Of a stretch of DNA of 62,604 bases, positions 1 to 62,604 are shown piece by piece; the stretch's first letter is position 1; each line of letters opens with the position of its first letter. Source of the DNA: Eubacterium sp. (GTDB taxonomy: Bacteria; Bacillota; Clostridia; Oscillospirales; Acutalibacteraceae). The notes under the pieces are model-generated. The model saw nothing but the letters and a program-made list of their open reading frames with translations, made no database searches and was not told the DNA's origin. Location of the stretch: positions 1 to 62,604 of the forward strand of contig JAFLSA010000002.1 in assembly GCA_022511185.1 (NCBI GenBank), given 5' to 3'. Made by a program: the position numbers and the translations under genes.

Positions 1-95
1 ATCTTATCGGGTTCCTCTCGTCGTTGTTCAATTTTCAAGGTCCTTTTGCTCTCTCTCTCGTGAAGCTCTTTTTTACCGCTTCCCTCAAGAGCGCT

Positions 96-130
96 TTGCA
101 ATATTAACATATTTGTTTGCCTTTGTCAAC
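96..130 (-). promoter_or_regulatory. Strong sigma-A promoter reading left off the window, probably for an rRNA operon
   Basis: Reverse strand TTGACA (rc of 124-129), 17-nt spacer, TAATAT (rc of 101-106). Downstream leader contains GGACCTTGAAAATTGAACAACGACGAGAGGAACC, resembling rRNA operon leader sequence; the rRNA itself is outside the window. Confidence 0.65.
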
Positions 131-282
131 ACTTTATTTAAGTTTTTTTCGATGTTTTTTCACACTGTGCCTAGTGTTTCAAATCCATGTAATATTTATG
201 TAATATCTGTTATTAAATTATGCTATTCTTTAACCAATCTATATATATTATATACATTATATATGACCACATTATGATGTGT

Positions 283-528
283 TTAGATAAATACTGTGCG
301 TGACTTTTCGGGTATAATTTCGCTTACCCTGTCTATAAATCCTGTCACATCTTTGTAATATATATCAAAATCCATAAAAGAGATTTTTTCATCATCATAA
401 TGCACGACCTTTGCATTTTCATCAAAGCCAAAGGATTTAGTATTATAGTATGCAACGCTCATACCTGCACCCAAAATGATAACGGCACAAAGTAAAATGA
501 CAGTAATTTTTATCTTCAATTTTAACAC
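283..528 (-). CDS. Small membrane/secreted hypothetical protein downstream of spoIIP
   Basis: 81-aa ORF with N-terminal hydrophobic segment, immediately downstream of spoIIP. Confidence 0.6.
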   Translation of the reverse strand: MLKLKIKITVILLCAVIILGAGMSVAYYNTKSFGFDENAKVVHYDDEKISFMDFDIYYKDVTGFIDRVSEIIPEKSRTVFI

Positions 529-531
529 TCC

Positions 532-1680
532 TTATTTTTCTGTATACTCCTCTTTAAGCAGTTCTCCAAATGCAGTGGCAAACAGGCGTGCGGAATAGCA
601 AGCCTCATCAAGAGTATTGGCATCTGTCCCTACTTCTAACAAAAAAGAATTTTTTGTTTCATCCATATTATACTTGCGCTGAGAAAAAAGCACAGGTCGC
701 ATTAAGCCGTCATACATCTCGCTGACCTTGTTCTGAACAGCAAGATCAAATCTAAGATTATATTCCCAGTCGGGATAATTTTCTACTTTGCCGTATTCTG
801 CGCCGGCAATTATCATCATTCTGGCAGCTTTTTTGCCGTCAATTGTTACGGTTGGTTTTACTTTTGTTTTGTTGTCATATGTAATATCGTCACGGTGCAC
901 GTCTATGGTTATTTCGATTGTAGGGTATTTTTCAAGGTACTCTTCAATCGATTTTCTTGAAGAATCATAAGCGCCGTTATAGTTTTTATCGTGAATAGCA
1001 GTATCGTGAATGACTCCTATTCCCATATCTTCGAGATATTTACACAGCTCGTCTCCGACCCTCACCATATTTTTATCATTATCCTCTGAGCGAAGGTCGA
1101 AAGACTCTGTATAATAACCCACATCCAGAAGTGTATAGCTTTCTGTGGTGTGACTGTGGTAAACAAGAACTGTCGGTTTTGAAATATCTTGAATAGTGAG
1201 GTCTGCCTTCTGTTTAAGGAGATCTTCAATATTGAGCTTATAAAACGATTCAGGTATTTTACTTTGGATTTCGACTCGGTCAAAGGACACTAAGGTCCCC
1301 CCGCCGAAGTAATCCTCTTCTGACGTTTTACCCTTTACCTTTTCATCTTTAATAGTTTTTTCAGCATCACTCATCAGCTTAGCTATGTCAGCAGGAGTCT
1401 CCTTTATATCGGAATATCGGTTGCTGTCCTTCCCTGATATTCCTGAGGAAGACTTCATCACTTCTGTTGCGGTGTTATTAGTATTCTCTGTGGTCTCGGT
1501 TTTAGTATTGGAAATTTCAGTAAAATTTGCGACGATTTTCTGCGGTGAAAAAATTGTTATTACTCCCTGATTAAACACTCCTATTTCAGATGCAATATTC
1601 GGTGCAACGTTGATAATTAACACTACGGCGCACAGCATTGCAATAATATTAGTTATGAAAATTGCTATATCCTTTTTCAT
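532..1680 (-). CDS. spoIIP: Stage II sporulation protein P
   Basis: N-terminal TM segment, SpoIIP-like motifs (VLVYHSHTTESY, TIDVHRDD, LLEVGTDANT), adjacency to gpr. Confidence 0.9.
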   Translation of the reverse strand: MKKDIAIFITNIIAMLCAVVLIINVAPNIASEIGVFNQGVITIFSPQKIVANFTEISNTKTETTENTNNTATEVMKSSSGISGKDSNRYSDIKETPADIAKLMSDAEKTIKDEKVKGKTSEEDYFGGGTLVSFDRVEIQSKIPESFYKLNIEDLLKQKADLTIQDISKPTVLVYHSHTTESYTLLDVGYYTESFDLRSEDNDKNMVRVGDELCKYLEDMGIGVIHDTAIHDKNYNGAYDSSRKSIEEYLEKYPTIEITIDVHRDDITYDNKTKVKPTVTIDGKKAARMMIIAGAEYGKVENYPDWEYNLRFDLAVQNKVSEMYDGLMRPVLFSQRKYNMDETKNSFLLEVGTDANTLDEACYSARLFATAFGELLKEEYTEK

Positions 1681-1735
1681 ATGTTCACCATATACAGATT
1701 ATTATATACAAATATATATGATGCAATTTGTCACT

Positions 1736-2572
1736 TTATCCCACGAGGGAAAATAAATCGTGCGCGCCGATATTTTTTTGCAGGCAGACGTTGATTGTCA
1801 TACCGATAAGCTTTGCGCCCTGCTCGGTTATCCTGTCAATTTCTCTTGGAGTCACGAACATTTGCGAGTTGTCCTGCCCGTTACTGATAACGGATGCAGA
1901 AACGACTGTAGGGATGCCGATTGACACAACAGGTATACCGAGCGTGTTTTTTGAAATTTCATACCTATGATTGCCGACACCTGAGCCGGGAGATATGCCG
2001 ACATCGGACATCTGCACGGTTGTGCCAAGCCTTTCTGATGACGAGGCGGCAAGAGCATCAACGACAATCACGCACGACGGCTTTGTTACATCAACAACAC
2101 CCTTAATGATTTCTGCAGACTCAATACCGGTATCTGCAAGAACACCCGTTGCAACGCCAGATACGTTGAAAATATCTTTAAAAATTTCAGGCTTTTCCTC
2201 AGCTTCAATAATATGCCTTGTCGCTAAAACGTAATTATTTGTCTTTGGCCCTAAAGCATCTGCGGTTATGTCGAGATTTCCTACACCTGCAACGAGAACA
2301 GAGTTAATATTCTCAGGCAGAAGTGATTTTAAAATGGTTGAAAGTTTATTGAGCCTGCCGTCGAAAATATCCGTATCATTGATAAATGACGGAACAGAGC
2401 AGGTAATATATTTGCCAATAGGCTTGCCTATTGTCTCTGCGCCGTTTTCGTTTAAAACAGTAACGACTGTTACACCGTCCTCCTCCCTGACCTTAACTCC
2501 GTCGATAGCAGTTTTGTCAATTGATTCAAAGGATTCCACTGCCAAATCGGTACGATTTTCCATAAAATACAC
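1736..2572 (-). CDS. gpr: GPR endopeptidase (spore germination protease)
   Basis: RTDLAVES..., GVGNLDITADALGP, GISPGSGVGNHR motifs; next to spoIIP and divergent from rpsT. Confidence 0.92.
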   Translation of the reverse strand: MYFMENRTDLAVESFESIDKTAIDGVKVREEDGVTVVTVLNENGAETIGKPIGKYITCSVPSFINDTDIFDGRLNKLSTILKSLLPENINSVLVAGVGNLDITADALGPKTNNYVLATRHIIEAEEKPEIFKDIFNVSGVATGVLADTGIESAEIIKGVVDVTKPSCVIVVDALAASSSERLGTTVQMSDVGISPGSGVGNHRYEISKNTLGIPVVSIGIPTVVSASVISNGQDNSQMFVTPREIDRITEQGAKLIGMTINVCLQKNIGAHDLFSLVG

Positions 2573-2622
2573 CCTTTAAAATTGTTTTTTCAATAAAAGT
2601 ATATCCAAAAATAAAAAAATAC

Positions 2623-2651
2623 TTGCAATTTTAAAAAAGGTGTGCTAAGAT
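2623..2651 (+). promoter_or_regulatory. Promoter of rpsT
   Basis: TTGCAA - 17 nt - TAAGAT upstream of rpsT. Confidence 0.5.
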
Positions 2652-2724
2652 ACATAAGCATAAAAATACAAGGGAATCAGTCCCATTATATCTAAAATCC
2701 ACTATTATCAAAGGAGTGAGAATT

Positions 2725-2979
2725 ATGGCAAACATCAAATCAGCAAAGAAGAGAGTAAAGGTTAACGCTGTTAAGGCTGCTAACAATAAGGCTGCTAACT
2801 CAGCACTTAAGACAGCCATCAAAAAGGCTAATGCTGCTATTGAGACAAACGCTGATGATAAGGACGCACTTGTTAAGGCTGCCGTTAAGAAGATTGATCA
2901 GGCTGCAGCAAGCAATCTTATCCACAAAAACTGTGCAGCAAGAAAGAAGAGCAATCTTGTTAAGAAGGCTAACGCTTAA
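2725..2979 (+). CDS. rpsT: 30S ribosomal protein S20
   Basis: MANIKSAKKRVKVN... S20 signature; start at 2725 follows AAGGAG RBS (ORF opens at 2716). Confidence 0.95.
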   Translation: MANIKSAKKRVKVNAVKAANNKAANSALKTAIKKANAAIETNADDKDALVKAAVKKIDQAAASNLIHKNCAARKKSNLVKKANA

Positions 2980-2992
2980 AAGTTAATGCTTT

Positions 2993-3032
2993 AAACTCCT
3001 GTGAGGGATACCCCACATAGGAGTTTATTTTT
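2993..3032 (+). terminator. Rho-independent terminator of rpsT
   Basis: AAACTCCTGTGAGGGATACCCCACATAGGAGTTTATTTTTT hairpin + T tract. Confidence 0.8.
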
Positions 3033-3094
3033 TCGCTTGACTTTATATTGTAATCATTTTATAATAGAATCAGAATTTAAAGGGGGTAACTATT

Positions 3095-3358
3095 ATGGAT
3101 ATCAAAAAGATTTTAAAGGTTATCAGTGCTATCGTTGCTCTTGCCGCTATTGCAGCAGCTGTTTACGTAGCTGTTAAAAAGTTTACAGGTAAAAAAGAGC
3201 CTGAGTATTTTGACGATAATGATTTCTTCGAGTGCGACAACGAGATTGAAATCGTTGAGGCAAAGCGTGAGGATACAGTTGTTGAGGAGGCACCTGCTGA
3301 GGAGGAAGCTCCTAAGAAAAAGCCTGCAAAAAAGACAACTAAGAAAAAGGCTGAATAA
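3095..3358 (+). CDS. Small membrane protein with acidic/Lys-rich tail
   Basis: 87 aa, N-terminal TM helix, charged low-complexity C-terminus, RBS AAAGGGGG upstream. Confidence 0.6.
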   Translation: MDIKKILKVISAIVALAAIAAAVYVAVKKFTGKKEPEYFDDNDFFECDNEIEIVEAKREDTVVEEAPAEEEAPKKKPAKKTTKKKAE

Positions 3359-3371
3359 AATTAATAAACAA

Positions 3372-3402
3372 TCGGCTGTTTCACAGGATGAAACAGCCTT
3401 TT
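3372..3402 (+). terminator. Rho-independent terminator
   Basis: CGGCTGTTTCACAGGATGAAACAGCCTTTT. Confidence 0.7.
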
Positions 3403-3458
3403 AATTTCTTGAATTTCAAACTTAATACAATTGATAAATTTGAAAGAATTGATACATA

Positions 3459-4139
3459 ATGGCAATTATTCTTTGGGACTTTGACGGCACACTTGTCCAC
3501 TCTAATCATCTTTGGAGCAGCAGTGTTTATCGTTCACTGAGGGAAACTGACAAAAACACTTGTGTAGCTTTTAATGATATACGAAAATGTATGGCAAGCG
3601 GTTTTACGTGGCATACGCCGAATGAGGACTACAGCAGTCTCACAAATGAAAAATGGTGGGACTTTATGAACAATAAAATATTAAAAGACTATATAAGTCT
3701 CGGCATCAATGAAAGTATTGCAAAAGAAGCAAGTCAGAAAGTACGAAGTATAATAAAAGAAGTATCAAATTACGAGCTATATCCTGATTCAGTTGAAACA
3801 TTGAATGCAGCAATTAAAAAAGGACATAAAAATGTTATTCTTTCTAACAACTACCCTGATTTAATTGATGTTATAAAGGCGTTGAATTTAGACAGATATT
3901 CTGATAACTTTATTGTATCTGCCGTTGTCGGATATGATAAGCCAAGACCTGAAATATTCGAAATCGCAAAAAACTTATATCCAAATGATACTGAATTTAT
4001 TATGATTGGCGACAGCGTTAATGCAGATATAATAGGCGGAAACAATTCCGGAATGAAAACAATCCTTGTGCATAATGGGCAAAACCGTAATGCCGACTAT
4101 TGTTTCGACAATTTAAAATCTATTTTGGAAGTAATATAA
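3459..4139 (+). CDS. HAD-superfamily hydrolase
   Basis: WDFDGTLVHS (DxDGT), ILSNN, YDKPRPEIF, IGDSVNADI motifs. Confidence 0.85.
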   Translation: MAIILWDFDGTLVHSNHLWSSSVYRSLRETDKNTCVAFNDIRKCMASGFTWHTPNEDYSSLTNEKWWDFMNNKILKDYISLGINESIAKEASQKVRSIIKEVSNYELYPDSVETLNAAIKKGHKNVILSNNYPDLIDVIKALNLDRYSDNFIVSAVVGYDKPRPEIFEIAKNLYPNDTEFIMIGDSVNADIIGGNNSGMKTILVHNGQNRNADYCFDNLKSILEVI

Positions 4140-4227
4140 TGATTAAGCAAATTGAGAAAAAGCATTTTAAAAAACACAAATATTACCCAAACTAATATTA
4201 ACAATTAGCATCAAAGAAGGTTATAGA

Positions 4228-5076
4228 ATGTACAAAAACGGATTAGTGCTTGAGGGCGGAGGGCTCAGAGCAATTTATACGAGCGGTGTGCTTGACGCAT
4301 TTATGGAAAACGATATTGAATTTCCGTACGTTATTGGCGTATCTGCAGGCACGTGCAACGGTGTCTCCTTTCTCGGAAAGGACATCCACAGAATGAGGGA
4401 TATATCAATCGGATATTCAGGTGACGAGAGATATATGAGCTTTAAGTCGATGATAAAAAACGGCGAATATCTTAACTCCAAATGGATATTCGGCGAGCTG
4501 ACGTACGATATTTTACCGCTCAGCTACGATAATTATGATAAATCAAATGCTGTTATGTGCTGTGTTGTGACGAATGCAAACACTGGCAAAACAGAATATT
4601 TTTACCCAACAGATTTCAGAAATGGCTGTGAGGAACTGAGAGCAAGCTGTGCTCTGCCTGTTGCAACAAAGCCTGTTCTGCTTGGCAAGGACGTTTACTA
4701 TGACGGGGGCTTGACGGATTCAATCCCGCTCAAGCGTGCGTTTGAGGACGGATGCGAAAAATGCGTTGTTATTCTGACGCAGGACAAGGACTATGTTAAA
4801 AGTCCTATGGGGCACACAGGTATTCTTAAATGGGCACTTAGAAAATATCCGCTTGTTATTGACAATGTTCTTGTCAGACACAATGTATATAACAGCCAAA
4901 GAGAATATGTTTTTGAGCAGGAGAGGCTCGGCAATGCGTTTGTTATTTGTCCGAATGAGCCTTTGAATGCTCCAACGCTTGAAAAAAATCCCCAAAAGCT
5001 ACAAAAAATATACGACCTCGGCTATAAACAGGGGCTTGAAAATATTGATAAGGTTAAGGAATTTATAAGATATTAA
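4228..5076 (+). CDS. Patatin-like phospholipase family protein
   Basis: GLVLEGGGLRAIYTSGVL oxyanion loop, GVSAGTCNG (GXSXG), YYDGGLTDSIP (DGG). Confidence 0.9.
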   Translation: MYKNGLVLEGGGLRAIYTSGVLDAFMENDIEFPYVIGVSAGTCNGVSFLGKDIHRMRDISIGYSGDERYMSFKSMIKNGEYLNSKWIFGELTYDILPLSYDNYDKSNAVMCCVVTNANTGKTEYFYPTDFRNGCEELRASCALPVATKPVLLGKDVYYDGGLTDSIPLKRAFEDGCEKCVVILTQDKDYVKSPMGHTGILKWALRKYPLVIDNVLVRHNVYNSQREYVFEQERLGNAFVICPNEPLNAPTLEKNPQKLQKIYDLGYKQGLENIDKVKEFIRY

Positions 5077-5083
5077 CAAACAT

Positions 5084-5121
5084 AAAAAGGACTTGTTCAT
5101 AATGTGAACAAGTCCTTTTTT
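5084..5121. terminator. Bidirectional terminator between convergent genes
   Basis: AAAAAGGACTTGTTCATAATGTGAACAAGTCCTTTTT. Confidence 0.8.
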
Positions 5122-5123
5122 TA

Positions 5124-7448
5124 TTACATTTTATTGATTATAGCATAGTCTTTGGCATTTATTATATTATCTTCATTAACGTCAAGCAGATATCCGTCAC
5201 TGTAATATGACGGCTCTTTATTAATATATTTTACATCCCACATAACTAACAAATCGTCTTTACTTAATTGTTGCTCTTTCCAGCACCAGACACAGTAATA
5301 TGAAAACGTACCGTCATAATTATCCTCACACATATATTCACAGGTGTGTTTGTCAAGGGTTTTTAACACCTTAATGCCTGCCGCATCAGCGTCTGAGACC
5401 GCACCGTTCGTTAACACCGTTAATGACGTGCCCATCACTGCATTTTTATTGATGGTAATTTTGGAAAAATCATATGTAACCATTGCATAAAGCAGCTTTA
5501 AAGAGCTGCAATTATAATAGCACCTATGATAATTTATAAACATTGAACTACATTCAAGAAGCTTCAAGCTGACACAATTTTCAAAAAGGCCTGTATTGCC
5601 GTCTTTCATTTTAGGCAGTGATACACGGGCAAGACCTGTACTGTTACTAAAGCAATATCTTTTACAGGTTGTTACTCCGCTTGCCACAACAGCCTTAAGA
5701 TTAGGACAGCTTGCAAATGCATATTCGTCAATCGTAGTAACGCTTGGCGGCAGAATTACTTTTTCTATATTTTCATTACCTGTAAAACAGTATGCTCCTA
5801 TTTCCTGAATCTGAACATCATCTATATATTCAGGTATGGTGACACATTTTTCCGTAGTATTATAATAATTAAGTATATTAACTTCCCAACTCTTAACTGC
5901 TTCGGTTACCGAATAATCTGCTTCATTATAATTTGGAATTCTGATTAATTTATAATTCTTTTCCTTATTCGGAGAATAAGCACAAATGCTTACTAATCCG
6001 CCCTCAGAAAAGTGAAGCGGCTCAACATATTTATCTTTATACGGCTTGATATATATTGAGCTTGTGCTGTTTTCTCTATAACAAATTTCCGTATCGTCAG
6101 ATGCATTTATTGTTAAGACTGCATCATTAGTAAGCTCGTCTTTCGTTATTTCATAGCTGAATTGAGCTTTGCTCAGTCCTTTAGAATTAAGCAGACTTTT
6201 AACAGCCTCATATGCATCGGCAATTATATAATAAGAAAGTTTGCTTTCTTCTTCATCAAAACCATATCCCGTATCCCGAAGAAGTGTTACTATTTCATCA
6301 TTCGTAATATCGGGGTTAACTGTCAGAAGTATTGTGCATATTGATGCAAGGACAGGCGATGATGCAGAGGTTCCGTTATAGTTTTCTAATAAACTTCCGT
6401 CAACATCACAAGTGCTTACTCCGTTACCAAGAGTATATATATCAACTAATGTGCCGTAGTTACTGAAGGAAGCTCTTACATTATTCAAATCATTTGCCCC
6501 TGAAACTATTACGTTATCACACCTTTGAGGCAGGTAATACAAATCACTTAAATTCTTCTTATCGTTACCGGCAGAGCAGACTATATGGCACCCTGCATTT
6601 GTAACCTGCTTTATAGTATTATTTGTATAGTTAAGCATACTACTAAATCCACTAGCACTATATCCAAGAATAAAGCTTACATTTAACACATTACAGCCCT
6701 GAGAGCCTGCGAGCTTTATTGCACTGCTAAGACCGGAATATCCTACACCTGTACCATCGCCGCCGCTTACCTGATAGCTGTATATTTTAACGTTATCAAG
6801 CGTATTTCTGATTACTGTTCCGGCTGACGATGTGCCATGAAAACCCTTTGCCGTATCAGGAACCTGTGTGCCGTTTGAGGCATATCCGTCCAGATAGGAA
6901 TATCCACCCAAAAAACGCGGAGTTGTAATATCATTCAGTGCCACACCTGTATCAAGAATGCCTACCTTGATTTCCGGCAATTCTATGTTATTTTCTGCTA
7001 AAAGCTTGTAGGCATCATCAATATTACTGTTCGTTGCACTATATGTATTTGAACTGAAATCTGCCGGGTCGGACGAGGTTAATTCAATATCCACAATATT
7101 ATCAAAGCAAACTGCTAACACACAGCTTTTGCCTTCATAGTAATCAAAGGCTTCTTCTGCCTGTTGTCTATTCTCATACTGCAGTACATAACTGCCGTCA
7201 CTGCATTCAGCCACCTGAACGGCGCCTTTATAGTCTATTTTTTTATTTGCCATAACGAGCAAACGGCTGTTTACGGCATCTTCATCAAGGCTCATTGACT
7301 TTATTTCATCACAATACTGCTTAACCTCTTCATAGCTTGCAAGGGGTAACGGTTCTTTGTTATTAACTATAACAGGAATCGTAAAGCAAGCCGTTATAAT
7401 TGAAATTGACAATACTATAGCCATAGTAACTGAAAAACGTTTTTTCAT
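5124..7448 (-). CDS. Secreted subtilisin-like (S8) serine protease with BspA-type leucine-rich repeats and C-terminal dockerin-like motif
   Basis: Signal-peptide-like N-terminus; catalytic Asp (VGILDTG), His (FHGTSSAGT), Ser (NGTSASSP); LRR_5-like repeats (IGAYCFTGNENIEKVILPPSVTTIDEYAF); C-terminal DVNEDNIINAKDYAII. Confidence 0.85.
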   Translation of the reverse strand: MKKRFSVTMAIVLSISIITACFTIPVIVNNKEPLPLASYEEVKQYCDEIKSMSLDEDAVNSRLLVMANKKIDYKGAVQVAECSDGSYVLQYENRQQAEEAFDYYEGKSCVLAVCFDNIVDIELTSSDPADFSSNTYSATNSNIDDAYKLLAENNIELPEIKVGILDTGVALNDITTPRFLGGYSYLDGYASNGTQVPDTAKGFHGTSSAGTVIRNTLDNVKIYSYQVSGGDGTGVGYSGLSSAIKLAGSQGCNVLNVSFILGYSASGFSSMLNYTNNTIKQVTNAGCHIVCSAGNDKKNLSDLYYLPQRCDNVIVSGANDLNNVRASFSNYGTLVDIYTLGNGVSTCDVDGSLLENYNGTSASSPVLASICTILLTVNPDITNDEIVTLLRDTGYGFDEEESKLSYYIIADAYEAVKSLLNSKGLSKAQFSYEITKDELTNDAVLTINASDDTEICYRENSTSSIYIKPYKDKYVEPLHFSEGGLVSICAYSPNKEKNYKLIRIPNYNEADYSVTEAVKSWEVNILNYYNTTEKCVTIPEYIDDVQIQEIGAYCFTGNENIEKVILPPSVTTIDEYAFASCPNLKAVVASGVTTCKRYCFSNSTGLARVSLPKMKDGNTGLFENCVSLKLLECSSMFINYHRCYYNCSSLKLLYAMVTYDFSKITINKNAVMGTSLTVLTNGAVSDADAAGIKVLKTLDKHTCEYMCEDNYDGTFSYYCVWCWKEQQLSKDDLLVMWDVKYINKEPSYYSDGYLLDVNEDNIINAKDYAIINKM

Positions 7449-7517
7449 ATTTTTACCTCCTTTTTAACAACTATATCATTTGCTATAAAGTGACTATAAA
7501 CATAAGTATTTTTGAGC

Positions 7518-7910
7518 TTATAATAAATCTGCTAAGGTTTTGGAGGCGAGATAATCCTCAATCAAATCGTCAAGCTCTTTCCACATTGTGTATGTTTTAC
7601 AATTCGGTGAATTTTCACAGCAGTCTGTTTCAACGCACGCAACGGGCGCCAGGCTTCCCTCTGCAACGTGGAGAATTGATGAAAGCGTGTATTCCTCAGG
7701 TGATTTATTGAGCCTGTATCCGCCGTTTTTTCCTCGTGAGCTTTCAAGCAGTCCTGCTTTATTTAACGAGGCAACGATGATTTCAAGGTACTTGATGCCC
7801 ATGCCGTTATCCTCGGCTATATCCTTTAACGATACTGCGCCTTTATCCTGATGCTCTGCAAGATACGTCATAATCATAAGAGCATATCTGCCTTTGGTTG
7901 AAATCATCAT
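7518..7910 (-). CDS. Rrf2-family transcriptional regulator (CymR/IscR-like)
   Basis: MMISTKGRYALMIMTYLAEH... wHTH and Cys-containing C-terminal region; ATGA overlap with metH stop. Confidence 0.88.
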   Translation of the reverse strand: MMISTKGRYALMIMTYLAEHQDKGAVSLKDIAEDNGMGIKYLEIIVASLNKAGLLESSRGKNGGYRLNKSPEEYTLSSILHVAEGSLAPVACVETDCCENSPNCKTYTMWKELDDLIEDYLASKTLADLL

Positions 7911-10222
7911 TTCACATCACCTCCGAAAAATTCTTTAGCTATCCTTACACTTTCCATTGCGTCCTTTGCGTAGAAATCTGCGTTTATCATCTGCGCATAT
8001 GACTTAGTGAGTACTGCACCACCGACAAGCACCTTTGCATTTGTATTATTATGAATAAGCTCGATAGTCTTTTCCATATTAGGAACAGTAGTTGTCATAA
8101 GGGCTGAAAGTGCAACGAGCTTGCAATCATTTTTAATTGTCTCCTCAAGCACCGTTTCACACTTAACGTCCTTGCCTAAATCAATCACGTCAAAGCCGTA
8201 ATTTGAAAGAAGTACCTTAACAATATTCTTTCCGATATCGTGGATGTCCCCCTCAACTGTTGCGATGATTATTTTATTTTCACTTTTCTTTTCCTGTCCT
8301 GTTAAAACAAGATGCTCCTTGATTGCGTTAAATGCCTCTTTTGCAGAATCGGCACTCATCAAAAGCTGAGGGAGAAATACCTTGTTTTTTTCAAAGCCGT
8401 CGCCCACAACGTCAAGTGCAGGGATTATATACTGATTAATAACCTCAAGCGCTTCCGTAGTTTTCAAAAGCTCCTTGGCGCACGCACCTGCGTCCTCTTT
8501 AATTCCCTTGATAATCGCAGTTTTCAAGTCATATGAAGCTGTTGTCTGAGCCGTTGTTTGTGCTGAGGTGACAGATTCAATATACTCTGCGCAGTTATCG
8601 TCATAGCCTGACAGCGCATTAAATGAATAATAGGCGTTCATCATTGCTTCGCTGAGCGGATTTATGATACCTGCTGAAAGTCCGTTTTCAATCGCAAGAG
8701 TAAAAAATGCAGTATTTATCGCCTCACGCTTCGGCAGACCGAAGCTGATATTCGACACACCGAGAACTGTGCCGACTCCAAGCTCATTTCTGATATACTT
8801 AACCGCTTTAAGCGTTTCTACAGCATTATCCTTGTTTGTTGAAATAGTCATTGTCAGCGCATCAACAACAAGGTCTTTTTTGTCAATACCGTACTCTTTG
8901 GCGGTATTGATTATTTTTTCAGCAATGTCAATTCTGCCCTGTGCCGTTTCGGGAATACCGTTTTCATCAAGGCATAGGCATACGACAACACCGCCGTATT
9001 TTTTGACAAGCGGAAAAATTTCCTCCATTGAGGACTGCTTGCCGTTTACGGAATTAACCATCGGCTTTCCGTTATAAATACGCATTGCCTTTTCAAGCGC
9101 CTTCGGGTCTGACGAATCAAGCTGAAGCGGTAAAGGCAGAACACTCTGCAGATTATATACCGCATCGCTGAGCATTTTTACCTCGTCAATCTCAGGCAGA
9201 CCGACGTTGACATCAAGGATATGTGCGCCCTTCTCCTGCTGAGAAAGACCCTCCTTGATAACGTAATCTATATCATTATTTCTAAGCGCCTCTTTGAATA
9301 GCTTTTTGCCTGTCGGATTAATCCTTTCGCCGATAATTACAGGCTTTTTGCCGATAGTTACGGCAGTTGAATAAGAAGAAACAACCGTATCATTTTTCCT
9401 TTGCGGTACTGAGTCGGGTATATCCCTGCAAAGCGAAATCATCTCTTTAATATGCTCAGGCGTTGTGCCGCAGCAGCCGCCGAGATAAGAGACACCGAGC
9501 CTTGCGATTTCAAGCATATCATCGGCAAATTCTTTCGGCGAAACGTTATACACCGTCTGACCGTTGACAGATTCGGGAAGTCCCGCATTCGGCATAACGA
9601 GAATCGGCAGAGACGTACATTCTCTGAGCTCTTTAACAAGGCCTATCATCTGCTTTGGACCGAGACCGCAGTTAAGACCGATCACGTCAACGCCGAGACC
9701 CTCAAGCATTGCGCAGGCAGTTTTAACGTCGCCGCCTGTGAGAAGTCTGCCCTTTTCGTCAAAAATCATTGATGCGATAACAGGCAGGTCACAGTTTTCT
9801 TTTACGGCTAAAACAGCGGCTTTCAGCTCATAAGTGTCGCTCATTGTTTCAATGATAACCACATCGGAATCATCTTTACCGGCAACTACAACCTCTGAAA
9901 AAAGCTCGACTGCTTTTTCAAAATCAAGGTCGCCCATAGGCTTTAAAAGCTTGCCCGTAGGACCTATGTCGAGTGCTACTTTTTTGCCTGCTTTTTTTGC
10001 AAGAAGTACGCCTGCCTTAACAAGCTCAGCTACGTTGTCATATTTAAGCGAATTTGCACCAAAGGTGTTAGCCGTGATAAACTCTGCACCTGCTTCTGCA
10101 TAGCCCTTATGGACAGCATAAACCCTGTCAGGCTGGGAAATATTCAGTTTTTCAGGGAGCTCACCTGCTGAAAGCTTCAGCATACTTCCCATTCCGCCGT
10201 CAAAAAATCTAATCATTTTCAA
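7907..10222 (-). CDS. metH: Cobalamin-dependent methionine synthase (homocysteine-, pterin- and B12-binding modules, no activation domain)
   Basis: GGCCGTTPEHI zinc site, GERINPTGKK pterin-binding domain, GDIHDIGKNIV B12-binding motif; activation domain on adjacent ORF. Confidence 0.9.
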   Translation of the reverse strand: MKMIRFFDGGMGSMLKLSAGELPEKLNISQPDRVYAVHKGYAEAGAEFITANTFGANSLKYDNVAELVKAGVLLAKKAGKKVALDIGPTGKLLKPMGDLDFEKAVELFSEVVVAGKDDSDVVIIETMSDTYELKAAVLAVKENCDLPVIASMIFDEKGRLLTGGDVKTACAMLEGLGVDVIGLNCGLGPKQMIGLVKELRECTSLPILVMPNAGLPESVNGQTVYNVSPKEFADDMLEIARLGVSYLGGCCGTTPEHIKEMISLCRDIPDSVPQRKNDTVVSSYSTAVTIGKKPVIIGERINPTGKKLFKEALRNNDIDYVIKEGLSQQEKGAHILDVNVGLPEIDEVKMLSDAVYNLQSVLPLPLQLDSSDPKALEKAMRIYNGKPMVNSVNGKQSSMEEIFPLVKKYGGVVVCLCLDENGIPETAQGRIDIAEKIINTAKEYGIDKKDLVVDALTMTISTNKDNAVETLKAVKYIRNELGVGTVLGVSNISFGLPKREAINTAFFTLAIENGLSAGIINPLSEAMMNAYYSFNALSGYDDNCAEYIESVTSAQTTAQTTASYDLKTAIIKGIKEDAGACAKELLKTTEALEVINQYIIPALDVVGDGFEKNKVFLPQLLMSADSAKEAFNAIKEHLVLTGQEKKSENKIIIATVEGDIHDIGKNIVKVLLSNYGFDVIDLGKDVKCETVLEETIKNDCKLVALSALMTTTVPNMEKTIELIHNNTNAKVLVGGAVLTKSYAQMINADFYAKDAMESVRIAKEFFGGDVK

Positions 10223-10766
10223 TACCTATAATTGCTGTAACTGACTTTGTCGGTACCATCTGGTACGTATCTGTCAGCGTAATACCGATACGCTTTGTCA
10301 GCTCAATCATATCAAATATTTTTTTATTTTCCTTTATATCCAAATCAAAATAACCGGGTGAATACCGTTGTCTGAGGTTCATACCCTCTGCTCTGAGTGT
10401 ATCCTCAAGACTGTCGCAGACCTCCTCAATCTTTGAGGCAAGGCACGCCTGAAGCACCGCTGATTTTGAAATGTCCGTTACCCCGTATGTCCTCAGAAGC
10501 CTGTCACATTCCGTGCCCAAGGTCGCACCGAAAATACAGACCTTGCTGCAACCCTTAACTGTATCGGCAAGCCTTTTGCTATGAAACGAAACGTCACCGA
10601 TTATTAAGCTGTCGTCAGTTACCTTGCAGTCAAAAATCCTATGAAGTGTTTTCGGCTTTACACAGTCATTTACCTCTGAACAACACTCGTCAATCAGGCT
10701 CAGAAGCCTTTCGTCATCTGTTTTTGATGAGGTTCTGAGATAACGCAAAATTTCAGCCCTATTCAT
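10209..10766 (-). CDS. Methionine synthase activation (reactivation) domain protein
   Basis: RQRYSPGYFDLDIKENKKIF...TDTYQMVPTKSVTAIIGI typical of the stand-alone MetH activation domain; between metF and metH. Confidence 0.82.
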   Translation of the reverse strand: MNRAEILRYLRTSSKTDDERLLSLIDECCSEVNDCVKPKTLHRIFDCKVTDDSLIIGDVSFHSKRLADTVKGCSKVCIFGATLGTECDRLLRTYGVTDISKSAVLQACLASKIEEVCDSLEDTLRAEGMNLRQRYSPGYFDLDIKENKKIFDMIELTKRIGITLTDTYQMVPTKSVTAIIGIEND

Positions 10767-11625
10767 TGATAATTGCCGACAGTCCTTTCATAATCTGATG
10801 GGCAACGTCAGGCTTGTTCATCGTATAAATATGGATATTATTAACACCGTTTGCCATTAAATCTATTATCTGCTCGGTTGCATAGATAATACCGGCCTGC
10901 TTCATAGCGTCGGGATTTTCGTCGAAGCGCTCCATAATTTTTTCAAACTTCTTTGGCAGAGAGCAGTTTGAAAGCTCAACGCTTCTTTTAATCATTTTTG
11001 CATTTGTAATAGGCATTATGCCGGCAATGATAGGAACATTGATTCCCTTGATTTCGCACATTTCAAGGAAATTGTAAAACGCATCATTGTCAAAAAACAT
11101 CTGCGAGGTTAAGAAATCAAGACCGCAGTCAACCTTTTCCTTAAGGTGAGCAATATCCTCAACCCTGTTCGGTGACTCGGGGTGAGTCTCAGGATAGCAC
11201 GCACCACCGATACAGAAATTGCCCCTTGCCTTGATTTCGCTGACAAGCTCGTAGGCGTTATGATAATACTGATTTTCACTCATAACGAAATCCTTTGGAA
11301 TATCGCCCCTGAGCGCTAAAATATTCTCAACTGAGTTTTCCTCAAGCTCGTCAAGAACAGAGTTTATCTTTTCTTTAGTCGACGTCAAACACGTAAGATG
11401 TGAAAGCGCAGTAACACCGCCCTCTTTAATAGCGTTTGCAATCTCCGTAGTGTATCCGCTTGTAGTTCCCGATGCGCCGTACGTAACGCTCATAAATGAC
11501 GGCTTGTCCTTAACCATTTCGCTGATTACCTTTTTGGTGTCAGCAATCTTCGCCCACTCCTTCGGCGGAAAAACCTCAAAGGATACGGTCACTTTTTTAT
11601 TTTTTAATATTTCACTTATCTTCAT
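10759..11625 (-). CDS. metF: 5,10-methylenetetrahydrofolate reductase
   Basis: VSFEVFPPK, SVTYGA, FCIGGACYPETHPES, DFLTSQMFFD motifs. Confidence 0.92.
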   Translation of the reverse strand: MKISEILKNKKVTVSFEVFPPKEWAKIADTKKVISEMVKDKPSFMSVTYGASGTTSGYTTEIANAIKEGGVTALSHLTCLTSTKEKINSVLDELEENSVENILALRGDIPKDFVMSENQYYHNAYELVSEIKARGNFCIGGACYPETHPESPNRVEDIAHLKEKVDCGLDFLTSQMFFDNDAFYNFLEMCEIKGINVPIIAGIMPITNAKMIKRSVELSNCSLPKKFEKIMERFDENPDAMKQAGIIYATEQIIDLMANGVNNIHIYTMNKPDVAHQIMKGLSAIINE

Positions 11626-11656
11626 ATCGTATAATCCTTATATTAATATATACGCT

Positions 11657-11685
11657 ATTATACTACTGATTTAGTAGGAATTCAA
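11657..11685 (-). promoter_or_regulatory. Promoter of metF-metH-rrf2 operon with palindromic Rrf2-type operator in the spacer
   Basis: Reverse strand TTGAAT (rc 11680-11685), 17 nt, TATAAT (rc 11657-11662); spacer contains palindrome CTACTAAATCAGTAG (11663-11677). Confidence 0.6.
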
Positions 11686-11881
11686 GCAATATTTGTATAC
11701 TCATAAGAACCCCGCCATCAAAATCAGCCATAAATTTCGATAAATAATAAGTTAGATTTTGATGTGAATATGTTAGAAAAAGTTAGAAAACAAGAGTAAT
11801 ACACCTTTTTAATGAAATTATTTCAAATTTTTTGTTGACTATCAAAATACACTGTGCTATTATATTCAAGCACTAAGAAAT

Positions 11882-11912
11882 GACTGCATCGGTTACGAAA
11901 GTCAATGCGGTC
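11882..11912 (+). ncRNA. Putative ribosomal protein L13 leader hairpin
   Basis: GACTGCAT...ATGCGGTC paired stem (8 bp incl. one G-U) in the 5' UTR of rplM; L13 leaders are known in Firmicutes. Confidence 0.45.
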
Positions 11913-11947
11913 AACTATTCAAAATTTTAATTTGGAGGATATTGATT

Positions 11948-12376
11948 ATGTCAACATTTATGCCAAAAGCTGACGAAATCGAGCGCAAGTGGTATATTAT
12001 TGATGCTGCTGACAAGCCTCTCGGACGTGTAGCAAGTGAAGCTGCAGTTCTCCTCAGAGGTAAGCATAAGCCAATCTTTATGCCAAATGTAGACTGCGGT
12101 GATTTCGTTATTATCATCAACACTGATAAGGCTGTTCTCACAGGCGATAAGCTCAATAAGAAGCTTTATCAGCATCACACAGGTTACATCGGTAATCTTA
12201 AGGAAGTTAAGTACGGTACTCTTATGGAAGAGAAGAGTGACTTTGCTATGAAGCTTGCTGTTAAGGGTATGGTTCCTGATACCACACTCGGCAGAAAGCA
12301 GCTTACAAGATGTCGCATCTATAAGGGTGCTGAGCACAAGCACGAGGCTCAAAAGCCTGAAGCTTGGGAATTATAA
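11948..12376 (+). CDS. rplM: 50S ribosomal protein L13
   Basis: STFMPKADEIERKWYIIDAADKPLGRVASEAA...; RBS GGAGG upstream of the ATG at 11948 (ORF track opens at 11942). Confidence 0.95.
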   Translation: MSTFMPKADEIERKWYIIDAADKPLGRVASEAAVLLRGKHKPIFMPNVDCGDFVIIINTDKAVLTGDKLNKKLYQHHTGYIGNLKEVKYGTLMEEKSDFAMKLAVKGMVPDTTLGRKQLTRCRIYKGAEHKHEAQKPEAWEL

Positions 12377-12392
12377 GGGAGGTATCTGAATT

Positions 12393-12791
12393 ATGTACGA
12401 AACAAATCCTTATTTCTACGGCACAGGCAGAAGAAAAGAATCTGTAGCTCGTGTACGTGTTTACGCAGGTACCGGCAAAATCACAATCAACGACAGAGAC
12501 ATTGACGATTATTTCGGCCTTGAGACACTCAAGCTTATCGTTCGTCAGCCTCTTAATCTTACAGAGACAACTGAGAAGTTTGACATTGTTTGCCGTGTAA
12601 ACGGCGGCGGTGTTACAGGTCAGGCAGGCGCAATCCGTCACGGTATTGCAAGAGCTCTTCTCCAGTATGACGAGGCGCTCCGCCCTGCACTTAAGAAGGC
12701 AGGCTTCCTCACACGTGACCCACGTATGAAGGAAAGAAAGAAGCCGGGTCTCAAAAAAGCTCGTCGCGCACCACAGTTCTCAAAGAGATAA
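12393..12791 (+). CDS. rpsI: 30S ribosomal protein S9
   Basis: [27 protein letters not shown] ... RAPQFSKR C-terminus. Confidence 0.96.
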
Positions 12792-12792
12792 T
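12775..12792 (+). repeat. Left attachment site core (attL), overlapping rpsI stop codon
   Basis: AGTTCTCAAAGAGATAAT identical to 29698-29715. Confidence 0.88.
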
Positions 12793-12879
12793 CTTCAGAT
12801 TTCTCACGACTGCTGGGAGCCTTTATTTACAGGGTTTTTGGAGTTGTCAGATGGACTGAATAGTAGTGAATATTGCGTT

Positions 12880-12912
12880 ACAAGTAACAAACAAGTAACA
12901 CACAAGCAACAA
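12880..12912 (+). repeat. Three tandem 11-bp repeats, putative integrase arm-type sites (left)
   Basis: ACAAGTAACAA ACAAGTAACAC ACAAGCAACAA. Confidence 0.6.
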
Positions 12913-12925
12913 ATTTATATGTATA

Positions 12926-12965
12926 AAAGAGATGTTTTTCTTAATGGAAAGGCATCTCTTTCTTT
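12926..12965. terminator. Hairpin between rpsI end and integrase gene
   Basis: AAAGAGATG...CATCTCTTT stem (12926-12934 / 12953-12961). Confidence 0.5.
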
Positions 12966-12969
12966 ATGT

Positions 12970-14022
12970 TTAAATCTTGTTGATTGCATTCACAAGTTCC
13001 TCTATGTCCAAATGAGTGTAGATTTTTTCGGTTAGCGTCATTGCACCCGAATGACCAACAATCTTTTTGATTATCGTCTGGCTTACATCTGCTTCCACAA
13101 GCATCGAAACACAAGTGTGTCTACAACAATGCGGAGTTTGTTTTAAGCCGAGATTGGTCATTAGTGGTAAGAAATAACTATCATAGTAATTACGGTATTT
13201 GAATTGTTCTCCGTCTTCTGTATGAAGAAGATATTCGCTGTCGGTATCGTTATACCAGTTCTTAAAGAATGGCAATACCTTGTCTGCTATCGGAACTTTT
13301 CTTATACCGTTTTCTGTTTTGCTGGCTAAAACATCAAAATACTGTTCATCCAAATGAACGTTTTCTTTTTTCAAATCAAGCATTTCGGATATTCTTACAC
13401 CTGTGTAGATCAGCATTAAAACAATCTGATAATACTTTTCGTCCTTTTGCTTCCACAGGAGTTCGATATCCTTTTTGGTAAATTTGTTTCTATCCATTTT
13501 GTTAGGATTTCGGTCTTTATATTTTAATATATCAACAAATTCCGAATAATCTTTATTGCAAATATCATTCTTCATTGCATAGTTATATAACTGACCGAAA
13601 AGCACCTTTAGCTTTCGTAAAGTCGGATAGTTTTTACCGCAGTTATCAACTACATACTGTAAATCTGCAAGTCTAATATCTCTAAATGCTTTGTTATACA
13701 AAGACTTACAAAGCTTGTATGAAGCCTGATAACCTTTAACATTTGATTCAGATATTGAAGGGAACTTACCTGCCGACCACCTATCAAAGATTTCCTTAAA
13801 AGTAATCTTTGATGCAGTAATGTCAAACGGATTTTTATTATACTCTGCGAGCATTTGCAATCCGTCTGCCTTTGTGGGCGCATATCCTATTACAATATAA
13901 TCCTGAATCTGCTTGTCCTTTTCTTCGTCATAATGCCAGCCAGCAGTTTTTCTGACAAGATAGGGATTTCTTCGCCTACCGGATAATTTAGTGACGCCGC
14001 CATATCCGTTTGGCAATCTCAA
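12970..14022 (-). CDS. Tyrosine-type site-specific integrase
   Basis: IYTGVRISEMLDL (R), HCCRHTCVSMLV (HxxR), GHSGAMTLTEKIYTH (H...Y) catalytic set. Confidence 0.93.
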   Translation of the reverse strand: MRLPNGYGGVTKLSGRRRNPYLVRKTAGWHYDEEKDKQIQDYIVIGYAPTKADGLQMLAEYNKNPFDITASKITFKEIFDRWSAGKFPSISESNVKGYQASYKLCKSLYNKAFRDIRLADLQYVVDNCGKNYPTLRKLKVLFGQLYNYAMKNDICNKDYSEFVDILKYKDRNPNKMDRNKFTKKDIELLWKQKDEKYYQIVLMLIYTGVRISEMLDLKKENVHLDEQYFDVLASKTENGIRKVPIADKVLPFFKNWYNDTDSEYLLHTEDGEQFKYRNYYDSYFLPLMTNLGLKQTPHCCRHTCVSMLVEADVSQTIIKKIVGHSGAMTLTEKIYTHLDIEELVNAINKI

Positions 14023-14062
14023 TACTCCAAAACCTCCTTAATAAAATATTTATGATAAGAGC

Positions 14063-14689
14063 TTACTGCTCGTCATCACCATCATCCTGTTGTGCTATCA
14101 TTTCTTCCATACGATTTTTATTTAATTCAATAAATCTTCTCATTCTTGTTTGATTGTCTAAGTACTCTCTTTCTTTATCAGTTAAAAAGCAATTGCTGTG
14201 CCTGTTTATCATCTTTTCTTCCCATTCATCATACTGCTGGTATCCCATCCAGTAAACATTTACAGAGTCTCTGTTTTTCTGAAATTCTTTTAACGTCTGT
14301 ACTAAAGGATAATTAATTTCGTGATTTTGATCATTGCCATTTATGATGATAGAGCATTTCCAATTATGAATATCCGTTGCTTTTTCGACTTCGATTTTGA
14401 AGTCGATTTCTTTTTTCTTATCAAGCTCAAAAATAAATGCATAAACATCGGCAAGGCTTTCAATTTTAATATGCGAAGAGTCATAACCGAGAAAATAATT
14501 AATCGGTACATTTAATATTTCAGCAATCGTCTGCAGCGTGGATATGGAAATGTCTATATCTCCGCTTTCGTATTTCTGAATAGTACGCAAAGATTTATCA
14601 AGTTCAAATGCTAAATCACTTTGATTCATATTTGCTTTCTTTCTCTGTTCGGTAATTTTTTTACCGATTTCAATCTGTAAATTACCCAT
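14063..14689 (-). CDS. XRE-family (helix-turn-helix) transcriptional regulator
   Basis: IGKKITEQRKKANMNQSDLAFELDKSLRTIQKYESGDIDISISTL; start chosen at 14689 by AGGTG RBS (ORF extends to 14737). Confidence 0.85.
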   Translation of the reverse strand: MGNLQIEIGKKITEQRKKANMNQSDLAFELDKSLRTIQKYESGDIDISISTLQTIAEILNVPINYFLGYDSSHIKIESLADVYAFIFELDKKKEIDFKIEVEKATDIHNWKCSIIINGNDQNHEINYPLVQTLKEFQKNRDSVNVYWMGYQQYDEWEEKMINRHSNCFLTDKEREYLDNQTRMRRFIELNKNRMEEMIAQQDDGDDEQ

Positions 14690-14845
14690 TTGTATCACCT
14701 CTACAAACAATATACCACATTTCAAAATGTATTTCAAGTGTTAATGTGAATTTTTATTTCGTGTGAATATTGACAAGTCGTATAAATTCATATATAATGA
14801 ATTTGCGAATTAATATTTCACAATAATTAAATGGGAGGTGATACA

Positions 14846-15082
14846 ATGACGGAAAAGGTTTATATTGAAAGTCCTAATTTCACAGGAAGAAATGTTCCAA
14901 TAACCGAAATTGCAAAGGCGATAGGAAAAGATGCTCAGTATGTCCGAATCGGACTTCAAAAAGGCATCCTCAAATTTGGATATGCCATAAAGCTGGAGAA
15001 TTCAAGTGAGTACAATTACTACTGTCCCGACAAAAAGGTATGGGAAGAAACGGGTTACTTCAATGAAAAGAGAGCTGGATAA
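14846..15082 (+). CDS. Excisionase-like small DNA-binding protein
   Basis: ITEIAKAIGKDAQYVRIGLQKGILKFGYAIK resembles conjugative-transposon Xis-type wHTH proteins; GGGAGGTG RBS; position divergent from XRE/int. Confidence 0.6.
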   Translation: MTEKVYIESPNFTGRNVPITEIAKAIGKDAQYVRIGLQKGILKFGYAIKLENSSEYNYYCPDKKVWEETGYFNEKRAG

Positions 15083-15089
15083 TAAAAAA

Positions 15090-15127
15090 TGACTGTCTGT
15101 TGTATCGAACAAGATAACAGGCAGTCA
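15090..15127 (+). terminator. Terminator-like hairpin
   Basis: TGACTGTCTGTT...AACAGGCAGTCA. Confidence 0.6.
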
Positions 15128-15149
15128 TTAATTTTTAAGCCACTGATAA

Positions 15150-15240
15150 TTTGCAGTCGCAGACTGTAACGAGCATAGGTTTTGTAAAGCCACAGGCACA
15201 AAACCTGACGGCTAAAGCCGAATGGGGACACCCCTTTAAC
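15150..15240. other. Candidate oriT region
   Basis: Cluster of inverted repeats (CAGTCgcaGACTG; AGGTTTTGT-n12-ACAAAACCT; GGCTaaAGCC; GGGGacaCCCC) immediately upstream of mobC and relaxase genes. Confidence 0.5.
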
Positions 15241-15272
15241 CCCGCAAAGATAAGATGAAAGGAAAATGATTT

Positions 15273-15527
15273 ATGAGAACAAGAAACAGATTAATTAATA
15301 TTCGTGTTACCGATGGAGAACGAGCAGCACTTCAACGCAATGCTAAAAAGTGCGGCTTGTCTTTGTCGGCATATTTAATAAAAGCAGGACTTAATCAGAA
15401 TATCAAAGCGGCACCAAGTAGTTATTTATATGAGGCATATCAGGCTATTTGCAATATGAATAATTCGCAATTAAACGGTATTGCAGACTTGATTCTTAAA
15501 GCCTATCACGAAGGAGGGAGCAGCTAA
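15273..15527 (+). CDS. MobC-like relaxosome accessory protein (ribbon-helix-helix)
   Basis: RLINIRVTDGERAALQRNAKKCGLSLSAYLIKAGL; overlaps the relaxase start. Confidence 0.75.
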   Translation: MRTRNRLINIRVTDGERAALQRNAKKCGLSLSAYLIKAGLNQNIKAAPSSYLYEAYQAICNMNNSQLNGIADLILKAYHEGGSS

Positions 15528-16909
15528 TGGCAGTAACAAAAATATGGGCGATTAAAGACAGCTTATCCCGTGTTGTAGATTATGCAGCCAATCCCGATAA
15601 GACAATTTATTCAGATTTACAAAAGATTATTCACTATGCTGAGAACGGAGAGAAGACCGTTAGCGGTGACGAAAAAGCCTGTTTTGTTACAGGGGTTAAT
15701 TGTAACGCCGATACTGCTTACGAAGAAATGCACGCAGTACAAAAACGTTTTAACAAGGTTGGCGGAAACGTTGCTTACCACGCATATCAAAGCTTTAAAA
15801 CAGGTGAGGTTACTCCTGAACAATGTCATAGGATAGGCGTTCAGCTTGCAAAAGATATGTGGGGTGCAGATTATCAAGTGCTTGTTGCTACTCATTTCAA
15901 TACGGGCACTTATCACAATCACTTTGTTATCAATTCAGTTAATATGTGGACTGGTAAAAAGTTTGATTGCAACAAAAAAGCATACTATAAATTCAGAGAT
16001 TTGTCTGATAAATTATGTGAAAAAGAACAGCTTACTGTGATAAAAAATCCAAGTGGTAAAACGCCGAGAAGTTTGTACTTTGCAGAAAAACGAGGTGAGC
16101 CGACAAAGTATAATCTGATGCGAATTGCCATTGATTATGCAATTAGTATTAGCTTAAATCAAGCACAATTCAGAAAAGCATTAGAGAAACAAGGTTATAT
16201 TATCAACCTTGATCCGAGATTAAAATATGCTACTATTCGTTCAGTAAATGATACAAAAAATACTCGCCTATATCATTTAGGTGAGCAGTATGACAGAGAG
16301 GGTATTTTCAACAGAATGAGAGAAAATGATGTCTGGATCGCAAGTGAAAAGTATAGCGTTTACATCCAAAGCACAAAGCCAAAAACTATTCAACCAAAGA
16401 AATATGTTTTTAAAAGCAGTTTTTCTAAAACTAAAAAGATAACAGAATTAAAAGCATTGTATCTATATTACTGCTATCGGTTAGGTTACCTTCCGAAAAA
16501 GAATCAACGCAAACCTTTATCACCCGAAATGAAACAAGCTTGGAGAAAGATTGATAAAATTTCTAATCAAGTCCGTCTTATCTCAAAACACAATCTGAAT
16601 GATATTATTGATGTTGAAAACTTTATTTCAAGCAATAATAAACAAATTATAATTGTTAAACAACAAAGAGATAAAATATACAACAAACTCAGAAGATGCA
16701 AAGATACTGATAAAATATCAAGCCTTAAATCTGATAGAGATGTATGTTCAGACACATTAAAAAGGTTGCGAACAGATAACCGTGTTGCTAAATCAATTCT
16801 CAATGATATTGATGAAATTAAATCAAACATAGAATCTGAAATAAACATACAACATCAGAGATTTTCACCTACAAAACAGAAAAGAAGGGAGTTAGAATAT
16901 GACAGATAA
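15527..16909 (+). CDS. MobA/MobL-type relaxase
   Basis: ATHFNTGTYHNHFVINSVN (relaxase histidine motif), AYHAYQSFKTGEVTPEQCHRIGVQLA. Confidence 0.9.
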   Translation: MAVTKIWAIKDSLSRVVDYAANPDKTIYSDLQKIIHYAENGEKTVSGDEKACFVTGVNCNADTAYEEMHAVQKRFNKVGGNVAYHAYQSFKTGEVTPEQCHRIGVQLAKDMWGADYQVLVATHFNTGTYHNHFVINSVNMWTGKKFDCNKKAYYKFRDLSDKLCEKEQLTVIKNPSGKTPRSLYFAEKRGEPTKYNLMRIAIDYAISISLNQAQFRKALEKQGYIINLDPRLKYATIRSVNDTKNTRLYHLGEQYDREGIFNRMRENDVWIASEKYSVYIQSTKPKTIQPKKYVFKSSFSKTKKITELKALYLYYCYRLGYLPKKNQRKPLSPEMKQAWRKIDKISNQVRLISKHNLNDIIDVENFISSNNKQIIIVKQQRDKIYNKLRRCKDTDKISSLKSDRDVCSDTLKRLRTDNRVAKSILNDIDEIKSNIESEINIQHQRFSPTKQKRRELEYDR

Positions 16910-17021
16910 AGGAGAAATGAAAGACGGAAACACATCATATGAAGTAGTTAGTCATTTCAATCCCAATGACGAAGAATATTTCATAAATCAGATAATCAGA
17001 AAGTCTGAGTACAAATTTTAG
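16899..17021 (+). CDS. Small ORF after relaxase
   Basis: 40-aa ORF MTDKGEMKDGNTSYEVVSHFNPNDEEYFINQIIRKSEYKF overlapping the relaxase end; RBS GGGAG. Confidence 0.5.
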   Translation: MTDKGEMKDGNTSYEVVSHFNPNDEEYFINQIIRKSEYKF

Positions 17022-17125
17022 TACGATACAAAAGATTGCGCTTTAAAGTGTTGAAGCAAAATATGTAATCGGTTAAAATGTAATTAACCTACAATCAAAC
17101 ATATTCGACTTAAGGAGGTATTACA

Positions 17126-17503
17126 ATGAAATCATTATTTGAAGAAATGGGTATAACTTATAGAGAAGTTGGAGATGTTAATCTCCCTAACCTTATCGCA
17201 ACAGAAACTAATTATTATATAGGTTTATGGGGGCAAAGACATAGGGATTACTTAAAAGAAAACCACAGAGTGCTTTATTATAATTTGCTAACGAAAGGCA
17301 AGCTCAATTCATATCTTCACGATATTGATGTTAGAGCAACGGAAATGTACGATCGACTTGTTAAGCAACTTGCAGAAAAACAAGGCATCACCGAACAACT
17401 CAAGGCAAAAAATCAAATGCTATGGGTACAGAAAATGAACAATATCGCAAATCAAGTGAGGGAAATGATTTACGATGATATTATATATAACCACATATAT
17501 TAG
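17126..17503 (+). CDS. TnpV-like transposon-encoded protein
   Basis: MKSLFEEMGITYREVGDVNLPNL...YIGLWGQRHRDYLKENHRVLYYNLLTKGKLNSYLHDIDVRATEMYDRLV. Confidence 0.8.
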   Translation: MKSLFEEMGITYREVGDVNLPNLIATETNYYIGLWGQRHRDYLKENHRVLYYNLLTKGKLNSYLHDIDVRATEMYDRLVKQLAEKQGITEQLKAKNQMLWVQKMNNIANQVREMIYDDIIYNHIY

Positions 17504-17512
17504 ATAAGCAAA

Positions 17513-17547
17513 ACAACCAATCCTATAAAATGGGATTGGTTGTTTTT
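17513..17547. terminator. Terminator hairpin after tnpV
   Basis: AACAACCAATCCTATAAAATGGGATTGGTTGTTTTT. Confidence 0.8.
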
Positions 17548-17630
17548 ATTGGTATGCCTAATAGGAGTTAAATCTGCTCCTATGCGGATTAGTTCCTAAG
17601 ATAATGTTACCTTGGTGAAAACGATGTATA

Positions 17631-19400
17631 TTAATCCTTATTTGCAAAACGCCAAATAGGATATGTTTTGAATTCTTTTTGCGATTCTTCAGGCAAAGAA
17701 TTTAACAAATTCACAGCATCATCTATTTCATCCATTAAAAGTAAACACCCTATTCTCAATTCATCTGAATCTGAATTTTTATAAATATTAATCAGCTCTT
17801 CTTTTTCATTAATTGATAAACGCCTTGTTCTAGCTAATATTTGAAATCGGTTAACCAGCGAAATTTCCTTCGTAAAATATTCAGGAGAATCACAAATCCA
17901 ATTTGACATCTGCATTATAGCGTCCAAAAGTTCATCATTTGGTCTTTCATCATACGCAAGTAGCATTTGCAGCATAACATTGTTAGCGCTTTCAATAAGA
18001 ACATTGCTAAGAGGTTTGCTTTTAAAATCATTAACAATACTAGAATAATCAACATTATCGCATTCTAGAATTGCGTCTTTATTTAATATATTAAATTGCG
18101 ATACCTCATATTCGTTATTAGCATTATCCTTAACTATTACCTCGCCATGTTTTTGAAAAAAGTCACAAATTCTTATACCCTTTTCTTCTTTAATAAAAAA
18201 CAGCAAAAATACAAGATTGGAAATTTTATATTTTGCAACTATTGGAGGTTCTTTCCTAAATTTTGTAGTTAGTTTATTATATAGAAAAGCATTTTTTAAT
18301 AAATCTAATCTTCTAAAATCCTCTTCAGAACATTTTTCTAAATCCAAATCCTTCTTAACATTTAATAAATTCAGTAACTGCAGCACTTCGTTACGTGACT
18401 CAAGCTGTTTTTCTAAAGAGTTGAGCTGTTCTTTTTTATTTTTAATTTCATCAAAATTTATGGTAAAAATATCTTTTCCAAATTTAAATCCATTATTTTT
18501 AATGAGTGCAATTACAAATTTTAAATCATTAATCTGATTATTTAAAGTACCCTTAATTTTAACTCTATAATTTAGTTTCTTTTCATTTTCTTTAAAGGTC
18601 AACGTAAAACTATTACCTATATTAATTATTGTTGAATTTCTAAGATGTGTTATTTTATATGACTCATAAAATTTCTCTTTTCCAGCATATATAGGTTTTT
18701 CAATAGTTTGGCTTCCACTAATGTAATCAATTTTATCTATATGCTGAACCGGAATAGGCAAAGGATTACCTTTAGTTTTAGCATAGATATATAATTCTTT
18801 ACCCTCCATAAAAAACGGTAATATTGAATCTCGGCCTTCAGTGCTTAATGGTGTATATGAAAAGGATAGTGACTCAAGAGTTCCGCTTTTCAGCAATTCT
18901 TCTAAATTTATTGGTTCAAGGTTTGCAAAACTGGATTGCTTTTGACTATCGGAATAAAAATTAAGAAGTAATTCAAATTTTTCATCATTTTTGGAAGGGA
19001 ATTTTTTCAAATGAACGCTTATCATTTTCTTGTTTGATTTAAATTTTAATAGTTCATTTATATTGAACGGCAATAATGAAGCATAATAAATTCCTAAGGT
19101 ATCACCCTTTTCATCTAAGTATACTACAAAAAATATAGCTCCACTATGATTTTTATAATTATTCAAATCAGCAATAGAAATTGAATACTTTGGTGTTTTA
19201 GGTATCTTCTTAACCATTTTGCCTTTAACTTGAACATTTATTCTTTTAAAATTTTTCTTCGCAAAATTGTTGCTTGAAAATATACCTATATATCCATCAA
19301 AACTAGGTCCTTTTTCATTTTCTCCAACATAAGCTTTTAATTTATCAACTTTTGAAATACTTGCTTTAATTGCTGAAGTTGCAAGTTGCTCAATATCCAT
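17631..19400 (-). CDS. DUF4365-like domain protein, 589 aa
   Basis: N-terminus DIEQLATSAIKASISKVDKLKAYVGENEKGPSFDGYIGIFS...RINVQVKGK resembles DUF4365 (PD-(D/E)XK-like fold); AGGTGG RBS. Confidence 0.6.
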   Translation of the reverse strand: MDIEQLATSAIKASISKVDKLKAYVGENEKGPSFDGYIGIFSSNNFAKKNFKRINVQVKGKMVKKIPKTPKYSISIADLNNYKNHSGAIFFVVYLDEKGDTLGIYYASLLPFNINELLKFKSNKKMISVHLKKFPSKNDEKFELLLNFYSDSQKQSSFANLEPINLEELLKSGTLESLSFSYTPLSTEGRDSILPFFMEGKELYIYAKTKGNPLPIPVQHIDKIDYISGSQTIEKPIYAGKEKFYESYKITHLRNSTIINIGNSFTLTFKENEKKLNYRVKIKGTLNNQINDLKFVIALIKNNGFKFGKDIFTINFDEIKNKKEQLNSLEKQLESRNEVLQLLNLLNVKKDLDLEKCSEEDFRRLDLLKNAFLYNKLTTKFRKEPPIVAKYKISNLVFLLFFIKEEKGIRICDFFQKHGEVIVKDNANNEYEVSQFNILNKDAILECDNVDYSSIVNDFKSKPLSNVLIESANNVMLQMLLAYDERPNDELLDAIMQMSNWICDSPEYFTKEISLVNRFQILARTRRLSINEKEELINIYKNSDSDELRIGCLLLMDEIDDAVNLLNSLPEESQKEFKTYPIWRFANKD

Positions 19401-19532
19401 ATTCCCACCTCTTTTATTAATTATATAATGAAAAGAAATTTATTGCAATAAAATGTAAGGTATTGACATATAACACTATAAAGTTATTTGTAGTTTTATT
19501 AACTCAATATTTATCCTTCATAACATACAAAT

Positions 19533-19566
19533 AAAAAAGCATCAGTCAAAATGACTGATGCTTTTT
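19533..19566. terminator. Bidirectional terminator downstream of the fusion gene
   Basis: AAAAAAGCATCAGTCAAAATGACTGATGCTTTTT. Confidence 0.8.
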
Positions 19567-19569
19567 AAG

Positions 19570-19617
19570 TGCGCCAGGCAGGACTTGAACCTGCATAGTT
19601 CCCACTAGATCCTAATA
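19570..19617 (-). pseudogene. 3'-half of a tRNA-Leu-like gene (from anticodon loop to acceptor), probable att relic
   Basis: Reverse strand TTAGGA-TCTAG-TGGGAACTA-TGCAGGTTCAAGTCCTGC-CTGGCGCA: T-arm GCAGG/TTCAAGT/CCTGC, variable stem and acceptor 3' strand present; no recognisable 5' half/D-arm. Confidence 0.65.
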
Positions 19618-19773
19618 GTATCGTTACCTTAATGAATTAATCTTCATAACGAAATTATTTATTTACAATTTTAAAGTATTTAAATTTGTAAAAGCACAAA
19701 AGACGTATCTTTAATCTTAGACATTTAGAAAAATAATATATAGAGTAATTAATTCTGCACATTATTCTGTTGT

Positions 19774-22700
19774 TTATAAAGAAAAACTCATTTTATTAAA
19801 ACCGTCTCTAATTCTATCAATATTTGATGAGAATTTTTGTATTCCTCCAGATAAAACTTCTTTGTTGAAACACTGTGCGCACGAATAATCCTCATATACT
19901 CGAATTCCAAACAACCCCTCTGCACACGGATATTTAGTGCAATTATATATACAATCTACAGAATAAATTCTTTTTGGTATTAATACTTTAATACCCATTA
20001 CATTTGTAGACATATAATCATCAACTAATGAAAAATCATCATCAGTAAGTTTAAATAAATCTTGTATCTTTGCCTTGATTTCAGCAATAGATATAGGTTG
20101 AAATTTTTCTGGGGCGCCATCAATAGAAAAAAGATCCAAAAATTTAATATCAACTCTTTTTCTTGCGGCATAATTTATCAAATCAACAATATCATCAAAA
20201 TTATAACTAGTGATTACAGAGTTGATTTTAATTGAAAAACCATTATCAATCAAGAAATCAATTCCTTTTTTAACATCTTCTAAACAGTTTTGCCCTGTAA
20301 TTTCTTTGTATTTTTGTGGATTCAAACTATTGAGTGTAATATTAAATTTAAGTTTACTTCCCTTAATTCTTTCAAAATTAGATTTTAATTTAATTATTTG
20401 AGTACCATTACTAGTAAATCCTATGTCCTTAAATTGGTTTTGAAATTCATTACACTCTTCAAGAATATTTGGATAAAGCAATGGCTCTCCACCACTAATT
20501 TTAATTTTTTCAAATCCGCACTTTTTTGCTTCGTTTAGTAGGGTTCTAATATCAAAATCAGAATTATTATTAATATTATTTCCAATCAATGAGCTTATTC
20601 GACCTTCGTGATGACAATATGAACAGTTTAAATTACATTTTTCTGATACAATTATTCTTAAATATTTACTTATTGAATTTTTTAATGAGTTCAAACTACT
20701 ATCAGAATATACATTTTCAATCGATTCAAAATATGCTTTTGATACCTCTAATATTTTTTTCTCATTTTTACATTTTGACAAAACTTTATAACGTTCCATA
20801 TAATCGTTTATATCTAAAAGACTTCTCAAAATACTTTCATCAGATATATTATATTCCATTAATCGATTATTTGCTAAAGTATAATTAACTTGTTCTAATG
20901 GGTATTTAAAAGAAGTATACCATAAAACAAAATGAATTATAATATCATCAAGAGGCATGCAATTTTTACGAAAAACAGTATAATTATCATCATAATAAAT
21001 TTCTTCTAATAAATCGCTTTTCCTATCAACCATTAATCTAAGAAGTGCAATAATAGCTTTTTCATAATAATTACACCTATCATTTAAATCTGATACTTTA
21101 TTGATATTTATCTTATTGAAAATAGAAACTAAATTAATTTTAGGGAACTCACTTTTAGACTTCAAATTCAGCAAATAGTAGGCACAATTCCATGATATCA
21201 TAAAATTACTTTTTGATGTTAAAAGTTGCTCTATTGTTGTTTTTCGAATTATACTTCGAAATTCAGATGCCATTTCTATTCCAAAAAGTTTTTTTTCGTC
21301 ACAACTCTGCAATAACATTTTTGAAATCATGCTTTGAATTGAAGAAGAACATACTGTGCTTGTTTCATTCTCAGGTATCATTATTCTTTTTAACGTATCA
21401 ATAGCTTGCCATCTAACTTCCAAAATAGAGGAATTTAAATATTTTATAATTTCATCACATAAAGTGCCAATTTGCGATGGTTCGCAATTTTCTAATTTTG
21501 TTTCCAAATTTATAATTTCATTTATATCTTCACTCCAAATTGATTCATAATTAGAGTTCTTACCTTCTTCTACGCCCATTGTAATATAATCACATGGATA
21601 TGATATAGGAATTAGTGAATGTAATTTCGACTTAGGCATTAATATCGCCGAATCTTTCTTGACTAAGAAAAAATCATTATCAATATAAGCAAATAATTCA
21701 CCATTGCTTACATATGTTATTTCATCCATTTCTTTATGTAAATGTGGAGTAATATAATCAGATGTTTTTGCTTTAGTAATGTACAAATTAAAAAAACCAT
21801 TATTATATTTAAATCGCATAGCGCCATCACTTATTGATGATGAATTTATCACTTTTCCTGTTATTTCATCCATGCTACTTTTTTCTTCAGCAAGATGGTA
21901 TGTATCAAAATTATTATTTTCATGGTTTTTATAATCAGTTGATTTCCATTTACCATTTTCAAATTTGAATATTTTTGTATCGATATGTTCATTAGCACTT
22001 TTGTCCATTGAATGGAATAAAAAGCTTGGACAATTATAATCATCCTTAAATAGTCCAGAAGTAGCTATTTGTTCAATATTATCAAATTTCGCATCCTCTA
22101 TTTGATGAATATGTCCGCAAAAGTAATATTTTGTATTAACACTCTTTAAAAAATTAATAATCATATTTCTTGGATGCTCATCAAACATTTGTAATGGATG
22201 ATGACCAATGACGATAGTAGGATATCCATCTTTTATATTGTTAATTTTAGGTAATTCATATTCACTTAGCCATATTTTATTAGAATCATTTACTTTGACT
22301 TCTTCCAAATTTTGAAAATCCGTACCAATAGGTTGTCCTGAAAAAACACTTGTGTTTAACACTACAATATTTATTGCATTATCTATTGTAGCTACATGAG
22401 ACTTAATTTGTGAATCAAAGTTTTCGCCAAACGAATTATTTATCAATATCTCATAATCACTAAAGTCGGTTCTTAATTTTCTAGCATAATATTCTTGTTG
22501 CTGGATTTTAGACTCATTATTTTCTTCTTTCCATTGATTGAGTAATGTAAACCTGGATTTATTTCGTATATAATCATGGTTTCCTGGGCAAATAATAATT
22601 CTATCGCATATTGTTTTTAAATCGTCCAAAAACTCTTTAGCATTATTTACATTATCTAAATTATTGTATTCTCCTCTATGAATAATATCTCCAGTTATTA

Positions 22701-22836
22701 AAATAAAATCCAGGTTTTTAATATCTTCATTTAGAATTTTAGTAAACTTTTCTCTCAATGTACTATCCGTCCATTTACTAAATTCACTACCAATATGAAG
22801 ATCAGATAATTGAATCCATTTAACATTACTTGTCAT
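19774..22836 (-). CDS. Multidomain fusion: calcineurin-like metallophosphoesterase + cupin + helical-repeat region + MoaA-like radical SAM enzyme
   Basis: MPE motifs DLHIG, GDIIHRGE, GNHDY, GHHP, GHIH; cupin motifs PHLHKEMDEITYVSNGE and PKSKLH; radical SAM CNLNCSYCHHEGR and SGGEPLL; C-terminal Cys-rich CIYNC-PC-CAQC. Start set at 22836 (RBS AAGGGGA; ORF opens at 22932). Confidence 0.85.
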   Translation of the reverse strand: MTSNVKWIQLSDLHIGSEFSKWTDSTLREKFTKILNEDIKNLDFILITGDIIHRGEYNNLDNVNNAKEFLDDLKTICDRIIICPGNHDYIRNKSRFTLLNQWKEENNESKIQQQEYYARKLRTDFSDYEILINNSFGENFDSQIKSHVATIDNAINIVVLNTSVFSGQPIGTDFQNLEEVKVNDSNKIWLSEYELPKINNIKDGYPTIVIGHHPLQMFDEHPRNMIINFLKSVNTKYYFCGHIHQIEDAKFDNIEQIATSGLFKDDYNCPSFLFHSMDKSANEHIDTKIFKFENGKWKSTDYKNHENNNFDTYHLAEEKSSMDEITGKVINSSSISDGAMRFKYNNGFFNLYITKAKTSDYITPHLHKEMDEITYVSNGELFAYIDNDFFLVKKDSAILMPKSKLHSLIPISYPCDYITMGVEEGKNSNYESIWSEDINEIINLETKLENCEPSQIGTLCDEIIKYLNSSILEVRWQAIDTLKRIMIPENETSTVCSSSIQSMISKMLLQSCDEKKLFGIEMASEFRSIIRKTTIEQLLTSKSNFMISWNCAYYLLNLKSKSEFPKINLVSIFNKININKVSDLNDRCNYYEKAIIALLRLMVDRKSDLLEEIYYDDNYTVFRKNCMPLDDIIIHFVLWYTSFKYPLEQVNYTLANNRLMEYNISDESILRSLLDINDYMERYKVLSKCKNEKKILEVSKAYFESIENVYSDSSLNSLKNSISKYLRIIVSEKCNLNCSYCHHEGRISSLIGNNINNNSDFDIRTLLNEAKKCGFEKIKISGGEPLLYPNILEECNEFQNQFKDIGFTSNGTQIIKLKSNFERIKGSKLKFNITLNSLNPQKYKEITGQNCLEDVKKGIDFLIDNGFSIKINSVITSYNFDDIVDLINYAARKRVDIKFLDLFSIDGAPEKFQPISIAEIKAKIQDLFKLTDDDFSLVDDYMSTNVMGIKVLIPKRIYSVDCIYNCTKYPCAEGLFGIRVYEDYSCAQCFNKEVLSGGIQKFSSNIDRIRDGFNKMSFSL

Positions 22837-23172
22837 TAGCTTTCCCCTTATAAATAAAAATTTTACTATACACATGATTATTAATAACACTAAAAATAAT
22901 AATGAAGCAATAGTATTTGCAAAACTGCACATTTTTTCGACAAAATTGTATATTTTTAAATTGATTCTTGTCTTGCATGATAATTAAGTGTCGAAAAATG
23001 TAAAAAGTAACAAAAGTTTTGAAAAATTATAGTTTTATTATGATAATTCAATTTATCCAAATTTATAAAAGAGTTTTGAGCCTTACAAGATTAAAACTTT
23101 TTTTGATTGAAAAATACATAATCATATAATAATCAATGTTAAGACAATGCAAAAACAATAGATTTGACACCA

Positions 23173-23220
23173 AAACAAAAACGCTGTAACCCCATAATAG
23201 AGCTTACAACGTTTTTGTTT
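23173..23220. terminator. Long hairpin in the intergenic region between the Shedu-like and fusion genes
   Basis: AAACAAAAACGCTGTAA / TTACAACGTTTTTGTTT. Confidence 0.55.
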
Positions 23221-23591
23221 TTTGTTTGATTTTTAGTGTTCAAATGGCCTATGCTTTGTTTCAAATAATATCCCAAACCATTTCGTCACCGCAGATGTAC
23301 GGATATAGATAAAATAACTGTGAACTATTATCAAAACGAAATACCTGCTCTGATGCTTTAAAATCTCTGCGTAAAGATGTCCGCACCACAAAACATATCA
23401 TCGAAGATAACGTCAAAATTAAACAAAATATTAAGGCGGAAAAAAATTCAACAGCAAAGATTTACTGTTAAAGACAGATACAAAGTAAAAAGAAAATTTA
23501 ATTTAGATTATTATAGATAAATGATAAATAACATAGATTAGTGTAATATGGACTATTATAAGTAAGGAGTCAAGTGTAAAACTTGACTCCT

Positions 23592-24590
23592 TTAAAATGG
23601 TAAATCATCTTCTTCATATACATTTTCTTCAAACTCATCTTCAGTAATACCTAAAATATTTTTAGCTCTTGCCAACAATTGATCATATGTTAATATAGTA
23701 ATTTGGCTATATGCTGAATTCAAAATTCTAAATGCTTTTTGTTTTTCATCATCCCAATCATATGATCTGCCATAAATCAATGTACATCTTGGTTTTACAA
23801 CTTTACATCCTATTTGGTCTCTAAAAGAAGCATCGTTAGTCTTTTGTTCAACGGAATAAATATAGTTTAGACATTGTGTAATTGCTTTAGTTAAAGTTGA
23901 GGATGGAATATAATTATTGTGATCTTTTGAAAGTGCCCAAAAAGGCATTTCGTTAGGTTTTTTTATTTCAACTATATCCACAAAACCATCATAAGATTGC
24001 ATAATATAGTCGGCGATATTATGAGTATCTATATTGCGTTCGTCAACGATTCTCGCAAAGTCAGAACCTAATATCCACTTGTTGTATTCAAACCAATCTT
24101 GCCATGAACTTTCGGGCAAATCTTCTCGCAACATATATTCAAATTCTTCAAGAGATTTTTTCTTATTGATAAAATTAACAGCATAATAAACATCTTTTGT
24201 CAAAATCTCGCTTTCAACAAGAGTCTTTGCGGTTTCTTCACTATTTTGAAGAATTGATTTGAATTGTTCAATCAATTCACTTTGATTGGAATCAACACTT
24301 ATGTATTCGCCTTGCCCAAGAGTTAAAGGCGTATAGTTATCACTAATATATTTTACAAGCGCCTCAAGTTCAGAATTTTTTAACGTTAATTCACTTTTAG
24401 GTGTATTCAATTCTGGTTTGCGATTTCTCACATAATATCTACCGATTTTCAACCCTATATCTATTTTTGATTCATTATTATGATTGATTTTCATTAATAT
24501 AGCTTGAGAATATACCCTTTGTCCTTGATAAAGAATTTTAGGAGTAGCATAAGGAACGCCGTTATTTGAACTTTTTATTTTTTGACTCAT
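23592..24590 (-). CDS. sduA: Shedu (SduA/DUF4263)-family antiphage nuclease-like protein
   Basis: WQDWFEYNKWILGSDFARIVDER...GFVDIVEIKKPNEMPFW...TKAITQCLNYI (PD-(D/E)XK core). Start at 24590 has GGAG RBS; ORF opens at 24686. Confidence 0.78.
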   Translation of the reverse strand: MSQKIKSSNNGVPYATPKILYQGQRVYSQAILMKINHNNESKIDIGLKIGRYYVRNRKPELNTPKSELTLKNSELEALVKYISDNYTPLTLGQGEYISVDSNQSELIEQFKSILQNSEETAKTLVESEILTKDVYYAVNFINKKKSLEEFEYMLREDLPESSWQDWFEYNKWILGSDFARIVDERNIDTHNIADYIMQSYDGFVDIVEIKKPNEMPFWALSKDHNNYIPSSTLTKAITQCLNYIYSVEQKTNDASFRDQIGCKVVKPRCTLIYGRSYDWDDEKQKAFRILNSAYSQITILTYDQLLARAKNILGITEDEFEENVYEEDDLPF

Positions 24591-24612
24591 ATGTAGACTC
24601 CATGTTTTATTT

Positions 24613-25707
24613 CTAAAGCTTGGCACTAAATGGTAATGATTTGATATAATCTTCCATAAATTGGAAATCTGGCTGTTCGTTATCATCTATTGGTAAGTAT
24701 AATTTTGTTTGTTTTATTAAATCTTTTGTAAAAGCTCTACCAAATACAGGATATCTATATTTTTCTTTGTTCAATAAAGATATAATAAATTCAGCAGTAT
24801 AAACACTTAACCAATCTGCTCTTACTATAATTATATGTGGACCTGTAATAAATTTGTGATTTTGATAAAAAATTGTTGAAGTAGTATCTCCTATAGTTAT
24901 GGCATTGGCTTTTTCTAATCCCACGTAATCTAAAGCCTGCACATATTTAGCTATACCATTGTTTTCGTCTGTTCTTGTAATATATAACACATAACTTTCA
25001 TCAATGGCTTCAACTAAATCAGAAGAATTATAGGACTTTCCATTATATACTTTTGCATTCAAATCTTGTTCTAAGGAAAATAGTTTCCACTTTCTGTCCG
25101 ATAATTTAAGCTTTTTTGAATATTGACATCCCGCATATTGATATTCAAATTTATTTTGATCAATATTGTCTAGATACCAACAGGATTTTTCATACCCATC
25201 TTGTAAAAAATAATCAGGAATTCCTTTAACACTAGAATTTAAGTTTTCTATATATGACTCCATATATTTGTAATCAGGCTCGTTGTTTGAATCAACAGGG
25301 AGTTTTATTTTTGTATTTTTTAATTGTTTCTCAACTGTCCATTTTCTTCCACCATATGAATACATTTCGGCTTCGATCTTAAGTATTTGAATAAGAAAAA
25401 AAGCTAAATTTTTATTTAATGGATATTGTACGGTATCTATTGTGACAATCTTTTCACTTGCAAAAAATGGTTTGCTTTGATAAAAACAAGCGCCAATACT
25501 ACCATCATATGCCAAAGATATAAGATTTCCTTTCCGATTTGCGACATCTACATAAGTTAGAACACCGTTGTTTTCTTTAGTAGTGCTTATATAGGGTATA
25601 TCTCCAGATATCATATTTTTTATATATGATGATTCTCCTCGGTGAATACTAAAATACTTTTCATCACCTAGTAAAAATTCTCCCCATTTACAATTATTTA
25701 ATGACAT
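24613..25707 (-). CDS. Restriction-modification specificity (S) subunit
   Basis: Two target-recognition-like halves (GDIPYISTTKENNGVLTYV; ...SLEQDLNAKVYNGKSYNSSDL...YVLYITRTDENNGIA); TRD-like FFASEKIVTID and KFITGPHIIIVRADWLSVYTAEFIISLL. Start at 25707 with GGAG RBS; ORF opens at 25755. Confidence 0.8.
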   Translation of the reverse strand: MSLNNCKWGEFLLGDEKYFSIHRGESSYIKNMISGDIPYISTTKENNGVLTYVDVANRKGNLISLAYDGSIGACFYQSKPFFASEKIVTIDTVQYPLNKNLAFFLIQILKIEAEMYSYGGRKWTVEKQLKNTKIKLPVDSNNEPDYKYMESYIENLNSSVKGIPDYFLQDGYEKSCWYLDNIDQNKFEYQYAGCQYSKKLKLSDRKWKLFSLEQDLNAKVYNGKSYNSSDLVEAIDESYVLYITRTDENNGIAKYVQALDYVGLEKANAITIGDTTSTIFYQNHKFITGPHIIIVRADWLSVYTAEFIISLLNKEKYRYPVFGRAFTKDLIKQTKLYLPIDDNEQPDFQFMEDYIKSLPFSAKL

Positions 25708-25708
25708 A

Positions 25709-28087
25709 CTAATTCTCCAATAATCCATTTTCATCCATGTATTTGAACAAAGCATATTTTTTTAGAGTTATTTCAAAATCACTATCAGAAAGATTTGAAT
25801 AATCTGTTTCAATATATGCTTCTGCTAACGCTTCATCACAAATAGATATTTTTTTCTTTAACCAAATATATTGGTTTGGTGCGGCAGTACCATCTATTTG
25901 ATCAACCCATTCTTTTCTTATGCAATTCCACGCACCCGAATCTTTTCGACCATTATGTGGAATAACCTTAAATCCATCATCTTGCCATCTTGCGAAGAAG
26001 ACAGATTTATCTTCATCGTGCTTATAGTGAGCCTTAAATACCATAATGCAGGTTGCGGTTCCAACATGACTATCAAAAAACACATTTGCTGGCATTGTCA
26101 TACAAGCTAATAAAGTGTGGTGTTGTAAAATTTCAGCCCTTAATTTTTCGCCACTGTTTCCAGCACAGGACATCGGAACAATTGCAATACCTATACCTCC
26201 GTCTTTTAGATAGTGCAACATTGCAGCTACAAAATCCAATTCGTCTTGCCCCTTGGAAAAAACAACCTCATCCATTCGAGTATCTTCAAGTTCTTTGTTT
26301 GTTCTTTCAATTAATATCTTTTGTTTCTCAATATTGGCCTGTATTTTTTTTATTTCGACTTCGGTTACTCTACTATCTTTTTTCTTTGCTTGGGATAATT
26401 TTTTCTTTAATACATTGATTTTACCTTCATATTCCTCTTTTCTTTTAATAATCTCATAATTTTGAGATGATGAGTTATCTTTTTTATCAAGCGAATATGG
26501 TGGATTGATCATAGCAATATCTATATCACCAAAACTTGCTAATGCTTCATGAAGTGGTATTTTGTCGTTATCATTCAAATATGTTTTTCCACTATCGTCA
26601 ACAGGTGCATAAGAGTCGACTAATAATGAGGAACAATTAAACAAATTCGATTTTCCGTCGCCATGAAATCTCATGTTCGCATAAGCTAATGCATACATTG
26701 ATGGGTCTCTTTCAACACCAATAAGACTATTCTTTTGGGCTGAACTATACTTATTGTTTTTCTCTGTTTCGCTTATTTTTTGTGCGGAAATATTTTCTTT
26801 AATTCTGGCTAATGCAGAAATTAAAAACGCTCCTGTACCACAGCATATATCTAATACTTTTGTTGTCTCGGTCAGTTTTTTGTCAGAATAGTATTCAGCA
26901 ATATCACAAAACAACTCTGTTATATGCTTTGGAGTTAGCACAATGCCTTTTTCTTTTGCATTACCCTTTGTAAATCGTAGGAAAGTAGTATAAAATTCTC
27001 CCATTACATCAATGCCAGAATAATGTTCTAATATCTCTATTACATTTTCATAAAGAGAGTAAATACAGCGAGATAATACTGTATCTCCATCTGTAAAGTC
27101 TCGGTTTTCGCCTTTTGGCGCTCTTAGTAATTCATCCTTTGACAGTAAATTATTATAGAACTTTCTTAATGCGGTTCTCTTACCTTTCGGTATTTTGTCA
27201 ATATCCCAAATACCTCTAACATAATCATCTTCATATTCATTACCATCACCATACAAAGCTGCCTTCAACATTTTTACAGAACTTCTGCCTATTGAATCGG
27301 AGAGCATTCTTTTTGATTTTGCCACCCTTTTTCCATCAATAGCCGATTTCGTATCTTTGTATAGTTTTGATTCGTGGTTAGTCAACCCTAAAATGATAGC
27401 AGAAACAAATCCAGCTTTAGAATTATCTTCAATCCCGTTTGCCCTCAAAAAATTCGCACAAGATAAAGTATATCTTCTTAATTCTTTTTTTACTTCAGCT
27501 TCTGTTTCGGCAAATCTTTCTAATACAATATCTATATCTTTTTCATACTGATTAATTGAAGGGATGTCGTCTTCCAATGTACCATCTGTTATAATTTCAA
27601 TATCTGATACTTCTGCATTTTTAGGCCAAACAAAAGACGTTATCCTGCTTTTTATATTGGTTTGTCCTGAAATAGCAATCGCAACAACATCATAGTTGTC
27701 TGATAAAAAAGAAGCGTACCATAACGCACCATCAATTGCATATTTTTCTGTATCATCTGACGAGCCAAACCCATTCAATTTATACTCTTCAATATTTGAA
27801 TACCTACTATGCTCATTTGTCTCTGCTTTACATTCGATAACTATAATTACATTAGAATTATCTTTAACAACCATAAAATCTGGAGTGCCTTTATTTCCCA
27901 TAGTTTGCTTTTTGCTAGCTTTGGAAAAAACATCGGAAATCCAGTTATAGTCAGTTCCTTTATAACTATCTTCTTTGAACCAAGTGATGCCATCTACTTT
28001 ATTATTTTGCTTAGATGGATAGTCAGGTATCTCGCTTAACATATCTGCAGTAAGTCCCTTTGTTGTTTCTTCGCTTGCTTTACTCAT
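25709..28087 (-). CDS. BcgI-like restriction-modification protein: N-terminal PD-(D/E)XK nuclease-like domain fused to N6-adenine DNA methylase
   Basis: GTPDFMVVKDNSNVIIVIECKAE (nuclease-like), DICCGTGAFLISAL (SAM binding), DIAMINPPYSL (NPPY). RBS AAGGAG. Confidence 0.85.
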   Translation of the reverse strand: MSKASEETTKGLTADMLSEIPDYPSKQNNKVDGITWFKEDSYKGTDYNWISDVFSKASKKQTMGNKGTPDFMVVKDNSNVIIVIECKAETNEHSRYSNIEEYKLNGFGSSDDTEKYAIDGALWYASFLSDNYDVVAIAISGQTNIKSRITSFVWPKNAEVSDIEIITDGTLEDDIPSINQYEKDIDIVLERFAETEAEVKKELRRYTLSCANFLRANGIEDNSKAGFVSAIILGLTNHESKLYKDTKSAIDGKRVAKSKRMLSDSIGRSSVKMLKAALYGDGNEYEDDYVRGIWDIDKIPKGKRTALRKFYNNLLSKDELLRAPKGENRDFTDGDTVLSRCIYSLYENVIEILEHYSGIDVMGEFYTTFLRFTKGNAKEKGIVLTPKHITELFCDIAEYYSDKKLTETTKVLDICCGTGAFLISALARIKENISAQKISETEKNNKYSSAQKNSLIGVERDPSMYALAYANMRFHGDGKSNLFNCSSLLVDSYAPVDDSGKTYLNDNDKIPLHEALASFGDIDIAMINPPYSLDKKDNSSSQNYEIIKRKEEYEGKINVLKKKLSQAKKKDSRVTEVEIKKIQANIEKQKILIERTNKELEDTRMDEVVFSKGQDELDFVAAMLHYLKDGGIGIAIVPMSCAGNSGEKLRAEILQHHTLLACMTMPANVFFDSHVGTATCIMVFKAHYKHDEDKSVFFARWQDDGFKVIPHNGRKDSGAWNCIRKEWVDQIDGTAAPNQYIWLKKKISICDEALAEAYIETDYSNLSDSDFEITLKKYALFKYMDENGLLEN

Positions 28088-28119
28088 TTTAAATCTCCTT
28101 GTTTTCGCTCTTTTTTATT

Positions 28120-28306
28120 TAATAATCTATGATTAACCAATTAACTTTTATCATCAAACTCTGTGAATGCTTTTTCAACAAGAATTTTCATTGTATGAAT
28201 CATGGTTTGAAAATCAGTCATAACGTTATATCTTTTTAGCAAAAGCTTGCCATTTCTTTTGTTTTATTCTTTAATCTTTCGAGAATAGAAGAAGCTTTAT
28301 CAGCCA
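28120..28306 (-). pseudogene. Deletion remnant of an AbiEii-family toxin gene
   Basis: Start ATG at 28306 overlaps the abiEi stop; N-terminus MADKASSILERLKNKTKEMASF is AbiEii-like, followed directly by a short C-terminal-like stretch (LKRYNVMTDFQTMIHTMKILVEKAFTEFDDKS*). Confidence 0.55.
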
Positions 28307-28902
28307 TTAAGCAGCACTCCCATAAGCTCAGTAACCTTTTTATAAACTTTTAATTGCTTTGCGTATTTTGATAGATTTGCTAAATTTTTCTTATCATCAG
28401 TAATATAGGCGTTAATTGCTTTGTTGAAAATCTCGCTGTCGAGTTGGTTTTTGTATTTAAAGCAATCGCAAATTGTTCGCTCACGGTCATACACATTAAG
28501 CGTAAATCCATTAAAATCATCTGTCGTTTTGCCTATTTCAAAAAGTTCATTTTGAATGTAATAAGCCTTTATTGGCACTTCATCAATTTTTAATTTGCTT
28601 CGTGAAATTGTTCTTGGTACAGCAATATTCCATTCTCTTGGTACATAATCGCTATAACCATAGTGAAACAGAGCAGAGTGAACACAAACAATTCCTTCAG
28701 GCAAAAGGGTAGATAAGATTTGTTCTTCAGATATATTTGTTTCTGACAGTCTATAATATCCATGCTTTACTCTTTCAATAAAAGAGTTATCGACTAAATT
28801 TGTAATATCAGATTTGGTAAGTCCTGCATTTATAAGGTCAGCCGTTTTTATAATTCCACCTGATTTCTCAATTGCATTTTTAGCAATATCCCTTTTGTTC
28901 AT
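28300..28902 (-). CDS. AbiEi-family type IV antitoxin/transcriptional regulator
   Basis: N-terminal wHTH (GGIIKTADLINAGLTKSDITNLVDNSFIERVKHGYYRL), HSALFHYGYSDYVPREWNIAVPR, YDRERTICDCFKYK. Confidence 0.85.
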   Translation of the reverse strand: MNKRDIAKNAIEKSGGIIKTADLINAGLTKSDITNLVDNSFIERVKHGYYRLSETNISEEQILSTLLPEGIVCVHSALFHYGYSDYVPREWNIAVPRTISRSKLKIDEVPIKAYYIQNELFEIGKTTDDFNGFTLNVYDRERTICDCFKYKNQLDSEIFNKAINAYITDDKKNLANLSKYAKQLKVYKKVTELMGVLLNG

Positions 28903-28911
28903 AGTTCACCA

Positions 28912-29024
28912 ACTTTCAATACACAAATTAAAAAAAGCTGTGTATCAAAAGTATAATAACAAAAATATACAAAAAAATCAATACTTTTAATACACAAATT
29001 AAGAGTACTGTGTATTGAAAGTAT
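28912..29024. promoter_or_regulatory. Two long inverted-repeat operator copies upstream of abiEi
   Basis: ACTTTcAATACACA..TGTGTATcaAAAGT (28912-28953) and ATACTTTtAATACACA..TGTGTATTgAAAGTAT (28981-29024), 71 bp apart. Confidence 0.7.
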
Positions 29025-29096
29025 TGAAGAATTATAGTATATTAGATAATGAAAAACATTTTACTTGATATACGAATAGAATCTAAGGATAAAGCT

Positions 29097-29576
29097 ATGA
29101 ATGTTGAAATAAGACTCGCAGAAATTCAAGAACTCAGTTTGATATACGAATTTTATAGAGTAGTATGTACTGCATTAGAAAATGAAATATATACACCTTT
29201 ATGGCAAATTGATAATTATCCTTGCATTGAAGATATAAAAAATCATATTAACAATGAAGATATGTACATTGCTATATATGATAACCAAATCGTTGGCGCA
29301 ATGGCTATAGCAAATCATAATGATTATTCATCTGTACATTTATTAACTGTTCATCCTGATTATCGAAAACAACATTTAGCTGAAAGTATGATTAAGAAAT
29401 TGTTTCAAATTGCAGATGAACGAAAAAATCATAAGATTATCCTTGATGTTGTTAAAGACAATTTACCTGCGGAAAAGCTCTATAATAAATTTGGATTTGA
29501 GTTTACAGGTGAAAAATATGAATTAATTGAGAGAATTGGTAATGTGTGTTTTAACACTTATGAGTATTTGACTTAA
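29097..29576 (+). CDS. GNAT-family N-acetyltransferase
   Basis: VHLLTVHPDYRKQHLAESMIKKLF, LYNKFGFEFTGEK. Start at 29097 (AAGGA RBS) or 29049. Confidence 0.85.
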   Translation: MNVEIRLAEIQELSLIYEFYRVVCTALENEIYTPLWQIDNYPCIEDIKNHINNEDMYIAIYDNQIVGAMAIANHNDYSSVHLLTVHPDYRKQHLAESMIKKLFQIADERKNHKIILDVVKDNLPAEKLYNKFGFEFTGEKYELIERIGNVCFNTYEYLT

Positions 29577-29630
29577 TAAAGAATCATATTTAAGTAAATA
29601 GATGGTTTGAATAGTTATACGCATTGTTGC

Positions 29631-29652
29631 ATAAGCAACGCACAAGTAACAA
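29631..29652 (+). repeat. Two 11-bp repeats, putative integrase arm-type sites (right)
   Basis: ATAAGCAACGC ACAAGTAACAA, same family as 12880-12912. Confidence 0.55.
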
Positions 29653-29697
29653 AAATAAAAAGAAACCCTGTAAAATAGGGCGTTTGAGGGTGGTCGG

Positions 29698-29715
29698 AGT
29701 TCTCAAAGAGATAAT
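29698..29715 (+). repeat. Right attachment site core (attR)
   Basis: AGTTCTCAAAGAGATAAT identical to 12775-12792. Confidence 0.88.
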
Positions 29716-29729
29716 TTGTCTATTCGGAT

Positions 29730-29757
29730 ACGCTCCTTTTCACAGGAGCGTATTTTT
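29730..29757 (+). terminator. Native rplM-rpsI terminator, displaced by the element
   Basis: ACGCTCCTTTTCACAGGAGCGTATTTTTA directly after attR. Confidence 0.75.
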
Positions 29758-29792
29758 ATCATGTGTTTTTGATAAAAGGAACGGTGATTAAT

Positions 29793-30380
29793 ATGACTGA
29801 AATCGAAATGATGCCGCCATTAAAACATTGCGGAACAAAAACATTAAAAACAGAAAGATTGATACTGCGACAATTTGTAAAAGAAGATTATAAGGATATG
29901 TTTAAATGGGCAAGCAACCCCGAGGTTGTAAAGTATTTATCCTATAATCCACATAAGACTTCTGATGAAACAAAGGAAATACTTAAATGTTGGATTAAAG
30001 GCTATAGCAATCCAAACGAATATAACTGGGCAATTGAGTTTAACGGCAGATGTATAGGAAATATCAGCACAGTTCTTCAGGATGACGAATGCTACTCTTG
30101 CCATCTCGGCTGGCAGATTGATATTGACTGCTGGAACAAGGGCATAATGACAGAGGCGGCAAGGGCAGTTGTTGATTTCCTTTTCGGTGAAGTTGGTTAT
30201 GACAGAATCACCTCAGGTCACGATACAAGGAATATCGGCTCTGGCAGAGTAATGCAGAAAATCGGAATGACGCTTGAAGGCACATTCCGCAGATGTTGTT
30301 ATCAAAAGGACGGCAGTATAGGCGATAAAAACTGCTATGCAATACTAAAATCAGATTGGAAAAAGATGAAAGTAGAATAG
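29793..30380 (+). CDS. GNAT-family (RimJ/RimL-like) N-acetyltransferase
   Basis: TERLILRQFVKEDYKDMFKWASNPEVVKYL...SGRVMQKIGMTLEGTFRR. Confidence 0.88.
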   Translation: MTEIEMMPPLKHCGTKTLKTERLILRQFVKEDYKDMFKWASNPEVVKYLSYNPHKTSDETKEILKCWIKGYSNPNEYNWAIEFNGRCIGNISTVLQDDECYSCHLGWQIDIDCWNKGIMTEAARAVVDFLFGEVGYDRITSGHDTRNIGSGRVMQKIGMTLEGTFRRCCYQKDGSIGDKNCYAILKSDWKKMKVE

Positions 30381-30530
30381 CATTCTTAGATTATAAGGTT
30401 AATTAATTTGAATATACATTTACACTCCGAGAGAATCGTCTCGGAGTTTTTTGTTTTAATTACTCATTTATATTGCAGATGGATTTTTGTTATGATAGTA
30501 TAAGTTTAATAAATGTTTTTGGAGATATTG

Positions 30531-31724
30531 ATGAGACAAGACGCAAAACAAAGCTACAACAAGACGATATATGCCTGCTTTACAGGGTACATTGTACAGG
30601 CAGTTATCAATAATTTTTTACCGCTTTTATTCATAACCTTTCAGAAAAGCTATGATATCCCTTTAAGTCAGATAACAATGCTTGTGACGATCAACTTTTT
30701 AGTTCAGCTTCTGGTTGATTTACTGTCCGCAAAGGTGATAGATAAAATCGGCTACAAAAAGAGCATTATAGCGGCACACATTTTTTCTGCTGCAGGTCTG
30801 ATACTTTTACCTATTCTGCCAGGCGCTTTGCCGAATGCGTTTGCAGGAGTTTTGATTTGCGTAATAATCTATGCAATAGGCGGAGGAATTATAGAGGTTC
30901 TGATAAGCCCGATAGTCGAAAGCTGTCCGACAGATAACAAGGAAAAGGCTATGAGCCTGCTGCACTCCTTTTACTGCTGGGGACACGTTGGCGTTGTGCT
31001 GATTTCAACAGTATTTTTCAAGCTGTTCGGTATTGAAAGCTGGAAAATTCTTGCGCTAATCTGGGCAATTCTCCCTATTGCAAATGCGGTATTATTCAGC
31101 CGAGTTCCCATTGCGCCGTTGATTGAGGAGGGCGAAAAGGGACTATCTTTAAAAGAGCTCTTTTCCAAAAAAATCTTTTGGATAATGCTTTTAATGATGA
31201 TTTGCGCAGGTGCAGGCGAGCAGTCAATCAGTCAATGGGCGTCTACCTTTGCCGAGCAGGGACTCGGCGTTTCAAAAACAATCGGAGACTTGGCAGGGCC
31301 TATGGCGTTTGCCGTATTAATGGGTACTTCAAGGGCATTTTACGGAAAATACGGCGACAGAATAAATTTAGATAAATTTATGATAGGCAGCGGAATACTG
31401 TGTATCATCTCTTACCTTTGTATCGCTTTAATCAACTCCCCTGTTATCAGCCTTATTGCGTGTGCAGTCTGCGGACTATCGGTAGGTATTATGTGGCCGG
31501 GCAGCTTCAGCAAGGCTTCTGCTGCGATAACAAGAGGCGGTACGGCAATGTTTGCGCTTCTCGCCCTCGGCGGAGATTTGGGCTGTTCGGCAGGTCCTAC
31601 TTTAGTAGGTATGATTTCAAGCAAATTCAACGATAACTTAAAAATGGGTATTCTTTTTGCAGTGATTTTCCCTGCTCTTCTCGTCATCTGCACTATCATC
31701 TGCAAACGCCAAAAATCAATATAA
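30531..31724 (+). CDS. MFS transporter
   Basis: ~12 hydrophobic segments; ATG at 30531 after GGAGATATTG (ORF opens at 30513). Confidence 0.85.
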   Translation: MRQDAKQSYNKTIYACFTGYIVQAVINNFLPLLFITFQKSYDIPLSQITMLVTINFLVQLLVDLLSAKVIDKIGYKKSIIAAHIFSAAGLILLPILPGALPNAFAGVLICVIIYAIGGGIIEVLISPIVESCPTDNKEKAMSLLHSFYCWGHVGVVLISTVFFKLFGIESWKILALIWAILPIANAVLFSRVPIAPLIEEGEKGLSLKELFSKKIFWIMLLMMICAGAGEQSISQWASTFAEQGLGVSKTIGDLAGPMAFAVLMGTSRAFYGKYGDRINLDKFMIGSGILCIISYLCIALINSPVISLIACAVCGLSVGIMWPGSFSKASAAITRGGTAMFALLALGGDLGCSAGPTLVGMISSKFNDNLKMGILFAVIFPALLVICTIICKRQKSI

Positions 31725-31796
31725 GATAAAAAATGCTTGCTTAATTCTATAAATATTTATATACTGAATATAGAATAAGTTTTACGGCACAATACA

Positions 31797-33362
31797 ATGA
31801 AAGAAAAAGAAAAATCCACGTTCAGGAAAATTGAATATCATAAAAAGGAAAGCTTTTATCTGATAGTGAGAGGACTTGAGGTTGGTGTTGTCGCTGGTCT
31901 TGTTTCCGTGCTTTACAGATTCATTCTGAAAAATGCGGAGTCTTTACTGCTAAGAGCCGCTGACTTTGCTAAGGAAAGCACGTTAAAATGTGTAGTCTGG
32001 TTTATAATTCTTGCGCTAATGGGGCTCGCAGTTACAAAAATTGTCAAATGGGAGCCTATGTCCTCAGGAAGCGGTATACCACAGGTTAACGGTGAAATCA
32101 AGGGTAATCTTTCTCAAAGCTGGTGGAGAGTTATCCTTGCCAAGCTCATCGGCGGAACGCTGTCTATTCTCAGCGGACTTTCACTCGGACGTGAGGGTCC
32201 AAGCATTCAGCTTGGCGCAATGGCAGGCAAGGGTACTGCAAAAATCACAAAAGCAGACAAGACAACTGAGCTCAGAATGATTAGCTGTGGAGGCGGTGCA
32301 GGTTTAGCAGCCGCATTCAACGCTCCTCTCGCAGGCGTTATGTTTATGCTTGAGGAAATACACAGAACGATTGACAAAAGCATAATTTGTATGGGCATTG
32401 TCGCCTGCATTACTGCCGATTTTATTTCAAAAATATTTTTCGGACAGGACAACATTTTCACATATGAAACTGCTAATATTCCGCTGAGGTATTACTGGTT
32501 ACTCGTTATTTTAGGCGCACTGCTCGGTCTTTTAGGCTGTGGCTATAACATAATAATGAGCAAGGGGCAGGACTTGTTTAAAAAGCTTACAAAAATACCT
32601 GCCTGGGTAAAAATGATCGTTGTTTTTATTATCAGCGGTGTTGTTGCACTCTTTATCCCTGAGATAACAGGCGGCGGACATGAAATGGTTTTGCTGCTTC
32701 TGAAAAGCAAGCCCGAGCTTTCCGTTCTCATATTTTTACTTGCAGCAAAATTTATATTCTCAGTTATCAGCTTTGGCTCCGGTGCACCCGGTGGAATTTT
32801 CTTCCCGTTGCTGATTCTCGGCACGTATATAGGTGCGATTTTTGCAAATATTGTCATACCTCTTTTCAATCTCAATGAAAATCTCTGGCAGGAATTTGTT
32901 GTCATAGCAATGGCGGGAATATTTGCATCAATAGTTCGTGCACCGCTTACAGGCATTATTCTTGTTTTTGAAATGACAGGTAACCTTGAAAGCCTTCTTC
33001 CGCTTGCAACAGTCAGCCTGATTAGTTATGCTATTGCAAATCTTATCGGTGTTAATCCGATTTATGAAACACTGCTTGAAAAGATTTTAAATTCAGATCC
33101 TAAAAAGCCTGAATTTCATAACGAAGACGAAAAGGTGCTTAAAACATACGTTATCCCTGTTGGAAGTTCGCTCAGAAAAAAGAAGATTATGGATATTGAC
33201 TGGGGTAAGCACTGCCTTGTGGTCAGTGTTGAGCGCAACGACGTATCAATCACACCAAAAGGTGAAACTGTACTTAAAGAGGGTGACGAGCTTGTTATCC
33301 TTGTAAGTCAGAGACGATTTTCAAAAGATAATGAAAGACTTGAAAAAATTATAAACGGGTAA
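31797..33362 (+). CDS. ClC-family chloride channel/antiporter with C-terminal TrkA-C domain
   Basis: GSGIPQVNGEI, GREGPSIQLGAM, GAPGGIFFPLLILG motifs; C-terminal RCK/TrkA-C-like region. Confidence 0.92.
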   Translation: MKEKEKSTFRKIEYHKKESFYLIVRGLEVGVVAGLVSVLYRFILKNAESLLLRAADFAKESTLKCVVWFIILALMGLAVTKIVKWEPMSSGSGIPQVNGEIKGNLSQSWWRVILAKLIGGTLSILSGLSLGREGPSIQLGAMAGKGTAKITKADKTTELRMISCGGGAGLAAAFNAPLAGVMFMLEEIHRTIDKSIICMGIVACITADFISKIFFGQDNIFTYETANIPLRYYWLLVILGALLGLLGCGYNIIMSKGQDLFKKLTKIPAWVKMIVVFIISGVVALFIPEITGGGHEMVLLLLKSKPELSVLIFLLAAKFIFSVISFGSGAPGGIFFPLLILGTYIGAIFANIVIPLFNLNENLWQEFVVIAMAGIFASIVRAPLTGIILVFEMTGNLESLLPLATVSLISYAIANLIGVNPIYETLLEKILNSDPKKPEFHNEDEKVLKTYVIPVGSSLRKKKIMDIDWGKHCLVVSVERNDVSITPKGETVLKEGDELVILVSQRRFSKDNERLEKIING

Positions 33363-33367
33363 AATTT

Positions 33368-34717
33368 ATGAAAATTTATTTATCAAAAGCAAAGAAGATT
33401 AAAAAGCTGAAGGGCTTTGGCGCATCTGCCTGCTGGTGGAGTCCGCAGGTTAAGGACGAAAAAACCGCCGATGAGGTGGCAGAGCTTCTTTACGGCGACA
33501 GCGGACTTAAAATGAATATCTACCGCTACAACGTCGGCGGTGGTTATGAGGACGATAATCTGCGTATGGCTAACCCTTGGCGTAAGGTCGAATCCTTTAT
33601 GGAAAAGGACGGTACATACAATTGGGACAAGGACAAATACGCCGTCAACGTTATGAAAAAGTCGTTTGAAAAAGGCAATGTTGACACGCTGATTTTCTTT
33701 GTCAATTCACCACATTTTACTCATACAGTATCGGGTCAGACAAGCGGTGGCTTTACCGAGCATTTTTCAAATCTTGCAAAGGATAAATATGAAGCCTTTG
33801 CAAAATATCTGATTGATATTGCAGAGCATTTTATCAAAGAGGGATATCCTGTTAAATACATCAGCCCTATCAACGAGCCGCAATGGAAATGGGGCGGAGA
33901 CCACGTCTGGCAGGAGGGTTGCCACTACGAGCCTGAAGAGGTCAGGGACTGCTTTTTAGTTTTTGCAAAAGAGCTTGAAAGGCGCAAATCCCCTCTTCTT
34001 CTTTACGGGCCTGAAAGCGGAAGTATTACGGAGTACACAAGAGAGTATTACGAGCTTCTGTCAGCAGAGCCTCTCATTATGAAATATCTCGACGTGTTTG
34101 CCTACCATTCCTACCATTCTGATAACAATGTTGAAAATAAAATAGAAATGGGCAAATGGGCAAAGAAAAACGTTAAAACTCCACGCTTTGATATGAGTGA
34201 ATGGTGCGAGCTTCCTTGTAAGCATGATACGAAATCAATCGAAAGCACATTGATTATGACAAGGATAATCGGCGAGGACCTTATTTATTCAGGAGCGGAC
34301 AGCTGGACTGCCTGGGTAGGCACTAATCAGTGGGACGGAGCAATGCGCGACGGCAAGTGCTACAGCGACGGACTGCTTGTGGCTAAGGACGATTTTTCAC
34401 AGTATTATATCGCAATGCGTTACTACGCATTGGCTCATTATTCAAAATATATTCCGCTTGACAGCGTGAGCCTTGACATAGGATATCATACGTCAAGAGG
34501 ACTTTCGGTATTTGCATTTCAGGCACCTGATAAGAGCAAAATTCTTGTCATTGCAAATTACAGCAATTCAAAGAGAGTCATTGAGCCTGATATAAAATTC
34601 AGCACTGCTCAGATGATAACGACAACGCAAGACGAGCAGTTAAAATCACAAATCACAGCAGATAAAAAAATAACAGTTGCACCAATGAGTGTTGCAACTA
34701 TTATATTGGAATTATAA
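33368..34717 (+). CDS. Glycoside hydrolase family 30-like protein
   Basis: GFGASACWWSPQ; ISPINEPQWKWGG (acid/base NEP); DMSEWCE. Confidence 0.82.
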   Translation: MKIYLSKAKKIKKLKGFGASACWWSPQVKDEKTADEVAELLYGDSGLKMNIYRYNVGGGYEDDNLRMANPWRKVESFMEKDGTYNWDKDKYAVNVMKKSFEKGNVDTLIFFVNSPHFTHTVSGQTSGGFTEHFSNLAKDKYEAFAKYLIDIAEHFIKEGYPVKYISPINEPQWKWGGDHVWQEGCHYEPEEVRDCFLVFAKELERRKSPLLLYGPESGSITEYTREYYELLSAEPLIMKYLDVFAYHSYHSDNNVENKIEMGKWAKKNVKTPRFDMSEWCELPCKHDTKSIESTLIMTRIIGEDLIYSGADSWTAWVGTNQWDGAMRDGKCYSDGLLVAKDDFSQYYIAMRYYALAHYSKYIPLDSVSLDIGYHTSRGLSVFAFQAPDKSKILVIANYSNSKRVIEPDIKFSTAQMITTTQDEQLKSQITADKKITVAPMSVATIILEL

Positions 34718-34729
34718 TGAGGTGAAAAT

Positions 34730-35719
34730 ATGGAAGAAAGACAATGGTATAAGGGCGACACACACCTTCACACAACTAACAGCGACGGCGTACTCACGAA
34801 AGGACAACTCGTTGAAGCCTGCAAGAAAAAGGGTCTTGATTTTATGATAATCACAGACCACAATTTTAACTCTGTTGAAAAGAGCTATTTTGACGGTGAT
34901 ATGCTTATCATACAGGGTCAGGAAATTACAGGCGAGCCGGGTCACGTAAACGTATGGGGAAAGAAAGTACCCGTTGACCCTCCGTACGTGCTTGATACTG
35001 CCGAGGATTACGAAAAGATTTTGGATTTGTGCAAAAAAGAGGGCGCAACCATATCTGTTAATCATCCGTTTTGTACTCAATGCGGTTTTCATCTTGATCT
35101 GGAGGCGTACCCGTTTGACTGCGTGGAGGTATGGAATACTATCCAGCACAGCGATAATATGAAAAACCGTGACTGGTGGGTTGCTCAGCTCCTTAAGGGC
35201 AACAGGATACCTGCTATCGGCGGCTCTGATTTTCATAAGGAATATGTTAATGTGCTTTCACTGCTCGCAAGCCCTACAACGTATGTTAACGCAAAGAGCA
35301 AGTCTGAGGAGGATATACTCGAGGCTATGCGTGAGGGCAGATGCATTGTTACTAACTCACCAAACTCGACGACAATATTCCTTCACTGCGGTAATGCAGA
35401 AATCGGAGATACTGTCAGCCTTTCCGATAATCAGAAGCTTGAAATCAAGGTATCTGATTTCAAAAAGGGTCATACGCTCAGAGTTTATAACAACGAAAAA
35501 CTCATTTTTGAAACGACTGCTCAAAAGACATCAGAGGCTTACTTAACCGCAATTGATATCGAGGAAGAAGGCTTTGTAAGAGCTGAGATTACATACAAAT
35601 TCTCTCCTGCTCTTGAAAAGCTTTATACAGTAGTTGAAAGCAAATTCTTAAAAGGTGCCGGCGGAGAAGTGCCCGAATTCATCTGGGCATTTACAAATCC
35701 AATCTGGATTGAGAAATAG
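34730..35719 (+). CDS. PHP-domain metal-dependent phosphoesterase
   Basis: KGDTHLHTTNSDG, ITDHNF, NHPF, GGSDFH motifs. Confidence 0.88.
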   Translation: MEERQWYKGDTHLHTTNSDGVLTKGQLVEACKKKGLDFMIITDHNFNSVEKSYFDGDMLIIQGQEITGEPGHVNVWGKKVPVDPPYVLDTAEDYEKILDLCKKEGATISVNHPFCTQCGFHLDLEAYPFDCVEVWNTIQHSDNMKNRDWWVAQLLKGNRIPAIGGSDFHKEYVNVLSLLASPTTYVNAKSKSEEDILEAMREGRCIVTNSPNSTTIFLHCGNAEIGDTVSLSDNQKLEIKVSDFKKGHTLRVYNNEKLIFETTAQKTSEAYLTAIDIEEEGFVRAEITYKFSPALEKLYTVVESKFLKGAGGEVPEFIWAFTNPIWIEK

Positions 35720-35724
35720 GATAT

Positions 35725-35763
35725 AAAAAATCCGATAGGTTTAAGGAAACCTATCGGATTTTT
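35725..35763. terminator. Bidirectional terminator
   Basis: AAAAAATCCGATAGGTTTAAGGAAACCTATCGGATTTTT. Confidence 0.8.
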
Positions 35764-35773
35764 ATTGTTTTTA

Positions 35774-37663
35774 TCACATAAGCTCTGCTATTGTGTCTGA
35801 AAACTCTGTCGGGTTTGCAAGGTCAAGTCCTGCAATCAGTCTTGCAGATGCGTAAAGGAGCTTTGTATATTTCACAACTGTTTCATCATCAGACTTTGCA
35901 AGCTTTTCTGCAACAGGGTGATTTGAGTTAATCTCAAGAACAAGCTGTGCTTTTACTCCCTGATTTGCACCTGGCATTGAACTGAGCACTTTTTCCATTT
36001 CAAGTGAAACGTAGCCCTCTGCAGTAAGGCTGACAGGATGCGTTCCGAGTTTATTGGAAAACTTAACTGCAGTAACCTGACCGTCAAGTGCATTTTTCAT
36101 TTTTTCAAGGAGATCCTTTTCTTCCTCATTCTTCTTGTTGATTGCCTCTTTTTCTGCCTCTGTGCTCAGGTCAAGGTCATCCTTACAGATATTTGCAAAA
36201 TGCTTGCCGTCATATTCCATAAGCATCTGGATTGCAAATTCGTCAACCTCGTCAGTAAAGTAAAGCACCTCATAGCCCTTTTCCTTTACTGCATCGATTT
36301 GAGGAAGAAGTGAAATTTTTTCAGCGTTCTCACCGCAGGCATAGTAGATTGACTCCTGAGAATCAGCCATTCTGCCAACGTATTCCTTAAGCGTTGTGTA
36401 GCCATCACCGTTTGACGACTCAAAAAGGAGTAAATCCTTTAAGCTGTCCTTTTCCATACCGTAGTTTGCGTACACGCCGTATTTAAGCTGTAAGCCGAAG
36501 GACTTAAAGAATTTTTCGTATTTTTCACGGTCATTTTTGAGCATTTTTGTAAGCTCATTTTTAATTTTCTTGTCAATTGCCTTTGCAATTATTTTAAGCT
36601 GATGATCGTGCTGAAGCATCTCACGGCTGATATTCAGGCTAAGGTCGGCACTGTCAACAAGTCCCTTAACAAAGCTGAAATAATCGGGAAGAAGGTCAGC
36701 GCACTTGTCCATTATAAGAACGCCGTTTGAATAAAGCTGTAAGCCCTTTTCATATTCCTTGGTGTAAAAATCATACGGCGGATTTTCAGGAATAAACATC
36801 AGCGCATCAAAGGTTGCCTGTCCTTCTGTCTTTGAATGAATAACGCAAAGCGGATCTGTGTAATCCATAAACTTGCTCTTGTAAAACTCGTTATAATCCT
36901 CCGCCTTGATCTCGCTCTTTGATTTTCTCCAGATCGGCACCATAGAGTTGAGCGTTTCAACATTAAGCTCTGTGATGTACTCTCCCTCTTTTTCAGGGTC
37001 GGGCACCTGATGGCTCATTTCCATAACAATCGGGTAGCGGATATAGTCGCTGTATTTCTTAACAAGCTCGTCGATTTTGTACGCTTCAAGATACTGAGAG
37101 TAGTTTTCGTTTTCATTATCCTCTTTGATATAGAGAATGATGACCGTGCCGGCATCCTCTTTTTCACATTCCTCTACGGTGTAGCCGTCTGCACCTGTTG
37201 ATGTCCATTTATGGGCAACATTCTCACCAAATGCTTTAGAAATAACCTCAACCTTATCAGCCACCATAAAGGAGGAATAAAAGCCGACGCCGAACTGACC
37301 GATAACTGAAATATCCTGCGCGTTCTCGTTATCTGCATTTTCATTTTTAAAATTGAGAGAACCGCTTTTTGCAATCGTGCCAAGATTATTTTCAAGCTCT
37401 TCGGCAGTCATACCGATACCGTTGTCTGATAATGTGAATGTACGGTTTTCCTTATCAATTTCAATCTCGATTTTAAAATCATCTCTTGCAAGCCCAACGG
37501 CATTATCCGTCAGCGACTTGAAATAAAGCTTGTCTATTGCGTCAGAAGCATTTGAAATAAGCTCTCTAAGGAATATCTCTTTATGTGTATAAATTGAATT
37601 GATCATCATATCAAGGAGCTTTTTTGACTCCGCTTTAAACTGCTTTTTTCTCACAAATATCAT
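35774..37663 (-). CDS. htpG: Molecular chaperone HtpG (Hsp90)
   Basis: YTHKEIFLRELISNASDAIDKLYF, SDNGIGMT, GQFGVGFYSSFMVADKV. Confidence 0.95.
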   Translation of the reverse strand: MIFVRKKQFKAESKKLLDMMINSIYTHKEIFLRELISNASDAIDKLYFKSLTDNAVGLARDDFKIEIEIDKENRTFTLSDNGIGMTAEELENNLGTIAKSGSLNFKNENADNENAQDISVIGQFGVGFYSSFMVADKVEVISKAFGENVAHKWTSTGADGYTVEECEKEDAGTVIILYIKEDNENENYSQYLEAYKIDELVKKYSDYIRYPIVMEMSHQVPDPEKEGEYITELNVETLNSMVPIWRKSKSEIKAEDYNEFYKSKFMDYTDPLCVIHSKTEGQATFDALMFIPENPPYDFYTKEYEKGLQLYSNGVLIMDKCADLLPDYFSFVKGLVDSADLSLNISREMLQHDHQLKIIAKAIDKKIKNELTKMLKNDREKYEKFFKSFGLQLKYGVYANYGMEKDSLKDLLLFESSNGDGYTTLKEYVGRMADSQESIYYACGENAEKISLLPQIDAVKEKGYEVLYFTDEVDEFAIQMLMEYDGKHFANICKDDLDLSTEAEKEAINKKNEEEKDLLEKMKNALDGQVTAVKFSNKLGTHPVSLTAEGYVSLEMEKVLSSMPGANQGVKAQLVLEINSNHPVAEKLAKSDDETVVKYTKLLYASARLIAGLDLANPTEFSDTIAELM

Positions 37664-37679
37664 CCTTTACTTTAAGTTG

Positions 37680-37706
37680 TTAGCACTCTTGCTGTTTGAG
37701 TGCTAA
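37680..37706. promoter_or_regulatory. CIRCE operator (HrcA binding site)
   Basis: TTAGCACTC-N9-GAGTGCTAA, perfect match, just upstream of htpG. Confidence 0.93.
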
Positions 37707-37822
37707 TTTAATTATATCCTTTATTTCCCAAATGTCAAGACTAAAATAATTATGTATTAGACTAAAGCCAATTGACTTTTATATCATTTTAGATTACTAT
37801 TTTAGTTAAGGGGGAATTATTT

Positions 37823-38827
37823 ATGGAAACTAAAACTAAAACTAAAAAGAAAAAAGGCTTAAAGGCACTTGCAATTATAGTTGCTGTTGTTATCGTACTC
37901 GGCGTGCTCATAAACGTTGCAGGCTTTTATAAATCAAATCCTGATAAAATCAAAACCTATGACACGACCAATCCTTACATATTGGAAAAAACGGATATTT
38001 CAGGCCACAGGAGCGGCGGCGGTATCGCGCCTGAGGAAACTATGATGGCGTTCAAAAACTGCGCTGAAAACGATAATTTTTCCATTGACGTTTTTGAATT
38101 TGATTTGCATATTACGAGTGACGACGTGCTTGTCCTTCTCCACGATGACACGCTTGACAGGACCTCAAACAGCGAGGAAATTTTTGGCGAAAAGGACGTG
38201 CGCCCCGAAAACAAAACATACGAGGAATTGAGAACACTCAATATGGGGGCGAAGTTTAAAAACGAGCAGGGCGAAATGCCGTATGCCGACATTGCAAATG
38301 ATGAAGTCCCCGATGATTTGAAGATTTTAAGAATCGAGGACGTGCTCGATTATCTCACTTCCGTAGGTGATTACAAGTTTATCATTGAAATTAAAAACAG
38401 TGACGAGCTTGGCAAAAAGGGTGTTGACATTCTTCATCAGATTTTGCTTGATAAGGGTCTTATTGACAGGGTTATTTTCGGCACATTTCACGGTGAGGTC
38501 AGCGAATACGTTGACGAGAATTACCCTGATATGACAAGAAGCACGGGAATTATTGAGGTGCTTAAATTCTGGTGGGCAGCGATTACCGACAGCGATTCAT
38601 ACGAGCCGCCGTGTAAGGTTTTGCAGATACCGTACGGCAAGCCATTCCAGTATTTCGGCTTGAACACCGCCACAGCAACAGTTATCAACTATGCTCACAA
38701 GCACGATATGGCAATCCAGTACTGGACGATAAATGATGAGGACGATATGGAATATCTCATCAGTGTTGGCGCAGACTGTATTATGACAGATTATCCAGAC
38801 GTGCTCTATAACGTGATGAATAAGTAG
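37823..38827 (+). CDS. Glycerophosphodiester phosphodiesterase family protein
   Basis: GHRSGGGIAPEETMMAF, EFDLHITSDDVLVLLHDDTLDRT. Confidence 0.88.
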   Translation: METKTKTKKKKGLKALAIIVAVVIVLGVLINVAGFYKSNPDKIKTYDTTNPYILEKTDISGHRSGGGIAPEETMMAFKNCAENDNFSIDVFEFDLHITSDDVLVLLHDDTLDRTSNSEEIFGEKDVRPENKTYEELRTLNMGAKFKNEQGEMPYADIANDEVPDDLKILRIEDVLDYLTSVGDYKFIIEIKNSDELGKKGVDILHQILLDKGLIDRVIFGTFHGEVSEYVDENYPDMTRSTGIIEVLKFWWAAITDSDSYEPPCKVLQIPYGKPFQYFGLNTATATVINYAHKHDMAIQYWTINDEDDMEYLISVGADCIMTDYPDVLYNVMNK

Positions 38828-39373
38828 GTGAAGTTTATGGAAATTAAAGCAAGCTCAAAAATGGATTTAGCCTCTTGTAAAGCATTTTTCCAGGCAACAA
38901 ACAGTGCATATACAGACAGGCGAATGATTTTCCAAGGTGTTTGGGCTGTTATAACAGAGCTTTTGTTATTAGTCATCTATTTTACTTCGGCTAATATAGA
39001 TAACGAATTAATCAGAAAAGCCGTACTCGCTTTTTTGATTGTTTTGCCGATTCTTCAATTATTTGCCGTGATGATGTACTTTTATTTACCTAAGCAAACG
39101 CACAAAATGCTTGGAGATTATAAAGACGGTATAAACTCTTTTGTATTTAATGAGACTGATTTTACAGAAGTATCAACAATCCCTGACGGACAAAAAAGCA
39201 AAAGCTCGACCGTTAATTACAGCGATGTGTTAAAAACAATTGAAACTGATAAATATATCTTTATTTATATAAATATACGTCAGGCTTATATTGTTGAAAA
39301 AGAAACAATAGATAAAGACAAAATCGGAGATATCAGAGCAAAGCTTTCCGACAAAAAATATATTTTCAAATAA
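38828..39373 (+). CDS. YcxB-like membrane protein
   Basis: Two TM segments followed by NFT.. / YSDVLKTIETDKYIFIYINIRQAYIVEK, YcxB-like. Confidence 0.6.
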   Translation: MKFMEIKASSKMDLASCKAFFQATNSAYTDRRMIFQGVWAVITELLLLVIYFTSANIDNELIRKAVLAFLIVLPILQLFAVMMYFYLPKQTHKMLGDYKDGINSFVFNETDFTEVSTIPDGQKSKSSTVNYSDVLKTIETDKYIFIYINIRQAYIVEKETIDKDKIGDIRAKLSDKKYIFK

Positions 39374-39449
39374 ATTAACGGGTACTAAAAATCTGAACAG
39401 CTCCAAATTGTGGAGCAGCACAAAAAAGAATGACCATTATAAAAATTAC

Positions 39450-39483
39450 AAGGCGCTTGCATAAAATATGCAAGCGCCTTTTT
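39450..39483. terminator. Terminator between convergent genes
   Basis: AAGGCGCTTGCATAAAATATGCAAGCGCCTTTTT. Confidence 0.8.
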
Positions 39484-39495
39484 AGGTTTTATATC

Positions 39496-42400
39496 CTATT
39501 CTTCAGAAGTAGCAGTACCACTGAAATGGTTATTACGATAATATTCACTGCCGAGCCATACCTTGTCATTTCGGTCATGCTCGTAGATGACTGTTTTGTG
39601 TTCATCAATCGGGTCATCGTCATAATACCAAAGGGTGGTATCTGCTTTTTTCAAATCATTCGGGTAAAGTGTCCACTCTTCATCGTCTTTACCATAAGTA
39701 TCTTTGTTGTAATATTTCCATGACCAGTCGGAAACTTCCGTGACTGTGTATTCTCCCGGAGGAAGCTCAATTGTCGTTCCGTTCGGATCACTGCCCTTTA
39801 CAGATACGAAAATGTCCACATCTTTATCACCCAAAGTTTTTCCTGTGATATGGTAAATGAAGCTTTCATTACTCTGAGCACCGTCCTCCCTGACAGTCAG
39901 CAGGGTGTTGCCGGTCGTCAGACGGATAATCTCAACACGGTCATTCGTGTAGCGGTTCATATCCTGCGGATTTGAGTCGACATTTCCACGATGCGCATCG
40001 GAATCTGTAGACGATGTACCAAGGTAGAAGGTAACAGTTTTGTCTTCGGTGTCTTTTGTCGCATCGGCAATAAAGTCTTCGATATTCTCTTTACTGATTT
40101 CAGGAACAGACAAAACTTCTTTTTTACCGTCAACTTCAATCTCCCGCCATTTTATCTCAGGATATTCATTCGTTATATTAAGGCCTCTGAGCACAAGTGG
40201 ATTGAAATACTCAGTTGCATCCTTGAAGCGATTTATATTATCCTCATAATCTATCGTTGAGAAATGAAGGAGTTCACCTAAATCTACCAGTGTAACATCA
40301 TCTAATGAGAATTCATAAGTACCGATAGGAAGCTCAGAGATTGGTACAAGGTCGTCATCATCCAAGTTTTGCTTTTCGACTCCAAAGTATGCCTTGATCT
40401 CTGTTGCCTTTGCGTAGATACTTACGTAACCGTCCGGATCCGCATCGGGATCATTGTTTTCTATCGCCGCGCGCATATCCTCGATCTGCTCTTTGGTATA
40501 ATCGAACTCGAAGGTAAACGCAAATTTATCGCAGTAATCCTCCCACGGCTCGTTGACCTTCTTCTTTTGTTCTTTAATCTTTTCAGCTATATCAGTGTCA
40601 GTAAAGCTGCGTGTGGCATCCGCCGTAAATTCTGTTACAAAATCTCCGCCTTTGCCGAGAGCTTTTGTTGCCTCTTCCAGCTCGCCAATCAGCACCTTCA
40701 TTTCAAGGATAATATCGCCGCTGACCACATCAATAGTATAATCAGAGAAAGCCGTAAGCGTTCTGCCGTTGTTAAGGAACGTTGCATCACCGTAATCGCC
40801 GCTGGTACCGTCATCGGGAACTCCGCCCTCCGGCGTACCGTCCGGATAAATCAACTGTTGATCCTCAGGACAAGCAGGCTTGTAATCACGGTTCCACTGG
40901 TAAACATCTGTAGTTTCCGTAGAGCCATCAGATTTTTTAACTGTCTGCTTTTCATTGATAAGTACATCATTAACATAATGTTCTCTGTCATAGCCGAAAT
41001 CTTCTGTGAATTCTGTTTTATCGCCCACGATTGGAATATATCCGGCAAAAATTCCGTTTCTCAGGCGACCCGGAGTTTCATCGCCGTTTTCGTCTACCTG
41101 TGCAGCAATGATTGCTCCTTCGGGGGTCGTTACAGCAGCTTCGCCTACTGCCGCCCCATTTAAAATTTCCAAGGTATCCCCTACCCTGAGCGGAGTAAAC
41201 TCAACCGTAAGCGAATACATTACATGTTCGGTGTCATTTTTGACAAAGTCCTTGATTGGCTGATCGAAGCCGTAGTCCTTCGGGTCAGGATTAAGCTGTT
41301 CCCATCTAAAGGTCAGAATTCCAACAACGTCCTGTTCGTTTAACTCAGTACCCGTATTGTTATAGATAACTGCCGCTGTACCGTCGGTGTTCAGCTCAAC
41401 TCTTCCCGTCTTATTGTCGTACTTGACCTTCGGCAGATACATATACGGAACGGAAAATTCCTTTTCATATACTTCTTGATTATCGATCTTGAGCCAATCG
41501 GTAAGCAGCTCCAGCAAAGGCATATCCATTTCCGATTTGGCAGTTGAAGTCTTTGCTTTGTCATACCTTTGATAAGCGTATCTCTTCAGGTACTCAAGAT
41601 AATAGGTATCGGTGATATACTGATTCTCAATCTGAGTTAAAAGCTGCCTTGGTGAGATTACTTCGCCCATATATATGACGTCGTTGAGATTGGTCGTATT
41701 TATCGGCAAAAGCTGAACGTTTGCCGTCACTCGAGGGAAGCCCTTAGACGGGTATTCGTCTATTGGGTCATTATAATTGATGACCTGATCACCGTTTACC
41801 ATCCTTTGATTATATTGCTTATACATATCGTCCGTACCGGAGGATATGTAGCTGTCGGATACCTTCATCGTGACTTCAATTTGATCGTCTATATATCTTT
41901 GCTTTACTCGCGCTTGGTCTTCCGGCGAAAGTTGATTCCACTTCGTCGTCGATAATTCTAAATCAACTTCGTATTCCCCTACATAAATATTCTTTTGCGA
42001 ATCCTTAAGCCTGTCGAATTCATCACTGAATTTCTGCCTCATTTCCTTTTCATATGCATCATAAGCTTCCGGTGAAACGTCGGCAGGATGGAACAACCAG
42101 TTCATCTTTTTCTCGTTGCCGTTTGTGAGGATAGCGTTGCCGCCTATGAAGTCGTCCTTGGCGCGCAATATTACCTCAGCGTTCCAAACCGGCAGCAAAG
42201 ACGTTGAGTCGATAGGGGTGGACGGAATGGTCTGATCCAGCCACTCCAGATAATACATATCCTTACCCACGTCATATTTCAGATACGGCGTTCTGGCTTC
42301 CGGTGTTGTATCGCCGGAGAGGTGGAATACATATGGTTTTTCTGTTACAGGATTATTCTTGGTAACGTCAATGATGTCAGACGTGCCGTCAGCGTGAATT

Positions 42401-45400
42401 CTATTCACCTGTCCGCCTGCCTGCAGCTGCCACAAGGTGCCATCTGCATTTAGCAAATCAAAGCGTGGATCAATATAGTCCTGAATGGTGTAGCCTTCCA
42501 TCTTATCTACAATTCGCGCAAGGATATAATTTTGGAAGTGCTTCTCAATCAATGAAAGATCGTTTGAAGCGAAGAAGTAATCTTCACCGTTATCGTCTTC
42601 CTCGCTTGTACCGGCAACAGTAGTCAGGAAAGCCTTTGCCTTCTGGTATTCAGAGTTATTCTTATCGATCTCATTGTTTTCATCTACAGCGGGACCGCAT
42701 GGCAGATATACGGAGATTATAGTGTATCCTTCGTCTTTCAGCTCTTGTGCCTCACAGATGGGGTCGTGCTTACCGTTACTATAGTAGGTAGAGGTGGTAT
42801 CATCGGGATCGCAGTGATTGATATAATAAGTATTACCTTCCTCATCGGTAAACGTATGGTCAAGACTTCTCGGCGTTCCGGTTGTTTGGATAGAATTGTC
42901 AGAACCGTCGGTAAAGAAAATGACAAACTTTGGCGCATCAGGATCATTAATCCTATCCTTCAGAATTTCATTATACGCCGTGAAGCCCGAGGCAGCATAT
43001 GTGCCGCCGGTGAGAACGTAGTTGTATTGCTTGAACGTATCATCGGTAGGACTATAATCGTAACCGTCCGCAGTTCCCAGAGTTGATTGCGGGTTTTTGG
43101 GATCCGTGATACCCTTATCCATATTGCTGCCCTCACCGCGCTTTTGAGACATAATACCGGCAATCTCTTCGGCATCATCCGTCCAGTCCAGAAGCACAAG
43201 CTTCGACAACTCATTATCTTCTTTCGACAAATCAGCATTCGACACGTCGCTACTGAATTTAACGGCAGAAATCTTACTGGTAGGGGCCTGCTCACTCAGC
43301 CTTGTTGAAAAGTTTGCCAATACACGCTGAAGTGCCTCCGTCTTGACGTATTGGGCGTCAGCAAGCTCGTAAACGTACGAGCACTGAATACCACTGTCGG
43401 TGCCGGCGGAGAAGAAGCAGCGAAGATTGCCGTCTTCGTCCAGATAAAACGGTATCTGGGAGTGTGAGCTGTTAACATATTTCTCCCCCGTACCGTCGCT
43501 CGTTGTATTCTTTATGGTGCCGGGCCTATCCGCATTGTCGTAGCCGATGTTATTATCAGGGGTATTGCTGGCGATGGCAGTGGGCATTAACCTCTTTGCG
43601 GTTCCTAAATTTGCTACGGAGCCGTGAGTCATATAGTACCAACCGGCAGCGGAATCACCCGTTCCGGTATTCGCACGCGAACCGATGATATTGTTTCCTG
43701 CCGTGGCCATATTGGTATTTCCTGCGTATACAGTTCCCTCCCAATATGCAAGAGGCGCGTATTCTCTTGTATTGATATTACCGTCATACACGAAATAGTT
43801 GTATGCGGCAACGCCGAGAGGGGTATGAGCGGTGCTGTAAGGATTGAGAAGAACGCGGAGCGCGGTATTGTTCTTAATGAAAATTTTATTCCAGTTGACA
43901 CCAACAGTCACAGTGTCGATAGGTTTATTTTGGTTATGGGAGGCAACTAATTGCTCAACATCTTCTCCGCTCAGCGCGGTATCGTAGACAAAGACATCAT
44001 CGATATAAATTTTTCCGTTGTTGCCTGAGTAGACATCCACAATGCCATCGAGAATGATGTTGATGTCTTCCGTATTGAATTGCACACCGCCGTTCGGGCT
44101 TGGATTATCCGCTGACCTTGTGCCGTCGTTAGGAGCTTTGGGATTCGTGGCATTGTTGCTATTATTGATTGCGACTACGCCGTCCATATAGGAGATAACC
44201 CTGTCCTCTTCAAAGACAAGCGTAATCAAATGGCTATTCGTACTACCATTAAAAACGTTATTGATATTCGTGAGGGTAGTAGCGGCTCGAGGAGACGGGT
44301 GGTTGTTAGAAGTACTAAAATTATAGCCTGAACCTCCGGAAAATCTGGCGGAGGAACCCTGTTCTCGACGATAAGCGCGGTAATAAGCACTCGACGACAC
44401 ATTACCGGATTGAGGACCGACATACAGGATGTCAGCAAATCCACCGGTTTGGTTGACGCCCTCTGAATTCACCGTAAAGGAGACGGTAAAGGTATTGCTC
44501 GTGGGCTTAGCGTCCAACAGGACACCGGAAGCGTTGCTCTTGCTGATTTCCAGACCTTTATCGGTGACATTCAGGTTTTGAATATTATCTCCCGTGCCCG
44601 TAAAGGCGAAAGAATCGTTGCTGAAATCGGACTGGTCCACCAACGTGGCAGTACCGTCTTCCTGTTCGGGCGCACTGTTTGCCATCGGGTTGCCTTCGTA
44701 AATTATTTCCTCCTTGCCGTCCTCGACTGTTAGGCTATAGATCTGGATACCGCTGTTGGCACTGCCAAGATAATAGGTGCCCGGCTCTGTAATTTCTGCT
44801 CTTACCGGCGTGCTTGCGTTACCGCCGGGATGATCGACCCAAACTCGATTGTCTACCGCGCCCGTTTCGGGGTCTTCTTTCAGAAGCTGCAACCAACGAG
44901 TAGGTTGACTTGCATATATCGTCACTATGGAGGGATTCTCCGGAGATGCATTCACGATTTCAAAACTGATGGAGCGATATATATAACGGCCGGTATTCTG
45001 GTCAAAATGACCGGTCTTGCCATTAATATCATCGGTTTCACTCCAATTTTCGCCACTCGCTGTCTTTCGCATACCGCCGCCCAAGTTGAGATTGGCATTG
45101 ATGGGACCTATGACAGTGAAGTAACCGTCGTCGAAGGTTTTTATATCGGTAACTTCAGAAATACCGGTTCCCGACAGCGTATGCGTACCGGCCCGCTTCT
45201 TTGAAGTGCGTGGCGTAAAGGTATAATATCCAATCAGCTTATTCAGCTGCGGATATGCGGTTCTGACGTAATCATCTGACTGCTGCTCTTTTTGAACAGC
45301 ACCGATTTTACCGAAGAGGTAATCCCATTCAGATTTTGTAAATTCGCCGCACTTCTCATGTTCTTCCGGAAATTTATCACAAATTTCATCGCTGATAATA

Positions 45401-46662
45401 GTTATAAATTCATCAAGGAGACCCTCGTCGTCTGCAAGGCGCATAAGGAAATCCTTCAGCTCTTCACGCTTGGAGTCATTGCTTTCAAACACCTTATTGT
45501 CTTTGCTTACATAAATATACTTGTAGTACGCATTCAGACAATCCTCGTCCTCGCAGTCATCCCCCTTGCAGTTTTTTTCGTCGCAGTCATCATCGCAGCC
45601 CCTATTATTACATTCCGTTTCCTGTGTGATGCCGATCTTGTTCGCTATGACCTCATAAATGTTTACTTTTGTAGGAGTATCGGAAGTGAATGCCATACTT
45701 CCCGAAGCGTCCAGAATATAGCTGATTTGCGGTGCGTGACCGTCGATGTACCACGCTTCAAGATCTAATAAGAAGGTTCTGCCGTCAATCTGAACAAGGG
45801 ATTTATTAGTATGCATACCCTCGTTGGTGCTGTAGAATTTAACCAGTTCAACGTCTTCTTCTCTCACACCTGCTTTATCCAAATCCTCTAAGGTTTCGCA
45901 GGCTTTCTCGCCGTCAGCACTAATGTACTTAACGATTTCGCCGGCAGTATGATCAGCAGCACTGTCTTTATAAACATATATTTCGGCAGTGTCTTCTTCT
46001 GCGAAGTATTTGTTACCCGGGTCAAAAACTGTCCTATCGCTTGTACCGTAAACGGTTTTATTCCAGCTGCTGTAAAACATATGAGCTTTTACCAGGTGGG
46101 TTGGGGTGCCGTCTTGGGAATATGTAATCTTAATGGCAGTCGTATTGCCGTCACCATCTTCTTGGACTTCAATCGCGTTGCGTCCTGCGGACAACGATAC
46201 GCCGCAGAACTTCTCCAAATCATTGCCGTCATATTGGTCCCTCAGCGGCTTTACGTTAAGTGTTACGGAACCCTCCGACTTACTATAACCGGCCAGATAG
46301 GGAGATTGTGTTGTGTTGACAATTCGCAGGAGTTCTCCGTCATCCTGATTGACCAGATAAATATCAAACTGGTTATCGGGATCAGTTTCATTATGGTTAG
46401 GCATAATATACCCTTCGGTAATAACGAAATAATCGTTGCCGTCAAGCTGTGTATCTTCATTCGACAACGCGGCCTCCACATCATAATCCGTGTGCCAGTG
46501 GCGAATGATAAAATGCAAAGCATCGTCACGAACTATCAACTTCTCCTCAGCGGCATCTGCAGTGACGCCAAAGGTGTTGGTAGCTCCTATTGTTGTTAAA
46601 AGCATCACCATTGCCAGAAACAGTGAAATCACACGATTGTTTATACGATGTTTTTTCCACAT
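39496..46662 (-). CDS. Giant secreted VWA-like surface protein (2388 aa) with LamG-like insert
   Basis: Signal peptide; MIDAS-like YILDASGSMAF near residue ~320 and FVIFFTDGSDNSIQ ~900 aa later; LamG/concanavalin-like GKIYIDDVFVYDTALSGEDVEQLV. Confidence 0.75.
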   Translation of the reverse strand: MWKKHRINNRVISLFLAMVMLLTTIGATNTFGVTADAAEEKLIVRDDALHFIIRHWHTDYDVEAALSNEDTQLDGNDYFVITEGYIMPNHNETDPDNQFDIYLVNQDDGELLRIVNTTQSPYLAGYSKSEGSVTLNVKPLRDQYDGNDLEKFCGVSLSAGRNAIEVQEDGDGNTTAIKITYSQDGTPTHLVKAHMFYSSWNKTVYGTSDRTVFDPGNKYFAEEDTAEIYVYKDSAADHTAGEIVKYISADGEKACETLEDLDKAGVREEDVELVKFYSTNEGMHTNKSLVQIDGRTFLLDLEAWYIDGHAPQISYILDASGSMAFTSDTPTKVNIYEVIANKIGITQETECNNRGCDDDCDEKNCKGDDCEDEDCLNAYYKYIYVSKDNKVFESNDSKREELKDFLMRLADDEGLLDEFITIISDEICDKFPEEHEKCGEFTKSEWDYLFGKIGAVQKEQQSDDYVRTAYPQLNKLIGYYTFTPRTSKKRAGTHTLSGTGISEVTDIKTFDDGYFTVIGPINANLNLGGGMRKTASGENWSETDDINGKTGHFDQNTGRYIYRSISFEIVNASPENPSIVTIYASQPTRWLQLLKEDPETGAVDNRVWVDHPGGNASTPVRAEITEPGTYYLGSANSGIQIYSLTVEDGKEEIIYEGNPMANSAPEQEDGTATLVDQSDFSNDSFAFTGTGDNIQNLNVTDKGLEISKSNASGVLLDAKPTSNTFTVSFTVNSEGVNQTGGFADILYVGPQSGNVSSSAYYRAYRREQGSSARFSGGSGYNFSTSNNHPSPRAATTLTNINNVFNGSTNSHLITLVFEEDRVISYMDGVVAINNSNNATNPKAPNDGTRSADNPSPNGGVQFNTEDINIILDGIVDVYSGNNGKIYIDDVFVYDTALSGEDVEQLVASHNQNKPIDTVTVGVNWNKIFIKNNTALRVLLNPYSTAHTPLGVAAYNYFVYDGNINTREYAPLAYWEGTVYAGNTNMATAGNNIIGSRANTGTGDSAAGWYYMTHGSVANLGTAKRLMPTAIASNTPDNNIGYDNADRPGTIKNTTSDGTGEKYVNSSHSQIPFYLDEDGNLRCFFSAGTDSGIQCSYVYELADAQYVKTEALQRVLANFSTRLSEQAPTSKISAVKFSSDVSNADLSKEDNELSKLVLLDWTDDAEEIAGIMSQKRGEGSNMDKGITDPKNPQSTLGTADGYDYSPTDDTFKQYNYVLTGGTYAASGFTAYNEILKDRINDPDAPKFVIFFTDGSDNSIQTTGTPRSLDHTFTDEEGNTYYINHCDPDDTTSTYYSNGKHDPICEAQELKDEGYTIISVYLPCGPAVDENNEIDKNNSEYQKAKAFLTTVAGTSEEDDNGEDYFFASNDLSLIEKHFQNYILARIVDKMEGYTIQDYIDPRFDLLNADGTLWQLQAGGQVNRIHADGTSDIIDVTKNNPVTEKPYVFHLSGDTTPEARTPYLKYDVGKDMYYLEWLDQTIPSTPIDSTSLLPVWNAEVILRAKDDFIGGNAILTNGNEKKMNWLFHPADVSPEAYDAYEKEMRQKFSDEFDRLKDSQKNIYVGEYEVDLELSTTKWNQLSPEDQARVKQRYIDDQIEVTMKVSDSYISSGTDDMYKQYNQRMVNGDQVINYNDPIDEYPSKGFPRVTANVQLLPINTTNLNDVIYMGEVISPRQLLTQIENQYITDTYYLEYLKRYAYQRYDKAKTSTAKSEMDMPLLELLTDWLKIDNQEVYEKEFSVPYMYLPKVKYDNKTGRVELNTDGTAAVIYNNTGTELNEQDVVGILTFRWEQLNPDPKDYGFDQPIKDFVKNDTEHVMYSLTVEFTPLRVGDTLEILNGAAVGEAAVTTPEGAIIAAQVDENGDETPGRLRNGIFAGYIPIVGDKTEFTEDFGYDREHYVNDVLINEKQTVKKSDGSTETTDVYQWNRDYKPACPEDQQLIYPDGTPEGGVPDDGTSGDYGDATFLNNGRTLTAFSDYTIDVVSGDIILEMKVLIGELEEATKALGKGGDFVTEFTADATRSFTDTDIAEKIKEQKKKVNEPWEDYCDKFAFTFEFDYTKEQIEDMRAAIENNDPDADPDGYVSIYAKATEIKAYFGVEKQNLDDDDLVPISELPIGTYEFSLDDVTLVDLGELLHFSTIDYEDNINRFKDATEYFNPLVLRGLNITNEYPEIKWREIEVDGKKEVLSVPEISKENIEDFIADATKDTEDKTVTFYLGTSSTDSDAHRGNVDSNPQDMNRYTNDRVEIIRLTTGNTLLTVREDGAQSNESFIYHITGKTLGDKDVDIFVSVKGSDPNGTTIELPPGEYTVTEVSDWSWKYYNKDTYGKDDEEWTLYPNDLKKADTTLWYYDDDPIDEHKTVIYEHDRNDKVWLGSEYYRNNHFSGTATSEE

Positions 46663-46965
46663 ACTAACTCCTCCCGTACTTGCTCTATGTATCTGAAAGT
46701 GTTTTTCTCTATCATTTTATTTTTCGACATATTCGGAATTTTTGTCGATATAGTTAATCACTGTATTATATTATAAATAATTAAGAAAATCAATGTTTAA
46801 AATAAATTACTTTATAAAAAATATTGTTTATTTAGCCATAAACCGGCAGAATATTGCCCCACACTCTCTTTAATACTTGTGTTTAGGAGTCGGAATATCA
46901 GGGCAAATATTGAATGTATTTTTGTGCGTGCTATAATGGGATTGATAAATTTGAAACAGTAAAAA

Positions 46966-47003
46966 AACAAAAGGATGCAAATTTGATTTGCATCCTTTTG
47001 TTT
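46966..47003. terminator. Terminator hairpin of the GH31 operon
   Basis: AAACAAAAGGATGCAAATTTGATTTGCATCCTTTTGTTT. Confidence 0.75.
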
Positions 47004-47018
47004 AACCACAATTGATTC

Positions 47019-49322
47019 TTATTCTCTATTTATAACAAGCTTTCTTTTGTCTGCTTTGCTCAGGCAGATTTGCGGATTGAAATCCATATCACCTTTGTTT
47101 TTAAAGGTGACTGTAACAGTGTCTTCATCGCATAAAACCGTGAATTTTAAGCGCACACAATTATTGTCAAGATAATCAAAGCTACGTCCGTCATCGGTAA
47201 AGAACTCACTTTCAAAGCAGCCTTCTTTCAAAGGATAAACGGTAAACACAATTTTTTCTTTACTGTTAAAGCCGTATGCTTCTTCATCAGTAGGAATAAC
47301 GCAACCGCTGCGGACAAAGTACGGCATTTTGTCAGTCGGCGCAATGGACAATTCTAAGGTCTGTCCGCCTTGATATATTTTATCATCCAAGTACCAATCG
47401 TCGCCTTTAGGAAGGTATACGTGCACTTTATTTACACCCTCATCAAATGCAAAAAAAACGTAAATATCTCTGCCAAGCATCATTGAGTCTGTTTGAGAAT
47501 AAAGCTTTTCATCATCATAATACAAAAATGCAGGGGCATTAATCGGTATTTCATTTTCTGCTGCATTATAAGCACAGTTGTAAAGATAAGGCAAAAGCTG
47601 TTTTCTCTGAGCAAACAAATCCCGCACAGACTGAATAATATCAGGGTAGCTCCACGGCATTGTTGCAGAGCCGTCAGAATTCCACGAATGGATTGTTAAT
47701 CTCGGCTCAAAAATTCCGTGCTGAAGCCATCTTAAGAGGAGCTCCCTTGACGGCATATCGCCACTGAAACCACCGAGATCGTGCCCGTAAAAATGGAGGC
47801 CTGACAGCGACATTGTAAGGCCTATATTGTGGCAGTAACGCAAATCGGAAAACTCCGTTCTGTTATCACCTGACCAGGTCTGTGCAAAACGCCTTACGGC
47901 TATATTTCCGCTTCTTGTTGATAAAAAAGGACGCAACTCGGGATTCTTTTCAATCTGTGCCTGATATGAAGATGCCACCATAAGATACGTAAGCACCGGT
48001 CTTATACGGCTTGCTTTAACTGCAAAGTTGTCAAAGCCCTCTGCAAGTGCATCTGAGTCCTTAATATCAAATTCGTTATTGTCATTCCAAGTGGCAGTGA
48101 TACCATAATCAAGCAGTGTTTCTGTCACCCTGCCTCGCCAAAAATCAAAAGCGTCATCATTTGTAAAATCGAGATAGCTTCCGTAGCCGTCCCAGAATTC
48201 TGTTATAAACGGAGTACCGTCAGGATTCTTGATAAATAAGCCTTTGTCTGCAATTTCTTTATACAAAGGGTGATTATCAAGAAAAGCAGGTTTTACATTC
48301 GGTATAATTTCAATTCCCTTGTCCGAAAAATCTGATATGAATTTTTCGGCATCAGGGAATTTTTCTTTATTCCAATTAAATACGTAGCGCCCCTTACCGA
48401 TAGAGGTATATCCTGATGAAAGATAAAATCCACCGCAGGACAAGTCATATTCCCTTAACTTTTCAATAAACTCATACATTCTTTCCTGTGATTTCGGTGC
48501 ATCGGTATAAGCCATTGTACTTGCGCAGTAATCAAAGCTCCATTTTGGCGGAAGAGGCTGTTTGCCGCAAAGCCTTGCAAACTGCTGCAGAATTGAAAGC
48601 TTCGTGCCGAAAAACACGTAATAAACAAGGCAGTTATCTTCTGTTTTAAAATACTTATACGGTTCGTAATAATTATTTATTTCCTTGCCTAAGTCAAAAT
48701 ATGACGTGTCCGAAGTATCATAAAATATTCCGTAACAGCCCACAGAATTTTCACAGATATAAAACGGTATATGCTTATAAAGCGGATCGCTCTCCTTTGC
48801 ATCATAACCCATACAGTCGGTTGTTTCAATTCTGAATGATCTGCCTGCTTTGTTAAGCTCTCCGCCCTTATCACCAAGACCGAAAATTCTTTCATTTTTC
48901 ATTCTGGTAACATAATGATAAGTCTGTTTGCCGAATTCATTTTCAAAATTATAGGCAAGCGGTGACCTGTCGGAGAATAAAAGCGAATTGCCCTTATAAT
49001 ATGACAACAGGAAATTGTTTGGATTAAGTTCAATCCTTATTCCGTCCGGCAAAACAAAGCTGTGAATATTACCGCTCAAATTCATTTCAGGCGAATATAG
49101 ATCAAACCCCTCTGTACTTAATCTGCATCTGCCTTTTTTTGAAAACACGTTATCAGGATTAACAGAAAAAGTGGGTAATATATCGTATTCACTTTTATAA
49201 ATTGCAACACGGATACAGCTTTTACTTACAAAATCAATACGTGCCGTATTACTTCCGCAGGAATACCGAAGAAGGTTATCTGCATTTTTTGACAGTTCAA
49301 ATAAATGATTAAATTTACTCAT
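47019..49322 (-). CDS. Glycoside hydrolase family 31
   Basis: TWNDNNEFD catalytic region, TRSGNIAVRRFAQTWSGDNRTEF; start at 49322 overlapping esterase stop (ORF opens at 49376). Confidence 0.9.
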   Translation of the reverse strand: MSKFNHLFELSKNADNLLRYSCGSNTARIDFVSKSCIRVAIYKSEYDILPTFSVNPDNVFSKKGRCRLSTEGFDLYSPEMNLSGNIHSFVLPDGIRIELNPNNFLLSYYKGNSLLFSDRSPLAYNFENEFGKQTYHYVTRMKNERIFGLGDKGGELNKAGRSFRIETTDCMGYDAKESDPLYKHIPFYICENSVGCYGIFYDTSDTSYFDLGKEINNYYEPYKYFKTEDNCLVYYVFFGTKLSILQQFARLCGKQPLPPKWSFDYCASTMAYTDAPKSQERMYEFIEKLREYDLSCGGFYLSSGYTSIGKGRYVFNWNKEKFPDAEKFISDFSDKGIEIIPNVKPAFLDNHPLYKEIADKGLFIKNPDGTPFITEFWDGYGSYLDFTNDDAFDFWRGRVTETLLDYGITATWNDNNEFDIKDSDALAEGFDNFAVKASRIRPVLTYLMVASSYQAQIEKNPELRPFLSTRSGNIAVRRFAQTWSGDNRTEFSDLRYCHNIGLTMSLSGLHFYGHDLGGFSGDMPSRELLLRWLQHGIFEPRLTIHSWNSDGSATMPWSYPDIIQSVRDLFAQRKQLLPYLYNCAYNAAENEIPINAPAFLYYDDEKLYSQTDSMMLGRDIYVFFAFDEGVNKVHVYLPKGDDWYLDDKIYQGGQTLELSIAPTDKMPYFVRSGCVIPTDEEAYGFNSKEKIVFTVYPLKEGCFESEFFTDDGRSFDYLDNNCVRLKFTVLCDEDTVTVTFKNKGDMDFNPQICLSKADKRKLVINRE

Positions 49323-50656
49323 TAACCCATTCCTTTGCTTGTAAAAGTGCTGTGAATATTTTTCAACGTATCCCACGGTGCCGTGGCTGTTTTTTCACAA
49401 AAATGCATAGGCATTTTATAATCAGCCTGCCAATTCGGAATAGCATCACAATTTGGATTACCGTTCTTTACAAAAGCGCAAATTGCCTGTGAAAGCTGAT
49501 TTGATATTTCATAATCAATTTTTTCAAACGGACGCCAATTAAAATCAAGAGTCGAAAAAGCGTAGAGCAAATCTGCAGAATGCCATGCCCCTTTATCATC
49601 ACCCGGAAGTCTGCGGGTGAAGTTGTAGATATAGCATTTGTTTTTATTATTTTTTTCAGCATATCTGCCCCATTTTTTATTAATACCCTGAAGCACAATA
49701 GGAATCATATCGGTACAGGTTGAGCCGATAATATACGGCACATCTGCAATAGTGTCAGCAGAAAATCTGCCCTTTTGCAAAATCTTACCGTCGTATACAG
49801 GGAAAGTATAAGGCATACTGAACTTTGACTGCTTGCAGGCATCAAGCCAAGCGTAATAAAGAGTTTTTGGATCAACAGTTTTAAGCTGAGCTACCGTTTG
49901 GACTCCTGCATTTTTCATAACTGTATCCCAGAATGAAACAGTTTTTTCGGGCATTAACGGCTTCAGAAGAAATCTCTGCAGACCTGAACCACTTAGCATA
50001 ATCGCACCCGAAATATAATCTTTCACCATAGGATTTGACAAGTGGATATCAACACTCATTGCGCCTGCACTCTGTCCCATAAGAGTAATTTTATCCGGAT
50101 TACCGCCGAATGCGGAAATATTATCTCTCACCCACTGTATTGCCACAGTCTGGTCAAACAAGCCAAAGTTTCCGCAAATTCCGTTTTTATCAGTTAAATC
50201 AGGATGTGAGCAAAAGCCAAACGGACCTAAACGGTAATTGAGAGCAACCATAATTATACCGTTTTGTGCAAACTCGACACCGCTGATATGACCTTCATTT
50301 GAGCTTCCTCCTGTAAAGCTGCCGCCGTGAATATAAATAAGAACGGGGCAGTTTTCTGCATTTTTAGGCGCCCATATGTTGAGAAAAAGGCAGTCCTCAC
50401 TATATGTAAACGAAAGTCCTTTTCGAAATTCCTTATGATAAAAAGCATTCACCTTTGAATCGTCGTCAAACGCTCGGTGCTGATATGCACAGGCACCAAA
50501 CGCTGTCCCATCATAAACGCCTTCCCAATGCTTTATCTGCTCGGGATATTCAAACCGCTCTGCCCTTGCATAGCGAATTCCGCGAAACTCCACACATTTT
50601 TCCGAGTCGATTCCCTTGATTGTACCGCAAGGAGTATTACATTCAATATAATTCAC
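49322..50656 (-). CDS. Type B carboxylesterase family protein
   Basis: EDCLFLNIWAPK, IYIHGGSFTGGSS, TLMGQSAGAMS motifs. Confidence 0.9.
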   Translation of the reverse strand: MNYIECNTPCGTIKGIDSEKCVEFRGIRYARAERFEYPEQIKHWEGVYDGTAFGACAYQHRAFDDDSKVNAFYHKEFRKGLSFTYSEDCLFLNIWAPKNAENCPVLIYIHGGSFTGGSSNEGHISGVEFAQNGIIMVALNYRLGPFGFCSHPDLTDKNGICGNFGLFDQTVAIQWVRDNISAFGGNPDKITLMGQSAGAMSVDIHLSNPMVKDYISGAIMLSGSGLQRFLLKPLMPEKTVSFWDTVMKNAGVQTVAQLKTVDPKTLYYAWLDACKQSKFSMPYTFPVYDGKILQKGRFSADTIADVPYIIGSTCTDMIPIVLQGINKKWGRYAEKNNKNKCYIYNFTRRLPGDDKGAWHSADLLYAFSTLDFNWRPFEKIDYEISNQLSQAICAFVKNGNPNCDAIPNWQADYKMPMHFCEKTATAPWDTLKNIHSTFTSKGMG

Positions 50657-50674
50657 AAAATCCCTCCCAGAGAA

Positions 50675-52090
50675 TTATTCTTCGCTCTGCCTTATTTGTT
50701 CAAGCTCAGTATGAAGAGCTGACAACTTTTTCTTGGAAAGATTATAACCAAACGCTAAAACGACCGCTGCAAGTGCCAACGCGATTGCAGGCACAAGTGT
50801 TGATATATCATACAATTTATCAAGCACTTCTTCAGGTAAAGCCAAACCGTTTTCAGATGCCTCACTGTTGTAATTTATAAGCGCTAAAAGTGCGTTGAGT
50901 CCAACACCTGCAAGTGTTTGCCCCAGCTTTCGTGTGAAGGAAACAAACGCATATGCAGTACCCTCTTCACGGCGGTGAGTTCTTATTTCGTGATAATCAA
51001 TAACGTCCATAACAAGTGCCCAAATCTCTAACACGAGGAAGGTCTGACCTAAGCCTGAGAGAAAAGTAAGTGCCAAAAATACGTACGGACTATCGGTTTT
51101 TATGAAGAATAGAACAAGGTTTGCTGCAGCGGCAAACGCCATACCGACTGCACAAAGCTCTTTTTTGCCGAACTTGTCAATAAGCTTATTCATAATCGGA
51201 ATAAGGATTGCCATAGGCAGATAAGTACATATGGTGACCATTGAATAAAGGCCTGCATTGTGATAATAATCGGCAAATAAATACGTAAATGTTGACTGAT
51301 AGTAAAACTGAAATGCAATAAAAAGCATAGATGCAAGACAAAGCATAACAAAAGGTCTGTTTTTAATAAGGTCGCCTATTGCTTTAAAAGCATTGTAATC
51401 GCCCTTTTGATTTTTAAGAGGAGCAATGCGTTCCTTGGTAAGCTTAAAATGACCAAAATAAACTGCAACAGAAATTACAGATAAAATCAAAACGCCTATT
51501 GTAAGCTTAGTTGAGTTAAGTGTCTGAATCTTAGTACCGTCTGCACTTATCGTTGTTGTGTAAACCAACATAGGAAGAAGTATTGTGCTGGGAAGTCCGC
51601 CAATACCTGCACCTATTGACCTCCACATTGAAAGTGATGAACGCTCTTTTTCATCATCTGTAACAACCGATGCGAGCGAGCCGTAAGGAATGTTTACGGC
51701 AGTATACATCATCCCGTAAAAAATATAAGTTATATATGCAAACAGCAGATATTTTGCCTCGCTTAATCCCGGTATAACAGTAAACATAAGCACCGCTGAT
51801 ACTGCAAGCGGTATTGAAAACCAGAATATATACGGTCTGAATCTTCCGTGGCGAGTCGGTTTTCTCGAGTCAATAAATGCTCCCCATATAGGATCGTTTA
51901 CGGCATCCCAAAGCCTTGCAACAAGAATCAGTACCACGATTTTTGCAGGGTTGATGTGCAGTACGTCGGTGTAAAATTTATTCTGAAAAGCACCGATGAG
52001 CGAAAAGGTTAAAAGGCCGCCCATATCGCCCATTGCATAACCAATCTTATCCTTGAGCTTAATTCCGTGTGTTAAATTATTATCTTTCAT
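50675..52090 (-). CDS. GPH-family glycoside/pentoside/hexuronide:cation symporter
   Basis: KDKIGYAMGDMGGLLTFSLIGAF, WDAVNDPIWGAFIDSRKPTRHGRFRPYI; start at 52090 (MKDNNLTHG) preferred over 52438. Confidence 0.88.
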   Translation of the reverse strand: MKDNNLTHGIKLKDKIGYAMGDMGGLLTFSLIGAFQNKFYTDVLHINPAKIVVLILVARLWDAVNDPIWGAFIDSRKPTRHGRFRPYIFWFSIPLAVSAVLMFTVIPGLSEAKYLLFAYITYIFYGMMYTAVNIPYGSLASVVTDDEKERSSLSMWRSIGAGIGGLPSTILLPMLVYTTTISADGTKIQTLNSTKLTIGVLILSVISVAVYFGHFKLTKERIAPLKNQKGDYNAFKAIGDLIKNRPFVMLCLASMLFIAFQFYYQSTFTYLFADYYHNAGLYSMVTICTYLPMAILIPIMNKLIDKFGKKELCAVGMAFAAAANLVLFFIKTDSPYVFLALTFLSGLGQTFLVLEIWALVMDVIDYHEIRTHRREEGTAYAFVSFTRKLGQTLAGVGLNALLALINYNSEASENGLALPEEVLDKLYDISTLVPAIALALAAVVLAFGYNLSKKKLSALHTELEQIRQSEE

Positions 52091-52291
52091 AATTACCACC
52101 TGATTTTCATTTAGACAAAGACTTATCAAAGAGTGACCAAAAAAATTATACAATGCATAATCAATTATGTCAATGAAACAGTTGTATCCAATAAAAATCC
52201 ATGTCTTCGTTGTAAATAGATGCGGCCAATGCCATAATAGATTTACTAAAACATATAGGCAAAGATAGATTGAAAAAATGGAATAATAATA

Positions 52292-52486
52292 GACCTTCAC
52301 GACGCAAAGATCATCAAAGTGTCGGATAAAAATCGTCCGTTTTACAAAATGTTCTTGTGGGGCAGAGAAATTGAATTTACTTATAACGGCGAGGAATTTT
52401 GCTGGAATGTGGATTTGGATGAAAAAAACGTAATCCAATCAACAGCTTCGCCGCAAAAAAATAATCAATTGGGAAAACCAAGATAA
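52292..52486 (+). pseudogene. C-terminal gene fragment, unknown family
   Basis: Open frame DLHDAKIIKVSDKNRPFYKMFLWGREIEFTYNGEEFCWNVDLDEKNVIQSTASPQKNNQLGKPR* without a start or RBS. Confidence 0.3.
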
Positions 52487-52679
52487 AGATCAATTATTAT
52501 CTAATCTTAAATCGCTTTAATTCTTAATTTAAATAATCATATTGAAGAACCGCAAACTTGCGGTTCTTCAGACCGTCGAAAATGTGCATAAGCGTGACCG
52601 AAATTTTATTGAATACGAATTCTATAGTGGGCGATGATCACGTCTATATTACATGTAAAACAATAATATAAATGTTAAG

Positions 52680-52714
52680 AAAACAGGCGAGAACTTGATG
52701 TTCTCGCCTGTTTT
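52680..52714. terminator. Terminator downstream of polC-like gene
   Basis: AAAACAGGCGAGAACTTGATGTTCTCGCCTGTTTT. Confidence 0.8.
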
Positions 52715-52787
52715 GGCACCTTCCGTTCGTGAATTTTTCTATGCAATGTCGATTATAATCAGGTATATTTCCAGGAGCTCCTACATT

Positions 52788-55700
52788 TTAACGTGATTTA
52801 TGCATATTTTCGTCGACACCATATGTTACAGAAAGAGGAAGCCTTATCTTGCCGTTTTCAATTTTATAAATATGTTTGTCTGATTCAAGTACATTAACAG
52901 GTAAAAATTCAATACCCCTTGCAAGCATTTCCATAATAATTCGGTTTGTATAATAGGCTGATTCCTCCTTAAGAGTAGTAGGCAAGCCTTCTTTTTTCTT
53001 GTTAATATAATCGTTAAGTTTTTCTTTAACAGCTTCCTTACCTTGCATTGCCGTGTCAATATCAATTTCTTCATCTCTTACGGTAAAATAAGCGGCATAA
53101 AACTCTGTAGGATAATAAATTTTATACCACGCAAGGCGGAGAGCAGACATAATGTAAGACACTGAATGAGCCTTTGGGAACATATATCTAATTTTCTTGC
53201 AGGAATCAATATACCACTCAGGAACGCCGATTTCTCTCATTGCTTCTTCATATTGTGATAAGCCATAGTCGGCCTTGCCTTTGCGAGTGTATTCCATAAT
53301 TCTAAAGCAATCAAGCCTGCTGAGTGGTGATTTCTCGCCTGTTCTTTTCTCGTAATCCTTACTCTTGTGAATAAGATAAGTCATAATATCATCACGCAAG
53401 GCGACAGTATCTGAAACCGTACATATTCCGTTTTCGATAAGCTCCTGTGCATTGTTAAACCAAACATCAGTACCGTGTGACAAACCTGATACTTTAAGTA
53501 AATCAGTAAAGTTTTTAGGCTTAGTTTTGGTTAGCATATCAATTACAAAAGGTGTACCCATTTCAGGAAGAGCAAGAGTACCCGTCTCGCAGTCAATATC
53601 ATCAGGCTTAACCCCGATAGGTTCAGTAGAAGTGAATAACTGATAAATTTTTGAATCACATAAATCAATATCCATAACAGAAATACCTGTTAATTCTTCA
53701 AGGTATTTATACATAGTCGGAGTATCGTGGCCTAATATATCAAGCTTTAAAACTGTATCGTGAAGTGCATTTCTAAAATCAAAATGTGTTGTGAGCGCAC
53801 CTCTTGTTTCATCATTTGCAGGGTATTGAATTGGCGTAAAATCCTCAACTGTATATTTATCAGGAATAACAATCATTCCACCTGGATGCATACCGGTAGT
53901 GCGTTTAATGCCTCTACAGCCCTCTGCCAGTCTGTCAATTTCAGCCCTTGGAGTATCATCAGCAAGTCCACGCTCTTCAAGATATTTCATAACATAGATG
54001 TGTGCTGTTTTATCTGCAACCGTTGCTATCGTGCCTGCATAAAACACGTGGTCTTTACCGAATATTTCAGCAGTATGCTCGTGAGCGCTTGACTGATATT
54101 CGCCTGAGAAATTCAGATCTATATCAGGCTCTTTGTCTCCGTCAAAGCCAAGGAATGTTTCATACGGTATTTCGTGTCCGTCTCTCGCCATTTTGGTATG
54201 GCAATTCGGACATTCTTTTTCAGGCAAATCAAAGCCTGAGCCATACTCACCCTCAAGGAAAAATTCACTGTGCTTACATTCCTTGCAGTAATAATGAGGC
54301 GCAAGCGGATTCACCTCTGATATACCACTGAAATATGCAACAAGCGAAGCGCCGACCGATCCTCTTGAGCCAACGTGGTAGCCGTTTTTCTCGCTCTCTT
54401 CAACAAGGCACTTTGCAATAACATAATGCATACTAAAATCGTGATCAATAATCAAATCAAGCTCGCGCTGTAATCTGTCAGAAACATATTTCGGCACAGG
54501 ATCGCCGTAAAGGTTCTTTGCAGTTGACCAGCATTTTTCGACGAGTTCTTCATCAGCACCGTCAATATGCGGAAGAAATATTCCAGACGGAATAGGGGGA
54601 ATGTTATCCTGAATCATATCTGCAATTTTGTTTGGATTGTCGATAACAAATTCCTTTGCTCTATCCCCTGCCCAAGCAAAATCCTCAAGCATTTCGTCTG
54701 TTGTTTTGAAATGAAGCGGAGGTTGATTATCGGCATCTTCAAAACCTTTTGAACTCATAATAATTGCACGGATTTTTGCATCATTTTCATCAAGAAAATG
54801 AACGTCGCCCGTAGCAACAACAGGCTTGCCAAGCTTGTCTGAAACAGCAATGATTTTCTTATTTATATTGATTAAATCCTCTTCACTGTTGATATTTTTG
54901 TGGATCTCACACTTGGAATTAATCATAAAGGCATTGTTGCCGTTCGGCTGAATTTCAAGATAATCATAAAATGAAGCAATTTTCTCAAGCTCTTCATCTG
55001 ACTTCTCCTCAAGTATTGCCCGGTAAAGTTCACCCTTTTCACAGGCAGAGCCTATAAGCATACTGTCACGCTTTTGTGAAAGAAGTGATTTCGGAATAAG
55101 GGGCTTACCTTTATATGTCTTTATATTAGAATAACTTATAAGCTCATAAAGATTTTTTCTTCCGTATTTGCGTTTTTCTTTAGGAATAGACTCGTCAAAT
55201 GAAGTGTCCTCTTTTACAAGGAGAGTAATATGGTAACGTCGGAAATCTTTAATCCTCATATTCATATAATCAGGATATATACTGTCGTCAACAAGATATC
55301 CTTCCATTCCGAGAATAAGCTTTATTCCTGCCATTTTTGCTGCTCTGTATGCTTCGAGAAGACCCTGCACAACTCCGTGGTCTGTTATTGCAACAGCCTT
55401 GTGACCCCATTCAGCAGCACGGTTTATGATTGCTTTGGGAGATGAAATGCCGTCCATCTCAGAAAATGACGTGTGCATATGAAGCTCAACTCGTTTTTCA
55501 GGTGCATTATCCATTCTTTCTTTTTTGAAAGCAGCTTCAATACTTTCAGGAGAAATTATATTTTCGTTCATATAGGCATCATATGAATATTTACCCTTAA
55601 CAATGAGCGTATCAGAAGACATTATTTTTTCAATTATTTTGTCAATCTCATCTGATTTTCCTGTAATTTTAACTAATACAGAAGAGGTGTAATCTGTTAC

Positions 55701-55913
55701 ACCGAAATTCAGAATTTTCAAATCTCCCTTTAAGGTATTCCTTACATCAATATTAAATATATCGCCCCATACAGTTATTGCGCTATCGTCCTCCTGCAGC
55801 TTTGAAATCGGCACTGGTGTTTCATCAATAGCAGAGCCGAAAATAACTTCTCTGCCTTCTGCATAAAGCGGTGTTTCTGTAATGAATTTTGACTTCTCTT
55901 CTTTGTTTTTCAT
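52788..55913 (-). CDS. PolC-type DNA polymerase III alpha subunit-like protein, short form lacking the exonuclease domain
   Basis: OB fold + PHP (VELHMHTSFSEMDG, ITDHGV), zinc-binding CKEC...CPNC, catalytic PDIDLNFSGEYQ, LKLDILGHDTP; continuous PHP without inserted DEDD exonuclease; 1041 aa. Confidence 0.88.
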   Translation of the reverse strand: MKNKEEKSKFITETPLYAEGREVIFGSAIDETPVPISKLQEDDSAITVWGDIFNIDVRNTLKGDLKILNFGVTDYTSSVLVKITGKSDEIDKIIEKIMSSDTLIVKGKYSYDAYMNENIISPESIEAAFKKERMDNAPEKRVELHMHTSFSEMDGISSPKAIINRAAEWGHKAVAITDHGVVQGLLEAYRAAKMAGIKLILGMEGYLVDDSIYPDYMNMRIKDFRRYHITLLVKEDTSFDESIPKEKRKYGRKNLYELISYSNIKTYKGKPLIPKSLLSQKRDSMLIGSACEKGELYRAILEEKSDEELEKIASFYDYLEIQPNGNNAFMINSKCEIHKNINSEEDLININKKIIAVSDKLGKPVVATGDVHFLDENDAKIRAIIMSSKGFEDADNQPPLHFKTTDEMLEDFAWAGDRAKEFVIDNPNKIADMIQDNIPPIPSGIFLPHIDGADEELVEKCWSTAKNLYGDPVPKYVSDRLQRELDLIIDHDFSMHYVIAKCLVEESEKNGYHVGSRGSVGASLVAYFSGISEVNPLAPHYYCKECKHSEFFLEGEYGSGFDLPEKECPNCHTKMARDGHEIPYETFLGFDGDKEPDIDLNFSGEYQSSAHEHTAEIFGKDHVFYAGTIATVADKTAHIYVMKYLEERGLADDTPRAEIDRLAEGCRGIKRTTGMHPGGMIVIPDKYTVEDFTPIQYPANDETRGALTTHFDFRNALHDTVLKLDILGHDTPTMYKYLEELTGISVMDIDLCDSKIYQLFTSTEPIGVKPDDIDCETGTLALPEMGTPFVIDMLTKTKPKNFTDLLKVSGLSHGTDVWFNNAQELIENGICTVSDTVALRDDIMTYLIHKSKDYEKRTGEKSPLSRLDCFRIMEYTRKGKADYGLSQYEEAMREIGVPEWYIDSCKKIRYMFPKAHSVSYIMSALRLAWYKIYYPTEFYAAYFTVRDEEIDIDTAMQGKEAVKEKLNDYINKKKEGLPTTLKEESAYYTNRIIMEMLARGIEFLPVNVLESDKHIYKIENGKIRLPLSVTYGVDENMHKSR

Positions 55914-55934
55914 TTATATTCCTCCAATTTTTAA

Positions 55935-57110
55935 TTATAAAAATAATTCTTCCTCATCATTAAGCACTATAATATTTCCGTTTGGCATAAACTCAGAAAA
56001 CTTTTCAGGCATTTCTCCGTGAATAGGGATAAGACCTGTTTTTGGTTTAACTGTGTTATAAAATTCTACTAAATCCTGTGTTGAAGCGTGACCGCTTGTG
56101 TGAAGAAAGGTTAGCTCGTAATCTTTAAGAAACTCGGCAAGCTCTTTATTCCTTGTTTCACCTTTGAGATATCCGCTCCACATAGAATAGATAACCTTAC
56201 TTCTGCCCTTGTATTTTTTCAATAGCTGTTCAAACATTTTGCCTTGTCTGATAATCATACAAAAACCTTGTTTTTCCATTCGTTCGTCAAGATTAGAATC
56301 ATAGTAGAGAACGTGAGAAAAGTTATAAAGTTTACTATATTCGCTATGATTCTTTCGCACTGCTTCAAGCTGTAACTTCTGATATTCGTCACATATAAAT
56401 AGTCTACCGCGGGGTTTAGCGTGATAAAATGCACCTATACGATCAATGTTAGTGCTCGAGCAGAGAACGAAAACGTATTTGTTTTCCTGCATAATTTTTC
56501 TTGCTTCATTTTGCAAATCACGTTCGGTAATAATTTTGGTATCTTCTCTTGAAAGATTAGTTGCCTCGCATATAATAATATCAATATCTATGGCATATTT
56601 TTGTAGCATTGGAAGTGTTTTATTTCCACGAAATCCGTGCAAACGAAAATCACCTGTGTGCAAAACCCTCTTGCCGTCAGCATCAATGATGAACATATAT
56701 GCGTCAAAAGCAGAATGATCTATCATTAAGGGCGTAACTGTAATGTTGCCGACAGTTATTTTTTGCAAGGGTGAAAATGTACGGATTGCATCAATTTTTT
56801 CAATGATTTCACTTTTTGTACGCGCTGCATAAGTTTTATAAAGTGCTTTTGCGGTTTTGCCCATATAAATAGGAATTTCAGCTTTTACATCTTTAAGTCT
56901 GCCCACGTGATCGCCGTGATAATGAGTAAAGAATAGGGCACTGTTTGAACTGTCAGATTCGGTAAGACCAGCAATCGGCTTTATAGATTTTTCGGAAACA
57001 TTGCCCGGCAAATCCTCACCGAAGTCAATAAATACCTTGTCATTTCCTGATGAAATTTCGGTCACACATCCGCCAATCTGATGCGTTCCACGATGAATTG
57101 TGATTTTCAT
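55935..57110 (-). CDS. Metallo-beta-lactamase fold hydrolase (RNase J / beta-CASP-like)
   Basis: QIGGCVTEI, FFTHYHGDHVGRL, VLHTGDFRLHG, FLHTSGHAS motifs. Confidence 0.85.
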   Translation of the reverse strand: MKITIHRGTHQIGGCVTEISSGNDKVFIDFGEDLPGNVSEKSIKPIAGLTESDSSNSALFFTHYHGDHVGRLKDVKAEIPIYMGKTAKALYKTYAARTKSEIIEKIDAIRTFSPLQKITVGNITVTPLMIDHSAFDAYMFIIDADGKRVLHTGDFRLHGFRGNKTLPMLQKYAIDIDIIICEATNLSREDTKIITERDLQNEARKIMQENKYVFVLCSSTNIDRIGAFYHAKPRGRLFICDEYQKLQLEAVRKNHSEYSKLYNFSHVLYYDSNLDERMEKQGFCMIIRQGKMFEQLLKKYKGRSKVIYSMWSGYLKGETRNKELAEFLKDYELTFLHTSGHASTQDLVEFYNTVKPKTGLIPIHGEMPEKFSEFMPNGNIIVLNDEEELFL

Positions 57111-57138
57111 AAAACCTCTCCTGTTAATATAAATGTAA

Positions 57139-57215
57139 TAGCATTATAGCACAAGCATCTGAAAATTCTCTACTTGTGCGCTAAAAGCCGAAATAGCAGG
57201 GTAAAAAAACGGACT
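57139..57215. repeat. Intergenic repeat copy 1 (promoter region of MBL gene)
   Basis: TAGCATTATAGC...ACTTGTGCGCTAAAAGCCGAAATAGCAGGGTAAAAAAACGGACT; similar to 58000-58074. Confidence 0.65.
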
Positions 57216-57244
57216 ATATGCAAAATCGCATATAGTCCGTTTTG
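57207..57244. terminator. Terminator downstream of 57258-57953 ORF
   Basis: AAACGGACTATATGCAAAATCGCATATAGTCCGTTTT. Confidence 0.7.
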
Positions 57245-57257
57245 AATATTTACCGAA

Positions 57258-57953
57258 TTACAATAAAGAATTCATTTTACAAATTTCAAAAGTGGAGTCG
57301 GTATGAGTGATACAGAAAAACTGAACACATTCCGTTAAAATTTTAAAATCTGGATTATTTTTAAATTTTTCATAGTCATTCCATTGTTTACTTCCTTTGA
57401 AAAAGCAAATTGCCGGAACAATCTTTCCGTAATTTCTAACTTGATAATTTGAGATTTCTGAATAAGTTAAAATCTCAGCCACCATGCGTACTAAAGTTTC
57501 TTTGCTTTTTTCAGGCTTCAGTTCAACAGCATAAATGATGTTGTCTTTATTATTTTTTATCAGCAAATCAAATCCGCCGACTTTATCCCAAACTTCTTCC
57601 ATAGGTACTTCGTAATCGAGTATTTCATAGTCACTATTATTTTTCCAACGATCTATAAAGTTACATTTCTTGCATTTGAGCGTTTGTTTATCGTCAAGAA
57701 CATTATAATAATACATACATCGACAAATTCGTTTTTCCGTGACACGAATATGATCCTTATCTTTACTGACATATGTGCATTTTTTATGTTTTGGATGATG
57801 CTGATTATATTTTTGAGTAGCACCCTCCAATAAAAATTCCTTTAATGATCCTTTCTTCATCGCATCATCTTTAATTGCTTTACTTAATAATTTAATGTTT
57901 TCCAAATATTCAGTTTCATTTCGATGGTTTATGTTTTTAGTATCCTTATACAT
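57258..57953 (-). CDS. Hypothetical protein with zinc-ribbon-like cysteines and PD-(D/E)XK-like motif
   Basis: CRCMYYYNVLDDKQTLKCKKCNF; GGFDLLIKNNKDNIIYAVELKPEK. Confidence 0.55.
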   Translation of the reverse strand: MYKDTKNINHRNETEYLENIKLLSKAIKDDAMKKGSLKEFLLEGATQKYNQHHPKHKKCTYVSKDKDHIRVTEKRICRCMYYYNVLDDKQTLKCKKCNFIDRWKNNSDYEILDYEVPMEEVWDKVGGFDLLIKNNKDNIIYAVELKPEKSKETLVRMVAEILTYSEISNYQVRNYGKIVPAICFFKGSKQWNDYEKFKNNPDFKILTECVQFFCITHTDSTFEICKMNSLL

Positions 57954-57999
57954 TTCTATTTTCTCCTATTTAAATTTTCATTATTTCTTCCGATTTTAT

Positions 58000-58074
58000 T
58001 AGCATTATAACATTTGTTCATTAAATTTTCAACTTGTGCGCTCAAAACGAAGGAATAGGGAGAAAAAACGGACT
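58000..58074. repeat. Intergenic repeat copy 2 (promoter region of 57258-57953 ORF)
   Basis: TAGCATTATAAC...AACTTGTGCGCTCAAAACGAAGGAATAGGGAGAAAAAACGGACT; reverse strand has TTGAAA-N17-TATAAT. Confidence 0.65.
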
Positions 58075-58175
58075 GTCCCGATTTTTATAATTAATATTTT
58101 TTATTAATTAAGGTTTTAATAAAAGGCGTGCTACAATGGCCTTACCAAACAAAAATTTATTGGAGGGATAAGAAT

Positions 58176-59024
58176 TTGGATGAAATGATAACTTATTCGC
58201 CTGAATTGCAAAGTCTTATTGATACGTGGCACCGTGCCACTGATTTAAACGATGCTAATGCCGAGTTTGACCTTGCAAGTGTTCTTTTAAAAAGCGAGCA
58301 AAAAACTGCACTCAAAAAAGCATTTGCGTTGTTTAAGAAGCTGGCGAGGCAAGACTATACTACGGTACAGACAGATGCACGGTATATGCTCGGCAAGTGC
58401 TACGAAAACGGATACGGCATCCAAAAAAGCTATCAGCGAGCAATTCAGTGGTATGAAAAAGCTGAAAAAAATATCAGCGAAGATTTAATAAACAATCCTG
58501 ACCCTGTCGGAGATGCAGCGCACAAGGCTCTTGAAAAGGCTCTTGAAGAAGAGTATGATATTGACGAGGCTCTTGATGATATCCTTTACGGGAAAATAAC
58601 ACCCGAAATACTTGATTGTTTAACGGATGCGGCCGAAAGCGGAGACGTCGATTCACAAAAATACTTAATGGATTTATATGACTTGGGATATGGCAGAATA
58701 AAACCGGATGAAGAAGAATGCGCCTATTGGGCTCAAAAAGCGGCCGAAAACGGAGATATAGAAGCGATGGGAAAATTGGGAAATCATTATTATTTCGGCA
58801 GTGGTGTGGAGCGGGATTTTAAAAAGGCATTCTATTGGTTGGAAAAAGCTGCGGCACTTGGATGCGAATCTGCGGTTTATCGGTTAGGAGCACATTATAA
58901 ATCGTTCAATAACTACAAAGAGGCGGTAAAATGGTACAGAGCATACGCATGGTTACGTATAAAGTGGCGCAATAACAGGCTTGGTTGGGAAAAAGGAAGG
59001 CCTTCCAAGCCGAGTAAGCTATAA
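58176..59024 (+). CDS. Sel1-repeat (SLR/TPR-like) protein
   Basis: ARYMLGKCYENGYGIQKSYQRAIQWYEKAE, AMGKLGNHYYFGSGVERDFKKAFYWLEKAA; likely TTG start at 58176 with GGAGGG RBS (ORF opens at 58128). Confidence 0.85.
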   Translation: MDEMITYSPELQSLIDTWHRATDLNDANAEFDLASVLLKSEQKTALKKAFALFKKLARQDYTTVQTDARYMLGKCYENGYGIQKSYQRAIQWYEKAEKNISEDLINNPDPVGDAAHKALEKALEEEYDIDEALDDILYGKITPEILDCLTDAAESGDVDSQKYLMDLYDLGYGRIKPDEEECAYWAQKAAENGDIEAMGKLGNHYYFGSGVERDFKKAFYWLEKAAALGCESAVYRLGAHYKSFNNYKEAVKWYRAYAWLRIKWRNNRLGWEKGRPSKPSKL

Positions 59025-59052
59025 AAAAATTATGAATCAAAGGAGTTTTACT

Positions 59053-59220
59053 ATGGATTTGAAAAATGTATCAACAAAAGAGCTTGTGGAAGAATTAGCA
59101 AGCAGAGAGGCAGTTGAAAAGATAGCCGTTGCACCGTATGAGCCGTGTTCTATCACCGTAGGCGATCAGAAAATCTACGATGACGGCGGTCCGGTTGTGA
59201 TACTAAGAATTTGGGATTAA
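59053..59220 (+). CDS. BC1881-family-like small protein
   Basis: MDLKNVSTKELVEELASREAVEKIAVAPYEPCSITVGDQ...GPVVILRIWD resembles phage-associated BC1881 proteins; AAAGGAG RBS. Confidence 0.5.
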   Translation: MDLKNVSTKELVEELASREAVEKIAVAPYEPCSITVGDQKIYDDGGPVVILRIWD

Positions 59221-59236
59221 AAAGGAGAAATTTAAA

Positions 59237-60028
59237 ATGACAACATTGGAAAAAAAGGTTAGTGAACTCATTGATATTAAAGGAAGTGATGAAACCAGCA
59301 GATCTCAACGAATAAAAAAGCTGCAGGAAATAGGTGCCGAATTACTTACAAAGTACGAAATAAGAGTAAATAATATTACTATTGAACCTTTACGAGTAGA
59401 GCCATATTTTTTCAAAAAAAATGTTTTTGAAGACAAATTCATTCATCGGAAAGTGTTGGAAAACGGAATATGCTATGGACCGAGCCAACGAGATCGTTTT
59501 GGAAAATTATATATCCATAAAGGCTTTTCAGGAGTTGACATCGTTTTATCTAATAGCGAAGAATATGCATTTTCGTTTTTGATAAAAAGATCGCGAATTT
59601 TAATTGACAATAAAGTGGAATATCCGTTCGTCAAACAATATGATGTGGCAAAAATTCTCAAAAAGCATGGAATAACCGATGATTACGACAAAATGGTTTT
59701 ATTTGAAAAAGAATCTCCAAATAATACTATCGTGTTCAAGACGATAAGAAACGGTTTAAAGACAATTGCTGAACGACCGGATTTCAGTAAAGAAGAACAA
59801 AATTTGTATAACGATTTATTGATTTCTTCTTTTATTGAATTAAAAGAGCATACTTCTTCACAGCATGGTTTTGCAACAGGATACGGGGGTGACCGAGCGG
59901 TAATTGAATATCTAAAAGAATATAAATTGCTCCATCCTAATACGAGAATAAAAGAACTCGACAAACTTCGTAGAGAACTATATCCAAATGGAAGCAAGAC
60001 CGAATTTGAAAAGGTGTTTAATAAATAA
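59237..60028 (+). CDS. Conserved hypothetical protein
   Basis: 263-aa ORF with AAAGGAG RBS; no family recognised with confidence. Confidence 0.6.
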   Translation: MTTLEKKVSELIDIKGSDETSRSQRIKKLQEIGAELLTKYEIRVNNITIEPLRVEPYFFKKNVFEDKFIHRKVLENGICYGPSQRDRFGKLYIHKGFSGVDIVLSNSEEYAFSFLIKRSRILIDNKVEYPFVKQYDVAKILKKHGITDDYDKMVLFEKESPNNTIVFKTIRNGLKTIAERPDFSKEEQNLYNDLLISSFIELKEHTSSQHGFATGYGGDRAVIEYLKEYKLLHPNTRIKELDKLRRELYPNGSKTEFEKVFNK

Positions 60029-60029
60029 T

Positions 60030-60836
60030 ATGCTTTACTTTTCTTCTCTCTTAAAAACAAACAAAATATATAAATCAGCGGCGGACAGAGTGTTCGCCGC
60101 ATTAGATTCTAATGGTATACAGTATGACTTTATCGACAACACCAAAGATATCTGGCTTCGGGATTTTATGCCTGTGATAACGAAATCGGGCAAATATGTA
60201 TCATTCCGATATGAGCCGAGTTATCTTGACGATTACCCCGACTTAAAAACCGATTTTGGTAAGGACATCAGCAGTCAATTATCTTTGGATAACATTATCT
60301 ATTCTGATATAAACCTCGACGGCGGTAACGTGGTGTTCTCACCATCAAAAACGAAAGCTGTTATCAGCGATCGGGTGTTTTGGGGAAACAATAATTATTC
60401 CTCTGCCGAGTTGGTGCGGGAGTTAGAACAGCTCTTGGAAGCACAGGTAATTATCATCCCATCACTTCGCTCTGATATGACCGGTCACGCTGACGGTATG
60501 GTTCGATTTATAGACGAGGGTACCGCTGTTGGCAATGTATCTCATTCGCTTTTCGGACTGGAGGCGCATATCAAAACAACTTTGCGTAATCACGGGATTG
60601 AGGTTTACGATTTTCCGTATTTTGATTCAAAAGGCGACAGTGCCGTCGGATGTTATCTGAATTTTTTAGAAACTGAGAAGCATCTGTTTTTGCCTGTATT
60701 TGATTCTGACACAGATAACGAAGCAATCGTCACTGCTGAAAATATTTTTGAAAAAATGATTGTACCAATCAATATCAACGAAATCGCTGAGCAAGGCGGT
60801 GTGCTAAACTGCATTAGTTGGGAATGCGAAAGATAA
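60030..60836 (+). CDS. Agmatine deiminase/peptidyl-arginine deiminase superfamily protein (short form)
   Basis: DIWLRDFMPV, NLDGGNVV, GHADGMVRFID, GCYLNFL motifs; ~268 aa. ORF opens at 59988. Confidence 0.8.
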   Translation: MLYFSSLLKTNKIYKSAADRVFAALDSNGIQYDFIDNTKDIWLRDFMPVITKSGKYVSFRYEPSYLDDYPDLKTDFGKDISSQLSLDNIIYSDINLDGGNVVFSPSKTKAVISDRVFWGNNNYSSAELVRELEQLLEAQVIIIPSLRSDMTGHADGMVRFIDEGTAVGNVSHSLFGLEAHIKTTLRNHGIEVYDFPYFDSKGDSAVGCYLNFLETEKHLFLPVFDSDTDNEAIVTAENIFEKMIVPININEIAEQGGVLNCISWECER

Positions 60837-60938
60837 AATGTAAATTATATAAAAAATAGATAGTTATGAGTAATTTTTGTCCCATAAGATATTGTATTAT
60901 CTTCTCAAAAGCTGTAAGATGAATTTGAGGTGAATAAT

Positions 60939-61988
60939 ATGGCAAACAAAAAACAAATCATAATCAACATTCTTGACATTCTCAAAAGATATACTGATGA
61001 AGACCACAGACTTTCGCAAAGGGAAATCGCTGAAATTCTAAAGAATGAATACAATATGACAGTTGAAAGAAAATCTGTTAAGCGCAATCTGTCAAATCTT
61101 CTTGAGTTCGGCTACCCTATCGAATACAGCGAGTCTGTCCGTATGGTGCCTAATAAGGTTACAGGCGAGCTCGAGGAAAGCTATATGCTGTCTGATTTTT
61201 ATCTTGAGCGTGATTTTTCAGATGCCGAGCTTCGCCTGCTTATTGACAGTATTCTGTTTTCAAAGCATATTCCATACAGTCAATGCAAGGATTTAATCAA
61301 AAAGTTAGAAAGTCTATCCAATAAGTATTTCGAATCAAAGGTTAAGCATATCCGCACTCTGCCGGAGAACAAGCATGCCAACAAGCAGTTATTCTATACA
61401 ATTGATATTCTTGACGAGGCTATCAGCAAGGAAAAACAGGTTAAGTTTCATTATGCTGAATATGGTACGGACAAAAAACTGCATAATCGTTTAGACCATA
61501 ACGGCAATCAAAGAGAATACATAATCAATCCGTATCAGATTGTTGCCACGGACGGCAGATACTATCTGATTTGCAACTATGATAAATATGATAATTTGTC
61601 AAATTACAGAGTTGACAGGATTACCGATATAGAGCTTCTTGACACTCCAACAAAGCCTGTGCGTGATGTCAAGGGTGCTGAGAACGGTTTTGACCTTTCA
61701 AAGCATATGGCAGAGCATATTTATATGTTTACAGGTGATACTGTCAGAGCCGAGTTTATCGCAGAAAAATATATCATCAGTGATATTATTGACTTTTTCG
61801 GAAATGACGTAGTTTTCTCAAATGAAACGGAGGATAAGGTCACAGTTAAAGTAACAGTGAACGAACAGGATATGCGCTTTTGGGCATTGCTGTACGCTTT
61901 GCAGATTAAAGTCACTTCCCCGCCTTCACTTGTTGAAAATGTGAAAAAAGATATAATGCAAGCAGCAGAGAAATATAAAGGAGAATGA
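60939..61988 (+). CDS. WYL-domain transcriptional regulator
   Basis: N-terminal HTH (HRLSQREIAEILKNEYNMTVERKSVKRNLSNLLEFGYPI), WYL-type region INPYQIVATDGRYYLICNYDKYDNLSNYRVDRITDIELLDTP. Confidence 0.88.
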   Translation: MANKKQIIINILDILKRYTDEDHRLSQREIAEILKNEYNMTVERKSVKRNLSNLLEFGYPIEYSESVRMVPNKVTGELEESYMLSDFYLERDFSDAELRLLIDSILFSKHIPYSQCKDLIKKLESLSNKYFESKVKHIRTLPENKHANKQLFYTIDILDEAISKEKQVKFHYAEYGTDKKLHNRLDHNGNQREYIINPYQIVATDGRYYLICNYDKYDNLSNYRVDRITDIELLDTPTKPVRDVKGAENGFDLSKHMAEHIYMFTGDTVRAEFIAEKYIISDIIDFFGNDVVFSNETEDKVTVKVTVNEQDMRFWALLYALQIKVTSPPSLVENVKKDIMQAAEKYKGE

Positions 61989-61990
61989 TT

Positions 61991-62604
61991 ATGAACAAAA
62001 AAACAAAAACCGAACAGCTTGAAAGGCTTTTTGAAGAATGGCAACAAGAACAGATTAATGAGCCAAAAGAAACTTTGGATAAAACGATGCTAAAAGATGC
62101 AAAGATAGTTCGTTTTAATTCTTTTTGCAAGGATGGAATAATCTGTGAAGAACAGTTTGAAAAAGAAAAAATAAAGGTTCTTTTTATTGGAAATGAACCA
62201 AATATCGATAACAAAAAAGATATAGAAGATTGGAAAAAGGGTAAAGAGTTTCCTCTTGTAACATCACAAATATCTGATTTTAACAATTATTTCGATGAAC
62301 ATCACGATGATTGGACGGGTAAATTAAGGCAAAGGATATGTGAAGTCATCTATCCTGCCATGTTAGAACCACACAAAAATGCATTTCCCGTAGAAAACGG
62401 TTGGGTAAATGCTAAAAAAATTGCATTTATGAATTTAAATAAACGTGGCGGAAAAGGCAATATAGAAGATCATTTAAAGAATTATTGCAATGAGTACAAA
62501 GAATACATCAAAAAGGAAATAAGCATTATTAATCCCGATATTATTATCTGGCTCGGAAAAAGTTCTTTTGATATGTGCAACAACACATTGTTTGATAACA
62601 ACTG
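61991..62604 (+). CDS. Uracil-DNA-glycosylase-fold-like protein, truncated at window edge
   Basis: MNKKTKTEQLERLFEEWQQEQINEPKE...KVLFIGNEPN...IINPDIIIWLGKSSFDM; open to the end of the window. Confidence 0.45.
   Translation, partial: MNKKTKTEQLERLFEEWQQEQINEPKETLDKTMLKDAKIVRFNSFCKDGIICEEQFEKEKIKVLFIGNEPNIDNKKDIEDWKKGKEFPLVTSQISDFNNYFDEHHDDWTGKLRQRICEVIYPAMLEPHKNAFPVENGWVNAKKIAFMNLNKRGGKGNIEDHLKNYCNEYKEYIKKEISIINPDIIIWLGKSSFDMCNNTLFDNN

Follow-up and report, generated by a model that had tools for sequence, protein, structure and literature searches.

We have found that Shedu, the last gene of a compact restriction operon from Eubacterium sp., is the constant part of a recurring gene arrangement in which the restriction system is the exchangeable part. 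In the window, by which we mean the whole stretch of 62,604 nucleotides that was analysed, Shedu follows a BcgI-like restriction-methylase (M) and a specificity subunit (S). We give about even weight to the proposal that Shedu is an accessory end-directed nuclease whose action follows restriction and whose C-terminal tail may dock it to host repair proteins. The features that bear on this proposal are collected in Table 1.

Table 1. Features of the operon and of the element that carries it, with positions in the window
Feature	Position	Strand	Remarks
Left att repeat	12775..12792	+	AGTTCTCAAAGAGATAAT; 3' end of rpsI
Tyrosine integrase	12970..14022	-	Phage_integrase 2.3e-21
MobA/VirD2-type relaxase	15527..16909	+	Relaxase 2.7e-39
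Perfect hairpin, 12 bp	23564..23592	-	After the Shedu stop; likely transcript 3' end
Shedu (SduA)	23592..24590	-	332 aa; SduA_C, PADLOC SduA; predicted fold like Shedu of B. cereus and E. coli
Shedu C-terminal tail ENVYEEDDLPF	23595..23627	-	Resembles the tip of SSB; modelled with low confidence, probably disordered
S, specificity subunit	24613..25707	-	364 aa; Methylase_S 1.2e-18, PADLOC Specificity_II 2e-24
M, BcgI-like restriction-methylase	25709..28087	-	792 aa; N-terminal PD-(D/E)xK (PDF...ECK) and N6-adenine methylase (CCGTGAF, NPPY)
AbiEii toxin gene fragment, not functional	28141..28307	-	N-terminal MADKASSILERLKNK... and a piece resembling the C-terminal end
AbiEi antitoxin / transcriptional regulator, intact	28300..28902	-	200 aa; PADLOC AbiEi 4e-64; first gene of the likely operon
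Two inverted repeats before abiEi	28912..29027	.	14-bp arms TGTGTATTGAAAGT / ACTTTTGATACACA and close copies; likely AbiEi operators
Right att repeat	29698..29715	+	Same 18 bases as the left repeat

Operon layout

M, S and Shedu all lie on the minus strand, with 1 nt between the stop of M and the start of S and 22 nt between the stop of S and the start of Shedu, and GGAG stands ahead of the starts of S and Shedu (25707 and 24590). Longer alternative starts exist upstream of both genes (25755 and 24686, respectively); that of Shedu was ruled out by the homologue alignment, which begins at 24590. The first-pass annotation had described three co-directional genes with spacings of 1–22 nt and starts assigned by GGAG, and the coordinates, gaps and GGAG sites all agree with it. 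It had also held that a promoter or terminator belonging to sduA itself would argue against a coupling of Shedu to the restriction genes, and our scans found neither: there was no credible promoter before Shedu and no promoter-like site in the S-Shedu gap, with promoter-like sites at about shuffle level (50 observed, 42 +/- 6 in shuffles), and no terminator between the three genes on their strand. Directly 3' of the Shedu gene, the hairpin has a folding energy of -17.6 kcal/mol (z = -5.8). Judging from this layout, the operon genes are probably co-transcribed. Because the M-S-Shedu arrangement recurs in other genomes, we do not consider it a product of chance.

Identity of the three proteins

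M matched N6_Mtase in Pfam (2.3e-25) and IIG in PADLOC (1.2e-53). A PD...ECK nuclease motif, seen by eye at the N-terminus, and the NPPY methylase motif indicate a nuclease and an N6 methylase in one chain, and S matched Methylase_S in two stretches. On the one hand, this tandem of a nuclease-methylase fusion and a two-domain S resembles BcgI-like type IIB/IIG restriction-modification. On the other hand, the operon differs from such systems in adding Shedu as a third gene and AbiEi in front. Shedu matched SduA_C (PF14082; 4.5e-24) and the PADLOC SduA model PDLC00385 (419 bits, 3.3e-126). The earlier description of a nuclease-methylase fusion followed by an S protein and a DUF4263/Shedu protein is thus borne out by the Pfam and PADLOC matches.

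In an alignment of 16 Shedu, D194, E208, K210 and Q239 are invariant, indicating that the PD-(D/E)xK residues are intact. The structure model built from this alignment reached a pLDDT of 70 (an earlier model from six sequences was poor, with a pLDDT of 49); its top Foldseek matches were 8ps5 (E 1.6e-10) and 8ti9 (E 4.2e-9), and its predicted core fold gave a TM-score of 0.76 over 8ti9_C. With the Shedu of B. cereus and E. coli (PDB 8ti8/8ti9 and 8ps4/8ps5) it shares the PF14082 nuclease core, the D, ExK and Q residues and the predicted core fold, but it has a different short N-terminal part and a tight operon with restriction genes. In the N-terminal part, where a DNA-end sensor clamp was sought, Pfam gave no match and the confidence of the model was modest. 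The B. cereus and E. coli chains, with matches that stop only a few residues short of where the chain ends, seem to lack the acidic LPF tail.

AbiEi and the mobile element

AbiEi, M, S and Shedu would form one AbiEi-headed operon on an integrative mobilizable element. The locus has a whole AbiEi and a fragment of AbiEii in place of an intact pair, and since AbiEii is a fragment, AbiEi has probably been kept only as a regulator. Inverted repeats in the promoter of its own gene are known binding sites of AbiEi (PMC7319586, PMC3985639). The locus shares AbiEi and inverted-repeat operators with the AbiE type IV toxin-antitoxin system described in the same papers, but retains only a fragment of the toxin; AbiEi may control the whole operon. 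It shares 56-61% identity with the AbiEi that precedes Shedu in L018 and L019, two related loci in which AbiEii is frameshifted and differently deleted, respectively, while AbiEii is intact in L020 (Pfam 1.5e-41). The inverted-repeat arms are mostly kept in a same-genus copy, L117.

The operon is cargo of a 16.9-kb element in rpsI with an integrase, a relaxase and flanking att repeats. By its gene content the element is mobilizable, excision and transfer being putative. A related element occupies the same site in L117, with the same att pair at 850 and 17074, and a same-genus genome carries the same element and AbiEi with other cargo replacing M-S-Shedu. The first-pass annotation mentioned neither AbiEi at the operon head, nor the SSB-like tail, nor the mobile element.

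Recurrence of Shedu behind changing restriction genes

A restriction system or its scar lies directly upstream of Shedu in all seven members found of the Shedu subfamily (the window, L010, L012, L016, L018, L019 and L020); in none of these seven loci is this position taken by another defence gene. The upstream systems comprise three BcgI-like pairs, one FokI-type system (FokI domains 3e-13 and 3e-8) and one AlwI-type system (1.5e-30). Full-length Shedu of the subfamily are 56-77% identical, whereas in the BcgI-like trio identity is 29-31% for M and 26-33% for S. In L012, the end of S is followed by a Shedu gene that has lost an internal segment. L018 has lost its restriction genes except for the end of S (scar FMEYMKSLPYGDRI*); the Shedu frame is still open, indicating that Shedu is not obviously useless alone. 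A second Shedu subfamily, whose tail is of the same kind, lies next to Eco57I-type, type III and AlwI-type systems (L015, L059 and L060).

A scan of genome contigs yielded five loci, and a plasmid search gave distant Shedu only. No relatives were found in viral contigs, searched with two Shedu alignments, or in a phage collection. Shedu specific to the BcgI-like enzyme was rejected as an explanation, FokI- and AlwI-type systems occupying the same place.

The check proposed earlier, whether Shedu is paired with restriction systems elsewhere, had a positive outcome: the pairing recurs in other genomes, in other families and in one other phylum. From this gene order we infer a partnership between Shedu and restriction. 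The earlier view of Shedu as a functional partner or second-line effector of this restriction system holds as far as the recurrent pairing and the lack of an own promoter or terminator go; it does not hold as a bond with BcgI-like enzymes in particular.

The SSB-like tail

Shedu ends with EEDDLPF and the host SSB tip with DDDDDLPF. As in an SSB tip, acidic residues and then a hydrophobic-Pro-Phe unit stand at the very C-terminus of Shedu after a probably disordered linker. P331 and F332 are invariant in the Shedu homologues, and the preceding ~15 residues vary. In Clostridia with members of the subfamily, the host SSBs end with acidic residues and LPF, like the adjacent Shedu; L059 and L060 have a Shedu ending with FPF though their hosts are LPF. 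SSB is the normal partner of host repair proteins such as RecQ, RecJ, RecO and PriA. We propose that the acidic LPF tail would copy the host SSB tip and dock Shedu on these proteins, which would place it at sites of broken-DNA processing. Proteins dock on the C-terminal motif of SSB, DDDIPF (PMC5872125).

Alternatively, the LPF tail could serve Shedu itself as a docking or regulatory peptide (in autoinhibition or oligomer control), or it could be a coincidental acidic C-terminus, in either case without SSB mimicry, a tentative reading that we hold to be possible and somewhat short of probable. It would be compatible with action of Shedu after restriction, and is consistent with the presence of the tail on Shedu with different N-terminal domains and with variants such as TVPF that carry few acidic residues. 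However, what the tails have in common is the acidic and hydrophobic-Pro-Phe end bound by SSB-interacting proteins, and in every case it forms the extreme C-terminus. Such an end is rare in other ORFs: a hydrophobic-Pro-Phe C-terminus occurred in 12 of 351 ORFs, 11 of them Shedu, and in 1 of about 327 non-Shedu ORFs. In addition, in the one spirochaete, Shedu and the host SSB both end with DGIPF.

Across all Shedu, the correlation of the tail with restriction is weak after relatedness is counted (p = 0.008 over 42 Shedu; p = 0.23 with the window subfamily counted once). A strict rule that a PF tail marks a restriction-linked Shedu was discarded. It fails for tail-less Shedu beside restriction genes (L100 and L102, with plasmid type I systems, and the IIG-linked L011) and for tailed Shedu without a restriction neighbour (L094 and L106), and it is non-significant after subfamily collapse.

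Possible role of Shedu after restriction

Ligase and recombination can mend restriction cuts, and it is an old question how cells make such cuts final. In the mechanism that we propose, the M-S enzyme would methylate the host and cut unmethylated incoming DNA, and Shedu would then act on the restriction-made ends, nicking or trimming nearby and leaving the cut genome beyond ligation or repair. Needing ends only, Shedu would be able to follow any restriction enzyme that leaves double-strand breaks, and we propose that restriction genes change while Shedu stays for this reason. According to a passage of PMC12904381 that cites Loeff 2025, Shedu senses DNA ends. The SSB-like tail and the constant last position suggest, short of proof, a general "second strike" on restriction-cut DNA. 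Against this, the many Shedu that stand alone in other genomes and the open Shedu of L018 indicate that Shedu can act by itself.

Considering these stand-alone systems (PMC12904381, PMC12137116), Shedu could be an independent single-gene defence that is linked to restriction only as part of a shared mobile cargo block, the last operon position merely supplying a promoter. In agreement with this explanation, to which we give appreciable but clearly minor weight, Shedu is carried by a mobilizable element with cargo that varies between same-genus genomes, and that of L018 outlived its restriction genes. However, more varied neighbours would be expected from it, whereas the gene directly upstream in the seven loci is always a restriction gene or scar, of at least three unrelated types. 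It is improbable that Shedu is a fail-safe against loss of the restriction system, turned on the DNA of its own cell once methylation lapses and the chromosome is cut by restriction, so that the operon becomes addictive or abortive: the single operon with a toxin-antitoxin remnant at its head, end-sensing that would extend to chromosomal breaks and the toxicity of heterologous Shedu (PMC12904381) are in line with it, but in L018 the Shedu frame stayed open even though the restriction genes were lost.

The proposed action of Shedu after restriction can be extended to a class of Shedu nucleases, although we regard the extension as rather unlikely. Such nucleases would then provide type II and type III restriction with a general second step, handed the ends left by any restriction enzyme and tethered to the host repair machinery by their SSB-like tip, turning repairable cuts lethal, with orphan AbiEi setting the expression of an exchangeable restriction-Shedu cargo on mobilizable elements. 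Shedu behind several restriction types would be a general answer to how cuts become final, and if the tail is a true copy of the SSB tip, a defence nuclease would plug into a host repair hub. The pattern of constant Shedu and variable restriction offers a rule for genome mining.

Relation to other systems

A nuclease domain later assigned to the Shedu type was reported near restriction genes in 2008 as paraMORC3 (PMC2292703; link to Shedu: PMC12137116). paraMORC3, a GHKL ATPase with a restriction-fold nuclease in restriction operons, has in common with our system the Shedu-type nuclease domain near restriction genes, but the Shedu described here has no GHKL ATPase, and the N-terminal part and restriction types differ. 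Shedu has also been linked to BREX as a backup effector (PMC12839542). In both cases Shedu is added beside a methylase-based defence, but at the present locus no BREX gene was seen and Shedu is linked with type II restriction instead.

The operon and its probable AbiEi head

Our analysis confirmed the places and strands of the three co-directional genes named by the first-pass annotation, namely the BcgI-like restriction-methylase (M), its specificity subunit (S) and the SduA nuclease (Shedu). Their gaps are 1 nt (M/S) and 22 nt (S/Shedu), GGAG precedes each start, and the proposed identities agreed with Pfam and PADLOC and with a PD...ECK nuclease motif seen in the N-terminal part of M. No promoter or terminator of its own was found for Shedu in the window: the promoter scan gave no promoter-like site in the 22-nt gap and no excess of such sites over shuffled sequence, and the search for terminators between the genes, on the operon strand, was negative. 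A perfect 12-bp hairpin (-17.6 kcal/mol, z -5.8) lies directly 3' of the Shedu stop.

The operon probably begins further upstream than annotated, at AbiEi. AbiEi and M are separated by what is left of the AbiEii toxin gene, namely its start MADKASSILERLKNK plus a piece resembling its end. Upstream of the related Shedu, AbiEii is deleted differently in L019, frameshifted in L018 and intact in L020. The window abiEi is preceded by two inverted repeats with 14-bp arms. AbiEi of L018 and L019 likewise has an inverted repeat in front, together with the leader AAAGTTGGTGA; these were identified by eye, and the short arms are absent from the repeat-finder output. AbiEi proteins repress their own promoter through such inverted repeats (PMC7319586, PMC3985639). 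We infer that AbiEi was kept in the window as the operon regulator.

Features of the window and neighbourhoods of Shedu loci from other genomes and plasmids
Feature	Position	Strand	Description
Element	12775-29715		16.9-kb integrative mobilizable element in rpsI 3' end (18-base repeats, integrase, relaxase)
Repeat, copy 1	12775-12792		perfect, 18 bases, at rpsI 3' end
Repeat, copy 2	29698-29715		perfect, 18 bases
589-aa protein	17631-19400	-	N-terminal DUF4365 at Pfam cut-off
1052-aa protein	19774-22932	-	metallophosphoesterase (5e-18), weak cupin match, radical SAM (2.8e-19, MoaA/viperin-like)
Shedu	24590-23592	-	SduA (Pfam, PADLOC)
S	25707-24613	-	Methylase_S protein (Pfam, PADLOC)
M	28087-25709	-	N6 methylase of IIG kind (Pfam, PADLOC)
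AbiEi	28902-28300	-	ahead of M, same strand
Replacement genes	L117:13660-15032		265-aa weak Exo_endo_phos protein; 190-aa protein, no Pfam match
L010			M-S-Shedu
L019, Eubacterium coprostanoligenes			AbiEi-M-S-Shedu
L020 (= L009 record)			AbiEi-AbiEii-D12 methylase-N6/N4 methylase-FokI-type nuclease-Shedu
L016, spirochaete MAG			two D12 methylases-AlwI-type nuclease-Shedu
L012			contig edge; end of S, then Shedu gene with internal deletion
L018			AbiEi-AbiEii-Shedu; 226 bases ahead of Shedu encode FMEYMKSLPYGDRI and a stop, an S protein end
L015, distant Shedu			two Eco57I-type proteins
L059, distant Shedu			type III Res
L060, distant Shedu			D12 fusion, AlwI-type nuclease, AAA protein
L011, distant Shedu			IIG-like methylase
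L100, L102, plasmids, distant Shedu			type I

Recurrence with different restriction systems

Relatives of 56-60% identity came from an order-wide search of 394 genomes, with two in addition to the window and one truncated, and from a search of genome_contigs. This subfamily is rare, as class, phylum and two-family searches yielded additional distant Shedu only. Restriction genes or their scar lie directly upstream of Shedu in all seven members found (7/7), of which several come from metagenome-assembled genomes, where single frameshifts and contig edges need care. The pairing thus recurs, and the reading of Shedu as partner of a restriction system gains from this adjacency, but a tie to one restriction type does not hold, since FokI- and AlwI-type nucleases stand upstream elsewhere. 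M (29-31%) and S (26-33%) are far less identical than Shedu (56-77%) between the BcgI-like loci compared. What stays constant is Shedu. Restriction genes often, but not as a rule, neighbour the distant Shedu. In L100 and L102, on alphaproteobacterial plasmids, a type I restriction operon holds a Shedu lacking the PF tail between its S and HsdR genes.

The predicted Shedu model (pLDDT 70), built with a 16-sequence alignment, had E. coli and B. cereus Shedu as top matches. D194, E208, K210 and Q239 are invariant in 16/16 Shedu, and the N-terminal 150 residues matched no Pfam family.

The SSB-like tail

Every subfamily Shedu ends in acidic residues and [LI]PF, after a linker of varying sequence and length. 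Model confidence is low in this tail (residues 320-332, pLDDT <50), as disorder would predict. The SSB of the window host ends FEEIVDDDDDLPF, those of other clostridial subfamily hosts end in acidic residues and LPF, and in the spirochaete two SSBs end FDDDGIPF and Shedu ends YEFDGIPF. Docking through the SSB tip, which reads DDDIPF in E. coli, is established (PMC5872125). Among 351 distinct ORFs (100 aa or longer) from the retrieved loci, 12 have a hydrophobic-Pro-Phe end and 11 of these are Shedu; the other is a 463-aa protein (L015:1245-2636, minus strand, CSQMELPF). L094 and L106 are tailed Shedu that lack restriction neighbours, and several Shedu with such neighbours have no tail. Across 42 Shedu, with approximate neighbour classes that we assigned from gene lists, tail versus restriction neighbour gave 10/5 vs 6/21 (Fisher p = 0.008), and p = 0.23 once the window subfamily counts as one. 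In L014 (8354-9585), a tailed Shedu (YDDDLPF), apparently split over two frames, adjoins a PIN-domain protein.

Proposed mechanism and earlier work

As PMC12904381 summarises Loeff 2025, Shedu reportedly senses DNA ends and cuts at a fixed distance from them. Restriction creates ends of this kind, and the tail may dock Shedu on SSB-binding proteins. A nuclease requiring ends only would suit any restriction enzyme, which could explain the exchange of restriction types. BcgI and Eco57I leave 3' overhangs whereas FokI and AlwI leave 5' overhangs, so what the partners share is apparently not the type of overhang.

Nuclease domains of the Shedu kind near restriction operons are already known from paraMORC3, described in 2008 (PMC2292703) and since identified with Shedu (PMC12137116), as is Shedu as an effector linked to another defence system, BREX (PMC12839542). 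Among the papers that our search covered, none ties Shedu to an SSB-like tail.

The mobile element

The operon is carried by an element at a gene that, with the preceding ribosomal gene, we named from sequence and take to be rpsI. Besides the Shedu operon, the repeats enclose a tyrosine integrase, an HTH protein, a MobA/VirD2-type relaxase, the DUF4365 protein, the phosphoesterase-radical SAM protein and a likely acetyltransferase. In the same-genus genome G298 (locus L117), an element with the same repeats occupies the same site, and its integrase-relaxase DNA is ~84% identical. AbiEi and its likely operators are still present there (window 28256-29022, 86%). Behind AbiEi, however, two other genes, one with a weak Exo_endo_phos match, replace M-S-Shedu; AbiEi thus heads a cargo slot. 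The replacement genes are possibly a defence pair of a new kind.

The 589-aa DUF4365 protein, which had no PADLOC match, neighbours the 1052-aa protein. The latter matched an effector endonuclease and prokaryotic viperin in PADLOC, and is a possible new defence fusion.
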